DNA of 64,000 nt from Phaeocystidibacter marisrubri (lineage in GTDB: Bacteria > Bacteroidota > Bacteroidia > Flavobacteriales > Schleiferiaceae), in contig NZ_WBVQ01000002.1 in assembly GCF_008933165.1 (NCBI RefSeq), forward strand, positions 1,201,569 to 1,265,568. Direction: 5' to 3'. Below the pieces are notes generated by a model, which was not told the DNA's origin, searched no databases, and saw only the letters and a list, made by a program, of their open reading frames with translations. Positions 1-64,000 of this stretch are shown here, one piece after another. Within the stretch, counting starts at the first letter, position 1; every line of letters starts with the position of its first letter. Both the position numbers and the translations under genes were made by a program.

Positions 1-483
1 ATCAAACACTTCTGTTTTAGAGCCAAGTTTGGTATTGTCATAGATGAAGAAGTCTTCACGGAGAGAGGCGTCTACAATGGTGAAGCTTAATACGCAGACA
101 TCAACCCACGCCGATTTAATGGTAGGTTGACCTGTTTCAGGACCTGTTGAAAGTTCAATGTTTACACTCAACTTTCCACTGTTGTCAACGGCGGTCATTG
201 CTGTGTAGAAAGTGCTAGGTGGTAGGAACCCATCAAAGTTAGATGCGGTCAACGAAGCATAAGTAATTGCTGCTGTATTGTAGTCAATCAAAATGGTTGA
301 AGTTCCCAATGCAAATGAGTCTGGGGAACTAGAAGAATTCGCTCTAATTTGTAGAGTTACCGATAGTGTTCCCGAGTTTGTATTGTCGTCTGAGGTTTCA
401 ACAATACGCAAATCATAGCTCGCTTGCGCAAAGGCGAATGAGCTTGAAAGGAACATAAATATTGCAATTAGTCCAGGTCTCAT
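1..483 (-). CDS. Secreted cohesin-like protein, C-terminus cut off by the window edge
   Basis: The reading frame begins with ATG at 483-481 and stays open to base 1 (161 codons), so the stop lies beyond the left edge. It starts with a clear signal peptide (MRPGLIAIFMFLSSSFAFAQ) followed by a serine/threonine-rich beta-sandwich region that reads like the cohesin-like N-terminal domain of many Bacteroidota surface proteins (an LRIVETSDDN start, then an alternating strand pattern). The start codon overlaps the stop of the upstream gene (ATGA at 483-480), which implies co-transcription and translational coupling with the two similar genes to the right. Whether it ends in a dockerin-like or T9SS tail cannot be seen. 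Secretion is well supported; the cohesin-like label rests on sequence character only. Confidence 0.75.
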   Translation of the reverse strand, partial: MRPGLIAIFMFLSSSFAFAQASYDLRIVETSDDNTNSGTLSVTLQIRANSSSSPDSFALGTSTILIDYNTAAITYASLTASNFDGFLPPSTFYTAMTAVDNSGKLSVNIELSTGPETGQPTIKSAWVDVCVLSFTIVDASLREDFFIYDNTKLGSKTEVFD

Positions 484-1760
484 GGTGTTGCAGTAATTCG
501 TCCGTTATTCGTTCTCCACATCATATTGGCATCACTTGCACTTATCTGACCGTCCATGTTGAAGTCCGCGTTAGAATAAATGTTCAAGTTACCATTTGCT
601 GGCTGCCAGTATGAGTTTTTATCGGAAGCACTAATCTGTCCCGTTCCGTCCGCGTCTCCAGCCATCATCATCGAAACTCCACTCTTCACCTTAGCTCCTG
701 TTACTCCGCCATACATAGCAGAAGCTCCTGTGGAAAAGTCGTATTCCCAACGAGCGATTGGCGGTAGTGAGTCGTTGTAAGTCAATGAGTCAGCGCTCAT
801 CACTGCCAAGTGATTACGGTGATAGACAACTACAAACTGCTTCTTATTTGGGTTGAATTCTGTATTGTCAAATTCAAGATAAGAGCTACCGTCTAAATCT
901 ACGATTGTTCCATCTTTAAGCAAAAAGCCAGCTCGTTTAGCCAATGAGCTTGATGCGGCTGCATTGGAAACCAAGTACGTTTCTCTAATTTCTACCAAGA
1001 CCCAATCTACAACATCTGCATTTGGAATGGTTGTTACGCTCTCCCCGCCGGCATAGTTCCAAGGCGCCCCACTGTATGGGTTGCTCAAAGGAATTAGACC
1101 ATTGGTGTTAAGTGTGGTGTTCATCTCTCCAGTTGCGGAGTTGAAAGCACCTTCCAAGAAAACGGTAAGGTCCAAACGTGGTGATCCCAATGAAGGGAAG
1201 TCTGAGAATCTCATTTCGGCCGCGCTTGAAACAAACTTAGGCTGACGAGTAGTGAAGCAGTACATATTAGAAATGCTTTCATTTCTAGCTCCAGAAGTAA
1301 CCCATGAAAAAGCAGGGTCAGCGATTCCAGTGTATCCTGTGATTTCTACGTGAACAGAGCTGTAAACTACACCGTTGTCTAGCGCAATAACATTGTCGTT
1401 GAATTGCGATTGCGAATCGATGAACTGAGGGTTCATGGTGTAGATGACCTTATTCGCATTGTTCTGTGAACCAAAGCGAATGAAGCCTGGAGAAATACTG
1501 GTGTTGCCCGTTCTGCTGTGTACGTATCGGTTGGAGCTTACAGACACCATAGGGTTGGTAAACTGCGACCAATCAAAAGTGAAAACCAAATCACTAAAGG
1601 CAATAAAAGCGGTGTCTGAACGCGTACACTCCAAAGTAATGTCAAAATGCACAGTGCCCGAAGGGCTTTCCATGAAGTTAATCACGCCTACATCAATGCG
1701 CGTCTGACCAAAGCTCAAAGCTGAGGCAAGAAGAGTGATGTATGTGAAAAGCTTTTTCAT
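480..1760 (-). CDS. Secreted protein: cohesin-like N-terminus, shared C-terminal module, dockerin-like calcium loops
   Basis: The frame is open from 1850, but I place the start at 1760, where the signal peptide MKKLFTYITLLASALSFGQ begins; the 30 upstream codons are charged and not signal-like. The product is about 426 residues: an N-terminal cohesin-like beta-sandwich (about 20-190), a module at about 200-330 with the signatures DWVLVEIR, GFLLKDGTIVDLDG and YHRNHL, and two EF-hand/dockerin-type loops near the end (DADGTGQISASD and DFNMDGQISASD). The same C-terminal module occurs in the next gene and in the giant gene at 36652-46113. There is no T9SS sorting domain; the protein stops shortly after the second loop (ITATP). 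It overlaps the next gene downstream by 4 bases. The likely role is a cell-surface structural or binding protein, with export presumably by Sec plus an unknown anchoring route. Confidence 0.82.
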   Translation of the reverse strand: MKKLFTYITLLASALSFGQTRIDVGVINFMESPSGTVHFDITLECTRSDTAFIAFSDLVFTFDWSQFTNPMVSVSSNRYVHSRTGNTSISPGFIRFGSQNNANKVIYTMNPQFIDSQSQFNDNVIALDNGVVYSSVHVEITGYTGIADPAFSWVTSGARNESISNMYCFTTRQPKFVSSAAEMRFSDFPSLGSPRLDLTVFLEGAFNSATGEMNTTLNTNGLIPLSNPYSGAPWNYAGGESVTTIPNADVVDWVLVEIRETYLVSNAAASSSLAKRAGFLLKDGTIVDLDGSSYLEFDNTEFNPNKKQFVVVYHRNHLAVMSADSLTYNDSLPPIARWEYDFSTGASAMYGGVTGAKVKSGVSMMMAGDADGTGQISASDKNSYWQPANGNLNIYSNADFNMDGQISASDANMMWRTNNGRITATP

Positions 1761-1861
1761 TTTGATGTACTTCGGACTTTTGTGTGATAGGGTTCTATTC
1801 GTTTTTCTGTTGGAAGCGTAGAGCCGACAGGACTTGTGTCCCGTCGGCAAAACTTAGAGGA

Positions 1862-4159
1862 TTATGGTGCTTGTGTGCTGTAATCGCGGTTGTTAAAGAC
1901 AATCGCACGGTCATCGGCATCAATTACACCGTCGAGGTTTGCATCACTGTTGCTGTATGCATCTGTCGTGTTGCGGTCAGAGTACACAGCGCTGTAATCA
2001 CCTGCATTGATTACGTCATCTGTGGCTGAGTCTGTCCATCCACCAAACATTACATAAAGTGAAGCATCTCCGTTGTAGTCAAACATTCCGTCAGTACCTG
2101 TAGCGCCTGTTGTGTTGAAGTTGTAAGAGAATGCACTTGTTCCGTTGTCAGTTAACGAAGCAGAAGAACTTGCCGCCAAGTGGTTTCTGTGGTGAACTGC
2201 TACGTAGTAAGTAGTGTCTGCGCTGCTTGGAGCGAAGGTGAGTGGGTTGCCGTCGGCTCCTACAATACTTCCGTCTTCAAGCAATAGACCTGCTTTTTTG
2301 TATTTCACAACTGAAGCATCACTTGCTCCACCTGAAGTTGCTTCTGCACGAAGTTCAACCAAAACCCAGTCTACAACAGTGCTCAAGCCAGAGGTGTTGG
2401 TGTCTGCGCCAGCGTAGCTCCATGGAGCAGCGGAGTAAGGTTGTACAGCTGGTACAGTGATGTTTGTACCTGCCATGTCTGTGCCGTTAAATGCACCTTC
2501 AAGAGTGATTGTGATTTCAGCTTCAAGTTCCGTCACGTCAACGTCATTGCTGTTCGCACTGTTGGCATAGTTTAGAACGCTATCGTCAGCAGCTACCAAA
2601 CCGGTGTAGGCGTAGATATCAAATGCGTACTCTTCATATTGATCCAATCCTGTGATGGTAACAGAACCTGCTGTTCCGTCGCCGTTATAAACAACGTAAC
2701 CGTTGCCGATCGCGTCACCTGAGCCGTAAGTAGTGTTCGCTGAATAAGATGTTCCTTCTGTTGGAGCGGTTGCAGCATCAGAGCTTAAGCGCGCTACAAT
2801 CACCCAGTCATTGGTGTCTGCTGGGTTCGTCCAGGTCACTTCAATTGAGTTAGCAGATTGAGTGGTTGCTGTAATTCCAGCGAATGAAGTAGAAGGCTCA
2901 GCAAACATGCTGTATTGTGTTCCAGTCAAGAATGAGCTGGTCAAGTAGTTGTTATCCGATCCTGAGCCGTTGAATTCGTAGATCTCTACTGTGTAATTTT
3001 TTCCAGCAGTAAGGCCGGCGATAGAAAGTGAACCTGTGTTGGCCGCAGAGAATACTACGTAATTTTCAGTTCCTGTTGTATCTCCAGAACCAAATGAGCT
3101 GTTCGCAGTGTAGCTTGTACCGTCGTTTGGAGTAGCTCCAGTTGTATCGGCGTAACGTACCACTACGAGTACATTGTCACCGTCACCTTGTGTCCATGCA
3201 ATGTCAAATCCAGTTGGATCAATGTTAGAGAACACAATGTTGGTAGCGGCCGTAGTTGGTTCATCTTGTAGCGATGTACCCGTTGCCGTTGCAGAAGGAC
3301 CGTAAGCTTCAGTTTGACCAGAACCTCCGCTAAACTTGTAGATAGCGAAGTGGTAAGTAGTACCGTTAGCTAGACCCGTAATTGTTGCGCTAGTTGCAGT
3401 TCCGTCAAACTTGCCAACTACGTATTCTGTGCTCGATCCAGTGTTCAAAGAATCACCATCGCCAAAGTTGTTGTTGGCGTTAAAGCCTACTGTATTGATC
3501 GGGCCGTTTGCTACTGCTGAATCCGCGCGAGCAATGATCAACACACTGTCGCTAGCGGCATCCCAAGCTAGGGAAGCCTGACCTGGAGTAGAGAAGTCGC
3601 TTGTAAAGTTGGTGGCGGCTGCAATAGGAGCAGTGCCTGCAGTAGGGTCAGTAAGCGTTGGAGCGCTGATTGCTCTTTGGCGCAATCTTGACCCTTGTGT
3701 ATAAACTTCGTAGATCTTTGTTCTTGGAGAGCCTGAGGCAACATATGCGATGTCCGGTGTAGTTGTGAAATCGCTAACAGTGCTCAAGGTAACGGTGAAG
3801 AGCTTAACAGGAGTAGTTGTGATTTCAGGGAAGTCACTTGTACTTGTTGCACCGAAGTTACCTTGAATGTTCACTACCACATTTGAACCTACTATAGTCG
3901 CGGACAACGTTGTGATGTCGGCGTGTACGTTAGCAGATGTTGCGTTGATAGAACTCCACTTGGTGGCAGAAGTTGAGAAAACGATATCCGCATCTCCTAG
4001 GAAAGTAGAGCCAGAAGTCGTATTTGCATATACATCGAACGTGAAATCCTGACCGCTCTGGTTTTGATTTCTCGTCGTCAACGTGATGTCGTTGTTTTGC
4101 CCCCAAGAAGTAAAACTACTCAAGGCGATGATTGCAATAATTAATCCTTTCAATTTCAT
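1862..4159 (-). CDS. Secreted multidomain protein: cohesin-like, three Fn3-like domains, shared C-terminal module with dockerin-like loops
   Basis: The product has 765 residues from the ATG at 4159 (an in-frame TTG lies 6 bases upstream). Order: signal peptide (MKLKGLIIAIIALSSFTSWG), cohesin-like domain (about 22-170), three fibronectin III-like domains of about 120 residues each (about 175-300, 302-420, 425-545), recognisable by the repeated FGSGD...YVV and ITGL...Y.F.IY patterns, then the module with DWVLVELR, GLLLEDGSIV and HHRNHL (about 550-690), and calcium loops ending in DANLDGVIDADDRAIVF. It has no T9SS domain. It is the first gene of a minus-strand run with 1760-480 and 483-1 and leads the putative operon; a GAGACCTAA element lies 13 bases before its ATG. 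The probable function is an extracellular adhesin or scaffold. Confidence 0.83.
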   Translation of the reverse strand: MKLKGLIIAIIALSSFTSWGQNNDITLTTRNQNQSGQDFTFDVYANTTSGSTFLGDADIVFSTSATKWSSINATSANVHADITTLSATIVGSNVVVNIQGNFGATSTSDFPEITTTPVKLFTVTLSTVSDFTTTPDIAYVASGSPRTKIYEVYTQGSRLRQRAISAPTLTDPTAGTAPIAAATNFTSDFSTPGQASLAWDAASDSVLIIARADSAVANGPINTVGFNANNNFGDGDSLNTGSSTEYVVGKFDGTATSATITGLANGTTYHFAIYKFSGGSGQTEAYGPSATATGTSLQDEPTTAATNIVFSNIDPTGFDIAWTQGDGDNVLVVVRYADTTGATPNDGTSYTANSSFGSGDTTGTENYVVFSAANTGSLSIAGLTAGKNYTVEIYEFNGSGSDNNYLTSSFLTGTQYSMFAEPSTSFAGITATTQSANSIEVTWTNPADTNDWVIVARLSSDAATAPTEGTSYSANTTYGSGDAIGNGYVVYNGDGTAGSVTITGLDQYEEYAFDIYAYTGLVAADDSVLNYANSANSNDVDVTELEAEITITLEGAFNGTDMAGTNITVPAVQPYSAAPWSYAGADTNTSGLSTVVDWVLVELRAEATSGGASDASVVKYKKAGLLLEDGSIVGADGNPLTFAPSSADTTYYVAVHHRNHLAASSSASLTDNGTSAFSYNFNTTGATGTDGMFDYNGDASLYVMFGGWTDSATDDVINAGDYSAVYSDRNTTDAYSNSDANLDGVIDADDRAIVFNNRDYSTQAP

Positions 4160-4172
4160 GGTCAAATGTGTA

Positions 4173-4181
4173 TTAGGTCTC
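4173..4181 (-). promoter_or_regulatory. Leader element GAGACCTAA upstream of the surface-protein run
   Basis: On the coding strand GAGACCTAA lies 13 bases before the ATG at 4159. The same nine bases occur just before the starts at 9142 and 51720, and close variants precede 54275 and 61438. The function is unknown; the position suggests a 5' leader or promoter-proximal element. Confidence 0.4.
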
Positions 4182-4373
4182 TCGGCTACAAAATTCGCCC
4201 TTTAATTCCCCTCAATCCCAATGTTTATGGGCGTTTTCGATGAATGGTAGCATATCCACGATGAACGGTTGTATATGGCTATGTATGACCGAGCTTTTTT
4301 CATGCGGATTGGATTTCTGCGTTTTACATTTAACATCCGTTGTAAAATTCTTCTGGATTGCTAGGTAAAACGC

Positions 4374-4381
4374 TACCTTCG
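4374..4381 (+). promoter_or_regulatory. Possible -7 promoter box (TACCTTCG)
   Basis: TACCTTCG differs at one base from the Bacteroidota -7 consensus TAnnTTTG and lies 27 bases before the response-regulator ATG at 4409. No well-spaced upstream TTG is seen, so this is weak. The same octamer precedes the minus-strand gene starting at 29497. Confidence 0.3.
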
Positions 4382-4408
4382 TACATACTGACTACGAACT
4401 ATATTGCA

Positions 4409-4774
4409 ATGATCCCCACTCGAATTTTGCTTGTTGATGACGAGCCAATTCTGTTAAAAGCTGTTGAGTTTAAACTGAAGAAAGAAGGCATGGATGTGAC
4501 CACGGCAACCAACGGTGAGATGGCCATCGAACTGTTGACCGGCGGAGGTAGATATGACATTGTGATTTCTGATGTGATGATGCCTGGCTTGGGAGGGATG
4601 GAATTGCTGCGCCAAGTGAAAGAGAGTCAGCCGGATACGAAAGTTTTACTCCTTACAGGTTTGAAGACTGAAGACACGGTGGTCAATGCTTTCGACTTGG
4701 GTGCCGACGATTTCATGACCAAACCATTTAACCCGAAAGAGCTCGTTCTTCGGGTTAAGAAATTGCTCCGCTGA
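4409..4774 (+). CDS. Stand-alone CheY-like response regulator receiver
   Basis: The product has 121 residues from the ATG at 4409 (an in-frame TTG at 4358 would add 17 unlikely residues). All receiver landmarks are present: acidic pair D10-D11 (VDDEP), phospho-acceptor D55 in SDVMMPG, T83 in LLLTG and K105 in TKPF. There is no output domain, so signalling must go through a partner protein. It is followed on the same strand by a HEAT-repeat membrane protein (62 bases on) and a glycosyltransferase, which suggests that it controls polysaccharide synthesis or assembly. The cognate kinase is not in this cluster; the kinase at 57644 is far away and has its own regulators. Confidence 0.9.
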   Translation: MIPTRILLVDDEPILLKAVEFKLKKEGMDVTTATNGEMAIELLTGGGRYDIVISDVMMPGLGGMELLRQVKESQPDTKVLLLTGLKTEDTVVNAFDLGADDFMTKPFNPKELVLRVKKLLR

Positions 4775-4835
4775 TTTTTGCATCACGGGTATTTGATTAC
4801 CTTCATCACACTACTTCCTTATATCTAAACCGCAC

Positions 4836-5939
4836 ATGAGTAGTGTGATTTCCCTTTGGGATTGGATTTTGGCGCAAGACCCTCGATTCCACATCGTATT
4901 CGGTCTTTCCGTCTTTCTGGTGCTCACGAGTTTGAGCCTCTTTGTCTATGTGCTACAATTGCGCAATAGACGCAACCTTACCCATCGACTTTCGGAAGAA
5001 TTGCTCCTGGAAATTGAACCTCTCATTTTGGATTTGGTGTACAGTGAGGATGAAGAAGAGTGGCCCAACCGAACCAGCGAAATTCGGAGTATCCTAAATG
5101 TGAAGATGTTTGAGTTTCACAGCTATGGTCGTGTTTCCGATTACTTGGTTCTACTCCACAAACAGATGGATGGAGAAGCCGCTGAAAAGATCGAAAGGCT
5201 GTACCGAGAGATCGGCCTTCCCGATAGAACCATTAAGCTCTTAAAGGAGGGGCCTTGGCACCAAAAAGTGAAAGCGATTAGCGCTCTCGGTGAATTCAAA
5301 GTCCGCAGATACCTCTTTGAAGTCATTCAGTTCATGGATCACCCCAAGCGTTTGGTTCGTGATGAGGCGCAGTTTACCGCGATTGTATTAGGAGGAAAGA
5401 AGGCGGTAAAGTCCATCGCTGAACTGTCCAACTCCATTTCAAAATGGCAGCAATTGCGATTGCAGGAAGAGTGTGTAAAGATTGGTGATGCAATTAAGGA
5501 AGATGTCTTTAGTTGGCTGAGTTCTAAGAATGAAACACTCGTTGAATTGTCCCTTCGGATTTCCATTGGAATGGGGTGGTATGAAGTCTTGTTGCCTGTT
5601 TCTCAGTTGATAGGGCATAGGCGTGAAGAGATACGAAAACTGAGCGTTCTTGCTGTTGCTGAGCTGGGGACACCGGATATGTTAACCGAATTGGTTCGGC
5701 GATTTGAAGTGGAATCACGGTCGGTTCAAATGGAGATCATTCATGCCATTACAGAATTGGATCTCGAGGGTACATTGGAAAATTTCCTAGTATCCCAAGT
5801 GGCTTATGGTCAGCTTGAATTAGCGCTGGGCTCTGCAAGAGCCTTGTATGAACACAATGATGAAAACGAATTAGCTCGTATTTCTATGCTTTTGCCAGAA
5901 AGCCGTCGAGTGATCCTAGAACATGTCAAGTATGCGTGA
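4836..5939 (+). CDS. Membrane-anchored HEAT-repeat protein
   Basis: The product has 367 residues. One N-terminal membrane helix (about 18-42, FGLSVFLVLTSLSLFVYVL) is followed by an acidic linker and then alpha-helical HEAT-like repeats over most of the protein (for example IKLLKEGPWHQKVKAISALG, HPKRLVRDEAQFTAIVLGG and HRREEIRKLSVLAVAELG). Such repeats act as protein-protein scaffolds. Its stop overlaps the glycosyltransferase start by 17 bases (or 8 with the inner ATG), so the two are translationally coupled. Together with the upstream receiver this suggests a scaffold that links a phospho-signal to the synthase. No enzymatic motif is visible. Confidence 0.8.
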   Translation: MSSVISLWDWILAQDPRFHIVFGLSVFLVLTSLSLFVYVLQLRNRRNLTHRLSEELLLEIEPLILDLVYSEDEEEWPNRTSEIRSILNVKMFEFHSYGRVSDYLVLLHKQMDGEAAEKIERLYREIGLPDRTIKLLKEGPWHQKVKAISALGEFKVRRYLFEVIQFMDHPKRLVRDEAQFTAIVLGGKKAVKSIAELSNSISKWQQLRLQEECVKIGDAIKEDVFSWLSSKNETLVELSLRISIGMGWYEVLLPVSQLIGHRREEIRKLSVLAVAELGTPDMLTELVRRFEVESRSVQMEIIHAITELDLEGTLENFLVSQVAYGQLELALGSARALYEHNDENELARISMLLPESRRVILEHVKYA

Positions 5940-7410
5940 GTTTGACAGTGAATTCAGCTCTGCCGATTGGATATTTCTGATCTTCTATGGCGTGATTTTC
6001 TTGTATACGATTACGGTGATGTTGTCGTATGTATTCTTGGCTCTGTTTTCTAATATTCAGGCTCGTATCTATATTCAGCGAAATAAGTACGCGAAGTACG
6101 ACTTGCTCTTGAAGTCGAGCGTAGCCCCAACGGTGTCTGTTCTTGCGCCCGCGTACAATGAAGAAGCGACCATTGTTGAGAATATTCGATCTTTAATGAG
6201 TATCTCTTATCCTCGTTATGAGGTGGTTGTGGTAAATGATGGAAGTAAAGATTCAACCCTTCAACAGTGCATCGATGCCTACGACTTAGAGAAGATTCCA
6301 TTCCAACCCACCGGCAGTTTGGTATGTCAAGAGATAGTTGCAGTGTATAGGTCTAAAAACCCCGTTTTCAAAAAGTTATTGGTTGTAGACAAGTTGAATG
6401 GTGGAAAGGCAGATGCCCTCAATGCAGGATTGAATGTCGCTCGCTCTGATTATGTGATGAATATCGATGTGGACTGTATCCTTGAGAGAGATTGTTTACA
6501 GCGTTTGATGAAGCCGTTTCTAGAAGAGAGCGGTCGAAGAGTAATTGCGACGGGTGGAGTGATTCGAATAGCAAACAATTGCGTTGTAGAAGGGGGGTCT
6601 ATCAAAGAAGTGAACTTGCCTACTTCGTTGATCGGAAGGTTCCAAACTTTAGAGTATTTGCGCGCTTTTCTTCTTGGGAGAATGGCTTGGGGGTATTTGG
6701 ATGGATTGTTACTGATTTCTGGGGCTCTCGGTGTTTTTGATAAACAGCTAGTCCTGAAGTGCGGCGGATATTTTGCCGAAACAGTAGGAGAAGACATGGA
6801 GTTGGTGGTTCGGATGAGGCGCTATGCCCGTGAACATGGTATCAAGTATAAGGTAGAATTTATTCCTGATCCACTCTGTTGGACAGAAGTTCCTGAGGAT
6901 ACAAAAGTGCTTTATCGCCAGCGTAACCGATGGACACGAGGCACGATAGAAACCATTTTACTTCACAAAAAACTCTTTATGAATCCTCGCTATGGCAAAA
7001 TTGGGCTTTTGAGTTTTCCGTATTGGGTTTTCTTTGAGTGGTTGGCACCCATCATTGAATTCTTTGGCATCGTTTCCATGATTTTCATGGCCATGTTGGG
7101 GCTCATCAATTGGTCTTTTTTCATCCTGCTGTTTGCAATGGTGTACTTGTTCTCCATCACTATTTCCATCTACACACTCTTTATGGAAGATCTTACATTC
7201 TTCCAGTATAAGCGAAACAAAGACTTTCGAATTCTGATCCTGATGGCCTTCTTGGAGCCGTTCCTTTTCCACCCTTTTGTAGTGTGGTCTGCTGTACGAG
7301 GAAATTGGGATTACTTCTTTGAAGGCAAGAAACAGTGGGGGGCTATGAAGCGAGCTGGGTTTAATAAACCCACTTCTTCCAGCACAGATTCTACAACACC
7401 GGTAGGTTAA
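5923..7410 (+). CDS. Processive family 2 glycosyltransferase (membrane polysaccharide synthase)
   Basis: The product has 495 residues (alternative ATG at 5932). An N-terminal membrane helix (about 16-43) precedes a GT2 catalytic domain with PAYNEE (76-81), VNDGS (104-108), the DxD-type metal site DVDC (182-185), catalytic-base GED (289-291) and QRNRW (333-337), which is the Q-x-x-R-W signature of processive beta-glycosyltransferases such as cellulose, hyaluronan and poly-GlcNAc synthases. Several C-terminal membrane helices follow (about 355-470). The expected reaction is transfer of sugar from a UDP- or GDP-sugar into a growing chain at the inner membrane with export of the polymer. The sugar cannot be read from sequence. 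The gene overlaps the HEAT gene at its start and the convergent gene at 7407 by 4 bases at its end. Confidence 0.9.
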   Translation: MSSMREFDSEFSSADWIFLIFYGVIFLYTITVMLSYVFLALFSNIQARIYIQRNKYAKYDLLLKSSVAPTVSVLAPAYNEEATIVENIRSLMSISYPRYEVVVVNDGSKDSTLQQCIDAYDLEKIPFQPTGSLVCQEIVAVYRSKNPVFKKLLVVDKLNGGKADALNAGLNVARSDYVMNIDVDCILERDCLQRLMKPFLEESGRRVIATGGVIRIANNCVVEGGSIKEVNLPTSLIGRFQTLEYLRAFLLGRMAWGYLDGLLLISGALGVFDKQLVLKCGGYFAETVGEDMELVVRMRRYAREHGIKYKVEFIPDPLCWTEVPEDTKVLYRQRNRWTRGTIETILLHKKLFMNPRYGKIGLLSFPYWVFFEWLAPIIEFFGIVSMIFMAMLGLINWSFFILLFAMVYLFSITISIYTLFMEDLTFFQYKRNKDFRILILMAFLEPFLFHPFVVWSAVRGNWDYFFEGKKQWGAMKRAGFNKPTSSSTDSTTPVG

Positions 7411-8969
7411 GGGCGAATAATTCCCGACTGAGGATATCTATTCTTAATGGTTTGTCGGTATCGTTTCGCAAGGCTGAGGTCATAGAAAGGAATCACAATG
7501 TCGTATTGCGCACTGGTGTTTCCCAATTTCACTTTAGCATAAGGAATCTCGCGGCTCTCAATGAAACGATGAGCATCTTCTGCACGCGGAAACGACCCTA
7601 AGAACAGGTAAGCTGTGATGGGGGTTTCAGGTACCTCTATGGAATCGTTTTCGGGAATGTACGCGGCCATGTATCCCACGCTCTTGGGTTCAGGTAGGGA
7701 GTTCCAGTTCACTTTTGGTTCATTGAAATTGACCAGTAGTTTCTCTGTGGTTCTGTAGCTCGAGCGTTCGGGTAGAGATAGGTGTGTTGTTCTGTTGCCG
7801 AGGAGTTCTTCGTGATATCGAGCGAGTGTTCCCTCCATGAAAGGTTGGTAGTAATCCCAGAAGAATTTTCTTCTATCACCTAAATTTTTGTTGTCGTACC
7901 AAAGCGGACTTAAGCACTCCGAACCTTCAAAATGCGAGGTGTAAACTGCAATCGGGTTGTCGGTAAAATCGCCAGCCATATAAATGGTGCGCCAATCCGG
8001 TTTTGCAATCACTGCGGGAAATGACTGCGGAATTCCCAATGCTCTCATCTTACTAGCGCCAACGGGGTTCGCGTAAATTCTGTATTGAGATACGATCCTG
8101 GCTGAGGTATCAATTTGTCCGATTTCAAACCAGAAAGGGTAGCGTATAAATGCATCAACACCGATGGATTCGGCTAAGACTTCTTCGGTTTCAATAATGG
8201 GAACAGGATGAACCATTTCAGAAGAGGGTAGGATGAGAATGCGACCGTCCTCATTAAAGAAGCCAACGCCAGGGCCCGATAATGTATAAGGTTCGTTGAA
8301 CTGACGCGTGTATAGCTCCGGAATCCAATCTGGCAATTCCGTGTTCAATGCGGTGTCTAGCTCTTCATAGTATCTACCCACCCATCCTGTGAAGTGAATG
8401 CCTAATAGATCTTCCGCTCTTGTGCGAATCAATTCGGGAGTGGGGCTACCAAAGATGCTGAACTCGGCGAGTACGAGTTTTTTTCTATCCATCAAGCTCT
8501 GCATCAGCGAAATATCTTCACTCTCTAAGCCACCATAAATCTTACCTCTCTTGGGAATGTCCACCATGCGATCACGCCAGTCTTCATAGTATGAGCCGTA
8601 GGTGTCAATGAAGTATCCAACGTCAATGTAATCGGCAATGCTGTCAATAAGTTGGGGCGAAGAGTCTTTTAAGTCGTTAGAAATGAGTAAATTCTCGGGG
8701 GATGGAAAATATCCCAAGTAATCTATGCGCTGATTGTACTGTCCTCCGTCTTCTTTGACATATTTAGCATGATTCAACACCCAGGTAAAGGCGCGGTGTT
8801 CAATATTGCTAAAGTCTTGAGCAGTTTTATCAAGCATCACCACTTTTAAGGTGGTAGACGGTTTTGCTAGCCAAGCTAAATAGCTCCAGAGTGGAGTGAG
8901 CAGGAGGAAGAATAAAACGCCCTTTCTTAGGCGAAACTTCCATTTACTTGTTGATGCGGTGCCTGACAT
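7407..8969 (-). CDS. Unknown membrane-anchored protein next to the polysaccharide synthase
   Basis: The product has 520 residues. Basic N-terminus and one membrane helix (about 16-36, VLFFLLLTPLWSYLAWLA), then a long presumably periplasmic domain. The opening block (LDKTAQDFSNIEHRAFTWVL, then YNQRIDYLGYFP) and later GVGFFNEDGRILILPS and AVYTSHFEGSE give it the look of a TIM-barrel or deacetylase-like polysaccharide-modifying protein, but I cannot name a family and see no certain catalytic site. The gene ends 4 bases inside the synthase gene on the other strand, a tight convergent arrangement that suggests a conserved pairing. A possible function is modification or export of the polymer; this is inference from context. 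Confidence 0.72.
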   Translation of the reverse strand: MSGTASTSKWKFRLRKGVLFFLLLTPLWSYLAWLAKPSTTLKVVMLDKTAQDFSNIEHRAFTWVLNHAKYVKEDGGQYNQRIDYLGYFPSPENLLISNDLKDSSPQLIDSIADYIDVGYFIDTYGSYYEDWRDRMVDIPKRGKIYGGLESEDISLMQSLMDRKKLVLAEFSIFGSPTPELIRTRAEDLLGIHFTGWVGRYYEELDTALNTELPDWIPELYTRQFNEPYTLSGPGVGFFNEDGRILILPSSEMVHPVPIIETEEVLAESIGVDAFIRYPFWFEIGQIDTSARIVSQYRIYANPVGASKMRALGIPQSFPAVIAKPDWRTIYMAGDFTDNPIAVYTSHFEGSECLSPLWYDNKNLGDRRKFFWDYYQPFMEGTLARYHEELLGNRTTHLSLPERSSYRTTEKLLVNFNEPKVNWNSLPEPKSVGYMAAYIPENDSIEVPETPITAYLFLGSFPRAEDAHRFIESREIPYAKVKLGNTSAQYDIVIPFYDLSLAKRYRQTIKNRYPQSGIIRP

Positions 8970-8987
8970 AGGTTCAGTAGTGTGCGT

Positions 8988-9019
8988 GCAAGATAATTAT
9001 CCTTAAGAGTTTAACACAA
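8988..9019 (-). promoter_or_regulatory. Possible promoter of the gene starting at 8969
   Basis: On the minus strand, TTG (9019-9017), a 21-base spacer, then TATCTTGC (8995-8988), a variant of the TAnnTTTG -7 box. The -7 box lies 18 bases before the ATG. The spacing fits Bacteroidota promoters; two positions of the -7 box deviate. Confidence 0.33.
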
Positions 9020-9047
9020 TCTGGTAAGTGTGTTATGTCGGAATAAA

Positions 9048-9082
9048 TTGACAACTGAATTCCAATTAGATACGTAGGTTTG
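9048..9082 (+). promoter_or_regulatory. Probable promoter of the giant SprB-repeat gene
   Basis: TTG at 9048-9050, a 24-base spacer, then TAGGTTTG at 9075-9082, a full match to the Bacteroidota TAnnTTTG -7 box. The spacer is slightly longer than the usual 17-23. It would give a leader of about 50 bases containing the GAGACCTAA element. Confidence 0.42.
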
Positions 9083-9121
9083 ATTTGTAGATTGATAGTG
9101 TGGGCTATGCACACTAACATG

Positions 9122-9130
9122 GAGACCTAA
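9122..9130 (+). promoter_or_regulatory. Leader element GAGACCTAA before the giant adhesin gene
   Basis: This is an exact copy of the nine-base element that precedes 4159 (minus) and 51720 (minus), placed 11 bases before the ATG at 9142 and about 40 bases after the predicted -7 box, that is, inside the transcript leader. Confidence 0.42.
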
Positions 9131-9141
9131 AACCAACAACT

Positions 9142-12100
9142 ATGGAGAGCCTCTACTCGCTTCCCTGCAACTGGCGCGTGTGGCTTATAATTTCTCTGTT
9201 TTTCAGCGCTTTAAGTGTTGATGGGCAGATTGGTTATATCTACGACCCTTCCACCGGAACGGTGCTAGACCCGAATGGAGATAGTTATATCTCTGCTTCG
9301 GGAGGACCTATTGACACTTCTGTGGTGCCTGATGAGTCCTACGATTTTGAGTACCCATTTATTCCCATGTTCCATTTGTCAATGGAGCCTGCGGCAGACT
9401 TGTTGACGGGTAGCGACTGTGGTAAGTCGGAAATTGTAGATAACCCTACGCTTCCGATGAACGCGGGTTACTGGTACCTGGCTGATCCAAATGGAACACC
9501 TGGGGATGGGGACGAAGCCCTTATATATAGGATACGTATTGCTCGAAACGTAAATGGAGCATACGGATTTAGTTTCCTTATTGATACCGATAACAAAATT
9601 GGTTTTACAGGAGCAAGCGCCGACCCCAATGCGGTGGCGGGTAATCCTGGCTTTGAATTGGAAATTATATATGGTACCGCGGGTAGTGGTACGGTTTCCA
9701 TTATGGATGTAGATGGTACAACTTCCGGAACTACCATGTCTTCGTATTCTGGAACCAGCCATTCGCAACGAAGTCATGCGGGTTATACAAACTGTCCACT
9801 CTCGGATCCTGTATTTCTCGATTTTTATGTGCCGTGGGACAGCTTGGGAATTCTTCCAACCGATACCGTTCGAATGATTTTTGCGACTTCTTCTTCAGCA
9901 AATTCTGCTCTAGGAGGAAGTGCTTCTGATATTGGAGGTATTAATGATGACTTGTTCGGTGATCCCGACTCAAGCTTTGTCGCCATTACAGATTCTACAC
10001 CGAGCTTTACGTTTGGAGGATGTGGATGGGCAATTACTCAAGTGGGACAGCAGGTAAGCTGTTACGGTGATACTGATGGCTGGGCTTGGGTAGATGTTTG
10101 GGGAGGTTCACCTCCTGTGAGCTATTTATGGTCAACAGGTTCAACGGCAGATACCGTTTACAATTTGGGAGCGGGTATCTATGAAATTTATGTGACGAGC
10201 GGAGGCGGATGTATGGATACGGTCACCGTGGAAGTTACACAGCCCGACTCCTTAGTGGCTCATGTTGACATATTGGATAGTATTCTCTGTTATGGAGATT
10301 TTAATGGTCGGCTTGGGGGTTATGCAACGGGTGGTACTCCACCCTATACGGTGTCTTGGAGCAATGGCGCCATTACAGACACTATCGCCAATTTAGGTCA
10401 GGGGTATTATACCTACTACGTCACAGATGCGAATGGATGTTCGGATTCCATTGTTGTTGATATGATGAATCCGCTACAGCCGTTGGTGGTCCAAATTCAA
10501 AATCAAAATGAAATTTTGTGCTACGGTGATAGTATAGGTTCCTTGGATCTGCTGATTACTGGAGGTACAAAACCATATACATTATTGTGGAACGACGGCA
10601 ACACAGATAGCGCTCGCACCAATCTTGTTGCGGGAATTTATTCCGTAGTTGTAACGGATGCACACGGGTGTACAGATTCTTTAGAGATTGAACTTACGCA
10701 ACCAGCACTTCCTGTTGGTGGTCTTACCATTGCGGAATCTCCTGTTAGTTGTTTTGGAGGTGCGGACGGTGTTGGTGTGGTGGTAGTCACCGGTGGACGA
10801 TCTCCTTATACCTATGAGTGGAGTAATGGAGAGACAACCGACACTGCGTTCGCTTTATCAGCAGGTAGTCAATGGGTTGTAGTTACCGATAGCGTAGGTT
10901 GTACCGATACGCTTGCGCTTGTTATTGATCAGCCAGATAGCGCGCTTACTGTAAATGCGCTGATGACTGCAGCTGTAGCTTGTTTCGGTGAAAGTAACGG
11001 GGAAGCAACCGCTTCGGTATCGGGTGGAACACTTCCATATTCATATTTGTGGAATACAGGTGAAACCACGAGTTCTATTACCGTTCCTGCCGGAACCTAT
11101 ACGGTTGTGGTGACCGACTCTAGAGGGTGTGTAGACAGTGCAACCGTAACAATCACACAGCCAGCTTCAGCATTGACAGTTTCTATTACCGATTCTACTG
11201 ATGTCCTTTGTTTTGGTGATGATAATGGAACGGCAACCGCATCTGCAACAGGAGGTACGGCGCCATATGATTATGAATGGAGCAACGGAATTACCGACAG
11301 TGCTGCTACGGGATTGGCGGGTGGAGCTTACACCGTGGTTGTTACAGACGCCAACGGGTGTATCGATTCGGCAACAGTTACGATTTCTGCGCCAACTGCA
11401 GCATTGGATGTAAACGAAACCATTCTCCAAACTCTTCTTTGTAATGGGGATGTGAATGGACAAGGATACATAGATGTTACGGGTGGCACATCGCCTTATT
11501 CTATTTTATGGTCGAACGGTGCAACGACGGATACGATTTCCAATTTGGGTGTAGGCACTTACACAGCGGTCGTTACCGATGCGAATGGATGTGTCGATTC
11601 AGCCTCTTTCACATTGGTGGAGCCGACGGCATTGCTGCTAAATGCTTCTGTTGATGCGAATGTTCTGTGTTTTGGTGATGCAACTGGCGGTGCAACGGTA
11701 ACTGCTTCAGGAGGAACATCGCCGTACTCCTATTTATGGTCAAGTGGACAAACCACAGACATTGTTACCGATTTAATCGCGGGAACACATACGGTAGTAG
11801 TAACGGATGCCAATGGATGTAGTGATTCTATTTCTGTTACTATTACTCAACCCGCAGATTCGTTAGTGGCCGGAACTTCCAGCAACTTAGGTGTGACTTG
11901 TAAGGGAGATGTTGATGGATCGGCTACCGCGACGGCAACGGGGGGTACTGCGCCTTATACCTATTCATGGAGTAATGGAATGACAGGGCAAAGTATTTCT
12001 GGCCTGGCAGGTGGGACGTACATTCTTACTGTTACCGATGCCAATGGTTGTCAGGATACCGCGCACGTTTTGATTTTTGAACCAGAGTTTGAGTTGCTTG

Positions 12101-15100
12101 TAGGAGCCGCAGATGGAACCACCATTACTTGTTTTGGTGATTCCGATGGTACCGCATATGCGAGTGCATCGGGAGGTGTGCCTCCGTATACGTTCTCTTG
12201 GAGCAATGGAATGTTTGGCGATACTATTACGGGAATTCCGGCTGGAACTTATGTAGTTACGGTAACTGACTCTATGGGTTGCCAGGATACAAATACAGTG
12301 GTGGTTACGCAACCAACTCTTCTTGAATTGAATGTGACATCTAGTGATGTGACCTGTTTCGGACTGTCTGATGGTACGGCTAATTCAACTCCTTCTGGGG
12401 GAGAGGCTCCGTATTCAATTCTCTGGAGCACAGGTGCAACTACGCAAACTATTACTGGTTTAAGTGCTGGAAATTATTATGTTACAGTAACCGATAATAG
12501 AGGCTGTGTCCAAAGTGACACGGTGGTGATTACAACTCCAAGTATGCCTTTAGCCGCTATCATTTCCAAAACAGATGTCAACTGTTTTGGCGGTGCTGAT
12601 GGTACGGCTGAGGCCATTGGTTCTGGTGGTGTAACTCCGTATACGTACTTGTGGAGCGATGGTCAAACGGGTCAGGTGGCGACAGGATTAGTTCCAGGTG
12701 CCTATCACGTGTTTATGACCGATGCCAATGGTTGTCAAGATTCGGCTTATGTTGTTATAGATCAACCACTAAGTGCGCTTACTGCAACTGCATCCGTGGC
12801 AATAGCCCCTACTTGTGCGGGCTTCCTAGATGGTGTGGCTTGCGGTACAGCGAGTGGTGGTACGGCTCCGTACTCTTATTCTTGGAGTAGTGGTTCAACT
12901 ACAGATTCTGCCTTTGGTTTAGGAGGTGGAGTAGTGATTCTTACCGTAACCGACTCCAACGGTTGTGTGGCTGTAGACACATTAAATGTTCCTTCTCCAA
13001 GTACGGACTTGGAAGTGAATGCCTCTATCATTGCAAACGTTTCATGTAATGGATTGAGCGATGCAACAGCGTATGGAATTGCTTCAGGTGGTACTCCGCC
13101 GTATTCCATTTCGTGGAGTTCAGGTGCAACAACCGATACTGTTACGGGACTAGCTGTTGGAACACATACCGTTTATGTGGTCGATTCTGCAGGTTGTAGC
13201 GCCTCCAGCACGTTTAGCATTACTCAACCCGACACCATTTCTATTTCCATTGTAGTGGATGCCAATGTGAGCTGTTTTGGCGGAGCCGATGGCGAAGCGA
13301 CAGCTTCTGCAACGGGTGGAACAGCGCCGTTTACTTACTCTTGGAGTGGTGGACAATCGGGTGCGACTGCAGTTGGGCTTTCGGCTGGAATTCATACGGT
13401 TACTGTAACCGACTCCAATGGTTGTGTGAACACGCTTGACGTTACCATTACTGAACCAGCCACTGCCGTAAACGCGAGTGCGGTTATGGATGTGGCGGTT
13501 TCTTGTTTTGGTGGAGCCGATGGTGAAGCGACAGCTTCGGCAGCGGGTGGAACGCCTCCTTATTCGTACGCTTGGAATGATGGTCAGATTACTGCCACAG
13601 CGGTTGGCTTGTCTGCAGGTAGTTATATCGTTACCATAACAGATTCATTGGGTTGTCAGGATACAGCGGTAGTTGTCATCACAGAACCGGCTTCAGCGGT
13701 TGATGTTTCGAGTGTTCAAATTCGAGATGTTAGCTGTGTGGGCGGAGCAGATGGTTGGGCCACCGTGTCTGGCTCTGGCGGAACAGCTCCATATACTTAC
13801 GCATGGAGCAATGGTCAGACGGGCGATTCTGCCAGCGGTTTAGCTGCGGGAAGTTACCTGGTAACCATCACCGACAATAATGGATGTACCGATACAACCA
13901 CAGTGACTGTAAGTGAGCCGGTGTTGGCACTCTCTGCTGTGGCTATTGATGCCATGACAATCTCTTGTTTTGGCGGGTCTGATGGATCGGCCTATGTGAA
14001 TGCAAACGGCGGTTGGGCTCCTTATTCCTATATGTGGAGTACCGGTGCAACAACCGATACCATCACAGGTTTAACTATTGGTACTTATACGGTTACCGTA
14101 ACTGATAGTTTAGGTTGTCAGGTTACCACAGATATAACCCTCATTCAACCGACACAATTATCAGCCACAGCATCCTCTCTTTCTCCTGTTTCTTGTTTTG
14201 GCGGAAATGATGGATCGGCAGTGGTAACACCTGCTGGCGGTACAGCTCCTTACACATACGTGTGGGCCAATGGTGAAACGAATGATACAGCGATTGCGCT
14301 AACAGCGGGAACGCACAACGTGACGGTTACAGATTCCAACGGGTGTCAAGTAACCGTATCTGTTACCATCACACAGCCTAGCGTGGCCATGACAGCTTCC
14401 GCTTCGGTAATGGCCAATGTTCTTTGTTATGGAGATTCAACAGGTTCTGGTCGTGCATCGGCTTCAGGTGGGACACCTCCTTATGCCTATGCTTGGTCCA
14501 ACGGTCAATCTACCCGAACAGCTACAGGCCTTTGGGTTGGAACACACACCGTTGTCGTTACTGATGCAAGAGGTTGTCAGGATAGCACAACTGTGACCAT
14601 ATCACAGCCGGCAACGGCAGTAGATGCTTCTGCGGTAATGACTCAACAAGTGAGCTGTTATGGTGGAAATGATGGTAGAGCTTCGGCCTCAGCCACAGGT
14701 GGAACGGCTCCATATACTTACTTGTGGAGTAACGGGGTGTCTGGAACTACAACGCATAACCTAACAGCCGGATGGCACTATGTGACAGTTACCGATGCAA
14801 ACGGTTGTCAGGATACTGCCATGGTTGAAATAATTGAACCGATTGCTCCAGTAGCAGTTGGAGGCACGGTGGTTCAGAATGTCACATGCTTTGGCGGGGC
14901 AGATGGTGTCGCTTGGGCTAATGCAACAGGAGGTACAGCCCCATACACGTATGCATGGAGTGATGGTCAAACAACAGACACGGCTGTCGGACTTGTTGCA
15001 GGCAACTACGCAGTATTGGTAACCGATTCATTGGGCTGTCAAGATCTGATTTCTGTGGTGATCACAGAACCAGCTTCAGATATCATGGCTACTGCCTTCC

Positions 15101-18100
15101 CGGATCAACCGACTTCTTGTTACAACGGAGCCGATGGTACTGCATATGTGGTTGTTACCAACGGTGTTCCTCCATTCACTTACTTGTGGAGCGACGGTCA
15201 GACTTCAGATACAGCCGTTGGTTTAAGTGCTGGTCTGATCAGCGTTACGGTTACCGATTCTTTGGGTTGCGATGCTACTGCTGATGTTACTATTGCTTCA
15301 CCGCCTCAGAATATCATTCTTACGCCAACACTGGTTAGTCAGGTGAGTTGTATTGGAGGAGGAGATGGTTCGGCAAACGTATTTGCACAAGGTGGAACGC
15401 CTCCATATACGTACTTGTGGTCCAATGGTGAAACTACAGCCACTGCGGTAGCACTTTCAGCAGGCACGCATACAGTTGTGGTTACCGATGATCTAGGCTG
15501 TATGGATTCCACATCGGTGAGCGTGGGCGAACCCGCAACATCCGTAGTGGCTACGGCTTCTGTTCTTTTCCCTGTGAATTGCTACGGTGGCAACGATGGT
15601 TGGGCTACAGCAACCGCAACTGGAGGTACTCCACCGTATACTTACACTTGGGATAACGGTCAATCAGGATATACCGTTTCTGGTTTAGATACAGGTGTGT
15701 ACGTTGTTACAGTAACGGATGCCAACGGTTGTTGGGACACTGCCACTGTAATGATGACGCAGCCAGATAGCGCTATTCAAGTGGGTATTGATGTTATTAA
15801 TAATGTAAGATGTTTGGGCGGGGCGGATGGTTCGGCTCAGGCATTCGCAACAGGGGGTACTCCTCCTTATTCATACGATTGGGATCATGGTGTGACGGGA
15901 GCGTTGACATCAGGACTCCTTCCTGGAAAGTACACGGTTACTGTAACCGACGTGAACGGTTGTCAGGATAGCATGTCTGTCTGGATCACTGAACCAGCAA
16001 CAGCTCTTGCTATTAATGCAGCCGTAATAAGCCCAGTGAACTGTTTCGGCGGTTCCGATGGAGTGGCTTATGCAAGCGCTACGGGAGGAGATGGCCCTTA
16101 CACTTTCTCATGGAGCAATGGTCAGGCAGGCGATACCGCTACGGGGTTAACTGCTGGTAGTTATACGGTTTCCGTTACTGATAGCAATGGTTGTGTGGTG
16201 AGTACGGGTATCACAATTACTCAACCTGCCTCCGCATTGAGTGTGGGCGTAAGTATTGTGAACAATGTTAGTTGCTTTGGTGGTTCCGATGGAGCAGCTA
16301 GCTCTACCGTGAGTGGTGGAACGGCCCCTTATTCATATGTGTGGAGTAGTGGTGACCTTACAGCTTCTTCATCGAATTTATCAGCGGGAACCTATTCCCT
16401 TGTGGTAACAGATGCAAATGGTTGTATCGATTCAACTTCAGTGACCATTACAGAGCCTTCATCGGCTATCACAAGCGCTGCGACGATTGTAAGTCAAGTG
16501 AATTGTTTTGGTGGTTCCGATGGCGAAGCTTACGTTACATATACAGGCGGAACCGCACCATATTCTACCTTGTGGTCCAACGGCTCAACTAGTGATACAC
16601 TCACCAATCTCGTCGCGGGATCATACAGTGTTACAATCACCGACGCGAACGGATGTGTAACCAGTCAAACGGTTGTTATTACCCAACCAGCCAATGCACT
16701 TTCACTTTCTGCCATTGTAAACGCCCATGTATTGTGCTTTGGAAATTCTACCGGTTCGGCAACCGCAACCGCAACGGGAGGAACCGCACCATATACCTAC
16801 TCTTGGAGTAATGGTATGTCTGGCACGTCTATAGGCTCGGTTCCAGCGGGAACCTATACCGTGAATGTGCTTGACGCGAATGGTTGTTCCGATACAGCAA
16901 CGGTTACCATTATTCAACCGGCTGCAGTACTAAACGTCAGCATTATTTCTACTCAGAATGTATTGTGTTTTGGTGATGCTACTGGAGCAGCTCGTGCTGG
17001 CGCAACCGGAGGAACCGCACCGTACACCTATAGTTGGTCCAATGGTGCTTCTGTAGATTCGATTAATGCTCTACCCGCGGGGATTTATACGGTTACCGTG
17101 ACGGACGCAAACGGTTGTCAGGATACCGCTGTTGCAGTGATTACGCAACCTTCATCGGGTCTAGGTTCTTTGGCCGCCTCTATTCAAAATGTCAACTGTT
17201 TTGGTGGCAACGACGGTTCAGCGTATGTGGAATACACGGGCGGAACGGCACCTTACACCGTATCATGGAGTAATGGATCAACAACCGATACCATCTCTAA
17301 CCTAACTGCGGGAACCTACACAGTGACCATCACGGATGCGAACGGTTGTATCTCGAACCAAAGTGTGACCATCACGCAACCAGCTAGTGGTCTATCTGTA
17401 AGTGCAGCGGTGGTGAGTAACGTCAGCTGTTTTGGTGACGCAACGGGTGAAGCGAGTTCTACCGTAACGGGCGGAACGGCACCTTACACCTATAACTGGA
17501 GCAATGGGGCAACTACTGCCTCGCTTACCAATGTTGTTGCGGGCACTTACACCGTAACTGTAATGGACGCGAACGGTTGTACCGATACGGCTAGTGTGAG
17601 TATTACACAGCCTGCGTCGGCACTAGCAGTAAGTCTAGCTTCACAGCAGAACATCAACTGTTTTGGGGACTCTACAGGGTCTATCGACGTGACGGTTGCA
17701 GGCGGAACCCCGCCGTACAACTACAGTTGGAATACTGGCGCTACAGCAGCAACGATCACTAACTTAACTGCGGGAACCTACACGGTGACCGTAACGGACG
17801 CAAACGGTTGTACCGATACCTTATCAGTGACCTTAACTCAGCCAGCTTCTGCATTGAGTAGTCTAGCCGCCTCTATTCAAAATGTCAACTGTTTTGGTGG
17901 CAACGACGGTTCAGCGTATGTGGAATACACGGGAGGAACGGCACCTTACACTGTATCATGGAGTAATGGATCAATAACCGATACCATCGCTAACCTAATT
18001 GCGGGAACCTACACAGTGACCATTACGGATGCGAACGGTTGTACCTCGAACCAAAGTGTGACCATCACACAACCAGCTAGTGGTCTATCTGTGAGTGCAG

Positions 18101-21100
18101 CGGTGGTGAGCAACGTCAACTGTTTTGGTGACGCTACAGGTGAAGCAAGTTCTACCGTAACGGGCGGAACAGCACCTTATACCTATAACTGGAGCAATGG
18201 GGCAACTACTGCTTCATTGACCAATGTTGTTGCGGGCACTTACACCGTAACTGTAACGGACGCGAACGGTTGTACCGATACGGCGAGCGTGAGCATCACA
18301 CAGCCTGCGTCGGCTCTAGCGGTAAGTCTAGCTTCACAGCAGAACATCAACTGTTTTGGGGACTCTACAGGGTCTATCGACGTGACGGTTGCAGGCGGAA
18401 CCCCGCCGTACAACTACAGTTGGAATACTGGCGCTACAGCAGCAACGATCACTAACCTAACTGCGGGAACCTACACGGTGACTGTAACGGATGCGAACGG
18501 TTGTACCGATACCTTATCAGTGACCTTAACTCAGCCAGCTTCTGCATTGGGTAGCCTAGCTGCGGTAGTATCCAATGTCAACTGTTTTGGTGGCAACGAC
18601 GGTTCAGCGTATGTGGAATACACGGGCGGAACAGCACCTTACACCGTATCATGGAGTAATGGATCAACAACCGATACCATCTCTAACCTAATTGCGGGAA
18701 CCTACACAGTGACCATTACGGATGCGAACGGTTGTACCTCGAACCAAAGTGTGACCATCACACAACCAGCTAGTGGTCTATCTGTGAGTGCAGCGGTGGT
18801 GAGCAACGTCAACTGTTTTGGTGACGCAACGGGTGAAGCGAGTTCTACCGTAACGGGCGGAACAGCACCTTATACCTATAACTGGAGCAATGGAGCGACT
18901 ACTGCTTCATTGACTAATGTTGTTGCGGGCACTTACACCGTAACTGTAACGGACGCGAACGGTTGTACCGATACGGCTAGTGTGAGTATTACACAGCCTG
19001 CGTCGGCACTAGCAGTAAGTCTAGCTTCACAGCAGAACATCAACTGTTTTGGGGACTCTACAGGGTCTATCGACGTGACGGTTGCAGGCGGAACCCCGCC
19101 GTACAACTACAGTTGGAATACTGGCGCTACAGCAGCAATGATCACTAACTTAACTGCGGGAACCTACACGGTGACCGTAACGGATGCGAACGGTTGTACC
19201 GATACCTTATCAGTGACCTTAACTCAGCCAGCTTCTGCATTAGGTAGCCTAGCTGCGGTAGTGTTGAATGTCAACTGTTTTGGTGGCAACGACGGTTCAG
19301 CGTATGTGGAATACACGGGTGGAACAGCACCTTACACTGTATCATGGAGTAATGGATCAACAACCGATACCATCGCTAACCTAACAGCGGGAACTTACAC
19401 AGTGACCATTACGGATGCGAACGGTTGTATCTCGAACCAAAGCGTGACCATCACACAACCAGCTAGTGGTCTATCTGTGAGTGCAGCGGTGGTGAGTAAC
19501 GTCAGCTGTTTTGGTGACGCTACAGGTGAAGCAAGTTCTACCGTAACGGGCGGAACGGCACCTTATACCTATAACTGGAGCAATGGGGCAACTACTGCTT
19601 CATTGACCAATGTTGTTGCTGGAACTTACACCGTAACTGTAACGGACGCGAACGGTTGTACAGATACGGCTACTGTGAGCATCACACAGCCTGCGTCGGC
19701 TCTAGCCGTCAGTGTTATTTCTTCTCAAGATGTATCTTGTTTTGGAGATACAACAGGTTCAGCACAGGTTCAGGCTACAGGCGGAACTCTTCCGTACACG
19801 ATTTCATGGTCTAACGGCGTAAGCGGAGCTTCGGCGAATGGACTTGCCGCAGGAACGTATACCATTACGGTAACCGATGCCAATGGATGTTCCGCGAACA
19901 CTTCAGTCATCATTTCACAACCCGCAACCGCTCTTGCAAGTGCAGCGACCATTGTAAGTCACGTGGATTGTTACGGTGGAGCGAATGGTCAGGCTTATGT
20001 GAGTTATTCAGGAGGAACTGCTCCATATACGGTGATGTGGAATACGGGTTCTACATCGGATACGCTAAGTAATATTCCAGCAGGTTCGTACAGTGTTTTA
20101 ATTACTGATGCCAACGGCTGTACTTCTAGTCAGACTGTGGTAATTACCCAACCGGCTTCTGCATTGACTGTATCGGCAACCGTAAACTCACATGTTAGCT
20201 GTTTTGGTGGAACTGCAGGTTCGGCAACCGCAAGTGTTAGTGGAGGAACCATGCCTTATACTTACAATTGGTCGAACGGAGCAAATACTCCATCTGTGAG
20301 CAACCTAGCGGCGGGAACATATACGGTGAGTGTAACCGATGCCAATGGATGTACTAGCAGCGCAAACGTGGTGATTACAGAACCCGCTACGGGATTGTCG
20401 GTTTCAACGTCTGTGCTTAGCGCAGTAGATTGTTTCGGAACAAACACGGGTGCAATTACATCAACCGTTTCAGGAGGGACTTCACCATACACCTTCAGTT
20501 GGTCAAACGGTCCGAGTAGTCAAACTCAAAACAATGTGCCTGCGGGGTCCTATACTGTAACTGTGACCGACGCCAATGGTTGTCAAGCTTCATCTACTGT
20601 TGTACTCACACAACCTAACTCTGCACTGGTTGCAGCAGTGGCAACATCAAATAACGTCACCTGTTTTGGTGGGGGAGATGGATCAGCTACCATTAGCGCA
20701 TCAGGAGGCACGGCGCCTTATACTTACGACTGGGGTGGAGGAATTACTGGTGCCAATCGTACTGGTTTAACCGCGGGTACGTATTCCGTAACCGTAACCG
20801 ATGCAAACGGTTGTAATGCTGTGGTAGGAGTGACCATCACGCAGCCTACAGAGGTGGTAATCACCAAGGTTGCTCAAGGCAATGTGAACTGTTTTGGAGG
20901 TGCAGATGGTTTCGCACAGATCTCGATTTCCGGTGGAAATGGTCCATATAACGTGAACTGGACAGGTGGATTGAACGGAATGAATCCTTCGGGAGTTTCG
21001 GCTGGAACGTACACCGTTACCGCGGTAGACATCAACGGTTGTCAGGATACCGCCACTTTCACGATCACCCAGCCGGCTATGCAGCTCAATTCCGCTGTAG

Positions 21101-22497
21101 GGGTCATCAACAATGTGGGCTGTTACAACGGAACCGACGGGGAAGCCTACATTCAAGCGACTGGAGGAACTGCACCTTACAGCATTGTATGGAGCAATGG
21201 TTCAACTAACGATACCATTTCAAACATGGCTGCAGGTCAGTATACCGCCATTATCACTGATGCCAACGGTTGTATAGACAGCGCCAACGTTTTGATCACT
21301 CAACCTCTATCTGCATTGAGTGCGGTGATTACCATCGACCAACAAGTGTACTGCAAAGGGGAAGCTTCGGGTAGAGCCTATGTAGATATCACCGGAGGAA
21401 CAGCGCCATATACTTTGAATTGGAGTAATGGTTCTTCTACAGACACCATTGCTCAACTACTTGCAGGTAATTACACCTTGAACGTTTCTGATGCGAATGG
21501 ATGTTCAGTCAACGCTTCCGTAACGATTATTGAGCCGAACTTGGCACTAGCGGCCAATCCGAATGCACTAAGCCCTGTTTATTGCTATGGCGCAGCAGAA
21601 GGTGCAGCCAGTGTGAATCCGGTTGGAGGAACGGCACCTTATACTGTGACTTGGGATAATGGTGCTACCGGTGATACCATCTCTGGCTTGCCAGTAGGGG
21701 TATATCGTGTAACTATTGTGGATTCACAAGGATGTATGAAGACGGATAGTGTTGAAATTACAGGACCTACTTCAGCATTAAGTGCCAATAACAATCTCGT
21801 TAAAGTGAATTGTGGTGGTTCGAATAGCGGACAGGTAAGTGTGACTCCATTTGGAGGGACTGCGCCGTATGCTATTCAATGGAGCAATGGACAAACGGGT
21901 TCTACAATTACGAGTCTTCCGGTTGGTTCTTATGCCTACACGATTACGGATGCCTACGGCTGCGTGATTGAAGACACGGTTGAAGTAACGGAGAATCCGC
22001 CTATTGAATCCACCATTGATGTTCAGTTCGCAACTTGTCCAGACATGGCAGATGGTTACATTTCCATTTCAAGTACTGGAGGTACTCCACCGTATACATA
22101 CCTGTACGATGGACAACCGTTCAGTGGACAGATGAACAATGCCTCACCAGGTATCCACGAAGTTAGCATCATGGATTCACTTGGATGTGACAGCACATTC
22201 TACGTTCAGATTGGGGTAGATGAAGATGCGCTTTACCTCCATATTCCAGATGCGTTTACACCAAATGGAGATATGGTGAACGAAGATTACAAGATTTACG
22301 GTAGTCAGTGTATTGGCCCGTCAAGATTCCAAATCTTCGATCGTTGGGGTAACCTCGTGTTCAGTTCTCATGATCCGTTTAACGTATTCTGGGATGGAAC
22401 ACGTGGCGATGGCACCAAGGTGAAAGAAGACGTCTACGTCTGGAGATTCACTTCAGCCGATTACGATAAGAAAGGTCACGTGGTGGTGATTCACTAA
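9142..22497 (+). CDS. Giant SprB-repeat surface adhesin with type B T9SS sorting domain
   Basis: The product has 4451 residues. Signal peptide (about 1-29, ending SVDGQ), an N-terminal beta-rich domain (about 30-300), then 53 tandem SprB-like repeats by my count (about 305-4360), each about 75-78 residues. Each has the core V.CFG...DG.A...GGT.PY.Y.W, then a TAGTYTVTVTDANGC-like strand and an ITQPA-like end. The last 85 residues form the gliding-motility-associated, type B T9SS C-terminal domain (DAFTPNGDMVNEDYKIYG, IFDRWGNLVF, FWDGT). The protein should cross the outer membrane by T9SS and lie on the cell surface. In Flavobacterium, SprB is the mobile gliding adhesin; this may serve gliding or attachment. 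Four neighbouring A-B-C repeat groups are nearly identical at DNA level (17165-19710). The stop directly abuts the stop of the convergent TonB receptor gene. Confidence 0.95.
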   Translation: MESLYSLPCNWRVWLIISLFFSALSVDGQIGYIYDPSTGTVLDPNGDSYISASGGPIDTSVVPDESYDFEYPFIPMFHLSMEPAADLLTGSDCGKSEIVDNPTLPMNAGYWYLADPNGTPGDGDEALIYRIRIARNVNGAYGFSFLIDTDNKIGFTGASADPNAVAGNPGFELEIIYGTAGSGTVSIMDVDGTTSGTTMSSYSGTSHSQRSHAGYTNCPLSDPVFLDFYVPWDSLGILPTDTVRMIFATSSSANSALGGSASDIGGINDDLFGDPDSSFVAITDSTPSFTFGGCGWAITQVGQQVSCYGDTDGWAWVDVWGGSPPVSYLWSTGSTADTVYNLGAGIYEIYVTSGGGCMDTVTVEVTQPDSLVAHVDILDSILCYGDFNGRLGGYATGGTPPYTVSWSNGAITDTIANLGQGYYTYYVTDANGCSDSIVVDMMNPLQPLVVQIQNQNEILCYGDSIGSLDLLITGGTKPYTLLWNDGNTDSARTNLVAGIYSVVVTDAHGCTDSLEIELTQPALPVGGLTIAESPVSCFGGADGVGVVVVTGGRSPYTYEWSNGETTDTAFALSAGSQWVVVTDSVGCTDTLALVIDQPDSALTVNALMTAAVACFGESNGEATASVSGGTLPYSYLWNTGETTSSITVPAGTYTVVVTDSRGCVDSATVTITQPASALTVSITDSTDVLCFGDDNGTATASATGGTAPYDYEWSNGITDSAATGLAGGAYTVVVTDANGCIDSATVTISAPTAALDVNETILQTLLCNGDVNGQGYIDVTGGTSPYSILWSNGATTDTISNLGVGTYTAVVTDANGCVDSASFTLVEPTALLLNASVDANVLCFGDATGGATVTASGGTSPYSYLWSSGQTTDIVTDLIAGTHTVVVTDANGCSDSISVTITQPADSLVAGTSSNLGVTCKGDVDGSATATATGGTAPYTYSWSNGMTGQSISGLAGGTYILTVTDANGCQDTAHVLIFEPEFELLVGAADGTTITCFGDSDGTAYASASGGVPPYTFSWSNGMFGDTITGIPAGTYVVTVTDSMGCQDTNTVVVTQPTLLELNVTSSDVTCFGLSDGTANSTPSGGEAPYSILWSTGATTQTITGLSAGNYYVTVTDNRGCVQSDTVVITTPSMPLAAIISKTDVNCFGGADGTAEAIGSGGVTPYTYLWSDGQTGQVATGLVPGAYHVFMTDANGCQDSAYVVIDQPLSALTATASVAIAPTCAGFLDGVACGTASGGTAPYSYSWSSGSTTDSAFGLGGGVVILTVTDSNGCVAVDTLNVPSPSTDLEVNASIIANVSCNGLSDATAYGIASGGTPPYSISWSSGATTDTVTGLAVGTHTVYVVDSAGCSASSTFSITQPDTISISIVVDANVSCFGGADGEATASATGGTAPFTYSWSGGQSGATAVGLSAGIHTVTVTDSNGCVNTLDVTITEPATAVNASAVMDVAVSCFGGADGEATASAAGGTPPYSYAWNDGQITATAVGLSAGSYIVTITDSLGCQDTAVVVITEPASAVDVSSVQIRDVSCVGGADGWATVSGSGGTAPYTYAWSNGQTGDSASGLAAGSYLVTITDNNGCTDTTTVTVSEPVLALSAVAIDAMTISCFGGSDGSAYVNANGGWAPYSYMWSTGATTDTITGLTIGTYTVTVTDSLGCQVTTDITLIQPTQLSATASSLSPVSCFGGNDGSAVVTPAGGTAPYTYVWANGETNDTAIALTAGTHNVTVTDSNGCQVTVSVTITQPSVAMTASASVMANVLCYGDSTGSGRASASGGTPPYAYAWSNGQSTRTATGLWVGTHTVVVTDARGCQDSTTVTISQPATAVDASAVMTQQVSCYGGNDGRASASATGGTAPYTYLWSNGVSGTTTHNLTAGWHYVTVTDANGCQDTAMVEIIEPIAPVAVGGTVVQNVTCFGGADGVAWANATGGTAPYTYAWSDGQTTDTAVGLVAGNYAVLVTDSLGCQDLISVVITEPASDIMATAFPDQPTSCYNGADGTAYVVVTNGVPPFTYLWSDGQTSDTAVGLSAGLISVTVTDSLGCDATADVTIASPPQNIILTPTLVSQVSCIGGGDGSANVFAQGGTPPYTYLWSNGETTATAVALSAGTHTVVVTDDLGCMDSTSVSVGEPATSVVATASVLFPVNCYGGNDGWATATATGGTPPYTYTWDNGQSGYTVSGLDTGVYVVTVTDANGCWDTATVMMTQPDSAIQVGIDVINNVRCLGGADGSAQAFATGGTPPYSYDWDHGVTGALTSGLLPGKYTVTVTDVNGCQDSMSVWITEPATALAINAAVISPVNCFGGSDGVAYASATGGDGPYTFSWSNGQAGDTATGLTAGSYTVSVTDSNGCVVSTGITITQPASALSVGVSIVNNVSCFGGSDGAASSTVSGGTAPYSYVWSSGDLTASSSNLSAGTYSLVVTDANGCIDSTSVTITEPSSAITSAATIVSQVNCFGGSDGEAYVTYTGGTAPYSTLWSNGSTSDTLTNLVAGSYSVTITDANGCVTSQTVVITQPANALSLSAIVNAHVLCFGNSTGSATATATGGTAPYTYSWSNGMSGTSIGSVPAGTYTVNVLDANGCSDTATVTIIQPAAVLNVSIISTQNVLCFGDATGAARAGATGGTAPYTYSWSNGASVDSINALPAGIYTVTVTDANGCQDTAVAVITQPSSGLGSLAASIQNVNCFGGNDGSAYVEYTGGTAPYTVSWSNGSTTDTISNLTAGTYTVTITDANGCISNQSVTITQPASGLSVSAAVVSNVSCFGDATGEASSTVTGGTAPYTYNWSNGATTASLTNVVAGTYTVTVMDANGCTDTASVSITQPASALAVSLASQQNINCFGDSTGSIDVTVAGGTPPYNYSWNTGATAATITNLTAGTYTVTVTDANGCTDTLSVTLTQPASALSSLAASIQNVNCFGGNDGSAYVEYTGGTAPYTVSWSNGSITDTIANLIAGTYTVTITDANGCTSNQSVTITQPASGLSVSAAVVSNVNCFGDATGEASSTVTGGTAPYTYNWSNGATTASLTNVVAGTYTVTVTDANGCTDTASVSITQPASALAVSLASQQNINCFGDSTGSIDVTVAGGTPPYNYSWNTGATAATITNLTAGTYTVTVTDANGCTDTLSVTLTQPASALGSLAAVVSNVNCFGGNDGSAYVEYTGGTAPYTVSWSNGSTTDTISNLIAGTYTVTITDANGCTSNQSVTITQPASGLSVSAAVVSNVNCFGDATGEASSTVTGGTAPYTYNWSNGATTASLTNVVAGTYTVTVTDANGCTDTASVSITQPASALAVSLASQQNINCFGDSTGSIDVTVAGGTPPYNYSWNTGATAAMITNLTAGTYTVTVTDANGCTDTLSVTLTQPASALGSLAAVVLNVNCFGGNDGSAYVEYTGGTAPYTVSWSNGSTTDTIANLTAGTYTVTITDANGCISNQSVTITQPASGLSVSAAVVSNVSCFGDATGEASSTVTGGTAPYTYNWSNGATTASLTNVVAGTYTVTVTDANGCTDTATVSITQPASALAVSVISSQDVSCFGDTTGSAQVQATGGTLPYTISWSNGVSGASANGLAAGTYTITVTDANGCSANTSVIISQPATALASAATIVSHVDCYGGANGQAYVSYSGGTAPYTVMWNTGSTSDTLSNIPAGSYSVLITDANGCTSSQTVVITQPASALTVSATVNSHVSCFGGTAGSATASVSGGTMPYTYNWSNGANTPSVSNLAAGTYTVSVTDANGCTSSANVVITEPATGLSVSTSVLSAVDCFGTNTGAITSTVSGGTSPYTFSWSNGPSSQTQNNVPAGSYTVTVTDANGCQASSTVVLTQPNSALVAAVATSNNVTCFGGGDGSATISASGGTAPYTYDWGGGITGANRTGLTAGTYSVTVTDANGCNAVVGVTITQPTEVVITKVAQGNVNCFGGADGFAQISISGGNGPYNVNWTGGLNGMNPSGVSAGTYTVTAVDINGCQDTATFTITQPAMQLNSAVGVINNVGCYNGTDGEAYIQATGGTAPYSIVWSNGSTNDTISNMAAGQYTAIITDANGCIDSANVLITQPLSALSAVITIDQQVYCKGEASGRAYVDITGGTAPYTLNWSNGSSTDTIAQLLAGNYTLNVSDANGCSVNASVTIIEPNLALAANPNALSPVYCYGAAEGAASVNPVGGTAPYTVTWDNGATGDTISGLPVGVYRVTIVDSQGCMKTDSVEITGPTSALSANNNLVKVNCGGSNSGQVSVTPFGGTAPYAIQWSNGQTGSTITSLPVGSYAYTITDAYGCVIEDTVEVTENPPIESTIDVQFATCPDMADGYISISSTGGTPPYTYLYDGQPFSGQMNNASPGIHEVSIMDSLGCDSTFYVQIGVDEDALYLHIPDAFTPNGDMVNEDYKIYGSQCIGPSRFQIFDRWGNLVFSSHDPFNVFWDGTRGDGTKVKEDVYVWRFTSADYDKKGHVVVIH
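17165..19710 (+). repeat. 693-base tandem super-repeat (three SprB repeats per unit, about 3.7 copies)
   Basis: The block beginning AATGTCAACTGTTTTGGTGG recurs at 17188, 17881, 18574 and 19267, an exact 693-base (231-codon) period. Each unit holds three different SprB repeats (NVNCFGGNDG, then N(V/I)(S/N)CFGDATG, then NINCFGDSTG); the fourth unit lacks the third. Long stretches are identical at the nucleotide level, unlike the other repeats of the gene, which indicates recent duplication or gene conversion. Confidence 0.9.
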
Positions 22498-24837
22498 TCA
22501 CATGCCCACTGTAAAACCCAGATAGATGCTCAGTGGTCGTATAGGGCCATAGAAATAGGAAGCATCTCTTTCCCAACCTACCTCAACATCGGGTTGGTAT
22601 TGATTGAGGAAATTGTAAACGCCTGCTTCCGCTGTGAAGTGGGCGTTTTCGCTTTTCCAGGTTCGCTGAAGAGATGCGTTGGCGTCTATAAAAGAGGGTG
22701 TTCGAACCAAGGTTTGAAGTCGCTCGTTCGGCGTGGTCATCTGCCCTGTAAAGGTGGTGCTCAAATCAAATCGCCAACGCTCGTTCGGAATGTATCCCAC
22801 AATGAGATATCCGTATTGAGAAGGTGCTCTGAGAATGTCATCTCCGTATTCGCCCGGGTACCACTCGCGCTCTTCGCCGTATTTGGCCACTTGCAGCGTG
22901 TATCCGAGTTGTACCGTCCATTCTGGGTGCGACCATTCGGTTTCGATGTTTACGCCGCTTACGTACGCTCCATTTGCGTCGTTCACTTTGGTATCCAACA
23001 GGGCGATGGTGTCGCTTCCAGAAGTAACGACTCCAGTGAAGGGTTGATCTACAAATGGATTGAGAAGATGCGTGTAGAAACCGTCAATGGATAGACGTCC
23101 TTCCCACGGATGGAGGTGATAGTCCCATTCCATTCCTAAGTTGTAACTGTTGGAACGCTCTACCTGTAGGTCTTCCGATAACTGAGTAATACGTGCACTG
23201 CCTCCCAGCGTAGAAAGGTGAAGATCTTCGTCAAAGGCTTGAGGTGCCCTGAATCCGGTTGCGTAACTGGCTCGAAGTCTGAAGTGATGGGACATCTTGT
23301 AGAGCAAACTCAATCGAGGGTTGATGGTTTGGAATGTGCGCTCCTCAACGGAAGCTGTTTCACCTGCAAAGGAGTTATTGCTGAGCACTGTCGGTCGGTC
23401 GTATCGCGCTCCTATTTCCGTCGTCCAATGTTCATCCAACTTCCACTTCCATTGGGCATATATGGCGGGGGTTACAACTGTTTGAAGAATACTTCTCCCG
23501 TAACCTGGCATTTCGTCGTTTACCCGATTGTACTGCATGTCAATTCCCATCAAAACACTGTGACGAATTCCCAACTGTTTGCCGATGAGGGCTCCTGCAT
23601 TCGCGATTTGATCAAAGGTGTTGCCGTAGTAATTTGCGGCTTGGGCGCGGGTGGTTGAATCGGGACTGTTTCCACCTGCGCCATAGTAACTGCCCCTTTT
23701 TGTTAGTGCGCCTGCGGCATAGGCGGAAAATTGCGTGTTTCCATCTTTACTTAACCATTCGTACTGTGCGTTTGCAGCTCCTGTATGGTGAATGAGTTGT
23801 TCGGCGATATCCGCGCGATGTGGCTCATACTCAAATCGATTTCCACCTCGTCTAAACTCGTATAACCCTCTAGCTTCAACCTGCCACCTTTCACGTGAAC
23901 TTGGACGATACCAATACTTCGCTCCACCTGAAAATGCTCGGAGTTTAGTGATTTCCGAAAAGTCGTCTTGGGTTTCAGCAACACCATCGCCATCTCTGTC
24001 GTATAACGCATCGGGATTAGCGTTAAAAGGAGACCGAATTCGGGAAGAGCCCCAAACCTGTAGTCCCGATTTGCCCTCTACCCATGCGGCACTTCCCTGA
24101 AGAGAGTAGTCGGGGGAAGTAAGTCCATTTAAGGTCATTTGATTCGAGATGGACCATTCGTGCGTAACGGGCTCTACAGTTATGATATTGATGGTACCAG
24201 CTATCGCATTTGCACCGTATAAGCTCGATCCGCCACCACGTACAATCTCTACCCTTTCTATCATGGTGGATGGAATCTGCTCGAGTCCGTAAACACCAGA
24301 AAGTGCGCTAAAGATTGGTCGACCGTCTATCAATATTTGTGAATACGGCCCATTCAATCCGTTCAGTCGAACTTGGGAAAACCCACAGTTTTGGCAATTG
24401 TATTCAACGCGTAAACCCGGACGAAAGGAGAGGCCCTCTGCAGCGGTAACACTTTGCGTTGCGCGGAGAAGTTCTGCTCCTAAAACTTGAATAGCTACTG
24501 GACTTTCTCTTCGGTCTAAGTGGGTTCTAGAAGCGGTTACCACCACCTGATGAAGTTCTTCACGAGAAGCTTGAAGCTCGATGTTAAGATCTTTTCCCTC
24601 ATTCACGGCTAGTTTTTTGGGGAGATACCCTGTGGCAGTCACCTCTATTTCGGCGGGGAGTGAAACGACGAGTGTTACCTCTCCATCTAAATCCGTCGCA
24701 AAACGCTTTTCGCCTACTTCAATCACCGCAAAGGGGATGGCTTCGCCATTTGAACTCACGTGTACCGATAGTTCTTGCTGACCAAAAGCAGTTGCACTTG
24801 CCCATACGAGTAGAATGATTGTCTTTATCCCCTTCAT
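22498..24837 (-). CDS. TonB-dependent outer-membrane receptor, probably metal-regulated
   Basis: I start it at the ATG at 24837, giving 779 residues with a signal peptide (about 1-19, MKGIKTIILLVWASATAFGQ). The frame is open back to 24936 but those 33 codons run through the operator region and past the start of the divergent gene. Domains: CarboxypepD_reg-like (about 22-90), TonB plug (about 92-215, with VVVTASR, RLNGLNGPYSQILIDGRP and RVEIVRGGGSSLYGANAIAG), then a beta-barrel of about 560 residues. The plug has an unusual CQNCG pair of cysteines just before the VRLNGL strand. It imports a metal complex or other ligand using TonB energy. Its neighbours across the intergenic region are a DtxR/MntR-type repressor and a ZIP transporter, so iron or manganese is the likely theme. 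Confidence 0.92.
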   Translation of the reverse strand: MKGIKTIILLVWASATAFGQQELSVHVSSNGEAIPFAVIEVGEKRFATDLDGEVTLVVSLPAEIEVTATGYLPKKLAVNEGKDLNIELQASREELHQVVVTASRTHLDRRESPVAIQVLGAELLRATQSVTAAEGLSFRPGLRVEYNCQNCGFSQVRLNGLNGPYSQILIDGRPIFSALSGVYGLEQIPSTMIERVEIVRGGGSSLYGANAIAGTINIITVEPVTHEWSISNQMTLNGLTSPDYSLQGSAAWVEGKSGLQVWGSSRIRSPFNANPDALYDRDGDGVAETQDDFSEITKLRAFSGGAKYWYRPSSRERWQVEARGLYEFRRGGNRFEYEPHRADIAEQLIHHTGAANAQYEWLSKDGNTQFSAYAAGALTKRGSYYGAGGNSPDSTTRAQAANYYGNTFDQIANAGALIGKQLGIRHSVLMGIDMQYNRVNDEMPGYGRSILQTVVTPAIYAQWKWKLDEHWTTEIGARYDRPTVLSNNSFAGETASVEERTFQTINPRLSLLYKMSHHFRLRASYATGFRAPQAFDEDLHLSTLGGSARITQLSEDLQVERSNSYNLGMEWDYHLHPWEGRLSIDGFYTHLLNPFVDQPFTGVVTSGSDTIALLDTKVNDANGAYVSGVNIETEWSHPEWTVQLGYTLQVAKYGEEREWYPGEYGDDILRAPSQYGYLIVGYIPNERWRFDLSTTFTGQMTTPNERLQTLVRTPSFIDANASLQRTWKSENAHFTAEAGVYNFLNQYQPDVEVGWERDASYFYGPIRPLSIYLGFTVGM

Positions 24838-24842
24838 GGCCA

Positions 24843-24850
24843 CAAAGGTA
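24843..24850 (-). promoter_or_regulatory. -7 box of the TonB receptor gene
   Basis: On the minus strand TACCTTTG fits TAnnTTTG exactly and ends only 5 bases before the ATG at 24837, so the transcript would be nearly leaderless. The palindrome at 24856-24877 lies immediately upstream, over the expected -33 region. Confidence 0.55.
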
Positions 24851-24855
24851 GATGA

Positions 24856-24877
24856 ATTTTTAGATTCGTCTAAAAAT
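24856..24877. promoter_or_regulatory. Palindromic operator between TonB receptor and DtxR-type repressor genes
   Basis: Perfect inverted repeat with 9-base arms ATTTTTAGA and TCTAAAAAT around TTCG. Its position between the divergent metal-receptor and metal-repressor genes, next to the receptor -7 box, makes it the likely binding site of the adjacent DtxR/MntR-family protein. Known DtxR-family operators are also AT-rich palindromes of similar length with TTAG/CTAA half-sites. Confidence 0.62.
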
Positions 24878-24901
24878 ATATTTCTACACATAATATTATT
24901 A

Positions 24902-24909
24902 TATCTTTG
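24902..24909 (+). promoter_or_regulatory. -7 box of the DtxR-type repressor gene
   Basis: TATCTTTG matches TAnnTTTG exactly and ends 10 bases before the ATG at 24920, again giving a very short leader. No clear TTG -33 box is seen upstream. Confidence 0.5.
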
Positions 24910-24919
24910 ACGCTCGAAA

Positions 24920-25591
24920 ATGGAAACAACGTACACAGAAGAGAATTACCTCAAGGCCATTTGGAGCTTGAGTGTGAGATCCGGAAAAGCCGTGAGCACC
25001 AACAAGGTGGCCGAGCGTTTGGAAACCAAGGCGTCTAGTGTTACCGATATGGTAAGACGACTGTCGGAAAAGGGCTTGGTGAATTACGTAAAGTACCAAG
25101 GTGTGAGTTTGAGTGAGGAGGGAAAGGCGGTAGCCATTCGCGTGATTCGCAAGCACCGATTGTGGGAGTGTTTCTTGGTCGATAAGTTGGGTTTCAACTG
25201 GGATGAAGTTCACGAGCTTGCCGAGCAATTGGAGCATATTCGCTCAAGAGAACTCACGGATCGATTGGACGATTTTTTAGGCCATCCCTCTTTTGATCCA
25301 CATGGAGACCCGATCCCCAATAAGCATGGTAATTTCCCAGAAAGAGAGCGAAAATCCCTTTCTCAATGTGCAGTAGGAGAGTCGGTTATCCTCACAGGAG
25401 TAAGTGATTCTTCTGCCAGTTTCCTTCAGTTTTTAAATCGATTGAATCTCGAACTTGGGTCTAAGATGACCTTGATTGAGAAGATAGAATACGATCAGAG
25501 TTTCTTGGTGAAGCGAGAGAGCGGCGATCAGTTGCTGCCTTCAGCGGTGGTTCAACAGCTTCTAGTTACAACCGAGCAAAAAATCGACTAA
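24920..25591 (+). CDS. DtxR/MntR-family metal-dependent repressor
   Basis: The product has 223 residues. N-terminal winged helix-turn-helix (about 1-65; NYLKAIWSL, then VSTNKVAERLETKASSVTDM), metal-binding and dimerisation domain (about 66-140; RKHRLWECFLVDKLG, WDEVHELAEQLEH, which holds the expected His/Glu/Cys ligands), and a FeoA/SH3-like C-terminal domain (about 150-220). It should sense cytoplasmic Mn or Fe and repress metal import when replete. It is divergent from the TonB receptor, with a palindromic operator between them, and is co-transcribed with the ZIP gene 2 bases downstream. Whether it is of MntR or IdeR type cannot be decided from sequence. Confidence 0.93.
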   Translation: METTYTEENYLKAIWSLSVRSGKAVSTNKVAERLETKASSVTDMVRRLSEKGLVNYVKYQGVSLSEEGKAVAIRVIRKHRLWECFLVDKLGFNWDEVHELAEQLEHIRSRELTDRLDDFLGHPSFDPHGDPIPNKHGNFPERERKSLSQCAVGESVILTGVSDSSASFLQFLNRLNLELGSKMTLIEKIEYDQSFLVKRESGDQLLPSAVVQQLLVTTEQKID

Positions 25592-25593
25592 AC

Positions 25594-26415
25594 ATGCAGG
25601 CATTACAAGAATGGTTCATGTCTCAAAGTGGAGTAGTGCAAGCCTTACTTGCTACTACCTTTACTTGGTTACTTACGGCGGCTGGTGCTGCCCTGGTGTT
25701 TTTATTCAAAACGGCCAGTAGAAAATGGCTGGATGGCATGCTCGGTTTCACCGGAGGTGTGATGATTGCCGCCAGTTATTGGAGTTTGTTAGCTCCAGCG
25801 ATCGAATTAAGCGAAGCACATGGTGGTGTGCCTTGGCTAGCGCCTGCTATTGGTTTTGGAGCAGGGGCCCTTTTCCTGTTTGCCCTCGACCGATTTGTCC
25901 CCCACCTTCACATCAACTTTAAGAAAGAAGAGAGTGAGGGTATTGAAACCAATTGGCATAAAACTACGCTATTGGTATTGGCTATCACGTTGCACAACAT
26001 CCCAGAAGGACTGGCGGTGGGTGTGGCCTTTGGAGCGGCAGCTATTGGAATTGACGGGTTTGAGATTGGTGCAGCCGTAGCGTTAGCCATCGGTATTGGA
26101 CTCCAGAATTTTCCAGAAGGATTCGCGGTCTCCATGCCTCTCAAAAGACAAGGAGTTTCCAATTTCAAGAGTTTCTGGTACGGTCAATTGAGTGCCATTG
26201 TAGAGCCCATTGCCGGTGTGGTTGGTGCGCTTACGGTGATTTATGCTCAGCCTTTTTTACCGTACGCCTTGGCCTTTGCTGCAGGTGCTATGATTTACGT
26301 GGTGATTGAAGAGGTCGTGCCGGAAAGTCAGCGGGATAAATACACCGATGTTTCTACATTGGGCTTTATCGGTGGATTCTTGGTAATGATGATCTTAGAT
26401 GTTGCCTTAGGTTAG
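25594..26415 (+). CDS. ZIP-family metal transporter
   Basis: The product has 273 residues and about eight membrane helices. It carries the two ZIP signatures in adjacent helices, LHNIPEGLAVGVAFG and GLQNFPEGFAVSMPL, which hold the metal-coordinating His/Asn/Glu residues; the second helix has QN in place of HN. A charged loop with histidines (FVPHLHINFKKEES) lies between helices 3 and 4. GufA-like members of the family move Zn, Mn or Fe into the cytoplasm. It starts 2 bases after the DtxR-type gene, so the two form an operon, and overlaps the convergent gene at 26407 by 9 bases. Confidence 0.93.
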   Translation: MQALQEWFMSQSGVVQALLATTFTWLLTAAGAALVFLFKTASRKWLDGMLGFTGGVMIAASYWSLLAPAIELSEAHGGVPWLAPAIGFGAGALFLFALDRFVPHLHINFKKEESEGIETNWHKTTLLVLAITLHNIPEGLAVGVAFGAAAIGIDGFEIGAAVALAIGIGLQNFPEGFAVSMPLKRQGVSNFKSFWYGQLSAIVEPIAGVVGALTVIYAQPFLPYALAFAAGAMIYVVIEEVVPESQRDKYTDVSTLGFIGGFLVMMILDVALG

Positions 26416-27165
26416 GACCTTTTCTGAAGATGCATTGTGGTTGAATCTGCGGGAAAGAGATCCGAAGATGAGGGCGGTCAACCCGAAATGAAGGATTCCA
26501 GCGAATTCGAATCCGATGAGGTGATAGGGAAAGCCTCCCATCACGAAGGGGTTGTCAACTTTCGGCGGCTCTAAGATGTACATGTAGTTAGCGCCCACTC
26601 CCCAGTCGAAAAGTCCCACAACGATCCAAACGGCATGCGTCCATCCCCAAACCTTGAAGAAAGAGCGCTTTGATAATCCAAATCTCCTCGCTTTAAAAAA
26701 GTAAATGGGCACCATGATAATGCTTGCATGCCAGAAGTAATAGGTGATACTGTAGATCGCATGAGATCCCAAGGTCATTTCCGGTGTGAGTAAAGAGTGG
26801 AGTCCGCCACTCACCCCCCAGAATAGTAGAAAGATGTAAGTCGTTTTGTTGTGAGTGAGCAAAGTGTAAACGGCAAGTAATCCGCTCAAACTGCACATTT
26901 GAAGAGGGAGTGACCATTCGGTGCTCCATGTACCGGCACTGAACATGTAGAGGTGTTCAATAGCGGTAGAGACCAATAAGGCAAAGGCCCATACTCTTTC
27001 CACATTGCGTTGTGTGCGGACTTCAAGCTTGGGCAGAAACACAAGGGCAAAAATTCCAATACTCGCTAGAGTGAACCAGCCGCTGATCCATTCCAACGAA
27101 GCAAAGGGTACGAGGTGATGTTCCATAAAAAGGGAAGTTCGAAGAAGGAAGGTAGTTAATTTCAT
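26407..27165 (-). CDS. TIGR02206/YwaF-like integral membrane protein
   Basis: Six to seven membrane helices; the conserved features of the TIGR02206 (YwaF) family are visible: SLPLQMCSLSG, GVSGGLHSLLTPE, YYFWHASIIMVPIY, GANYMYILEPP and NPFVMGGFPYHL. The biochemical role of this family is not known to me. The frame is open to a GTG at 27201; I chose the ATG at 27165, which has an A-rich upstream context, and the ATG at 27126 (239 residues) is equally acceptable by family length. It is convergent with the ZIP gene (9-base overlap), with no terminator between. Confidence 0.85.
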   Translation of the reverse strand: MKLTTFLLRTSLFMEHHLVPFASLEWISGWFTLASIGIFALVFLPKLEVRTQRNVERVWAFALLVSTAIEHLYMFSAGTWSTEWSLPLQMCSLSGLLAVYTLLTHNKTTYIFLLFWGVSGGLHSLLTPEMTLGSHAIYSITYYFWHASIIMVPIYFFKARRFGLSKRSFFKVWGWTHAVWIVVGLFDWGVGANYMYILEPPKVDNPFVMGGFPYHLIGFEFAGILHFGLTALIFGSLSRRFNHNASSEKVLT

Positions 27166-27271
27166 TTGTAATGAAGTGGTGGAGGCTGCTTCCTGTAACA
27201 CGTGTCACCATGCGTTCTGTAGATGTGAACTATCTTCCTATACAAACGTGAAAATGTAATCCCTAGAAGCC

Positions 27272-27940
27272 ATGAAAACTCGAGTCATTCCCTTTATGAT
27301 GATCTTGGCGACGGTTTCTCTCTGGAGCTGTCGCAAGGAAGTTGATCTTCCTCAAGACAACCAGATCACTGAAATCCAAACGGGAAGTGTCCATTTGGAT
27401 TCCATCATAAATAGCACTCCTTATCAAGAGCTATCCAACGCTGAAGTGATCGCCATTCTTCAGATGAGAGAGGAAGAGAAGGCAGCAAGAGACTTGTATC
27501 GTGTTGCTTCTAGTCTGTGGGCGGGTAGCATTTTCGCCAATATCTCTGCTGCAGAAAGCAAGCACATGACGGCAGTATGGGCGCTCATAGAAAAGTATGA
27601 CTTGGAAGATCCCATTCAGGTAGATGTACCCGGTCAGTTTGAATCAACTATGATTCAAGGACTGTATGATCAATTGTTGCCGGCTATGCAAGAGAGTAAG
27701 AATAGCGCGGTATTAACGGGGTCTCTGATTGAAGAATTGGACATATATGACCTGCGACAATTGATGGAGCAGGTGGATAATATAGACGTCAGAATGATTT
27801 TTGAAAACCTCGAGAGAGGATCTCGAAACCATTTGCGAGGATTCTATGAACAGCAACAAATATTGGGACTTACGTACACGCCACAGTATTTATCTCAAAG
27901 TGAATACGACGAAATTGTGAATAGTCCGAGAGAACATTGA
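27272..27940 (+). CDS. DUF2202 ferritin-like lipoprotein
   Basis: The product has 222 residues. It has a lipoprotein signal with lipobox LWSC near residue 20 and then an all-helical DUF2202 domain with the signature EEEKAARDLYRVASSLWAGS, followed by NISAAESKHMTAVWALIEKY, which supplies the Glu and His residues expected in a ferritin-like di-iron four-helix fold. Function in the family is unsettled; a metal-binding or redox role is plausible. It stands alone and is followed by a good hairpin terminator. Confidence 0.88.
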   Translation: MKTRVIPFMMILATVSLWSCRKEVDLPQDNQITEIQTGSVHLDSIINSTPYQELSNAEVIAILQMREEEKAARDLYRVASSLWAGSIFANISAAESKHMTAVWALIEKYDLEDPIQVDVPGQFESTMIQGLYDQLLPAMQESKNSAVLTGSLIEELDIYDLRQLMEQVDNIDVRMIFENLERGSRNHLRGFYEQQQILGLTYTPQYLSQSEYDEIVNSPREH

Positions 27941-27956
27941 GTTCGTTGGTAGTTCG

Positions 27957-27994
27957 TTGGCGGATCATTGAATAAGTGATCCGCCAATTTCTTT
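27957..27994 (+). terminator. Rho-independent terminator of the DUF2202 gene
   Basis: Perfect 11-base stem TTGGCGGATCA / TGATCCGCCAA with a 9-base loop, followed by TTTCTTT, 16 bases after the stop codon. Confidence 0.82.
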
Positions 27995-28049
27995 CAGAGT
28001 CTGACTTTCGTCATTTTTCACCTGATACACATGTAGTTGCTTTGTGTTC

Positions 28050-29063
28050 ATGAGTACGAGCACACGAGATAAGGTGAAGCGACTTTTTAATGAACACCCC
28101 GTTTTTTGGCCGATGCTGAAGAAGGGGCAGGAGTGGAATAGTCGTCTGCAGTATCGCTATTATTACAAGTGGCCTGGACACGATCATCGCGCTTCCATCA
28201 AAGAAGTGAACTTTGAATGGTCGTCTTCCTGCAATCTCCGTTGTAAGTTCTGTGCATTGGATCATGACAAGCCAAAGCAAATCATGTCGCCTTTGGTGCT
28301 GCGTCGCTTTTTAGATCAGTATTTAGAAGACAAGCGCTTTCATCAAATCGAGAAATTCAACCTCTATAATGGTGGAGAAACTCTTCTTCATCCCAAGCGC
28401 ATTGAAATGCTTCAGATTCTGAAGTCATATCGAGAAATTGCAGTAGAACGGAACATTCCCTTCCCTGTGATTAGCATGCTCACCAACGGGATGCTTCTTC
28501 GCCGGAAGTTGGCCGATCAAGTGATAGACGAAGGTCTTGTAGATGAAATTGGATTCAGTTTAGACGGTGGAACGCCTCAGTCGTTTGAAGACCTGCGTGT
28601 AAATGCCAAATGGAAGCCATTTTATGAAAATGTGTTTTACGTTGCTCGGCGAATTCGAGTGGAGCACAAGCCCATTCGCATTTATGGAATAACCATTGTT
28701 CCTGATGATCAGCCGTTGAATACCTCATGGATGCATCCTGAGTTTGTGGAGTTGAGCAATTTATTTCATCATCACGAATTGCGTCGTTTGCACGATTGGG
28801 GAGGACAAATTGAGTTGGAAAGTAAAGGCGTAGCTCTCAAGAACAAGAGTTGTGATTTGCTCCTTCGACAAATGGTGTTGCTGCCCAATGGAGATATCAC
28901 GGTTTGCTGTAACGACTTGAACAGCGCTGGGGTGATTGGCAATATTTGGAACCGCACCCTCTGGGAGAACTATAACTCAGAAGAACGCAGAAAGTATTTA
29001 GATTACATCGACTCTGGTCGCAAGAGTGAACTGGACCTTTGTAAAGATTGCCAATCGTTTTAA
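28050..29063 (+). CDS. Radical SAM protein with SPASM-like C-terminus
   Basis: The product has 337 residues from the ATG at 28050 (a GTG 6 bases earlier is in frame). Radical SAM motif CNLRCKFC (C61, C65, C68) binds the 4Fe-4S cluster that cleaves S-adenosylmethionine; NGGETLLHP and SMLTNGMLL are the typical follow-on motifs. The C-terminus has a cysteine set (CDLLLRQM, ITVCCNDLNSAGVIGNI, LDLCKDCQSF) of the SPASM/twitch kind, which usually holds auxiliary clusters in peptide- or sugar-modifying enzymes. The substrate is unknown; no precursor peptide gene is visible next to it. It ends 4 bases inside the convergent DinB-like gene. Confidence 0.9.
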   Translation: MSTSTRDKVKRLFNEHPVFWPMLKKGQEWNSRLQYRYYYKWPGHDHRASIKEVNFEWSSSCNLRCKFCALDHDKPKQIMSPLVLRRFLDQYLEDKRFHQIEKFNLYNGGETLLHPKRIEMLQILKSYREIAVERNIPFPVISMLTNGMLLRRKLADQVIDEGLVDEIGFSLDGGTPQSFEDLRVNAKWKPFYENVFYVARRIRVEHKPIRIYGITIVPDDQPLNTSWMHPEFVELSNLFHHHELRRLHDWGGQIELESKGVALKNKSCDLLLRQMVLLPNGDITVCCNDLNSAGVIGNIWNRTLWENYNSEERRKYLDYIDSGRKSELDLCKDCQSF

Positions 29064-29497
29064 GCGCGACTTCTTCTGTGGTAATTGATTTGCCCTAGAT
29101 GATAGGTGAAATGTTGCAAGAGCTTCAGGTACATAAAGCCTTTGGAAACGGTATGTCCTGCAAATTCCGCAGGAAAATCTTCCATAAAACTGCTGTCATC
29201 TACCTTTGAAAAATACACTTGAACCATGCCGCGAATAAGCATGATCTCACTTTTCATGGTTGTTCGATCCATTCTACCTGAGAATTCGAATTCTCGATCT
29301 CGCACGTAACCATCATTCAGTAAAACGGCACCGTAGAAGTGGCGCATATTTCCGATGAGGTGCATCACCATGGTGCCCCCGCTATTGGTGGTTCCATCCA
29401 AAACTTCAAACATATCATCCTCGGTGGAATACGAATCAACTTCGTTTTCAAGTTGTTGAATAACGTCGAGGTATTGATCAATCCATTCGTTTTGCAT
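29060..29497 (-). CDS. DinB-superfamily protein (YfiT/DUF1572-like)
   Basis: The product has 145 residues and is a four-helix bundle. The DinB-type metal-binding histidines can be seen in HLIGNMRHFYG (about residues 46-56) and HFTYHLGQINYHRR near the C-terminus. Members include thiol-transferases (bacillithiol, mycothiol) and many uncharacterised stress proteins; no specific substrate can be given. It ends 4 bases inside the radical SAM gene on the other strand. Confidence 0.85.
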   Translation of the reverse strand: MQNEWIDQYLDVIQQLENEVDSYSTEDDMFEVLDGTTNSGGTMVMHLIGNMRHFYGAVLLNDGYVRDREFEFSGRMDRTTMKSEIMLIRGMVQVYFSKVDDSSFMEDFPAEFAGHTVSKGFMYLKLLQHFTYHLGQINYHRRSRA

Positions 29498-29518
29498 GGC
29501 TTTGGTATTTTGATACTT

Positions 29519-29526
29519 CGAAGGTA
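29519..29526 (-). promoter_or_regulatory. Possible -7 box (TACCTTCG) of the DinB-like gene
   Basis: On the minus strand TACCTTCG ends 21 bases before the ATG at 29497. It is the same variant octamer as at 4374-4381, one base off TAnnTTTG. Confidence 0.3.
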
Positions 29527-29612
29527 CAGGATTTAATGTGGATATTTCCGCGCGGCTTAGGCGGGGGAGGATCCGTATAGATTCTGTAAATTGGTTCTCT
29601 AATCATCTGTCT

Positions 29613-31202
29613 ATGAAGCTCTCATCAATTATCCTTTCAGGAATGCTCCTGCTCTCTGTTTCTGCATGGAGTCAATCTACCTCTATTAATCTTTATTTCG
29701 GTTACGACCTCCATCAGCTCACTTCAGAACACGAGGAGCAATTGGAGTCTTTCGTGAACCAATTGCCTTGTGATTCTTTTCAAATTACGGTTGTGGGTCA
29801 TACGGACAACCATGCCAGTGACGATTACAACGTGGCTTTATCTCAGCGCAGAACCTCCTCAACAATCGCAGAATTAAAGCGACTCGGAATTCGTGAAGAT
29901 TGGATTCGTGAGGACCACAAAGGAGAGTTCAATCCTGTAGCGAATAATGAAATAGACGAAGGCCGAGCAAAGAATCGCCGGGTTGAAATTGTGGTAACGC
30001 TCTGTTCAGATGAGCATGAGTTTGGCAGCATGTCAGACTTGTTAAAGATCATCGAGTTAAAGCCTTCCGTTGCGGAAATTCGCGTAGATAAAGACACTGC
30101 ATTTTATCTTCCCAAAGGAACTTTTGTAGAGGTTAAGGCCCATTCCTTCATAGCACCAGATGGCAGTGTTGTGAAGGACGGCGAGGTGGAATTATTCACC
30201 CGTGAGGTGTATTCGTACGGGGATATGATCCGCGCCAATGTGGTGACTCAAACTAAAGATAAGTCGCTTCAAACGGGGGGCATGGTTGAGATTTATGCCG
30301 TGCGAGATGGCGACACACTTGAGTTTGCCAAGCCGCTCACCGTTGGAATGTCGGTAGACGATGACATGGCCGATGCGGGCCTTTTCCAAGGAGCGAATGA
30401 TCCGCACAATGGCGAACCTGTAATTTGGGAGGGAGTGAATTATAACAATTCATGGATGCCTTTTTGTTTTGCCTGTTATAAAGAGTTGAGGTCGCAACTC
30501 ATCTATCCAGATTGCAACTTCTTTTGCCGAGTGAGTCGTGTTTTGCGCGGTGATTCTTGGCGACCAACGCCGCTGATTGCCCAAAGAGGTGCTTTTAGAC
30601 GTCAGTTAGATTGCACGTCAGACTCTTTATTAGCACTGATGAATTACTACAAGGTGCTTGAGGCAGAGTGGGCCTTGGATTCGCTTCTTCAAGACGAATA
30701 CCTCAAATATGGGGTGGACAATGTCTCAGATTACTACAAGGCCATTCAAACGGAAAAGCTGAACGCCGCTGCTGCCCGAATGGCAAATGGAACGGCTACA
30801 CAAGAAGACCTAAACTTTGTCTTTCAGGCGCCTAATCCTGGTTGGTACAATTGTGATAGGTACACCAGTTATCCAAGTAGATCCATAACAAGTGCCGATA
30901 TTGTTCATCCTGAAATGGAGAATATTTGGATGTCGGTTCGATTGATTTTGGCTGAAGAAAGGATGTGTATTTCAGGTACGTACACAGGTTATAATGTTCT
31001 CACGTCACTCCCGTTCCTGAAAGATCAGAATGTGGAGGTTTTCGCAATGATGTTGAAAGATGGTCACATTGAAGTGGCGAATCACCACATTGAAGAATAC
31101 AGAAGAGGAGACATTGATCTCGAGTTTCGCGTGGTGACCGAAGAAGAGTTGAACCATGTACTTGACAACCTGGGGAAGAACACTTTACTAACTAGCAGAT
31201 AA
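29613..31202 (+). CDS. Secreted protein with an N-terminal OmpA-like domain
   Basis: I start it at the ATG at 29613, where a signal peptide begins (MKLSSIILSGMLLLSVSAWS); an in-frame ATG at 29538 would add 25 arginine-rich residues. The product has 529 residues. An OmpA/MotB-type peptidoglycan-binding domain comes directly after the signal peptide (about 22-130; LYFGYDLHQLT, VVGHTDNHASDDYN, LSQRRTSSTI, GRAKNRRVEIVV). About 400 residues of unrecognised sequence follow with several cysteines (FCFACYKEL, YPDCNFFCR). OmpA domains in this phylum usually sit at the C-terminus of a beta-barrel or TPR protein, so the order here is reversed. It is presumably periplasmic or bound to the outer membrane. 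No T9SS domain. Confidence 0.85.
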   Translation: MKLSSIILSGMLLLSVSAWSQSTSINLYFGYDLHQLTSEHEEQLESFVNQLPCDSFQITVVGHTDNHASDDYNVALSQRRTSSTIAELKRLGIREDWIREDHKGEFNPVANNEIDEGRAKNRRVEIVVTLCSDEHEFGSMSDLLKIIELKPSVAEIRVDKDTAFYLPKGTFVEVKAHSFIAPDGSVVKDGEVELFTREVYSYGDMIRANVVTQTKDKSLQTGGMVEIYAVRDGDTLEFAKPLTVGMSVDDDMADAGLFQGANDPHNGEPVIWEGVNYNNSWMPFCFACYKELRSQLIYPDCNFFCRVSRVLRGDSWRPTPLIAQRGAFRRQLDCTSDSLLALMNYYKVLEAEWALDSLLQDEYLKYGVDNVSDYYKAIQTEKLNAAAARMANGTATQEDLNFVFQAPNPGWYNCDRYTSYPSRSITSADIVHPEMENIWMSVRLILAEERMCISGTYTGYNVLTSLPFLKDQNVEVFAMMLKDGHIEVANHHIEEYRRGDIDLEFRVVTEEELNHVLDNLGKNTLLTSR

Positions 31203-31261
31203 TCGGCTCCAAGGCTACGTGATAATTTCCGATATTGGTGAAAACCTCTTCTCACTAGCCT

Positions 31262-32635
31262 ATGAAAACCATTACTCATTTTCTTGCACTTGCTGCGGCC
31301 ATTGGCCTCGCCTCGTTAACCCACGCCCAAAATGCCCTTTCCTTTGACGGAATGGATGATTATGGAGCGGCACCCAACGCATCAGCGCTTATTTCGGGTT
31401 CTACCACCCTTTCTCTTTCAATGTGGGTGTTTCCGAAATCGAATAGTTCAGGTTATCCCGACTTTGACGGATATGGCGGTTTTCGCAATGATGCAACGGC
31501 AGATTTCTACCTTCTTCAATTGGGAAGTAATAACCTAGAAGCTCGGTTTAGAAATAGTTCAGGTACGGACTACACCATCACTTACAACGGTGGGATGATC
31601 TTGAATGACTGGAACCATTTGGTGCTCGTTTACGATGGTTCAACCCTCAAGCTTTATCACAATGGGAGCTTGATCCAAAGTATTTCGGCCTCTGGATCTA
31701 TATCTTCTTCTAGTGTTCCCTTTAATGTGGGTTACACGCCATTTGCCGCCAATAACTTCTACACCTATGGTGATTTGGATGATGTTGGATTGTGGGACAA
31801 GGCGCTGTCGGCTACCGAGGTTTCTAGTCTGTATTCCGCTTGTGGAATGAATGTGAGTGACCCTAATCTGGTGTTGTGCTACGAGTTTAATCAAGGTACT
31901 GCCAACGGAAACAACACGTCAATCTTCACAGCGACCGATAGCAAAGGAAACATCAATGCAAACTTGAGTGGTTTTGCGATGAGTGGTTCCAGTTCGAATT
32001 TCATTCCCGGTACTTCTGGAAATTCTTCCTCTAGCTTGAACATCAACACGTGTCACGCGTACACTTCGCCAAGCGGACATCGCTACACTTCCTCAGGTAC
32101 GTATCACGACACTATTCCCAATGCTTCCGGTTGCGATAGCATCATTACCATTTCACTAACTGTAGATTCCGTAGATGTTTCAGTATTGAGAATGGGTGAT
32201 ACGTTGATGGCAGCTCAAATGGGAGCTATTTATCAGTGGCACAATTGCAACTCCGGAACGAATATTATCGGGGCTGTAAATCGCACGTATATACCTCCGG
32301 TTTCAGGAAGCTTTGCGGTGATTGTCACCAAAGGGAACTGTGTAGATACTTCCGACTGTATAGCTTTTACCAAGGGGATCGGACAGGTTGAAGAACGCCC
32401 ATTGGAGGCTTTGACTTTGTATCCGAACCCAAGTAATGGAACCGTCAAACTGCTCATATCGCCAAGTGCGAAGAACGTTCATGTTGAGGTGATCAATCTA
32501 GCGGGTCAGCGTGTGTTTCATCAGATGTATCCCGATGGAGATATAAGCTTCGATTTAGACGCTCCAAGTGGGGTTTACATGGTGCGAGTCACGATGAATG
32601 CAGAGAGTAAGGTTTTCCGTCTGGTATTAGAATAA
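31262..32635 (+). CDS. Secreted LamG-like protein with type A T9SS sorting domain
   Basis: The product has 457 residues. Signal peptide (about 1-22, ending THAQ), a concanavalin A/LamG-type jelly-roll domain (about 24-200; ALSFDGMDDYG, LSMWVFPKS, WNHLVLVYDGSTLKLYHNG, DDVGLWDKALSATEV), a short cysteine-containing region (about 260-370), then a type A T9SS C-terminal domain (about 385-457; LYPNPSNGTVKL, VINLAGQRVF, PSGVYMVRV). LamG domains bind carbohydrates or proteins; the T9SS tail targets the protein to the cell surface or medium. It is followed by a very strong terminator. Confidence 0.92.
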   Translation: MKTITHFLALAAAIGLASLTHAQNALSFDGMDDYGAAPNASALISGSTTLSLSMWVFPKSNSSGYPDFDGYGGFRNDATADFYLLQLGSNNLEARFRNSSGTDYTITYNGGMILNDWNHLVLVYDGSTLKLYHNGSLIQSISASGSISSSSVPFNVGYTPFAANNFYTYGDLDDVGLWDKALSATEVSSLYSACGMNVSDPNLVLCYEFNQGTANGNNTSIFTATDSKGNINANLSGFAMSGSSSNFIPGTSGNSSSSLNINTCHAYTSPSGHRYTSSGTYHDTIPNASGCDSIITISLTVDSVDVSVLRMGDTLMAAQMGAIYQWHNCNSGTNIIGAVNRTYIPPVSGSFAVIVTKGNCVDTSDCIAFTKGIGQVEERPLEALTLYPNPSNGTVKLLISPSAKNVHVEVINLAGQRVFHQMYPDGDISFDLDAPSGVYMVRVTMNAESKVFRLVLE

Positions 32636-32636
32636 T

Positions 32637-32681
32637 AACAAGAGGTTGTCTCTACTTTAGAGACAACCTCTTGTTTATTTA
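32637..32681 (+). terminator. Strong Rho-independent terminator after the LamG/T9SS gene
   Basis: A perfect 17-base stem (32637-32653 with 32659-32675; arms start AACAAGAGG and end CCTCTTGTT) around the loop ACTTT, then a T-rich tail. It begins one base after the stop codon. Confidence 0.88.
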
Positions 32682-32762
32682 GATAGGTGTCTTAGAAGTT
32701 TATCAAATATGCCATTCTCAGGGACTCAACCTTCCAATGGAGACATTTTATTGAGTAAATGA

Positions 32763-33248
32763 TTACTGAATAATCAAGGTTTCGGATTGATGAAACCCAT
32801 CGTCGGTTGAGAGTTGAAGGATGTAGGTTCCCGGAACTAAAAAGGAGACATCTAGATTCTCCATACCCAAGTTTAGAACTTTTACTTTTTGATCCATTAA
32901 CCTTCGTCCAGCCATGTCATTTATGGAAAGATGAAATTCACTCGCTTGAATAAACTCCTGTGGATCCCAAGTGAATGTAATGGTTCCCCCAGAGGATGGA
33001 TTCGGGTACACGCGCAGATCGTAAGTAAAGGCAGCCGGGCGATCGGTATTTTCTACCATCGGCTCTGTTTTAGCCGATGATTCTTCATCTCCAAATGACA
33101 GGGGCTCAATGTAGTCAGTTTCTACATCGAGCCATTCTACTTCCTGCCATTCTACAAAATTTTGGGCATAGCTTTCCCCGAAAATAGGAGAGCGAAGCAT
33201 ATCTAGACAACTTGTTTTGTTTCTCTTAGAAGTTGAGTCGTTGTACAC
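32763..33248 (-). CDS. Small protein with type A T9SS domain but no signal peptide
   Basis: The product has up to 161 residues from a GTG at 33248; an ATG at 33200 would give 145. The C-terminal 85 residues form a clear type A T9SS domain (VYPNPSSGGTITF, INDMAGRRLMD, VPGTYILQLS). There is no signal peptide in either version, so as annotated it could not be exported. It overlaps the end of the upstream SIMPL-like gene by 23 bases in a different frame. Either the two are translationally coupled parts, or a frameshift has split one exported protein into a body and its sorting tail. Confidence 0.6.
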   Translation of the reverse strand: MYNDSTSKRNKTSCLDMLRSPIFGESYAQNFVEWQEVEWLDVETDYIEPLSFGDEESSAKTEPMVENTDRPAAFTYDLRVYPNPSSGGTITFTWDPQEFIQASEFHLSINDMAGRRLMDQKVKVLNLGMENLDVSFLVPGTYILQLSTDDGFHQSETLIIQ

Positions 33249-34221
33249 TTCCTTCAGGATTCACGAAGAAGAGTTGTTTTTCCACTTGGCGCTCAATTCG
33301 AACTTCTGGTTCACGCTGTTCAACAGGAATGGGTGAGTATCGAATAATCACTTCGTATTCAATTTGAACCACGGGCTCTAGAATGGTGGGATTGATGACA
33401 AAGTCGTAGTGATTGGCTAGAATAGGGCGATAGAATTCTGAGGTCGTTTGGGTCTGTTGTACCACTTGTGCTCCTTGTTTTTGAAGGTTGAAGGAATTGC
33501 TGCAGTAAGCGGTGTAGGTTTCATATTGTTCAAAGGGATAGGTCATTTTAAAACCTTCTGCAATTTGAGCACGCAGGTCGCTGAAATCATCGCCTTGAAG
33601 TCGTTTTCTTCTTGCGATATTCTTCATTAAGATCGCTTCCGCTTTGGCAATCATCTCTGCTTTTTTGGCTTCTATATCCTCGATGAAGTAGTCTACGCGA
33701 ACTAGGTCGTAAATTTCTCGTGCCGCACACTGGGTAACTAACTCATCCAGAACAGAGGGGTCTTTGTATCTAAAGTGAAGGTTTTTTTTGAGTTCAAATC
33801 CCTTTGGAATTTCATTATAGGTATCCTCAGAGAAGAGTTTTTTGGTCACTTCTACCTCGTACACGGGCAAGAAGGAAATCATATCAACATAGATATCTAC
33901 TTCTGCGCCTATGCTAGCGAGGGCCGCTTTGATGGAGTCGGTTTTTCTTCGAACCAATTGATCGGCTTCGGCCTGAGTTTGGCCGAGCTGGGTGATGGTG
34001 AAGATCGCCAGATAGCTGTCGGCTTCTACATTGAAAAGGCCATTCACTTTAAACGTGTGATGGTCAAACGACTCTAAATTGGCAAGCGAAGATTGAGAAG
34101 CGCGAAGTTGACTCGCATAGCGATCACTATTTACGCGGTAGTTGTAGTTTCCACTCACTTGTGCGCTAAGCGCAGCGCTTACTGTGGTGAGGGCACATAA
34201 TAGGAGACTCTTGGTATTCAT
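33226..34221 (-). CDS. SIMPL-like (DUF541) exported protein
   Basis: The product has 331 residues. Signal peptide (about 1-20, MNTKSLLLCALTTVSAALSA), then a region resembling the SIMPL/DUF541 domain (about 52-180; HHTFKVNGLFNVEADSYLAI, GQTQAEADQLVRRKTDSIKA, LPVYEVEV) and a charged C-terminal part. Family members are periplasmic or outer-membrane proteins of unclear function. The SIMPL match is moderate, not strong. Its stop lies inside the start of the following T9SS-tail gene (33248-32763), which may originally have been its own C-terminus. Confidence 0.72.
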   Translation of the reverse strand: MNTKSLLLCALTTVSAALSAQVSGNYNYRVNSDRYASQLRASQSSLANLESFDHHTFKVNGLFNVEADSYLAIFTITQLGQTQAEADQLVRRKTDSIKAALASIGAEVDIYVDMISFLPVYEVEVTKKLFSEDTYNEIPKGFELKKNLHFRYKDPSVLDELVTQCAAREIYDLVRVDYFIEDIEAKKAEMIAKAEAILMKNIARRKRLQGDDFSDLRAQIAEGFKMTYPFEQYETYTAYCSNSFNLQKQGAQVVQQTQTTSEFYRPILANHYDFVINPTILEPVVQIEYEVIIRYSPIPVEQREPEVRIERQVEKQLFFVNPEGSVQRLNF

Positions 34222-34344
34222 GATGTTGATTTTAAATTCGACTACAAAGAAGTAGGTGCTAAAGACAAATGACTCGTATCTTGCCTGTTATGCACTTGTA
34301 AGTGAGTTACAAGTGTTTTACAATGCAGAGACCCAACCTAGAAT

Positions 34345-34352
34345 TACATTTG
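34345..34352 (+). promoter_or_regulatory. -7 promoter box (TACATTTG) that decides the start of the next gene
   Basis: Full TAnnTTTG match ending 8 bases before the ATG at 34361, the same close spacing as at the TonB-receptor and DtxR-type genes. It lies inside the longer open frame that begins with GTG at 34256 and so argues against that start. Confidence 0.42.
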
Positions 34353-34360
34353 AGAATCGA

Positions 34361-35230
34361 ATGGTAGAGAACCATCGTACAAGCTTTGAGAAACTGAAGG
34401 TCGCTGTTCGCGATAAGGCCGAAGAGCGATTGAATATTCGCAAGGAATTTGTGGATTGGAGCTTGAATGACATTCGCGACTTCCGAGTGGATTTGGAAGA
34501 AGTCTGCAAGAGTAGCATTAGTGAAAAGTGGTTCTACACGCATTTGAAGAACAGCAGTGATAAGCTCCCTCGAATTGATGTGTTGAACCTGCTGAGCGAG
34601 TATTGTGGCTATGCGAATTGGGATGATTTCAATTACGTGCCGCAGATAGTGAAAACGAGCAATAGAGCCTATTGGATGATGTTGGTGGGAGGGTTGATAC
34701 TCGCACTTAGCGCATTCCTGTTATGGCCAAGATCGAAGGGTAAGGTGCTACTTTTTGAAGACGCTTATACGAAAGAAGAGATTCCTGTATCAGCGTTTAG
34801 CTTTCTTAAGGTTGATGGAGAGCTGGTGTCTGGAACGGTCATTCAATCGGTATTACAACCAGGGGATACCATCGTAGTGGACGGCCCTTATTACAAGGTG
34901 AAGCAAGTGACCGTAGGATCCGAAGACACAACGATTGTAACGGTGTTTCCAGATGATTATGCTTTGATGCTGAACTACTTCTCAAGGTCGGTGACGGAAG
35001 ATTGGGATCAGCGAAGATCGCAATTGATGGAGGCGATACATCCATCGGCAAAGATCTTTCAGAGTCATCCACAATACAGTGGAATAGAGATGTTAAATCG
35101 CGAAGAGTTTATCGATCGACTAACCCTTCCGGTGAACAGTTTAAAGAACTTGGAAATTCAAGATGTGGTCTACAAGGATGAAAAGATTTACCGCTTGAGA
35201 TTTCTTCAAAATGAGGAAGATGATGAATAA
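34361..35230 (+). CDS. Single-pass membrane protein with cytoplasmic N-terminal domain, unknown function
   Basis: I start at the ATG at 34361 (289 residues); the frame is open to a GTG at 34256. The first 105 residues form a helical, charged domain (FEKLKVAVRDKAEERL, DIRDFRVDLEEV, SEKWFYTHLKN, GYANWDDF) of a type I associate with Bacteroidota proteins sitting before a membrane helix; the aligned SEKWFYTHLKN block is its most characteristic part. One membrane helix follows (about 107-126, WMMLVGGLILALSAFLLW), then a periplasmic beta-rich domain. This architecture suggests a signal-transducing or anti-sigma-like protein, which is inference. It overlaps the next gene by 20 bases, so the two act together. 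Confidence 0.72.
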   Translation: MVENHRTSFEKLKVAVRDKAEERLNIRKEFVDWSLNDIRDFRVDLEEVCKSSISEKWFYTHLKNSSDKLPRIDVLNLLSEYCGYANWDDFNYVPQIVKTSNRAYWMMLVGGLILALSAFLLWPRSKGKVLLFEDAYTKEEIPVSAFSFLKVDGELVSGTVIQSVLQPGDTIVVDGPYYKVKQVTVGSEDTTIVTVFPDDYALMLNYFSRSVTEDWDQRRSQLMEAIHPSAKIFQSHPQYSGIEMLNREEFIDRLTLPVNSLKNLEIQDVVYKDEKIYRLRFLQNEEDDE

Positions 35231-35723
35231 GATGTATTCGACCGTATGGGTCATGTTGTTATCCATTCCGATGTTTTCACAGAGTTACTCGCAGCTAGAA
35301 GGTCGTTTTAATCGAGCAGAACCGACAGAGTTGGACAGTTCGGCGTATGTCAATTTGGGAATACAAAGGGCAGAATCGCTGTTTGAACTGACTAACTTGT
35401 ACGAACAGAACAATCGTCGCAATTCAAATTACAGCATGCAGTCGCGGATTTCAGAACGCATTCAGAAGAGTTTTAAAGACCCTGAGCTCAACGATTCAGC
35501 GGTTGCTGTAATGGTTACAAAAATTCGTAGAGCGGCCCCAGCCGGTGAAGCTGTACATTTTGAACATGTAGAGGAAGCTGGAACCCTGGGATATGTGAGG
35601 GCTATAGATGCCGCCGTACCCTTGGAGTTCAATTTAATCTTGAAGAAAGTCGTCAAGAACTTTGGAGAGGAATCAGAAGAAGTCTGGGACGTCTTCTTAA
35701 GTGAAAGGAAGAAGGCTAAATAA
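35211..35723 (+). CDS. Small secreted protein coupled to the membrane protein upstream
   Basis: Up to 170 residues. The start is uncertain: ATG codons at 35211, 35220, 35223 and 35232 are all in frame, and the last follows the upstream stop by one base. A signal peptide is evident (TVWVMLLSIPMFSQ), then a helical, charged mature part with no motif that I recognise. Overlap with the preceding gene implies one operon; a plausible but unproven model is a periplasmic partner of that membrane protein. A terminator follows 5 bases after the stop. Confidence 0.7.
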   Translation: MRKMMNKMYSTVWVMLLSIPMFSQSYSQLEGRFNRAEPTELDSSAYVNLGIQRAESLFELTNLYEQNNRRNSNYSMQSRISERIQKSFKDPELNDSAVAVMVTKIRRAAPAGEAVHFEHVEEAGTLGYVRAIDAAVPLEFNLILKKVVKNFGEESEEVWDVFLSERKKAK

Positions 35724-35728
35724 GAAGC

Positions 35729-35767
35729 AAAACGCCGCGGAGAAGTTACTCTTGCGGCGTTTTAGTT
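35729..35767. terminator. Hairpin terminator between convergent genes
   Basis: A 10-base perfect stem AAAACGCCGC / GCGGCGTTTT around a 15-base loop, with A and T runs at both ends, so it can serve both the plus-strand gene ending at 35723 and the minus-strand gene ending at 35781. Confidence 0.8.
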
Positions 35768-35780
35768 TTACAGGAATGAA

Positions 35781-36179
35781 TCAACCTTCGTGATCAATGA
35801 CATCGTCTAATTCCGTTTTTAATGGAGCGCCTGCAGGACCTTGGTATTGTGCATTGCCAAAGGCCAATATGGGATAGAAGACAATTCCCAAGAGAATGAG
35901 TCCAACGGTAAATCCTTCATCCTTTCCAAAACTCTTAGAAAGTAGGTTGATCACCCAAACGAGAAAAATGATGTTTACCAACGGAATCATCATCAGAAAG
36001 AACCAGTACCATGGCTTTCCGACAATTTCAAGCAAAACAATGATGTTGTAAATCGGAATGAGGCTAGCCCATCCAGGCTTTCCCGCTTTCGTGAAGATTT
36101 TCCATTGTGTAGCAATGCCAATGATGAGGATAATGGCATAGAACACCCAAAAAGCAGTTGGTAACTCTTGACTTTGCAT
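35781..36179 (-). CDS. DUF5684-type small membrane protein
   Basis: The product has 132 residues and about four membrane helices. The family signature is visible as KAGKPGWASLIPIYNIIVLL, followed by GKPWYWFFLMMIPLVNIIF. The family is common in Bacteroidota, sometimes next to signal peptidase I genes; the function is unknown. It stands alone here. Confidence 0.85.
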   Translation of the reverse strand: MQSQELPTAFWVFYAIILIIGIATQWKIFTKAGKPGWASLIPIYNIIVLLEIVGKPWYWFFLMMIPLVNIIFLVWVINLLSKSFGKDEGFTVGLILLGIVFYPILAFGNAQYQGPAGAPLKTELDDVIDHEG

Positions 36180-36651
36180 ACTTGAGAGATAATGAGGTTA
36201 GTTAAATGAAGTTCAAGTATAGAGATTATTTCAATAATTGAAAGAGAGCGTATTTCTTACAAATAGGGCATGAGCCTCTCAAGTTCGTCCCGAAGCACCG
36301 CTCACACATCCTTAGAAATAGTGGGCATATTGCGTGTCAAGACCCGCTCTTTGAAAAGCTTCAACGATCTTTTTCGCATTTTGAAAGTTAGCGGTGTAAA
36401 TTACTAGCATTCGGCATTCTTCCTGCGACTAAAACCCCCGAAGGTGGTATATGTTTCATTGATCAATATTCTCTCTTCAAAGTGTTCACTTGTAGAATTG
36501 CTCTCTAGACCTGTTCCTTCAGAGACGTGGCCAATTTGGGACTCCGTATTCACGAAGAGGATCACTACTAATGCAAGGAGTGAGATGATTGCAATTAGAC
36601 GGAGCGAGGTTTTGGGTAGGCAGAAGAAAGCGTTGTGTACGGTCGGGTGAA
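36180..36651. other. 472-base intergenic region with one orphan reading frame
   Basis: No RNA gene or hairpin terminator was recognised. On the minus strand there is a stop-free, protein-like frame (36404-36640) described separately. A 68-codon plus-strand frame (36444-36650) has no protein character and is probably its shadow. Confidence 0.5.
36404..36640 (-). pseudogene. Protein-like reading frame without a start codon (possible relic or small membrane protein)
   Basis: Read on the minus strand just after the stop of the giant gene, the frame gives a basic stretch and a strong hydrophobic helix (LRLIAIISLLALVVILFV), then a hydrophilic tail (NTESQIGHVSEGT, then FGGFSRRKNAEC) and a TAG at 36406-36404. 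No ATG, GTG or TTG lies in frame before the helix. It may be a degraded gene, a gene with a rare start, or chance. Confidence 0.25.
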
Positions 36652-39600
36652 TTACGGCAGTAGAGCCACTCGCCCGATGTTCCAGAAGATCAATGCTCGA
36701 TCTTCAGCATCTATGTCACCATCCCAATTGAGGTCCTCGACTTTGTAAACGTTGGTGGTATTCCTCTGATTCCAAATTTGAATGGCATCTGAGGCGTCGA
36801 TGGCAAAGGGAGTAGACGTTTCAACCTGTCCGGCGGGCACCACTTGCCATCCGTTGTAAAGATGAGTGGCAACATTGCTCATTCCACCGTTTATTCGCGT
36901 GTCTAACACATGCACGTTTTCAACATTGGCAAAAATGTCTGCGCTGGCAAAGGTCAAGTGATTTCTAGATTGAATTCGGGCTCGGAGTGTGCCGCTTCGC
37001 TGAGGTAATACGGTGGGAAGTGTGACCCCATCCAGTGATACAACCTGACCATCTTTTCGCAAGAAATAAGCCCCTTCGTGGATGATGTTTTCCGAAGTCA
37101 TTTGTGCTTCTGTAGGAGCGTCATATATCTGTATGTATATCCAGTCGCTGGTATTGGAAGGTACGGAGGCAACACTCTCTGTACCGGCGTAACTCGATCC
37201 AAAAGGTTGTATGAGCGGTATGAGACCTCTCGATAAAAGCGTGGTGGACATCTCTCCAGTAAGGGTGTCTAGCGGACCTTCCATGAACACGATGAGGTCG
37301 AACTGAACGGCCGTGTTTTGGTTGTCGATTAAGGATGAAGATGTGAGGTAGTTTTCTGAAACGGTGTCTTCTTTGTTGAATTCGAACACCTCGAAGTAGT
37401 AGGTTTTGTTGGATGTCAGCCCCGTAATAGAGAAGCTGGAATCACTGCCTTTGTACACGGCAAATTGTCCTGAGCCTAGGTCGGGAGAAGTGCCAAACTC
37501 TGTGTTGAACTCATACCAGTGATAGTCTTCTGGAGCAAAGTTTACCGCACTACCCTCTCTCGCAATAACCAGTCGCTGTTGTCCATCTCCACGGCTCCAT
37601 CCCAGGTTAAAGTTGGCTACTTCAACATTGCTGAATACCATAGAAGTTGAAGAGGTGGTCGGTTCGCTGGCAATGTCGATTTCTCGGCCCGTAAATTCTC
37701 CAAAACCATCGATGAAAACGGAGATGCTGTTGGATCCTATTATGGAGGAATCGCCGTTTACACAGTAGGTTCCGTTGTACCGTTTTCCCACCACGTTCGC
37801 TTCCGTTCCCACAATGTCAGCATCTACATAAACCATGGTGACGGTTCCCGTTACATCGGATAGATCGCTTGCGGCTATGTCCCAGTACCGAGTGATGTAA
37901 TCCGTTGAACCTCCGCAATTCACTCCCGCGTCATCGGTGGATTGAATGCGCAAGGAAGGATTGCTAGCCGTGGTAGAAGCGGTAATGTCAATGCTGATAG
38001 GGGCATATTCGGCGTCCCCTGCTAGATCGCCCGTTGGGATATTGTAGGTTCCCGTGGTTGGCGTATTCTGCACGATGCTTCCTGAACCAGAGGTGGCAAG
38101 AAAGGAGGAGCTAGAGGCTGATGAAATCGCAATGGTACCACCTAACATCATGTCAAAAGTGTCCAATTCTACATGACCGTTTACCAACTGAAGGTCGTTC
38201 GCCACATTCAAAGGGGTGGATAAAGTATGGGTTCCGGTTCGATCAACAACGAAAGCATCCAGCGTGTGCTCGGCAGTTGCAAAGTTGGGAAGCGTGGAAG
38301 ATCCAGTTCCCCGCAATACGAGTTTTCCTCCTCCAGAGGATCGGTATTCTCCTGCTCCCGTATGATTTCCAAACAAGACGAGAGAATCGGTGCCCAGGTG
38401 AAGTGTTGTGTTTACCGATAAGGTATTGTTGATGCACAAATCACTGCTCAAGGTGAGTACTCCACTCCCATTTACAATGGCGCTTTGCACAGCGCTTCTG
38501 CGGAATGGAATCTCACCACCAGTACTTACGTCGGAAGCGTTATTCCATAAAATGTTTCCACTTCCGGCATAGGTGATACTTTCTAATACAGTGCCTTCGC
38601 TCACTTCTATCCAACCTCCATCCGAAAGAGTTAGGGTGTTGCCATTTGAATTCAAAGTACCGCTATATGCGCGAATACTGTCGTTTACGAGTAGGTTGCC
38701 ACCTAGCAACAATCCATTGGAATTATCAACTTCTAAGAGTTGCAGCTCGTTGAGCGATGACGGTGTGACGATTCCACTACCCGTACCGAAAACAGATAGC
38801 GATGAAGTACTGCCGCCCACCAGTGATGTGGACGTTCCCTCTATCGGGTTTTGAAGGGCTAAACGATGGGCTTCAATGGCGAAGTTGTTGATTCCTAAGG
38901 TGAGTACTCCATGGATGGTGAGGTCGGAGCTCAAGCTTAGGGCTGTGTTGCGAGGGATGGATAAACTGTCCAAATTTGGAGAGGTATCGGCAAAGGGCAA
39001 ACCGTTGGAAATAGTACCGCTTCCACTGATGGTGACACTGGAGTTTGGGCTGGAATACCACGTTCCATTGAAAACGTCTCCGCGGAATTCAACATTCCCT
39101 CCGCTTAAGGAAAGCACGCCATTCGTTTCAGTATACGTGCCTTCAACTACCGTGTTGCCAGAAATCAATGTGAGGGAATCATTTCCAGAATTGAAGTTGA
39201 CGGTGAGGTTGTTGAAGTGGGTGTTGCCAGAAATGTCAGATCGACTTCCTGTAAAAGTAACCGTACCTGTACCTCCGTCAAATGCCGAACTACCAACAGT
39301 GTTGGTCCAATTTTTTCGCACTTCAAGTTGAATGTTGTTGGAGTTGGATACAGCTCCGCCACGTATGGTAAAGTCGCCGTATATGGTGAGGTTCTGACTT
39401 CCTAAGTCTTTGGTAGAAGATCCGTTAAAAGTGAGGTTGTCGTAGGTTGAGAACCCATTTAGAATCTCTGCATCGATGCTGCCTGTGTAAACCCATGTAC
39501 CACCTGTGTCGGAAATAAATCCTGAATAGATTCCGGCGGGCGCGATGTAAACGTTGGAGGCGGTGACGTCCATGATGACTTTCCCCGTTCCATTGAAGCG

Positions 39601-42600
39601 TCCAAAATTGTGACCAAAGGTGGTGCCCAAGTTGAGCGTTCCATTGTTCTGAACACTTTGACAAATACGGAGGTTGCCATTGGTGTAAATCGAATCTCCC
39701 TCAGCAATCTTGATCTTGCCGGTTCCAGATGGAGCTATGCTTGCCGCTACACCTAGGTGGGAGTCGTTCGACCATGCATTGGGGTCGTCCCAATTATAAA
39801 ATCCGCTACCAGAACGAGAGTAGAAGGTAGGCGCTTCTCCGAATTCACCGGGTTCACCTGCGGTGTATTCTCCATCCAAGAAGTTTACTTCAAAAATGGT
39901 GAGGGTGTCATTGATAGGATCAACGCTGTTCACAATACCGTCTATGGGTTCCCAGTTTGCAACGTTGTAATAGCCGCTTACATAGTTGTTCTCTGTTCCA
40001 TTGATATCGCTTCCATTGTATTGATATTGGTGACTCACAGTGTAGGTTCCCAGTCCTGAAGAGGTGATGTACCAATAGTAATCCAATTGTGTATTGGCAG
40101 TATCTGTGGTGCCTGGGTGAGGCGCGTCTACGGGAACAACCCGAACCGTTCCCGTATCTGTTAAGTTCGAGAAGATGTACTTGGCTGGAGCGTATTTTCC
40201 ATTGGAGCCAACCGGGATGGTAATGGTTTTCGCGCCAGATGAAACTCGATAATGCACGCCGCCATCCGTCAGCAATCCATTCGTGCTAATCATCTTAGTG
40301 TTCGAAAAGGTTCCAGATAGAATCACGTCGGTGTTTAACGTGAGTGCATGATTTGAAATGAAGAGTCTTCCTGCGGTGAAGTGAAGTTGTCTGTCAATTT
40401 GGAATTGGTCTGAGAGGTTGACATCATGGGTGTTGTTGATGATCAAGTTGTCAACCGTCCCGCTTCCATAAATAGTCTGAGCGGTTGTTCCTGACATCTT
40501 GAGCCCATAGGTGGATGAGGCGGCGTCCGAGGAAATGACTCCTTCTAAATTCACCGAATTGAGAGCGAAAATAGAGCCGGTTCCCAGGTTAATGCTAGAT
40601 GAAGCAGGTATGGTCAATGTACCTCCAATACTCATGCTAGATCCAGAAAGGAAGGTGAGCGATTGACCCGACGCTAGCGTCACATGGTTGAGCTGGTTCG
40701 TTCCAGTAGCGGTTCCTGTGAAATTGGAAGAGCTGCCAAAGGTTGTGGTTGATCCAGTCCATGTTCCGTTTCCATACAAGTATAAATCTCCTTCCAAACG
40801 GACATTTAGAGTATTGGAATGGAAGGTTGAAAATGCATTGCTAACGGTTAAATCACCGGCTACAGTGATGCCGTTCGAAACGAGTTGAAGTATAGCAGGG
40901 GCGCCCGAAACTCCCGTAACGATGAGGTGGTTCAGCGGTGCATCCACATTTATCTTGAAGGTTTGTTCCGCTGAGGTTATATCCGAAGTGGTAGTAAACG
41001 AAAGGGTTCCTCCCGACAGATCAGAGTTACCACTAGCTAAATAAAGATCGGAAATGGAGGAAGCTCCTCCACGGTTAAAGGTGAGTGTAGAACCGCCCAG
41101 CATGGTTAGACTTCCACTGTTGGCAATTTCCAACTTCCCTCTTGTGCCCGTGGCAGATTTACCACCAATGGTCACGCTACCGCCACTTTGTAAGATCATG
41201 AAAAGTGACCCCTGTGTTGAAGAGGTGTTCCTTCGGATTTGACCATTTACAAATAGGTTACCACCGTTGATATGAATGACAGGGGTGCCTACAGAAGCAT
41301 AGATGATATCGTTGCCAGAGCTGTTGGCAGGCAGTCCGACATTGAGGGTTCCGGCGGAACAGCTCAAGGTTCCAGAAAGAAGGACGTCAGCGGAGTTAGA
41401 CGCGCTTGTTAACAGATTCAATGTACCTCCTGTAGCGGCCATTTTAATTCCAGCAGAGGCTGGGATGCTGAAAGTGGATGCGCTTGAGCTCACCGTTCTG
41501 GTGTCGCTTCTGTTGTATACGAAAAGCCCGTTGTTCAGAATCAACCAAGCGGTGTTCTGAAAGGTTAGCGTGCCCGAATGCGAAAGCCAGAGCTGAGAGG
41601 TGGTGTCTGTTCCTTTGTCGATTGTAATGCGATACAAGGATGCCGTAGCGGTTCCAGTTAGGGCGGAAATTCCCGTTCCGTCAAAGGTGATTTCTGTGTA
41701 TTGCGTTGCCGTTTTGTAAAGGTCAAGCGCACCATCAATCATCAAAGAACCTCCAATGGTCGTTGAGTGTACCACATCGGAGTTCTGGTCTAGAATGACC
41801 GTAGCATTGGAACGAATTTGATAATTGCCTGCAACGTTAAAATTAGATGGACCGGAGCCATTTCTATAGGTCAACTGGCCTTCATAGACGTCAAAATCGC
41901 CACCAATCGTAGCGTTTATTCCTTCTAGTCGGATTTCCTGCCCAAAGTTGGCGAGACTTCGAACAATTAAGTCTTCGGCAACCGCCACACTGCCACCTAG
42001 GCCCATCCGGTTGTTCGATTGAAGTACCCACCGCATTCGCCTACAGGAAATGTCAATGCCCGAATAGGACACGTTACTCCCATTGGTGTAGATGACAATG
42101 GTACCACCGCTGGATCCTAGGAAATTTGAAAATTCGCCATTCGGCAAACTGCCCTGTGCCATTCTCAAGACCCCCGTACCAGAAACGGTCCCAAGCACAT
42201 GACCGGTATTGTCTTGAATATCGAGGACGGCTCCGTTTTCAATGGTAAGCGCACCTGCTGCTTCGTTGTTGGCTGAAGTCCAAATGCTATCGTTATCTCC
42301 AATGATAACAATGGAATTGGGTTGAGGCTTGACGGAAGGAACGCTGTCTAGATTGTGACCTTTTAGTGACCAGTTGGCCGTGTTGCTCCACGCGCCGCTT
42401 TGTCGAGAATAGTAGATCTCTACGGCTCCAAAAGGTTGTGCATTGGTGGTGTCTCCCGCCGTGTACTGGCCGCTAATTTGTGAGTTGTAGTTAAACCCTG
42501 AGAAATCGAGTGAGTTGCTGAGGGTGTTGACATTTCCCGTTCCGCCATAGGTCCAGAATAGGCCGCTGAAGTATGCCTCAGTGTATTCGCTTTCCGTTCC

Positions 42601-45600
42601 TTGAATGTCGGAATCTAGGTATTCGAAGGTCCAGTCTGCCGTGGCTGAACCGAGCGACACGGTGCTTGAAACGGCCCAGTAAGTAGACAAGCTAAATCCA
42701 GATTCAGTCACGTTTGGATGTTCAGAATCGACTTTCACCACCGTCACAGTTCCGTAGGCAGAAGGAGCTTGCGAGAGCGTGAGAACGGCAGGTGCATAGG
42801 TGTTGGAGGCTACAAAGGGGAAGCTAATGCTCGTAGTGTTCATTTCAAGTGTTAACCCGCCATCTGAAGCCAGTCCTCCTGCCACAATTCCATTGGCTCC
42901 GGTTCCGTTGGAACCATTTCCAGAAATCGATACCGTTGAGTCTATTCGCAAGCTATAACTCGACAAGTTGAGCAATCTACTCGTATTCGGGTTTCCGCTG
43001 GTAAAGGTGAGTTGATCGGTTAGGTTTTGATGCGAGGTCAATGTGACCGATGCACTGCTACTCGCTGTTCCTGATAGTTGAATGGCGTGGGTTTTCCCTG
43101 AGCCAGAGCCTCCCCACATAAAACTCGTTCCCCCTGTGAAAACAATGGCTGCAGAACCACGGGTGATGCCGCTGTTGGAGAAGGTGGATTGTACTTCGAG
43201 ATTGGTGCCATCTAAGAAGAGTGTACCCGAACGTATATCAAGTGAATCGGCAATACTTAAGGAGCTAATTCCGGTAAGGATGAGAGAGTCATTGGAGGCT
43301 AGATCTATTTTGAGGTCTTGGAAAGAGCCTGTAGTGTTACTGATGTTCCATGTCCTAATTCCACTTCCTGTGGCGGTCCATCTACCTAGGCCAGGCGACA
43401 AGGTTCCGCTGACGTCCAAATTTGCTTCGAGTTGGATGTTGAAGCCGTTCGCGTCAAATAAACTGTTGAGTTGAACATCTAGGGTGTCGTTGATGGTGAG
43501 AGGGCTGCCTGCTATGACGCTTGCTTGTCCAGTCCCGCTGCGTCGAGATACGTGAAAACATGGGATATCAACGGTTGAATTGAGGTATGCACTGCTTCCT
43601 CCGGGTAAGTCAAACAGGTAGTTTCCGCCGGAAATGCTGGCATTTGGAGTATTTACACCGATGTAAACACCTCCGGTATCGTTGTTGGCAGAAATGTCGC
43701 GAATTACAATTTGTCCTGAAGAATGCGTGTACGCTGAACTCGAAAAACCAAGGTCGAAAATGGCGAAATTCGCATCCACGGAACCCGCTTCTTCCGCATC
43801 ACCCCTACAGATCATTTGCCCCCCTGATTGAAGGTAGGAAAATGCGTTTGTGGCGTTGGTCAATGTAGATAATGGACGCAACTGACTCACATTTACAACC
43901 CCACCCGAGATATTGACAATTCCGTTTCCTCCGTAAATCAAACCAGCGCTTTGATTGCTGTTAAAGGAACCTTCTGAAATTTGGAAGGTTCCGTGTACAA
44001 TGACACCCGTGTTTGTGGTGCTGCCGCTGGAAAGGACGCTCTGTACATCAGCGCCGGCAATCCAAAGTTTGCCCGCCTGGGGAATGGTGAAGTGATCTCC
44101 ACCACTTGTCAATTGAGGAAGGCTAACACCAGTCGACAGGATGAGTGTTCCCGCTCTAATCCAAATTGCTTTGTTGATTTCAGGGTTTTCGGCTGAATAC
44201 GGAGAGGATGTAGAACCGTTGGCGAGGTTGGTTGGGCCATACAGGGCAAAGGCGGCATGATCCACAGAAACCGAGTGTATATCATTCGTTCCCTTGTGCA
44301 GAATCAATCGGTATAAATCCAATTGAGATCCACTGCCTGTAATTACTTCATCCGATTCGCCTGTCATGGTGAGCTCAACCGCACCTGTTGTACTCGTGGC
44401 GTATTGAGCGGCATTGGAAAAATCTATGTTGCCATTGGAAGTGAGGCTACCCATCAATTCAAATTGATGAACGGCGTTAGCGTTGTTTACGCTGAGCGTG
44501 GTTGACGGTCCAAGGGTCACATTTCCTTCAATTGTCAGATTTCGAACAGTGGCATCATTTCCAAAAACAAATTCAACGGTTCCAGAAGTTGCACTGAGCG
44601 TAAGGTTCCCTTTCAAGGTGAGATCAGATCCTAAAGTGATTACGTCTGCAGTGGCATTCGTACTTTGAAGGGTGATGTTGTTCCACTGATTGACGGCGGA
44701 TGGGAAAGTGCCTGTTCCTAGATCGGTGATTTGCAGTGTGCCGCCGCTTGAAGATCCAAACGCGGTATAGTCCCCTATTGGAAGGGTTTCCGAGCGAAGG
44801 ATAAGTGTACCTGTGCCCGATACAGGCCCAATGGAGTGGCCGGTTGAGGTTCCGAAATCCAATGTTCCCGATCCATTGATGACCACACCATCAATTTCAA
44901 GATTGTTGGAAGAAACCGTGATGGTCTTGCCGTTTAGGATAACAATATTATCGCAGGAGGTTGGAATGGCGGGGTTCGTAAGGGATGCCCCCGATGGGTC
45001 GGTGGTCCAGTTGGTTGCAGAGTGGAAGTCGCCGGATAAGTACGTGTAGTAGGTAATGCTGCTGCATTCTTCCTCTCCTATTGTAATGAAGGTTCCCGGT
45101 GCGCTTTGGTTGTTGAATTCTGTGGTCATCCAATTGGAGGACCGGGGAACACCAACAAGTCGGACTTCATCCATCAATCCGGCAAATGGATTTGCGATGG
45201 AGCTGTAGGTTAGTGGGGTAGTGGTGGATGACGGACCCGGCTTCCCGTCCGACTTTACTTCAACCCCATCGATGTATAGATAGCGATTTGTGGTACTGGC
45301 GTTCCATACTACGGCTACGTGATGCCAGTTGTTGTCTGAAATGGCATTTGCACTAGAAGTGATGGAGCTCTTGTCGCTTTTTGCCTGAATATCATTGCCT
45401 GCCAAGGTGAAGATATATCCGCTGTTGCTAGACCATTTCGACATCAAATCTGGACTTGATCCTGAATTCGTGGAATTGATCCACATGGATATGGTAAAGT
45501 TGCCTGACCTATCCGTGGCTGTTCCGTGAGGGTATTGAACGATTTGTGTGCTACCGTTAAATGATCGGGCGTTGTTAATCAAACCCGTAGCAGAGGAGGT

Positions 45601-46113
45601 GTTATCGCTGGATGGACTAACGCCGCCACTTACCGCATTTGCAGAGCCCGTTGATTCCATGTGGTCTACAATGATGAAATCGCTCGACCATGTTCCAGAT
45701 ACCGAGGGATCGGTGGTCACCAAACTGTTTCCATAATACAAATAGAGTACGGTCGTATCAACATCAGAAAGGGATGGAAGCCGCACCCAGGCTTGAAATC
45801 TTCCTGTGGTTCCGTTATAAGCGATGAACTCGTAATCGAGTGTGTTTCCCAGTGAGTCGGCAATGAGGATGTCGTAGCCGTTTGAGCTCGTCACTTTCGC
45901 AGCTGCGGCAGACAAGTTGCTTGAGGTGACGTCGATGTAGAGTGGGAAGTCGGTCAGAGTGGCGCCGTCGGGAATCATGCTCTCACTGATCCCAATGGGC
46001 ATGCGGAAGTTATAGCCATTATTGAATTGTCCAAAAGAGAGCATTGGGACGAGTAAAATAATGAACAACAACAGGAGGCCAGATGCACTCTGATGTGTTT
46101 TTTGGCGTACCAT
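36652..46113 (-). CDS. Giant secreted protein: DUF2341, LamG, three large beta-rich modules, Fn3, shared C-terminal module with dockerin-like loops
   Basis: The product has 3153 residues from the ATG at 46113, which puts the hydrophobic signal core (GLLLLFIILLVPMLSFG) near position 12; an ATG at 46203 would add 30 residues. Order: DUF2341-like domain (about 30-130; NFRMPIGISESMI, VLYLYYGN), LamG domain (about 140-340; FTISMWINSTN, NNWHHVAVVWN, DGVEVKSDG), then three long parallel modules starting near residues 351, 1229 and 2094. Each opens with a W-rich strand (GDFHSATNW, GAWSNTANW, YNWDDPNAW), continues as serine/threonine/glycine-rich beta-helix-like sequence, and closes with a YAP...YW(A/Y/D)I block. 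An Fn3-like domain (about 2820-2935) and the C-terminal module (SDWIYIQI, FLRKDGQVVSLDG, SRNHL) follow, then the loop DLNWDGDIDAEDRALIF. There is no T9SS domain. It is probably a surface filament or adhesin. Confidence 0.88.
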   Translation of the reverse strand: MVRQKTHQSASGLLLLFIILLVPMLSFGQFNNGYNFRMPIGISESMIPDGATLTDFPLYIDVTSSNLSAAAAKVTSSNGYDILIADSLGNTLDYEFIAYNGTTGRFQAWVRLPSLSDVDTTVLYLYYGNSLVTTDPSVSGTWSSDFIIVDHMESTGSANAVSGGVSPSSDNTSSATGLINNARSFNGSTQIVQYPHGTATDRSGNFTISMWINSTNSGSSPDLMSKWSSNSGYIFTLAGNDIQAKSDKSSITSSANAISDNNWHHVAVVWNASTTNRYLYIDGVEVKSDGKPGPSSTTTPLTYSSIANPFAGLMDEVRLVGVPRSSNWMTTEFNNQSAPGTFITIGEEECSSITYYTYLSGDFHSATNWTTDPSGASLTNPAIPTSCDNIVILNGKTITVSSNNLEIDGVVINGSGTLDFGTSTGHSIGPVSGTGTLILRSETLPIGDYTAFGSSSGGTLQITDLGTGTFPSAVNQWNNITLQSTNATADVITLGSDLTLKGNLTLSATSGTVEFVFGNDATVRNLTIEGNVTLGPSTTLSVNNANAVHQFELMGSLTSNGNIDFSNAAQYATSTTGAVELTMTGESDEVITGSGSQLDLYRLILHKGTNDIHSVSVDHAAFALYGPTNLANGSTSSPYSAENPEINKAIWIRAGTLILSTGVSLPQLTSGGDHFTIPQAGKLWIAGADVQSVLSSGSTTNTGVIVHGTFQISEGSFNSNQSAGLIYGGNGIVNISGGVVNVSQLRPLSTLTNATNAFSYLQSGGQMICRGDAEEAGSVDANFAIFDLGFSSSAYTHSSGQIVIRDISANNDTGGVYIGVNTPNASISGGNYLFDLPGGSSAYLNSTVDIPCFHVSRRSGTGQASVIAGSPLTINDTLDVQLNSLFDANGFNIQLEANLDVSGTLSPGLGRWTATGSGIRTWNISNTTGSFQDLKIDLASNDSLILTGISSLSIADSLDIRSGTLFLDGTNLEVQSTFSNSGITRGSAAIVFTGGTSFMWGGSGSGKTHAIQLSGTASSSASVTLTSHQNLTDQLTFTSGNPNTSRLLNLSSYSLRIDSTVSISGNGSNGTGANGIVAGGLASDGGLTLEMNTTSISFPFVASNTYAPAVLTLSQAPSAYGTVTVVKVDSEHPNVTESGFSLSTYWAVSSTVSLGSATADWTFEYLDSDIQGTESEYTEAYFSGLFWTYGGTGNVNTLSNSLDFSGFNYNSQISGQYTAGDTTNAQPFGAVEIYYSRQSGAWSNTANWSLKGHNLDSVPSVKPQPNSIVIIGDNDSIWTSANNEAAGALTIENGAVLDIQDNTGHVLGTVSGTGVLRMAQGSLPNGEFSNFLGSSGGTIVIYTNGSNVSYSGIDISCRRMRWVLQSNNRMGLGGSVAVAEDLIVRSLANFGQEIRLEGINATIGGDFDVYEGQLTYRNGSGPSNFNVAGNYQIRSNATVILDQNSDVVHSTTIGGSLMIDGALDLYKTATQYTEITFDGTGISALTGTATASLYRITIDKGTDTTSQLWLSHSGTLTFQNTAWLILNNGLFVYNRSDTRTVSSSASTFSIPASAGIKMAATGGTLNLLTSASNSADVLLSGTLSCSAGTLNVGLPANSSGNDIIYASVGTPVIHINGGNLFVNGQIRRNTSSTQGSLFMILQSGGSVTIGGKSATGTRGKLEIANSGSLTMLGGSTLTFNRGGASSISDLYLASGNSDLSGGTLSFTTTSDITSAEQTFKINVDAPLNHLIVTGVSGAPAILQLVSNGITVAGDLTVSNAFSTFHSNTLNVRLEGDLYLYGNGTWTGSTTTFGSSSNFTGTATGTNQLNHVTLASGQSLTFLSGSSMSIGGTLTIPASSSINLGTGSIFALNSVNLEGVISSDAASSTYGLKMSGTTAQTIYGSGTVDNLIINNTHDVNLSDQFQIDRQLHFTAGRLFISNHALTLNTDVILSGTFSNTKMISTNGLLTDGGVHYRVSSGAKTITIPVGSNGKYAPAKYIFSNLTDTGTVRVVPVDAPHPGTTDTANTQLDYYWYITSSGLGTYTVSHQYQYNGSDINGTENNYVSGYYNVANWEPIDGIVNSVDPINDTLTIFEVNFLDGEYTAGEPGEFGEAPTFYSRSGSGFYNWDDPNAWSNDSHLGVAASIAPSGTGKIKIAEGDSIYTNGNLRICQSVQNNGTLNLGTTFGHNFGRFNGTGKVIMDVTASNVYIAPAGIYSGFISDTGGTWVYTGSIDAEILNGFSTYDNLTFNGSSTKDLGSQNLTIYGDFTIRGGAVSNSNNIQLEVRKNWTNTVGSSAFDGGTGTVTFTGSRSDISGNTHFNNLTVNFNSGNDSLTLISGNTVVEGTYTETNGVLSLSGGNVEFRGDVFNGTWYSSPNSSVTISGSGTISNGLPFADTSPNLDSLSIPRNTALSLSSDLTIHGVLTLGINNFAIEAHRLALQNPIEGTSTSLVGGSTSSLSVFGTGSGIVTPSSLNELQLLEVDNSNGLLLGGNLLVNDSIRAYSGTLNSNGNTLTLSDGGWIEVSEGTVLESITYAGSGNILWNNASDVSTGGEIPFRRSAVQSAIVNGSGVLTLSSDLCINNTLSVNTTLHLGTDSLVLFGNHTGAGEYRSSGGGKLVLRGTGSSTLPNFATAEHTLDAFVVDRTGTHTLSTPLNVANDLQLVNGHVELDTFDMMLGGTIAISSASSSSFLATSGSGSIVQNTPTTGTYNIPTGDLAGDAEYAPISIDITASTTASNPSLRIQSTDDAGVNCGGSTDYITRYWDIAASDLSDVTGTVTMVYVDADIVGTEANVVGKRYNGTYCVNGDSSIIGSNSISVFIDGFGEFTGREIDIASEPTTSSTSMVFSNVEVANFNLGWSRGDGQQRLVIAREGSAVNFAPEDYHWYEFNTEFGTSPDLGSGQFAVYKGSDSSFSITGLTSNKTYYFEVFEFNKEDTVSENYLTSSSLIDNQNTAVQFDLIVFMEGPLDTLTGEMSTTLLSRGLIPLIQPFGSSYAGTESVASVPSNTSDWIYIQIYDAPTEAQMTSENIIHEGAYFLRKDGQVVSLDGVTLPTVLPQRSGTLRARIQSRNHLTFASADIFANVENVHVLDTRINGGMSNVATHLYNGWQVVPAGQVETSTPFAIDASDAIQIWNQRNTTNVYKVEDLNWDGDIDAEDRALIFWNIGRVALLP

Positions 46114-46203
46114 GGCGTAGGCCCAAGTTGATTCCGAGACGTATTGAAGAATACGTCCATTTTGTACTGTACCTGCGTTTGTTTGGGAGTTAAGTGAGAC
46201 CAT

Positions 46204-46695
46204 GTTTTCGCTGGTAGGTCGTACGGATCAACAATCTATACACCTTGTTAGGTTTGAGTGGGGCTTCTTTTATTAGGGGGTTAATGGGTAAAGGTAGTCA
46301 ATTCCTTTGTAAGTATTGATTAAGAGAGGGTTAGCGGGGTTTTTGAATTCCTAAGAATATGGTGTTTTCAAGTTTGTTTCAGGCATTTCACCCTCGATGT
46401 GTTTAAAGTTTCTATCGAAAAAATCAATTGGAATATTTGGTTATAATGACGGCGATTAATGAAAACTCATCAATCCATGATTATTAATAGGGTTTGTATA
46501 CTGAATTAGCAAGTTTGTAATACATGTGAATTGCATATAAAATATAGATGCCATGATTGAGATGTTGTAGGAATTCTCTTACTCGTTCTATTTGGTTGTT
46601 AATTATTGATTACTAGACGGTTTGCTTCTTATTTTTTCAATTTATAATCTTGTTGTAAACCGCCTTATTACAAATAGGGATTAATCTATTTTTCT
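46204..46695. other. Divergent intergenic region, AT-rich, no gene seen
   Basis: This stretch separates the giant minus-strand gene from the plus-strand propeller protein. It is very AT-rich towards 46696. I find no convincing TAnnTTTG box, hairpin or small gene. On the minus strand, a partial match to the leader element (GACCTACC) lies 11 bases before the alternative ATG at 46203. Confidence 0.5.
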
Positions 46696-49600
46696 ATGAG
46701 AATTATTAAACAATTAGTGGGGGGATTTTCCTTGGTCGCCCTCTCGTTAACGGGGTATGCCCAATCGTGGTCACAGATCGATAAAATTGTGGCGAGTGAC
46801 AGGCAACCCGGAGATTATTTTTCATCTGATTTACAGACCTCATATGGTGTCAGCATTTTTGGAGATTATGCTATTGTGGGTTCGCCAAGAGATGATCACT
46901 CTGGACTTACAAATGCGGGTTCGGCGTACATCTACGAGAAGGACGCTAACTGTAACTGGGTAGAGACACAAAAGCTCATCTCACCGGATGCAAATGATAA
47001 TGATTATTTCGGGTTTGCTGTCGCTATGTACGGCGACTTCTTAGTGGTAAGCGCTAGGAATGATGACGAAGATGAGAACGGGTTGAATTATATGAGTGGT
47101 GCCGGTTCCGCTTACGTGTTTCAGAACACGGGTGGATCATGGGTGTTCGTGCAGAAGATCGTTGCCTCTGATAGAGAAACAGGTGCGGCGTATGGACATG
47201 ATGTTGACATCACCGCTAGACGCATCATTATTGGTGCATGGGGTGAGGATGGCGGAAGTGGCGTTCCTTCTGCAACAAACGCAGGTGCAGCTTATATTTA
47301 TCGTTGGGATGGCGTGACCTGGAATGAAATTCAAAAGATTGTTGCAAGCGATAGAGCAAGTCAAGATCAATTTGGTACTGCGGTTGCCATTTCTGGAGAG
47401 TTTGCTGTGGTAGGTTCGCCTCGCGAAAGTGAGGATGTAAATGGCCTGAACACCATGTCATCTTCTGGATCGGCATATTTTTTTGAATTCATTGGTGGCG
47501 TATGGACAGAAGTTCAAAAAGTGACTTCTTCCGACCGCGGATCGAGTGAATACTACGGAATGAGTGTAGATCTCGATAAAGATCGAGCGATTATTGGTGC
47601 CAGAAATGACAATCAAGATGAGAACGGAGTTGGTAGTTTGACTGCCGCGGGTTCTGCCTTTATTTATCACCGTGCGCCAGGTGGTTCTGGAACTTGGAAT
47701 CAGATCAACAAGATCGATGCAAGTGATCGTGCGACAGGTGATAGATTCGGATTTTCTGTGGGAATTTCTGGTAATACAGCCGTTGTTGGAGCTCCTCTTG
47801 AAGATCAGGATGCAACTGGAGGGAATACAGTTTCTGGAGCAGGGTCTTCTTACATCTTCGAATTCAACGGGTCAAGCTGGGCTCAAAGTCAGAAGATCGT
47901 TCACGGCGACAGAAGTACCTACGACTGGTTTGGTGTGGCCAATGCGATTTATGGTAACGGAATTATTGTTTCTGCCAATGAGGAAGATGAAGATGATTCT
48001 GCCGTACCGACCAATACCATGGCAGAATCGGGATCGGCATATATGTTCGATATTTCTCCATCACCGGCTACTCAACCTACGGTAAGTGCTTCATCTCTTA
48101 CTTTCTGTCCGGGTAATTCAGTTACTCTTTCTATCAGTTCTGGAACCTTGAACGATGCTGCAAATTGGCAGTGGTATACAGGTTCGTGTAATGGAACCGT
48201 TGTGGGTACAGGAACGTCTATCACGGTTACTCCAGGCGCAACAACAACGTATTATGTAAACGGTGTAGGCGGATGTGTAAATCCGGGTCCTTGTGGTTCA
48301 ATCACTGTGTCGGCTACTGGTACATCATGGCATCAAACTTCCCATACTACCTATGGAGATGACGTGAACAATGATGTAGTTACAGATGCAGCTGGAAACG
48401 TATATGTAGTGGGTACCTTTATCGATAAAACCACACTAAGCGGAGGTAACAATCCTGATATTTCTCTTAGCACTGGCGTTGGACCTCAGTCTGCAAGTTT
48501 TGTGGCCAAGTACGACTTATGTGGAAGTTTGATTTGGGCCGCGCATACCACCAATAGCAAGGACAATTTCGGAAATGCCATTGAGTTGGATGAGAATGCG
48601 GGGATTGTATACATCGCTGGTGATTATCTGTCAAACTTGACCTTTGTGTCAGCATGTGGCACTTCTTCTACCATCTATTCTACAGGAAATAGCAAAGGAT
48701 ATGTGGCCGCATTCGAAATGTCGAACGGTTGTCCGATTTTCTTAGAAGAAGTAGTTGAAGATGTTGTTACTTCTCTAGAAGCCATTGCGATCAATGAAAC
48801 GAATGGTGATATCTATGTAGGTGGATTTGCTGCGCCAAGTTCGTCGGCACCACATACTTCTTATGTTCACAAGTACTCTCCGAGCGGAGGTTTGGGAGGA
48901 CTCGTTCTCAATATCTCATCTAACAATATGGGTGCTTATAGAAATGAAGTGAAAGACCTAGATTTTGATGAGGTGAACAATTGGCTTTGGGTAATTGGTG
49001 ACTTTGAAGATGAAGTGGAATTCTTCCCAGGTATGGGTGTGATGTCTGTTCAAATTCCAGGCACAACTACTCAAGATGCCTTCTTGCTTGCGTATGAAGA
49101 CAATGGAGGAACTTGGAGTACCATCATTAACCGAAGAGGAAATGCTTCTCTTTATATGTCGGGTGAAGGTATTGCTGTGAATCCTTATACAGGAAGTCCT
49201 GCTATGGCTGGAACCTACCAGGATGGTGTAAATACGCCATTCCAACTTGGAGGGGTGAACAACCTACCGAGCTTCTCAGGCAATAATGGCTACCTCGTTT
49301 ATTTTGATTTGGGTCTTGGATCTGGTTGGTCGAAATACGCGAATGTATCGGGTAGTCATGCGTATGGAACGGCTGTTCACGCGGATGGCAATTACATCTA
49401 TTTCTCAGGTAACTTCAACAGAAATAATGTGAATATTCAATCCATTGGTAACTTCCCATACACTGTGTCTGGAGTTCCTTTGAATTACAACCACGTCTTC
49501 TTGGCTTGTTATGAAGACAATGGATTTGGCGTTTGGGGTAATGTAACGGAAGATCCAACGACCAATACCTTTAAGCATGAGTCGAAAGCTATTGCGGCAT

Positions 49601-50019
49601 GGGGTTCTGGTAAGGTGTACACCGTTGGTAATTACTACGGTAAGATGGATTATTTCAACACTTCTGGTTCACCTGTATTGGTGTCTAGTGGTTCGGGTGA
49701 TAATGCATTCATCTTACGTGCAGAACAGAGCAATGGGGATCTTTACAAGACGTTGAATGAAGAAAACGTGGCTTCAAATGAGCTCACGGTTTTCCCTAAC
49801 CCAACTTCGGATATTGTAAGGGTTGAAATGACGGATTTCGATCCAGAAACACCATATGTTCTCAGTGTTAGCAATATCGCGGGACAAGTATTGGAGAGAG
49901 TTACGATGACCTCTGCGGACGCTGTAATTGACTTGAGTTCTTATAATGCTGGAGTGTATATGCTCAAAGCAGAGAACGGAGAGGAAGTACGCGTTGTGAA
50001 AGTCATTAAGACGGAATAA
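46696..50019 (+). CDS. Secreted beta-propeller protein (seven FG-GAP-like repeats) with type A T9SS domain
   Basis: The product has 1107 residues. Signal peptide (about 1-22, ending TGYAQ); seven FG-GAP/integrin-alpha-like repeats (about 35-455), each of the form D.FG.SV...G..A(V/I)(V/I)GA...DE...GSAY(I/V)(F/Y), enough for a closed seven-bladed propeller. Then an Ig-like domain (about 458-545; LTFCPGNSVTLSI, GATTTYYVNG), a second propeller-like region with SBBP-type strands (about 550-1020; DAAGNVYVVGTF, AGIVYIAGDY, NGDIYVGGF) and a type A T9SS domain (about 1030-1107; VFPNPTSDIVRVEM, VSNIAGQVLER, YNAGVYMLKA). The expected location is the cell surface. A strong terminator follows. Confidence 0.92.
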   Translation: MRIIKQLVGGFSLVALSLTGYAQSWSQIDKIVASDRQPGDYFSSDLQTSYGVSIFGDYAIVGSPRDDHSGLTNAGSAYIYEKDANCNWVETQKLISPDANDNDYFGFAVAMYGDFLVVSARNDDEDENGLNYMSGAGSAYVFQNTGGSWVFVQKIVASDRETGAAYGHDVDITARRIIIGAWGEDGGSGVPSATNAGAAYIYRWDGVTWNEIQKIVASDRASQDQFGTAVAISGEFAVVGSPRESEDVNGLNTMSSSGSAYFFEFIGGVWTEVQKVTSSDRGSSEYYGMSVDLDKDRAIIGARNDNQDENGVGSLTAAGSAFIYHRAPGGSGTWNQINKIDASDRATGDRFGFSVGISGNTAVVGAPLEDQDATGGNTVSGAGSSYIFEFNGSSWAQSQKIVHGDRSTYDWFGVANAIYGNGIIVSANEEDEDDSAVPTNTMAESGSAYMFDISPSPATQPTVSASSLTFCPGNSVTLSISSGTLNDAANWQWYTGSCNGTVVGTGTSITVTPGATTTYYVNGVGGCVNPGPCGSITVSATGTSWHQTSHTTYGDDVNNDVVTDAAGNVYVVGTFIDKTTLSGGNNPDISLSTGVGPQSASFVAKYDLCGSLIWAAHTTNSKDNFGNAIELDENAGIVYIAGDYLSNLTFVSACGTSSTIYSTGNSKGYVAAFEMSNGCPIFLEEVVEDVVTSLEAIAINETNGDIYVGGFAAPSSSAPHTSYVHKYSPSGGLGGLVLNISSNNMGAYRNEVKDLDFDEVNNWLWVIGDFEDEVEFFPGMGVMSVQIPGTTTQDAFLLAYEDNGGTWSTIINRRGNASLYMSGEGIAVNPYTGSPAMAGTYQDGVNTPFQLGGVNNLPSFSGNNGYLVYFDLGLGSGWSKYANVSGSHAYGTAVHADGNYIYFSGNFNRNNVNIQSIGNFPYTVSGVPLNYNHVFLACYEDNGFGVWGNVTEDPTTNTFKHESKAIAAWGSGKVYTVGNYYGKMDYFNTSGSPVLVSSGSGDNAFILRAEQSNGDLYKTLNEENVASNELTVFPNPTSDIVRVEMTDFDPETPYVLSVSNIAGQVLERVTMTSADAVIDLSSYNAGVYMLKAENGEEVRVVKVIKTE

Positions 50020-50039
50020 TACGCACTGTCTTTCAAGTA

Positions 50040-50069
50040 GAAGAGCGCCATTTGGCGCTCTTCTTTTTT
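50040..50069 (+). terminator. Rho-independent terminator of the propeller gene
   Basis: Perfect 10-base stem GAAGAGCGCC / GGCGCTCTTC, loop ATTT, followed by six T. It lies 20 bases after the stop. Confidence 0.9.
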
Positions 50070-50113
50070 GCCAAAAAATGAAAAGCCCGGTCATGTGACC
50101 GGGCTTTGTTTTA
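50070..50113. terminator. Second, bidirectional hairpin between convergent genes
   Basis: Palindromic stem AAAGCCCGGTCA / TGACCGGGCTTT (50082-50107) flanked by an A run on the left and TTTGTTTT on the right. It serves mainly the minus-strand gene ending at 50137, where the tail reads as T-rich. Confidence 0.85.
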
Positions 50114-50136
50114 TCCAACTGTAGCGGTTTATCGCT

Positions 50137-51720
50137 TTACAGTTTTTGGAATTTGATCACTTGTTCCGTTCCAATCTCTTCGGAAGAAATGCGAAGCAAG
50201 TAAGATCCACTTTGAAGGCTTTCAGCATTCGCAGAGAAGAACTCGTTAAGCTCGCTGATCGTTCCTGTAGTGTTTAGAACTGATTTACCAGTAATGTCAG
50301 TGATAACCGCATTCAATTCTTGATCTGCAGAAATCTCTTCGCTAGCGATGTTGAATTGATTCACCACTGGGTTAGGGAACATTTGGATGCTCTCTAGTGC
50401 AGCTTCATGAACGTGGCTGTCGTGTGAGCAGGTTACAGGCTCAACAGTCTTGAAGTTAGAGCCGTTGTTCATGTTGTGGTACTTGTGAATGAAATCGTAC
50501 ATACCGCCGTTCATTTCTGAGAAGAACACGTAAAGCCAAGGCTGAGTGTTTTCCGTCATTTTTGAATAAGCCAATGTCGCTGTAGGGCTTACAGATGATG
50601 GGTTGTTCGGGATTTGGAAGTAATCCAAGCTGCTAGCAATCCCTGATCCATCAGATGCGATTCTTAAACCGACATATGATTGACCTGCATCATACGTTCT
50701 CCAACCTACATTGATACGACCGAAGTTGTGGTTGTAAGCCAAAGTAGGGATCACATTCGTGGTGAAGTTGTTCGGATTGTTTCCCATTGAACCATCGTTC
50801 ACAACCACTGTAGTTGGCATTACACCAGCCGACCAATCTCTCAAACGCACTGAGATGTTTCGAGTGTCTTCCGTGTACGCATAGGCCCAGTTGTATTCGT
50901 TGTGATCACAGCCATCAATGTTCGGGAAAGGATTCTTTCCGTTGATGCTGTTCATGTCTTCGTAGAACGGAGTATACGTGGTTGGTGCACCCGCGCCTCT
51001 AAGTGTCCAGAAATCCAGAGCAGACACTTCAATCAGATTCGATTGATATCTTCCTGTATACACATAGTGCATCACCACGTCCCATCCGTTAGGGTTCATA
51101 TAGTTGTTAGCGTGAGTAAAGGCAACGTCAACGTTTACAGGTACTCGGAAGCTGGTGTTAATCGTATGGATGAATGATGGAGTAAATACCCCTCCTTCGT
51201 AAACTGCGGTTTGTAAACTTGTACTAGTGGTCCATGTGATCACGAGAGCGTACTCTTTGTGGTTGTCAATACTGATACGAGTTGGATTCGGATCACTTGA
51301 CAAGACATGCGTGGTAACAAAGTTCATAGAACAACTTGCTGGGTCGAAGTCGTAGAGATCAACCATGTGCCCTGACCCTGCTTTGTGATATGCCACAAAT
51401 GCGGTGTATGGACTACCGCCACCTGCACTGCCATATAGTAAACCCACTTCGAGGAAGCTGTACCCACCGTTGTAATTCACGGTTCCGGCACAAATAGGGG
51501 TTGGAGATCCACCTACAGTAAGGTGTTGCCAGATTACTCGGCCGTCGGTACCGTCATCGTAGGCGGCCAACGAGCGATCTCCAAGAATGTAGTTAGAGGA
51601 ATGCGTAGATGGTCCCATAGAAGAACCGCCGGGTAGCGCATACTGATTACTAACAGGTGGCTGGTAGGTCTGAGCAGCCATCGCTCCAGAGAGCAACATC
51701 GTAAATAGTACTCTTTTCAT
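50137..51720 (-). CDS. Secreted protein with type A T9SS domain
   Basis: The product has 527 residues. Signal peptide (about 1-16, MKRVLFTMLLSGAMAAQ), a beta-rich body of about 420 residues, perhaps propeller-like (repeating strands such as YALVITWTTSTSLQTAVYEG, GYSFLEVGLLYGSAGG and INVGWRTYDAGQSYVGLRI), then a type A T9SS domain (about 440-527; MFPNPVVNQFNI, ITDITGKSVLN, LQSGSYLLRIS). No enzymatic motif was seen. Its upstream region carries the GAGACCTAA leader element and a pair of 13-base direct repeats. Confidence 0.9.
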   Translation of the reverse strand: MKRVLFTMLLSGAMAAQTYQPPVSNQYALPGGSSMGPSTHSSNYILGDRSLAAYDDGTDGRVIWQHLTVGGSPTPICAGTVNYNGGYSFLEVGLLYGSAGGGSPYTAFVAYHKAGSGHMVDLYDFDPASCSMNFVTTHVLSSDPNPTRISIDNHKEYALVITWTTSTSLQTAVYEGGVFTPSFIHTINTSFRVPVNVDVAFTHANNYMNPNGWDVVMHYVYTGRYQSNLIEVSALDFWTLRGAGAPTTYTPFYEDMNSINGKNPFPNIDGCDHNEYNWAYAYTEDTRNISVRLRDWSAGVMPTTVVVNDGSMGNNPNNFTTNVIPTLAYNHNFGRINVGWRTYDAGQSYVGLRIASDGSGIASSLDYFQIPNNPSSVSPTATLAYSKMTENTQPWLYVFFSEMNGGMYDFIHKYHNMNNGSNFKTVEPVTCSHDSHVHEAALESIQMFPNPVVNQFNIASEEISADQELNAVITDITGKSVLNTTGTISELNEFFSANAESLQSGSYLLRISSEEIGTEQVIKFQKL

Positions 51721-51763
51721 GTTTGAATAGATAAAATTGATAAGTTGATTTCATGTAGAATAT

Positions 51764-51772
51764 TTAGGTCTC
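51764..51772 (-). promoter_or_regulatory. Leader element GAGACCTAA upstream of the T9SS gene at 51720
   Basis: Exact match on the coding strand, 43 bases before the ATG, farther than the 11-13 bases seen at 9142 and 4159. Confidence 0.38.
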
Positions 51773-51779
51773 ATTTTCC

Positions 51780-51914
51780 ATGAAATCTCGAATTGGTTAC
51801 CAATGTATCCATTCGCAAAGCGGAGAACAATACGTAGAAATACGAAATATGTACGTAGAAATACTACAGTTAACACATCCTTCAAATCAATGTAGGAAAA
51901 GTACTACGAGATGA
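51780..51914 (+). CDS. Possible 44-residue ORF in the intergenic region (weak)
   Basis: ATG at 51780, TGA at 51912-51914. The peptide contains YVEI twice, encoded by the 13-base direct repeat at 51831/51852. No family and no start-proximal signal. It may equally be chance over a regulatory repeat. The rest of 51721-52078 is AT-rich and shows nothing else that I recognise. Confidence 0.2.
   Translation: MKSRIGYQCIHSQSGEQYVEIRNMYVEILQLTHPSNQCRKSTTR
51831..51864. promoter_or_regulatory. Two 13-base direct repeats, 21 bases apart
   Basis: TACGTAGAAATAC occurs at 51831-51843 and 51852-51864, start-to-start distance 21 bases, that is two helical turns, 111-144 bases upstream of the T9SS gene start at 51720. 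This spacing is typical of tandem binding sites for a dimeric regulator such as LytTR-type response regulators; the sequence itself is not a known consensus to me. Confidence 0.35.
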
Positions 51915-52078
51915 TGTTTAATATTATTGCGGATTGTTATATGTATTTTTTTATGTGAACTTTCGCCCAATGGCTTTGTCTTATTTACGTGGTAAGGATG
52001 AAATTAGGGACATCCATTCTTCTGAATCGTAAAAAGGCGTGCCAGATGCAAGCAAAAGAGGCAGACTTTTCGGTCAAT

Positions 52079-52999
52079 TTATGAGCGGAAGAAGTCGCGT
52101 ACAGCCTTGTACCCTAATTCTCTTTCCGCTTTGCTGATGTCTAAGTGAGCCTGACGTGTTACATAGTCAACTGACTGAAGCGTGAGCTCCAGTGGGATGC
52201 GGAACATATTGAAGAAACGAATGATTCCCCGCACAATGGATGCGGGGATGGTTTTAATGCGAATGTCTCTGTCTGGATATTCCGCTTTAGCGATGGCGAG
52301 AAATACATCTTCCAAACGGTAGGGATTGGCATCTGCAATGTTGTAAACATGGAAGCCCAGTTCAGCGCGATTCAGACAGGCGATCACAGCGTCGCAAAGG
52401 TTGTCCACGTGTGTCATGCTGGTGCACTCACTGAGAGGGCCTGGAAAGACCATTTTATTGCCCTTTACACGTTTTAGAATGCGCGGACGGAGTGTGTGGT
52501 CACCTGGGCCGTAAACGGCTCTTGGACGGAGTGCATATGCCGAAGTGAATGCGCGTTTGCGGATGAGGGTTTCTGCCTTTAGTTTGGTGAGGCCATAGTG
52601 GTTTGTGGTTTCGTGCTCCGACACCATGTCTTCATTGTAAGGGATATCCTTTCGAAAGGAATAGACGGATGGAGAGGAAATGAAAACGAAGGTGCATTCA
52701 CTTGAGAGGTTATTGCACACGTTTGTTGTTGCAGAAACATTCGCGGCAAAAAGATCTTCGTACGACGCTTTATCATCGGCCAGGCCTGCGACGTGAATGC
52801 AAGCGGTAAAGGTGCCTCTTGGGACGTTATTCAACAAATCAACTTGAACGTACTCTACGTTATCCAACGCATCAAATCGATGACAAGTTGTTCTACCTGT
52901 AGCCGTAATCTTCGTATTGGGAAGAGCGGCTAGGCGTTCAACAATTCTTCCTCCAATAAATCCAGAAGCACCGGTAATGAGAAGGTTCTTCGATTTCAT
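52079..52999 (-). CDS. NAD(P)-dependent epimerase/dehydratase (extended SDR)
   Basis: I start at the ATG at 52999 (306 residues); the frame is open to 53104 but the extra codons pass through the terminator of the upstream gene. N-terminal Rossmann motif TGASGFIGGRIVERL, active-site serine region ISSPSVYSF and the catalytic YGLTK (Y-x-x-x-K), then ALRPRAVYGPGD. These mark an extended short-chain dehydrogenase acting on nucleotide sugars, sterol-like compounds or similar substrates; the substrate cannot be assigned. It stands alone among secreted-protein genes and could supply a sugar for surface polymers. Confidence 0.9.
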   Translation of the reverse strand: MKSKNLLITGASGFIGGRIVERLAALPNTKITATGRTTCHRFDALDNVEYVQVDLLNNVPRGTFTACIHVAGLADDKASYEDLFAANVSATTNVCNNLSSECTFVFISSPSVYSFRKDIPYNEDMVSEHETTNHYGLTKLKAETLIRKRAFTSAYALRPRAVYGPGDHTLRPRILKRVKGNKMVFPGPLSECTSMTHVDNLCDAVIACLNRAELGFHVYNIADANPYRLEDVFLAIAKAEYPDRDIRIKTIPASIVRGIIRFFNMFRIPLELTLQSVDYVTRQAHLDISKAERELGYKAVRDFFRS

Positions 53000-53025
53000 T
53001 TGCCCTAGTAATTGTGGATTTAAGA

Positions 53026-53067
53026 TAGGAGAAAAAGAAACCCCGACGTTGCTTGCGCAAGTCGGGG
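53026..53067 (-). terminator. Terminator of the PKD/T9SS gene
   Basis: Stem CCCCGAC / GTCGGGG extended by TTGC / GCAA with one bulged G (53041-53067). On the minus strand it is followed by a T-rich tail (TTTCTTTTTC). It separates the gene ending at 53097 from the epimerase gene and supports the epimerase start at 52999. Confidence 0.75.
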
Positions 53068-53096
53068 TGTAAACGAAGGAACTGTGTGAAATTCGT

Positions 53097-54275
53097 TTAC
53101 TCAAGAATACACTTCAGCGCACGCGTGTCACTTGTACTGCGGATGCGAAGGATGTACATCCCAGCCGGGTGTGTATTCAGTTGTAGTTCAGAAGAATGAT
53201 TGCCATCCAATTCCCATGTTTGAACTGTTCTACCGTTGAGGTCAACGAGTTCAGCCTTTTCAAGGTTGTCATTCGCTTCTATTCTAAGGAGATCAGAAGC
53301 CGGTTGTGGGAACATGTTGATAGTGATTCCTTCATTTTCATGCAATCCAATCGTACTTGGGTCCATGATGTTAAGATTGAATCCTGTTTTGAAAACGTTG
53401 CCTAGTGAGTCAATTCCCAATGAATCTCCTGCCCAAGATTGGCAGATAGTATCTCCCATAGCATCAACTTCAAGGATGGAAAGAATAACGGTATATGGAC
53501 CATTTCCGCTGTATTGATGTTGAGGGAAAGGTTGGTTAGACGTTGCGCCATCGCCAAAATCCCAATGGTAATAGAGGGTGTTGGCAGGGTTGGTTCCTGT
53601 GGATGTGTTGTACATGTTTATCACAGAGCCTCCACTTAACATGGTGTCAACCGTAAAACTTGCATTACATGTGCCTGTCACATCAATACTTCCACTGTCA
53701 ATAGCACAGCCGTGGTGAGTGAGCGTCCACGTGTAAGTGCCAACCGCTGAGAATGTTTTGTAAAAGTACTGCTGTGTGTAGCTTGTTCCGTCCGAGAACA
53801 CCCATTCCGCATTGCTCATGTCCCAACTTTGGTTGGCGGCATATGCATAGAACGAGTACTTGTTGGTTGAATGTTTGGTTGCTCCACCTTGAACGTTACA
53901 TGGGTCAACACAAGAAACATCTACAGAATCACTAAAGGATACTTGAGCTCCACTGGTTGTGTAATGTACCGTTTGAATGGATACAATTTGATTTTGGCAG
54001 TTTCGCACTTGGTATTCAAACCGACCGGCTCCTGAGTTATACTGACTGGTAATGGTTTTGTTGAGCTCACCGTTTGAATCGGTGTAATAAGAGCGCCCAT
54101 TTCCAGAACCATTGGAGTTGTAATCCCAAATGAAAATTTCATATCCCGCTAGCGCAGGTCCTTGAATGGCTGTAGAGTAGGAGGTGAGCTTCATGTTGAG
54201 TTGAAGCTGTGCAGGCTGTGCCCAAGCAAGTGAGCTCGAGAGCAAGGCCGCAGAAAAGAGTAGTAACTTTTTCAT
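53097..54275 (-). CDS. Secreted PKD-domain protein with type A T9SS domain
   Basis: The product has 392 residues. Signal peptide (about 1-19, MKKLLLFSAALLSSSLAWA), a beta-sandwich N-terminal domain (about 22-120), two PKD-like domains (about 130-205, with AEWVFSDGTSYTQ; about 205-275, with YYHWDFGDGATSN, the classic PKD core WDFGDG) and a type A T9SS domain (about 315-392; MFPQPASDLLRIEA, LVDLNGRTVQTW, HPAGMYILRI). The body is cysteine-rich (CQNQ, CVDPC, CAID, CNAS). It is probably displayed at the surface, with PKD domains mediating protein or glycan contacts. Confidence 0.92.
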   Translation of the reverse strand: MKKLLLFSAALLSSSLAWAQPAQLQLNMKLTSYSTAIQGPALAGYEIFIWDYNSNGSGNGRSYYTDSNGELNKTITSQYNSGAGRFEYQVRNCQNQIVSIQTVHYTTSGAQVSFSDSVDVSCVDPCNVQGGATKHSTNKYSFYAYAANQSWDMSNAEWVFSDGTSYTQQYFYKTFSAVGTYTWTLTHHGCAIDSGSIDVTGTCNASFTVDTMLSGGSVINMYNTSTGTNPANTLYYHWDFGDGATSNQPFPQHQYSGNGPYTVILSILEVDAMGDTICQSWAGDSLGIDSLGNVFKTGFNLNIMDPSTIGLHENEGITINMFPQPASDLLRIEANDNLEKAELVDLNGRTVQTWELDGNHSSELQLNTHPAGMYILRIRSTSDTRALKCILE

Positions 54276-54289
54276 AATTCGTTGTTTTA

Positions 54290-54300
54290 TTAGAGGTCTC
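54290..54300 (-). promoter_or_regulatory. Variant leader element GAGACCTCTAA
   Basis: On the coding strand GAGACCTCTAA lies 14 bases before the ATG at 54275; it equals the GAGACCTAA element with two inserted bases. Confidence 0.28.
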
Positions 54301-54358
54301 TATTCACTACTACGGCGGAGCAGGGGGAGGGGTGACAGCAGTAGGTTGAGAAGAAGCA

Positions 54359-54397
54359 TGTGAAAAAGAAAAAGCCCAGTCCTGCGACTGAGCTTTT
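54359..54397 (-). terminator. Terminator of the metallophosphatase gene
   Basis: Stem AAAAGC.CAGTC / GACTG.GCTTTT with one mismatch and the loop CTGC (54370-54397). On the minus strand it is followed by TTTCTTTTTC. Confidence 0.78.
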
Positions 54398-54433
54398 CAT
54401 GCTTACCTTTTAATTCAACGGATGTTAGCAGCC

Positions 54434-56068
54434 TTAGTGAAAGTGATAGCTCGTTCCTGGAAGTTGGGAAAGTACGTCATCGCCAAGATCTAGGGCCTGG
54501 GCTCTACTTTCCACTGCAGGAGAAATGGTATCGTGGAATTGCAGATACTCTTTCACGGCATCATGGATGGTATACTCCATAATTTGAGGTTCGAGGATAT
54601 TGGGCATTCTGCACAGCATGTTATCCGCCTCGCCTTCTCTCCTGCAAGCCGACAAAGTGTAGAGTTTATCGGTTTGAAGAGGTTCACCACCTACAAGTAT
54701 GGATGCAATGCGCTCTCCTTCCGGACGATTGGCGTAAAACTCTATTTCCATTCCTGAAAAACGCACTAGCCAACCTCCAAATCGTTCGGTTGGATTTTGG
54801 GCGAATACATGGTGCAACTCTGATTCGAGCCAATTGGCTATTTGCTCGCCCGTCGCCTTTCCGGTTTTTACCTTCTCGTTCACCGGAAGCATATTCCAAA
54901 GGTGTCCCTCAGTGATAGGAGCAACTCCATTTTCGTTCAATGCTATCGGAGGACTAAATCGGAAACCGTTTGATATGGAGATGTCTACCCCTGTTTTCCA
55001 TCTAGCCGCATCTGTAATGAAGTTATCCATGGGGTTTTCTACCACAAAATAACGGTAAAGCGGTGTAGAGGAATAACCAATGATTGTTTCGGTTTCTTGG
55101 CGATATTGGGCGGTTTCTCGCGCAATTAATTCCGACATAGCCGTGTGGGGCGGATACACATCTGGATCGACCTCCAGCAATTCATACGTGTCTTCCGTTA
55201 CCCTTCCATTTTCCACTTTCAATGTGAGCTTGCCTACAAAAGAGGCAAAGGCTCCAGGTTCTGTCACTTTGGCGAATTTACCGTCAAGGGGCGTTCGAAT
55301 GCGTTCATGGGTGTCGTTTCCCAGAATGTAATCCACGCGCTCAAGCGCAGGGTGGTTCGCCAAATCAAACTGCTTGCTAATGCCGATGTGGGTGACGAGA
55401 AAGAGCACATCTACGCCCTTTTCATCTTTCAGTTCGGCAATGAGTGCATCTAGATTGGCGCGTATGGGATCAAACCGAATTCCCTCGCTAAAAGATGGGT
55501 TTTGACGAATGGGAATTTCGGGATCGTTGTAGGAAATGAATCCGAGTTTTACGCCATGGACCTCTCTGATGAAGTAAGGTGGGAAAAGGGGATCGCTTGA
55601 TTCATGATGATACATGTTGGCGGAGATTACTGGAGTCTCGTAGGATTCAAGTACGTCTGTCATTTGCTGCTTGCCATACACGACTTCCCAGTTTCCCGGT
55701 ATGATGAAGTCGTACCCCATGGCTTTTACAATGGGGCCGAATGCATTTCCTTCCGAAAGAGCCGCTTCGGCACTACCTTGAATGAGGTCGCCACCATCCA
55801 AGATGATGGTTCCTTTTGGGTTTGCTTCTCGCTCTCTTTCGAAGAGTGTTTTCACGCTGGCCAATCCGCCCAGCGTTTTGAAATGGATGCGATCATTTTC
55901 CCAAAAGAGCTCGTCGTGCGCATAAAGCTGACCGTGAATATCGGCTGTTTGTAGAATGGTGATATACTGAGTTTCACCTGTATGGTTAGAGGGGTTACTT
56001 GCACCTGTTGAACAGGCCGAAACTAGCCCGCTAAGGGCGGCTAAGCCCAGAATTTTTTTATCAATCAT
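54434..56068 (-). CDS. Lipoprotein metallophosphatase of the 5'-nucleotidase/SoxB type
   Basis: I start at the ATG at 56068 (544 residues), giving a lipoprotein signal with lipobox VSAC (C19); the frame is open to 56119. N-terminal calcineurin-like metallophosphatase domain with TADIHGQ (D43, H45), ILDGGDLIQG, PGNWEVVYG, VTHIG and GNDTHERI, then a 5'-nucleotidase C-terminal domain (about 330-520; FITDAARWKTGVDISISNGF, WNMLPVNEKV). Two usual metal ligands differ: the GNH motif is GNW and the first His of GHTH is Asp. Such changes resemble the SoxB branch more than UshA, as far as I recall. It would act in the periplasm or at the outer membrane on phosphate or sulfate esters. No sox genes are nearby. 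Confidence 0.87.
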   Translation of the reverse strand: MIDKKILGLAALSGLVSACSTGASNPSNHTGETQYITILQTADIHGQLYAHDELFWENDRIHFKTLGGLASVKTLFEREREANPKGTIILDGGDLIQGSAEAALSEGNAFGPIVKAMGYDFIIPGNWEVVYGKQQMTDVLESYETPVISANMYHHESSDPLFPPYFIREVHGVKLGFISYNDPEIPIRQNPSFSEGIRFDPIRANLDALIAELKDEKGVDVLFLVTHIGISKQFDLANHPALERVDYILGNDTHERIRTPLDGKFAKVTEPGAFASFVGKLTLKVENGRVTEDTYELLEVDPDVYPPHTAMSELIARETAQYRQETETIIGYSSTPLYRYFVVENPMDNFITDAARWKTGVDISISNGFRFSPPIALNENGVAPITEGHLWNMLPVNEKVKTGKATGEQIANWLESELHHVFAQNPTERFGGWLVRFSGMEIEFYANRPEGERIASILVGGEPLQTDKLYTLSACRREGEADNMLCRMPNILEPQIMEYTIHDAVKEYLQFHDTISPAVESRAQALDLGDDVLSQLPGTSYHFH

Positions 56069-56157
56069 GATTTGCCTTTTATCTGAAGAAGGCGTGGTGT
56101 TCCTTCCATATAATTCCACAGCGATAAGGTTCTCAACGTGTCGAGAATTCCCGTGGA

Positions 56158-56529
56158 TTACAGATAAACCTTGTAGTTCTGATAGAGAATGTAGAGTGGA
56201 ACGTCAATCCCAATTGAGGCGACTTGGAACCCTTCAACAAGGAATAGCTCACCTGCTAAAGGTTGACGTGATAAATCAAAGATCTCGCTTGGTTCTAGGC
56301 CAAGAACTATCGGTTGAGTAAGGGAAGTCTCCACAGATGCAATTGCATCCATTCGTTCTACACAGCACGAGTGATGGGCTGTTTGTGACTTGTTGGTAAC
56401 CGAAGTGGTGGGGAGGTCTAGAGCGGTTTCAATGGCATTTCGAACCTTGCAAGGAACCACCAAGAGCATCACCGCCAAGAAAGCAGAGAACAGAAGGGAT
56501 ACTATGTTTTTCCGATGGTGCAAAGTCAC
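56158..56529 (-). CDS. Small exported protein of unknown function
   Basis: The product has 123 residues from a GTG at 56529 (no nearby ATG; a TTG 6 bases inside is possible). N-terminal hydrophobic segment (about 9-27, IVSLLFSAFLAVMLLVVPC), then a mature part with a histidine/cysteine cluster HHSCCVERMD near residue 52 that could bind metal. No family recognised. It ends 90 bases before the start of the metallophosphatase gene on the same strand and may be co-transcribed with it. Confidence 0.6.
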   Translation of the reverse strand: MTLHHRKNIVSLLFSAFLAVMLLVVPCKVRNAIETALDLPTTSVTNKSQTAHHSCCVERMDAIASVETSLTQPIVLGLEPSEIFDLSRQPLAGELFLVEGFQVASIGIDVPLYILYQNYKVYL

Positions 56530-56650
56530 GCTGCGATATTACGCAAAATGAAATCCGATGAGGTGACTTAGGTTACATTGGAGAGGGAGCAGGGAGATGC
56601 GCTTGAAGCGATTCTTTCTGTCAGCAGCACGGCAAACAGTGAGATTTCAA

Positions 56651-56688
56651 ATAGAAGAGGGGGATCGCTCATTATAGCGATCCCCCTC
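56651..56688 (-). terminator. Strong hairpin with no annotated gene in front of it
   Basis: Perfect 13-base stem GAGGGGGATCGCT / AGCGATCCCCCTC with a 6-base loop (56657-56688). It lies between two divergent genes (starts at 56529 minus and 57015 plus), so it terminates neither. On the minus strand it is followed by TTCTATTTG, a modest T tail, and is preceded by the orphan frame 56945-56742. Confidence 0.6.
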
Positions 56689-56741
56689 CATTGATAATGC
56701 TTGTCCTGTTTTCCTATTTGTGTACTCGGTTTCAAGAACAA

Positions 56742-56945
56742 TTAAGCAACAATACCTCCTACAGTAAATGAATTAATTAGTCTACGAATCACAACGAAAT
56801 ATGGGACTTTCTCATTAACTGGAGCAATTTTATAGAATACTGAGTCTACGGTTGTTAGCTTTATTTGTAAGTTGTATACGTAATTCTTGTGAGTGTTGTA
56901 GGTTAATGTTTTCAGCGAGAAAATGTATCGTTCTTTGAATCTCTG
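56742..56945 (-). pseudogene. Stop-free protein-like frame before the orphan hairpin, no start codon
   Basis: The minus-strand frame between TAG (56948-56946) and TAA (56744-56742) reads as a basic, beta-type small protein (KNYVYNLQIKLTTVDSVFYK, then NEKVPYFVVIRRLINSF). No ATG, GTG or TTG is in frame. The terminator-like hairpin begins about 55 bases downstream, as for a real gene. It may be a relic, a small gene with a rare start, or part of a non-coding RNA. I see nothing else in 56530-57014. Confidence 0.25.
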
Positions 56946-57014
56946 CTATGCTCACAATCGATGTTTACCAATGTCTAGCATCTGAATGATAGACGATTAG
57001 CACAACACCTAGCC

Positions 57015-57647
57015 GTGAAGAAGATTTTTATTGCCGATAATCATCCCGTTATTTCAAGAGCGCTAGTAGCGATACTGGCAAAGGTTGGATATAAAGATGT
57101 TTTGGTTGAGCATGACTTGAAAATGGTCATGCGAAAGGTGAAGGAATACTCGCCAGACCTTATCATCATGGATATCGACTTTGACGGTACCAATAGCTTA
57201 TCGGTAGTAGAACAGTTGATCGCGACTAACAGAGGGATTCCCATTGTGATGTATACATATATGGAATCCCCAAGTGTTTATGGTCGGTTCTTGGATGCGG
57301 GAGTAGTCGACGTGCTGAGTAAATCAAGCGACATTCAACAGATTCAAACTACGTTGATGAATGCGCTAGATGGAACCAAGCGAATGGAGATCATTCAAAA
57401 CCGAGCGAAAGAGCTTTCATCCATAGACAGTTCCGCTCTTGCTCGTTTTTCCGACCGTGAGCGTCAGGTTTTTAAGGGTGTAGTTGAGGGAAAATCGAAC
57501 AAAGCCATTGCCCACGAAATGGATATCAGTCCAAAATCCGTAAGCACCTATAAATCGAGAATTACAGAGAAACTGGGTATCGCTTCGGTAAAGGAGCTTA
57601 CCAAAGTGGCTGGATTAATTCATAAGAATGGTAGCCAAACTCCATGA
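57015..57647 (+). CDS. LuxR/NarL-type response regulator
   Basis: The product has 210 residues from a GTG start (no ATG nearby). Receiver domain (about 1-120) with D8 and phospho-acceptor D53 (IIMDIDFDG); the usual second acidic residue is Asn (ADNHP instead of ADDHP), which may weaken Mg binding. C-terminal LuxR/GerE helix-turn-helix (about 143-205; FSDRERQVFKGVVEGKSNKA, ISPKSVSTYKSRITEKL). Its stop overlaps the kinase start by 4 bases (ATGA), so it is the direct partner of the kinase at 57644. Confidence 0.93.
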   Translation: MKKIFIADNHPVISRALVAILAKVGYKDVLVEHDLKMVMRKVKEYSPDLIIMDIDFDGTNSLSVVEQLIATNRGIPIVMYTYMESPSVYGRFLDAGVVDVLSKSSDIQQIQTTLMNALDGTKRMEIIQNRAKELSSIDSSALARFSDRERQVFKGVVEGKSNKAIAHEMDISPKSVSTYKSRITEKLGIASVKELTKVAGLIHKNGSQTP

Positions 57648-60520
57648 AACAGTTCTTCCATCGCGATTGGCGAAAGGTGCTTATTCTCACCGCAATAGTT
57701 CAGATTGCCTTTACTTCTCTTGCACTGAGTTCTCCGGTACTTTCGCTTTCTCGGACCAATAGAACTCCTCAGTGGTTTATTCAATACAATTGGAATTGGA
57801 CACAAGACGACTACTTCTACTCCTCTAAGGTTAGTAGTCAAATGTGGGTTCATGATGATACCATCTTCATGAATTCAGGAGAGGGTTTGGTGTACTCCAC
57901 CAATGGAGTTGAATGGTGTGGGTATCATGAGAACATCAATACCCGGTTCCTGAGAATTTTGGGGTTCACTATTTTAAATGGTGAACGGTACTACAGAACA
58001 AATGGGGATGTCTTAATCAATAGCGCAGGAGAGGAGAAGTACGTTTTTCGTAGGGCGGGTTCCGATTGGATGATAACCAAGAATCAATTTCTGGATGGTC
58101 AGCTGGGGTCATTTCTGTATACGCCGCATGACACTTTGTGGGGCAAGAATAGTCGCTTGGCATATGATATTGGAGACAATATTTTAATCATAGACGAGCT
58201 CGAGGTAAAAGTCTATTACAAAGCGTCCGGCAAATTGCTGACGATTCATCAACTCAAAGAGCTCGCCGAGCAGGCCGTTGAACGCCCCATACAAGTGATC
58301 ACCCTCTCTCAGGGGTGGATGATTAAGATCAACGATGAAGTTTTAGATATTCGAATGGACTCCAATGGTCGCGCTTATGTTCATTCCGTTTCAAAAATTG
58401 ATCCTGTGTTGTACTTGCATCAATATGGAGATGCAGTAGTGGTTGAAAGCGGAATGGAGTATACCCTTTACTCTGGGAGACTAGATCAAGCGGATTATAA
58501 CAAGTTCAAATCGCTCAACGTTAATCACATACATCCGTATAAAGACAAGTACATTGCCATCAGTTCCACTCGTGGAGTGGCCCTACTCACGCCAACCTAT
58601 GTCAAGGTGATCAATCCCATTAGCGATATCAATAGCATGGTAGATGGAATTCTCACTTTTAACGGAGATTACTGGATGGTGAAAAGGAATGTGGGGGTGA
58701 TTGGGATGGGGATGGAATACGATGACGTTCCAGCAGAAATTCGCTCAGAATTTTCATCTTCATACAGACTTATGAGCTTTCCTTTCAAGGGACGCAGGTT
58801 AGTGATCGACCAAAATGTTTACCCTCATTCCGGAATAGATTTCATCTGCCCAACAGCCGAGGAATTAAAGGATTGGAGCGGAGATGTTTACCTCAGATTC
58901 TGTGCAGCACGAATTCAACAAATAGATGCACAGAGCCTATTCCTTCAGAATGATAATCACATTTTTAAACTTACCGTTGGAGAAGGGTTTCTGAGATGTG
59001 ACACAATTCTCATTGATAAGAGTCGTCATATTTACGGCTTCGACTCCTTCCAGCATAAGGGAGAAACCCACTATTGGGTGTCATATTGGGATCATTTCGT
59101 TCTTTATGATCAGAATTGGGAAGAAATAAGAGAACACGACATTCCCAAAGTTCGAAATGTTCTTTCCATCGGTGACGAGCTCGTGGTATGCTCGCACTTA
59201 AGTGGTCTATTTATCATTGACGAAGATCGTGTGGAAAAGGTGGTGATCAATAATCTCCAGGCTAATTCTCATCTCTCAAAAGCAGACTTTTTAAATGGAA
59301 CTTTTTATTTGCTGGGAAATAGCGGGCTGATGTATCAAGATTCCGCATTTGTTGTTCAGCAGTTGCGGAGCCATCATCCCATTGCACTAGCGAACGTGTA
59401 TCGAGAGTTTACGGTAGAAACAAACGGCGGATTGTTTGAGATTGCAATTCAGATATCCGACTCCAGTCTTGCCATTGCTACCTCTGTCGGCCTCATAGAG
59501 TGGAAGGTGCCTGCAACATCTGCTGTTCAAGTGAAGAACCTTGAAGAACTCTACACCATTTACAATCGCCTAACTACAGAATTGGCCTATCGATTTACCG
59601 AGAGATCACAGGGTACGTGGGAACAGATATCCATGGAGCAATCGATGACGAAGCAGAGCGATAACTTGTACTACCTGATTGGTAATAAAGGGACGTATTA
59701 CTTTTACGACACCTACAAATGGTGGGTAACACCTCCCGTGTGGCTCATCCTTTCATTCTCAGGCCTCTTTTTCTTACTCATCCTTTATTTGATACGGTTG
59801 ATCTTTGTGCGATCCCTTCAAAGACGTGTTCAAAAGATGAGTTTAAAGTTTGGTTACGAACCGATGAAGGGAAACATCGATCTTCCTTCTTCCCTCAGCT
59901 TGGTCAATCACGATTTAGGGGGGAGTATTTCCGTAATTCACACACTTTTGGGAGCTATGAAGAGCAATCCTGAAGTGAGTAAAGACGAACTAACCATTGT
60001 GCAAAACCTCTTGCAGGAGACGAGAAACTCCATCTCTTCTCGAATCATGAAACTCTGTTCGCGGGAAGAAAGTGCCAAGGAGAGTCTTTTGGTAATTGTG
60101 AGAGAACTAAAGGGGGAGATTGCGGCTTATGCCAAGTTGAAATCCGTTAAAGTGGAATTCGATTATGACCCTGAGATGGAGAACAAGGAGATTCCGTGCA
60201 GTGATTTGTTGAAGCGAGCGATTTCCATCACACTTGGAAACGCCCTAAAATTCTCACCTTCCAGTTCTAAGGTTCGCGTGGAGATTGCGGTAGAAGATGA
60301 TCTTCTGATCACAAAAGTGAAAGACAATGGACCGGGTTTACAGCCGGGATGGAAAATCGATAGCGGGATTAAAAAGCCCGGTAGTTCGGGGGAATTTGGA
60401 TCGGGTATCGCACTCAAAATAATTCAGCCTTTGATTGAAATGGTGGACGGTCAAATCACCTTAGAAAATCGAACGGATAGACGAGGAGCCATTGCTATCA
60501 TCAAATTGCCATTGAACTGA
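57644..60520 (+). CDS. Sensor histidine kinase with large periplasmic propeller-like sensor
   Basis: The product has 958 residues. An N-terminal membrane segment (about 12-30), a periplasmic region of about 660 residues with beta-propeller-like strands (for example SGEGLVYSTNGVEW, ISSTRGVALLT, HLSGLFIIDEDRVEKVVI) ending in a Y_Y_Y-like domain, a second membrane helix (about 694-722, VWLILSFSGLFFLLILYLI), then the kinase: H-box LVNHDLGGSISVI with H756, N-box TLGNALKFSP, G1 DNGPGL and G2 GSGIAL. The H-box lacks the usual Glu-Leu-Arg-Pro series. This is the Bacteroidota two-component-propeller type. It is coupled to the response regulator upstream; a second regulator lies convergent 16 bases downstream. 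Confidence 0.9.
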   Translation: MKQFFHRDWRKVLILTAIVQIAFTSLALSSPVLSLSRTNRTPQWFIQYNWNWTQDDYFYSSKVSSQMWVHDDTIFMNSGEGLVYSTNGVEWCGYHENINTRFLRILGFTILNGERYYRTNGDVLINSAGEEKYVFRRAGSDWMITKNQFLDGQLGSFLYTPHDTLWGKNSRLAYDIGDNILIIDELEVKVYYKASGKLLTIHQLKELAEQAVERPIQVITLSQGWMIKINDEVLDIRMDSNGRAYVHSVSKIDPVLYLHQYGDAVVVESGMEYTLYSGRLDQADYNKFKSLNVNHIHPYKDKYIAISSTRGVALLTPTYVKVINPISDINSMVDGILTFNGDYWMVKRNVGVIGMGMEYDDVPAEIRSEFSSSYRLMSFPFKGRRLVIDQNVYPHSGIDFICPTAEELKDWSGDVYLRFCAARIQQIDAQSLFLQNDNHIFKLTVGEGFLRCDTILIDKSRHIYGFDSFQHKGETHYWVSYWDHFVLYDQNWEEIREHDIPKVRNVLSIGDELVVCSHLSGLFIIDEDRVEKVVINNLQANSHLSKADFLNGTFYLLGNSGLMYQDSAFVVQQLRSHHPIALANVYREFTVETNGGLFEIAIQISDSSLAIATSVGLIEWKVPATSAVQVKNLEELYTIYNRLTTELAYRFTERSQGTWEQISMEQSMTKQSDNLYYLIGNKGTYYFYDTYKWWVTPPVWLILSFSGLFFLLILYLIRLIFVRSLQRRVQKMSLKFGYEPMKGNIDLPSSLSLVNHDLGGSISVIHTLLGAMKSNPEVSKDELTIVQNLLQETRNSISSRIMKLCSREESAKESLLVIVRELKGEIAAYAKLKSVKVEFDYDPEMENKEIPCSDLLKRAISITLGNALKFSPSSSKVRVEIAVEDDLLITKVKDNGPGLQPGWKIDSGIKKPGSSGEFGSGIALKIIQPLIEMVDGQITLENRTDRRGAIAIIKLPLN

Positions 60521-60536
60521 TCGTGGAGTGCCCACT

Positions 60537-61172
60537 TCAGTCAAATTGTTGAATCACTCCGTTGTAATAGGCCAGTTCACGCCATTCTTTCTTGGTGAAC
60601 AAATTCAGCTTTGAGGAAATCTTAGTCTTGTAAGACCCCACTGTATTGATGCTGATGTTCATTTCATCTGCAATATCCTTGTAGGATTTTCCCCTGACAA
60701 CCGCATAGTAGATGAGGAACTCTCGGTTCGAAAGGCTTCGCAATTTTTCCGATCCTTCCACATAGTTCACCATGGAAATCAGAATCTCATTGTCGAAGTA
60801 TCGCTTGCCTGCCATCACCTGAAGTACAGCTTCCTTGAGTGTCTCAAAATCCGTGGTCTTATTGATGAAACCACTCACTCCTACCGCCAAAAATTGCTTC
60901 GCTACCACTGGGGAGCGGTGCATGGTATAGATAACAATCGGAAGGTCGGGCCAAAGAGTGTGTATGTGCTTCGTTACATCCAACGAATTGACATTGTGGA
61001 AATCCACATCGAGTATCAGTAAATCTGGGGTGTCTGTTTTAATCGCTTTGATGATTTGATGGAGATCGGTAATGACGAGTGACGATTCGAACCCAATACT
61101 TTTTAATACAGGTTCTAAAGCATATGCGATCACAGGATGATCATCTGCGATTATTACTTTCTTCATAGACAT
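60537..61172 (-). CDS. LuxR/NarL-type response regulator, second of the pair
   Basis: The product has 211 residues (ATG at 61172, alternative ATG at 61166). Receiver with D10, D11 (ADDHP), phospho-acceptor D55 (LILDVDF), T84 and K106 (FINKTTD); LuxR-type helix-turn-helix at the C-terminus (about 145-205; LSNREFLIYYAVVRGKSYKD, ISINTVGSYKTKI). It resembles the regulator at 57015 over its whole length, so the two are probably paralogues. It is convergent with the kinase gene (16-base gap). It could share the kinase or answer another one. Confidence 0.92.
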   Translation of the reverse strand: MSMKKVIIADDHPVIAYALEPVLKSIGFESSLVITDLHQIIKAIKTDTPDLLILDVDFHNVNSLDVTKHIHTLWPDLPIVIYTMHRSPVVAKQFLAVGVSGFINKTTDFETLKEAVLQVMAGKRYFDNEILISMVNYVEGSEKLRSLSNREFLIYYAVVRGKSYKDIADEMNISINTVGSYKTKISSKLNLFTKKEWRELAYYNGVIQQFD

Positions 61173-61403
61173 GTCTGTAAACTGCTGAACGATACTTTCA
61201 ACAAGTTAAGCAATACCACTTTCAATTTCTTCACGTCCTCTATTGCGGTATCGGCTTGTCGAAACTACAACTCAGGGCATTATCTGAACATTGCCCTACA
61301 CGAAAATCAGTTTATACTCACCAAAGATCCTTCTTAGTCCTACAACGCTGGTATAAGTGTCTCAAGAGATTTGTGCTTTCGGAAAAAAGTGTTTTTGCCT
61401 TAC

Positions 61404-61412
61404 AGACCTAAA
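61404..61412 (+). promoter_or_regulatory. Leader element variant AGACCTAAA
   Basis: CAGACCTAAA differs from the GAGACCTAAA seen at 9122 and 51772 only in the first base; it lies 25 bases before the ATG at 61438. Confidence 0.3.
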
Positions 61413-61437
61413 CCATAATGATTTTATCACGAGACTT

Positions 61438-64000
61438 ATGACCACCGTTGCATCGAAATTTCTGCTCAGCCTGTTGATCGTTCTCGCATGTTTCTCGGAA
61501 CAAGCGAATGCATTTGAGTCTAATACAGACTCGGTCAACTGGTATTCTTCAATGACCAAGTTTATCGCTGAAAGCGAATATCATCTAAACGCATCTGAGG
61601 ATGCTTGCCACGTTGAGTTTTCACTTTTCAATCGCTCCAATGGTTACCACGCGTCACTTGAGGACGCTGGTTTTACGATGGAGTTGCTGGAAGGTGAAAC
61701 GCCTATTTCCATCAATCTGCACCAGATTTTAGTAGATGGTAAGCCCAAGTACAGTTCCAACTTGCAAGGGTACAATCAGATAAACAAGAATGAGGTTACA
61801 TTTTGGCACAAAGGCTTTCAAGTTCAATATGTGAACACGAATGATGGATTGCGCCAGAATTTTATCCTTCCAGAAAATCCAGGTGGTAACACCTTAAATA
61901 TTCAACTCAGTGTCTCTGGAGCCAATCCTCAATTGGCCAATGCGAATAAGGTTGGACTCTTCCGCAATGGAGAAGAAGTGCTGCAATATGCCGACTTAAA
62001 AGTTTGGGATGCAACGGGAGCTGCGCTACCCGGTGAAATGAAGGTGGTGAATGGCCGCATTCAATTAGAGGTCACTGGATTGGAAAGTGCAATTTATCCA
62101 TTGGTCATTGACCCCTTGTCCAGCACACCCGCGAGTGTTTTGGAATCGAATCAGGCGAATGCCAGTTTTGGATACTCTGTTTCTTCTGCGGGAGATGTCA
62201 ATGGGGATGGGTATTCCGATGTGATTGTGGGGGCATATTACTACACCAACGGGCAGAGCAATGAAGGTGCGGCTTATGTTTATTTGGGCAGTGCTACGGG
62301 CTTGTCCAGCACACCCGCGAATATTTTTGAATCGAATCAGGCAGGTGCCTATTTTGGATACGCTGTTTCTTCTGCGGGGGATGTCAATGGGGATGGGTAT
62401 TCCGATGTGATCGTGGGGGCATATTACTACGACAACGGGCAGAGCGATGAAGGTGCGGTTTATGTTTATTTGGGCAGTGCTACGGGCTTGTCCAGCACAC
62501 CGGCAAATATTTTTGAATCGAATCAGGCAGGTGCCTATTTTGGAAACTCTGTTTCTACTGCGGGAGATGTCAATGGGGATGGGTATTCCGATGTGATCGT
62601 GGGGGCATATTACTACACCAACGGGCAGAGCGATGAAGGTGCGGCTCATGTTTATTTGGGCAGTTCTACGGGCTTGTCCAGCACACCGGCGAATATTTTG
62701 GAATCGAATCAGGCAGGTGCCTACTTTGGATACGCTGTTTCTTCTGCGGGGGATGTTAATGGGGATGGGTATTCCGATGTGATCGTGGGGGCATATAGAT
62801 ACGACAACGGGCAGAGCGAAGAAGGTGCGGCTTATGTTTATTTGGGCAGTGCTACGGGCTTGTCCAGCACACCCGCGAATATTTTTGAATCGAATCAGGT
62901 AAGTGCCCGTTTCGGAAGCTCTGTTTCTTCTGCGGGGGATGTCAATGGGGATGGGTATTCCGATGTGATCGTGGGGGCAAATCAATACACCAACGGGCAG
63001 AGCAATGAAGGTGCGGCTTATGTTTATTTGGGCAGTTCTACGGGCTTGTCCAGCACACCAGCGAATATTTTTGAATCGAATCAGGCAGGTGCCTTTTTTG
63101 GAAACTTTGTTTCTTCTGCGGGGGATGTCAATGGGGATGGGTATTCCGATGTGATTGTGGGGGCATATGCCTATGACAACGGGCAGAGCAATGAAGGTAG
63201 GGCTTATGTTTATTTGGGCAGTTCTACGGGCTTGTCCAGCACACCGGCGAATATTTTTGAATCGAATCAAGTGAGTGCCAATTTTGGAAACTCTGTTTCT
63301 TCTGCGGGGGATGTCAATGGGGATGGGTATTCCGATGTGATCGTGGGGGCAAATAGATACGACAACGGGCAGAGCGATGAAGGTGCGGCTTTTGTTTATT
63401 TTGGGGGGGCATCAGAGTTGAGTAGCACGCCAGTTGGCCAATGGACATTAAATCAGGCGTATGCCAATTTTGGATACTCTGTTTCTTCTGCGGGAGATGT
63501 AAACGGGGATGGGTATGAGGATGTGATCGTTGGGGCAAATTACTACGACAACGGGCAGAATTTAGAAGGTGCGGCTTTTGTTTATTTGGGCAGTGCTACG
63601 GGCTTGTCCAGCACACCCGCGAATATTTTTGAATCGAATCAGGCAAGTGCCTTTTTTGGAAACTCTGTTTCTTCTGCGGGGGATGTCAATGGGGATGGGT
63701 ATTCCGATGTGATCGTGGGGGCATATCAATACACCAACGGGCAGACCGATGAGGGTGCTGCCTTTGTTTATCTAGGGAGTGCCTCTGGACTTTCTGCCGT
63801 TCCTTCGGATACGTTGGAACTGAATCTGGAATATTCTGAATTTGGCTTTTCTGTATCGAGTGCTGGTGATGTAAATGGTGATGGTTATTCCGATGTTATT
63901 GTGGGGGCTCCTTACCCAAATTCCGCAGCAATCACAAATGATGGAGCCTTCTTTGTTTTTCTAGGGAGTGCTTCGGGCTTGTCACGAACCCCTGCGAATA
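61438..64000 (+). CDS. Secreted FG-GAP repeat protein, C-terminus beyond the window
   Basis: An ATG at 61438 opens a frame that stays open to the right edge (854 codons), so the stop is not seen. Signal peptide (MTTVASKFLLSLLIVLACFS, about 1-26), an N-terminal beta-domain (about 27-225), then at least ten FG-GAP repeats, each exactly 62 residues: FG.SVSSAGDVNGDGYSDVIV plus GA.YY.NGQS.EGAAYVYLGS and ATGLSSTPANIFESNQA. DVNGDGYSD is the calcium-binding loop of integrin-alpha-type propeller blades. Ten blades exceed one seven-bladed propeller, so a second propeller or an extended fold is likely. A T9SS domain probably follows outside the window. The minus-strand frame across the repeats is a shadow. 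Confidence 0.9.
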   Translation, partial: MTTVASKFLLSLLIVLACFSEQANAFESNTDSVNWYSSMTKFIAESEYHLNASEDACHVEFSLFNRSNGYHASLEDAGFTMELLEGETPISINLHQILVDGKPKYSSNLQGYNQINKNEVTFWHKGFQVQYVNTNDGLRQNFILPENPGGNTLNIQLSVSGANPQLANANKVGLFRNGEEVLQYADLKVWDATGAALPGEMKVVNGRIQLEVTGLESAIYPLVIDPLSSTPASVLESNQANASFGYSVSSAGDVNGDGYSDVIVGAYYYTNGQSNEGAAYVYLGSATGLSSTPANIFESNQAGAYFGYAVSSAGDVNGDGYSDVIVGAYYYDNGQSDEGAVYVYLGSATGLSSTPANIFESNQAGAYFGNSVSTAGDVNGDGYSDVIVGAYYYTNGQSDEGAAHVYLGSSTGLSSTPANILESNQAGAYFGYAVSSAGDVNGDGYSDVIVGAYRYDNGQSEEGAAYVYLGSATGLSSTPANIFESNQVSARFGSSVSSAGDVNGDGYSDVIVGANQYTNGQSNEGAAYVYLGSSTGLSSTPANIFESNQAGAFFGNFVSSAGDVNGDGYSDVIVGAYAYDNGQSNEGRAYVYLGSSTGLSSTPANIFESNQVSANFGNSVSSAGDVNGDGYSDVIVGANRYDNGQSDEGAAFVYFGGASELSSTPVGQWTLNQAYANFGYSVSSAGDVNGDGYEDVIVGANYYDNGQNLEGAAFVYLGSATGLSSTPANIFESNQASAFFGNSVSSAGDVNGDGYSDVIVGAYQYTNGQTDEGAAFVYLGSASGLSAVPSDTLELNLEYSEFGFSVSSAGDVNGDGYSDVIVGAPYPNSAAITNDGAFFVFLGSASGLSRTPAN
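62116..63789 (+). repeat. 186-base tandem repeat (nine near-identical units, a tenth diverged)
   Basis: The codon GAT of DVNGDG falls at 62194, 62380, 62566, 62752, 62938, 63124, 63310, 63496, 63682 and 63868, an exact 186-base period. Units 1-9 are close to identical at DNA level (for example GATGTCAATGGGGATGGGTA in most); unit 10 has diverged at silent sites. Units therefore spread recently by duplication or gene conversion. Confidence 0.93.

Follow-up and report, generated by a model that had tools for sequence, protein, structure and literature searches.

In Bacteroidota, proteins with cohesin-like domains and proteins ending in X-dockerins probably build a surface assembly that is anchored via T9SS, and in Phaeocystidibacter marisrubri this assembly is likely wired from an anchor, referred to here as the third protein, through P1 to P2, a giant protein and the product of a gene on another contig (the C1 protein). 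In such an assembly, large secreted proteins appear to be plugged onto an anchored surface partner, which replaces the usual tail signal; actual binding, its calcium dependence and stoichiometry, the surface location, and the crossing of the outer membrane by the tail-less partners are what we infer from the evidence below.

Within the window (the whole 64,000-nucleotide stretch of DNA that was analysed), P2, P1 and the third gene follow each other in this order of transcription, all on the minus strand (Table 1). P1 and P2 are open frames with signal-peptide-like starts, as judged by eye, and the original observation of two adjacent, complete proteins that begin cohesin-like and end in a common module is confirmed. 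The start of the third gene (position 483) overlaps the stop of P1 as ATGA. The same kind of N-terminus had been predicted for this third neighbour, and its head is indeed cohesin-like; a correction is needed in that the gene runs off the window, continues as L009:11842-14052 and encodes 736 aa in full, the end of which resembles a T9SS type A tail weakly (E 0.0025; 17.7 bits with TIGR04183 against a cut-off of 23, and 18.4 bits with PF18962, below the cut-off of 27). The TIGR04183 cut-off is reached by six of the ten such third-type proteins scanned, by two of them exactly. The third protein is proposed to be an anchoring scaffoldin, and P2 a chain extender. Of the two calcium loops ascribed to each protein, both are canonical in P1 and one is degenerate in P2; the giant protein is like P2 by eye.

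Table 1. Coordinates of the features discussed (positions in the window).
Feature	Position	Strand	Description
Third protein, N-terminal 161 aa	1..483	-	signal-peptide-like start and cohesin-like domain
P1, 426 aa	480..1760	-	cohesin-like domain, X-like module and dockerin; proposed adaptor scaffoldin
P1 cohesin-like domain, about residues 19-175	1236..1706	-	modelled with low confidence; aligned to cohesins with a Z of 6.7
P1 X-like module, about residues 193-366	663..1184	-	DWVLVEIR, LLKDGTIV, HRNHL
P1 dockerin	483..662	-	two canonical loops; Pro is the last residue
P2, 765 aa	1862..4159	-	cohesin-like domain, fibronectin type III (3 stretches), X-like module and dockerin
P2 cohesin-like domain, about residues 22-165	3665..4096	-	assigned by its resemblance in sequence to the partner cohesins
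P2 X-like module, about residues 547-705	2045..2521	-	module comparison
P2 dockerin	1865..2044	-	one canonical loop, one degenerate
Giant protein, 3153 aa	36652..46113	-	DUF2341, Laminin_G_3, G8, long middle, C-terminal X-like module and dockerin; proposed cargo
Giant X-like module and dockerin	36655..37314	-	profile match G000:C2:1238223-1238882
Large frame	9142-22497		T9SS type B tail
Large frame	31262-32635		T9SS type A tail
Large frame	46696-50019		T9SS type A tail
Large frame	50137-51720		T9SS type A tail
Large frame	53097-54275		T9SS type A tail

As was also predicted, the giant protein ends in the module common to P1 and P2. With the P2 copy as the query, four matches were obtained in the genome, with E-values from 2e-140 (the query itself) to 7e-19, and the similarity among these copies is far beyond chance; the fourth module gene lies on another contig (C1:31112-31687, in a frame of 934 aa). 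Based on 103 Por_Secre_tail matches and the presence of SprA, P. marisrubri is a full T9SS user. P1, P2 and both the giant and C1 proteins are exceptions, which end in the X-dockerin module instead of a T9SS tail. Searches of P1, P2 and the giant protein against Pfam and NCBIfam at E-values up to 1 matched no T9SS tail model, so the claimed absence of tails stands for these three, but not for the cluster as a whole, the third gene of which supplies a weak one. T9SS domains had been claimed for all other large secreted proteins of the window, and this is correct for the five frames of Table 1 that were scanned; no T9SS tail was detected by scanning in the histidine kinase-like frame 57644-60520, or in the window part of frame 61357-63999, which leaves the window.

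The cohesin-dockerin identity of these domains is supported by predicted folds, profile matches in the PDB, Pfam-grade cohesins fused to the module in relatives, and covariation. Neither of the results named in advance as speaking against the original reading appeared: both folds are predicted, and P1, P2 and the giant protein lack a T9SS tail match in Pfam and NCBIfam at the E-values given above. An AlphaFold2 model of the third head (window part, 161 aa, 8 sequences; pLDDT 71, pTM 0.67) has a cohesin beta-sandwich fold: its best 20 Foldseek rows are all cohesin entries (E-values, 2e-4 to 2e-3), and VIA aligned it to 1aoh with a Z of 11.3 (123 residues, rmsd 2.9). P1 was modelled in full length with 67 sequences. 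Its head was predicted with low confidence (pLDDT means, 35-73), and the Z to cohesins is near that to unrelated beta-sandwiches (6.0). From residue 191 onward, the 10-residue pLDDT means are 91-98, with one block at 86, and residues 193-426 were aligned by VIA to the X-dockerins 4wi0, 5g5d, 4u3s and 2b59 with a Z of 9.8-10.0 over 148-150 of 156 residues, the next rows scoring 6.7 and less. In the predicted model, this part of P1 is a beta-sandwich X module followed by a dockerin, as in 2b59, and each of its two loops has a helix after it (378-388 and 408-418), which is the two-loop-plus-helix pattern of PF00404. Residues 21-425 matched the cohesin-X-dockerin fragment of CipA (3kcp) with a Z of 10.5 and an rmsd of 11; the relative orientation of the domains thus differs, and the match shows domain order only. 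A Foldseek search with the whole of P1 gave no confident match (best E-value, 0.03), probably because of the poorly modelled head, and the likeness to X-dockerins came from VIA.

At the sequence level, 13 of the 15 PDB matches of the module profile A7 at E-values up to 1 are dockerins, classed as such from entry and molecule names. No dockerin of this genome attains the gathering score of PF00404 (22.9): P1 scores 15.2 bits, and P2 and the giant protein are not listed. The best PF00963 score in the genome, 12.1 bits against a cut-off of 24.1, falls elsewhere than in the heads discussed here, which are therefore called cohesin-like; the gathering score of this model is reached in relatives carrying the same module. 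In P1, P2 and the giant protein, the X-like part matched no Pfam or NCBIfam model at E-values up to 1. When the loops were counted in 176 dockerins with a pattern of our own, 87 had two, 73 one and 16 none. The two dockerin repeats are more alike within one protein (mean score, 69.6) than between proteins (26.4), as expected of two-site binders, and a dockerin's own second repeat was the best or tied-best match in 43 of 81 cases.

A profile built from 23 modules (A1) was searched in 392 genomes of the phylum and matched in 62 of them at an E-value of 0.001, the P. marisrubri genome included. The module is strong (E-value of 6e-15 or better) in 56 genomes, and six with E-values of 2e-4 to 6e-4 (G108, G246, G250, G281, G285 and G295) were put aside as doubtful. 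A single-sequence search found the module in eight of 40 near genomes, again including that of P. marisrubri. SprA is present in all 56 strong-module genomes, compared to 264 of the other 336. The best 80 of 587 named places include records of Flavobacteriales, Saprospiraceae, Bacteroidales, Melioribacteraceae and Ignavibacteria, as well as of Chlorobiota, Kapaibacterium, Calditrichaeota and others, and a few oddly labelled records.

Five Bacteroidales MAG genomes, chosen for the frequent module, contain 48, 71, 47, 64 and 110 matches, and all five encode Pfam-grade cohesins. Two proteins, L249:843-6224 (a beta-helix protein) and L253:3-1622, combine a cohesin and a T9SS tail, both above the cut-offs; four upstream proteins from Bacteroidales were scanned, and L251:2-5974 and L252:2-2107 among them have the tail and no Pfam cohesin. 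Directly after L249:843-6224 lies L249:6258-8660, with three cohesin stretches and an X-dockerin that is 41% identical to that of P1 over 231 aligned positions. Four cohesin stretches and an X-dockerin are found, in a single frame each, in L250:2779-6258 and L252:2092-5568. Considering this large Bacteroidales version, the P. marisrubri set appears to be the minimal form of a system that spans the phylum. In a scan of the putative cargo, which covered 88 of 94 eligible N-termini from named loci and for which 25 of 57 families were listed, the peptidase families C25 (five of 88), M14 (three) and C10 (two) were detected, along with PKD (nine) and beta-helix (five) proteins.

Analysis of gene order was based on 94 stretches and L009, which hold 119 module frames; 14 come from P. 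marisrubri and its near relatives, and 80 were chosen down the profile ranking and do not represent every match. In 95 of the 119 cases, a same-strand frame of at least 150 aa begins less than 600 bases downstream, 82 of them directly and 13 past other module genes; the spacing is within 100 bases in 81 cases, and in 56 it is within 10 bases or the genes overlap. At an E-value of 0.05, TIGR04183 matched 50 of 76 downstream frames versus nine of 79 upstream frames (Fisher p 1e-12), and PF18962 matched 48 of the 76 (76 of 82 distinct downstream frames were scanned, six partial, short or very long ones being dropped, and 79 of 80 upstream ones, with one dropped). Another C-terminus, SRAIxKLQLLR-like, is shared by 19 partners, five of which match TIGR04183 at the same E-value. 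Most of the tail-bearing partners have cohesin-like heads by eye, about a dozen of the listed neighbours are unrelated proteins, and Pfam Cohesin was matched at an E-value of 0.05 by only three of the 76 downstream frames. The remaining 24 module genes lack a same-strand downstream frame within 600 bases, and both the C1 gene and the copy of the giant gene in G001 are among them; next downstream of the giant gene in the window come genes of the opposite strand. A downstream same-strand frame accompanies only 57 of the 111 module frames found in the 80 named loci, and many of these neighbours are unrelated: copy-rich genomes scatter their dockerins. The partners could not be treated as one orthologous family, as no more than 14 frames, in loci of the order to which P. 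marisrubri belongs, were recovered by a profile of their middle part (A2). An alignment that mixed heads and modules (A5) was misaligned and left unused, and A6 was replaced by A8.

If a dockerin binds the cohesin of its neighbour, both should diverge together despite being encoded by separate genes. For this comparison, manual filtering took out regulators and unrelated neighbours and left 81 of 137 pair rows, of which 79 and 72 were kept after selection for length and completeness; pairs from named loci were retained only if the partner looked cohesin-like. In 79 pairs, the correlation of distances was 0.71 for cohesin and dockerin, 0.44 for cohesin and X module, and 0.40 for dockerin and X module (0 of 2000 permutations, which, like those below, ignore phylogeny). 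In 72 pairs, the partial cohesin-dockerin correlation given X module and tail was 0.62 (0 of 1000 permutations), compared to 0.03 for dockerin and tail and 0.11 for cohesin and X module; it was 0.63 without the 18 SRAI-tail pairs (n = 54) and 0.55 in a non-redundant set (n = 47). The co-divergence of cohesin and dockerin thus exceeds that of the dockerin with its own X module or with the partner's tail, although rank correlations are weaker: Spearman values for cohesin-dockerin and cohesin-X are equal in the full set (0.39 each), and 0.38 and 0.23, respectively, without the 18 SRAI-tail pairs. Within those 18 pairs, the cohesin tracks the X module (0.85) more than the dockerin (0.71), and the partial cohesin-dockerin correlation is 0.34. 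Between two operons of one genome (L043 and L044), the distance is 0.17 for the X module, 0.68 for the dockerin and 0.96 for the cohesin. Within the genus, P1 keeps 57-59% identity in its cohesin and 64-65% in its X module, compared to 41-42% in its dockerin; the cohesin of the third protein retains 23-32%, and the dockerin of P2 63-66%. One cohesin from a different genus of the same family (43%) and one from a different family (39%) are nearer to the third cohesin than those of its congeners.

The wiring was ranked by comparison with 77 pairs that come neither from the genus nor from G028. The pairs nearest to the third cohesin are L038, L206, L036, L078 and L077, and those nearest to the P1 dockerin are L038, L036, L221 and L077. 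For P1 and P2 alike, the closest four cohesins come from L080, L118, L175 and L225, with L082 level in fourth place in the case of P1. Among the four dockerins closest to those of P2, the C1 protein and the giant protein, these pairs contribute four, three and three, respectively. Based on this nearest-pair similarity, the third protein would be the anchor, P1 the adaptor, P2 the extender, and the giant and C1 proteins the cargo. The original suggestion that the proteins bind each other is thereby refined: judged by sequence, the P1 dockerin fits the cohesin type of the third protein, and the dockerins of P2 and of the giant and C1 proteins fit the type found in P1 and P2. According to this scheme, T9SS would take the tail-bearing third protein to the surface, its tail serving for both export and anchoring, and a first-type cohesin would be displayed there. 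The X-dockerin of P1 would plug into it, presenting in turn the second-type cohesin of P1; P2, with a second-type dockerin and cohesin, may extend or branch the chain, and the giant and C1 proteins would join as cargo through second-type dockerins.

X-dockerin proteins might dock on their anchored partner before or after export. A tentative version of the former, which has perhaps one chance in three, is that they have lost a T9SS tail of their own, dock in the periplasm on the T9SS-tailed cohesin, and that the whole complex crosses through SprA. Such hitch-hiking would account for giant proteins and C25 peptidases that lack a tail, for the arrangement of the gene pairs with their frequent overlap, and for an X-dockerin at the C-terminus; it is favoured, though unproven, on account of this last position and the close gene order. 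If true, one tail exports several proteins.

The position of the module also fits a different explanation, in which the X-dockerin block serves in its own right as a C-terminal signal of T9SS type for export or anchoring and the cohesin-like heads are incidental beta-sandwiches. In 210 of 215 distinct modules with a complete 3' end, no more than 40 residues follow the end of the profile, so that the block sits at the extreme C-terminus, where a tail would be; a Pro occurs within the last four residues in 170 of the 215, compared to 11% of 762 other frames. The constant presence of SprA in strong-module genomes and the C25 peptidases in the cargo, which are usual T9SS clients, point in the same direction. 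However, the block is a dockerin by profile and predicted fold, it is paired with a separate tail-bearing gene, and its dockerin part co-diverges with the partner's cohesin and not with the partner's tail, as an export signal need not do; this explanation is therefore unlikely. Co-regulated clusters of adhesin genes, with EF-hand-like and Ig-like domains that bind calcium and not each other, are considerably less probable: beta-sandwich domains are common in adhesins, and Z values of 6-9 are also seen to unrelated sandwiches, but the consistent cohesin hits of the third head, the paired dockerin repeats and the covariation across genes all argue against them. Least probable is that the tail-less proteins remain periplasmic, held there until or unless bound, which would suit the lack of any T9SS tail match in P1, P2 and the giant protein, since the adhesin- and peptidase-like content and the T9SS-type pairing seem to fit the surface better.

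The proposed T9SS-anchored assembly shows the same order of cohesin, X module and dockerin as the clostridial type II system (CipA, ScaA; 2b59, 3kcp, 4u3s, 5g5d), to the X-dockerins of which the predicted model of P1 aligned as described above, although the module sequence profile matched only the dockerin of 2b59 and not its X part. Clostridial cellulosomes are anchored by S-layer or sortase, whereas the proposed anchor here is a T9SS tail. The assembly of P. marisrubri would work like a cellulosome, yet is not classed as one: a multi-cohesin scaffoldin with dockerin enzymes was not found in this genome, and multi-cohesin scaffoldins occur in the Bacteroidales MAGs. Tails of T9SS types A, B and C (TIGR04183, TIGR04131 and NF033708) are matched by many partners, and not by P1, P2 or the giant protein.

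In Ca. Stygibacter (Cloacimonadota), a cohesin scaffoldin was proposed to be held at the cell by a C-terminal domain, and dockerins were described on enzymes including a C25 peptidase (PMC8542988, available part). By this description, on which the comparison is based, that scaffoldin is one multi-cohesin protein of 3,755 aa with CBMs, and the available part of the report mentions neither an X-like module nor a paired operon nor an anchor with a single cohesin (PMC8542988). In rumen Bacteroidetes, which belong to the same phylum as the genomes considered here, dockerins occur beside GH, DUF and CBM modules, with a role left undefined in the accessible part of the report (PMC7480376). No report of the Bacteroidota X-dockerin module, its pairing or the T9SS-tailed cohesin was found in the largely open-access literature, as far as its texts were available, the Cloacimonadota system being the nearest.

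If the assembly is as proposed, cellulosome-type plug-and-socket construction extends widely into Bacteroidota (56 of 392 genomes), with T9SS as the anchor, and the existence of large secreted proteins that carry no known T9SS signal is explained. The apparent swaps of cohesins and dockerins within the genus offer candidate orthogonal pairs, and the piggy-back export of tail-less partners through T9SS would become directly testable.

A proline lies within the final four residues of 170 of the 215 complete modules (C-terminal X-like domain plus dockerin), versus 11% of 762 other frames. Among the proteins encoded by same-strand genes downstream of the module genes (partners), 19, each about 415–470 aa long, share an SRAIxKLQLLR-like C-terminus; at an E-value of 0.05, TIGR04183, the model of the T9SS type A tail, matched only five of them. 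This C-terminus may represent a so far undescribed class of T9SS tail. In the congeneric genome G001, the third gene, the P1 partner, is split over two overlapping frames by a frameshift, which is either real or an assembly error.

The window's 4451 aa protein with the type B tail matches a BapA-like adhesin model weakly, below the cut-off.

Location of features in the window and in other loci (L)
Feature	Location	Description
Module C-termini	window 483, 1865, 36655	minus strand
4451 aa protein	window 9142-22497	T9SS type B tail, score above cut-off
SRAIxKLQLLR-like partners	L108, L114, L119-L121, L124, L128, L130-L132, L135-L137, L140, L143, L146-L148, L154	
Third gene of G001	L033:6149-6910 and 6690-8639	two overlapping frames

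Among the best 80 of 587 places found by the module profile search, L196, L207 and L204 carry the module in records labelled Thermoplasmatota archaeon and Paceibacterota; these may well be mis-binned Bacteroidota contigs. L168, L178, L165, L182 and L197 belong to Bacteroidales MAG genomes (G429–G433), each with 47–110 module matches. These genomes encode scaffoldins with tandem cohesins, which terminate in the same X-dockerin module, and their cargo includes several peptidase families. Together these would form a system of cellulosome scale.
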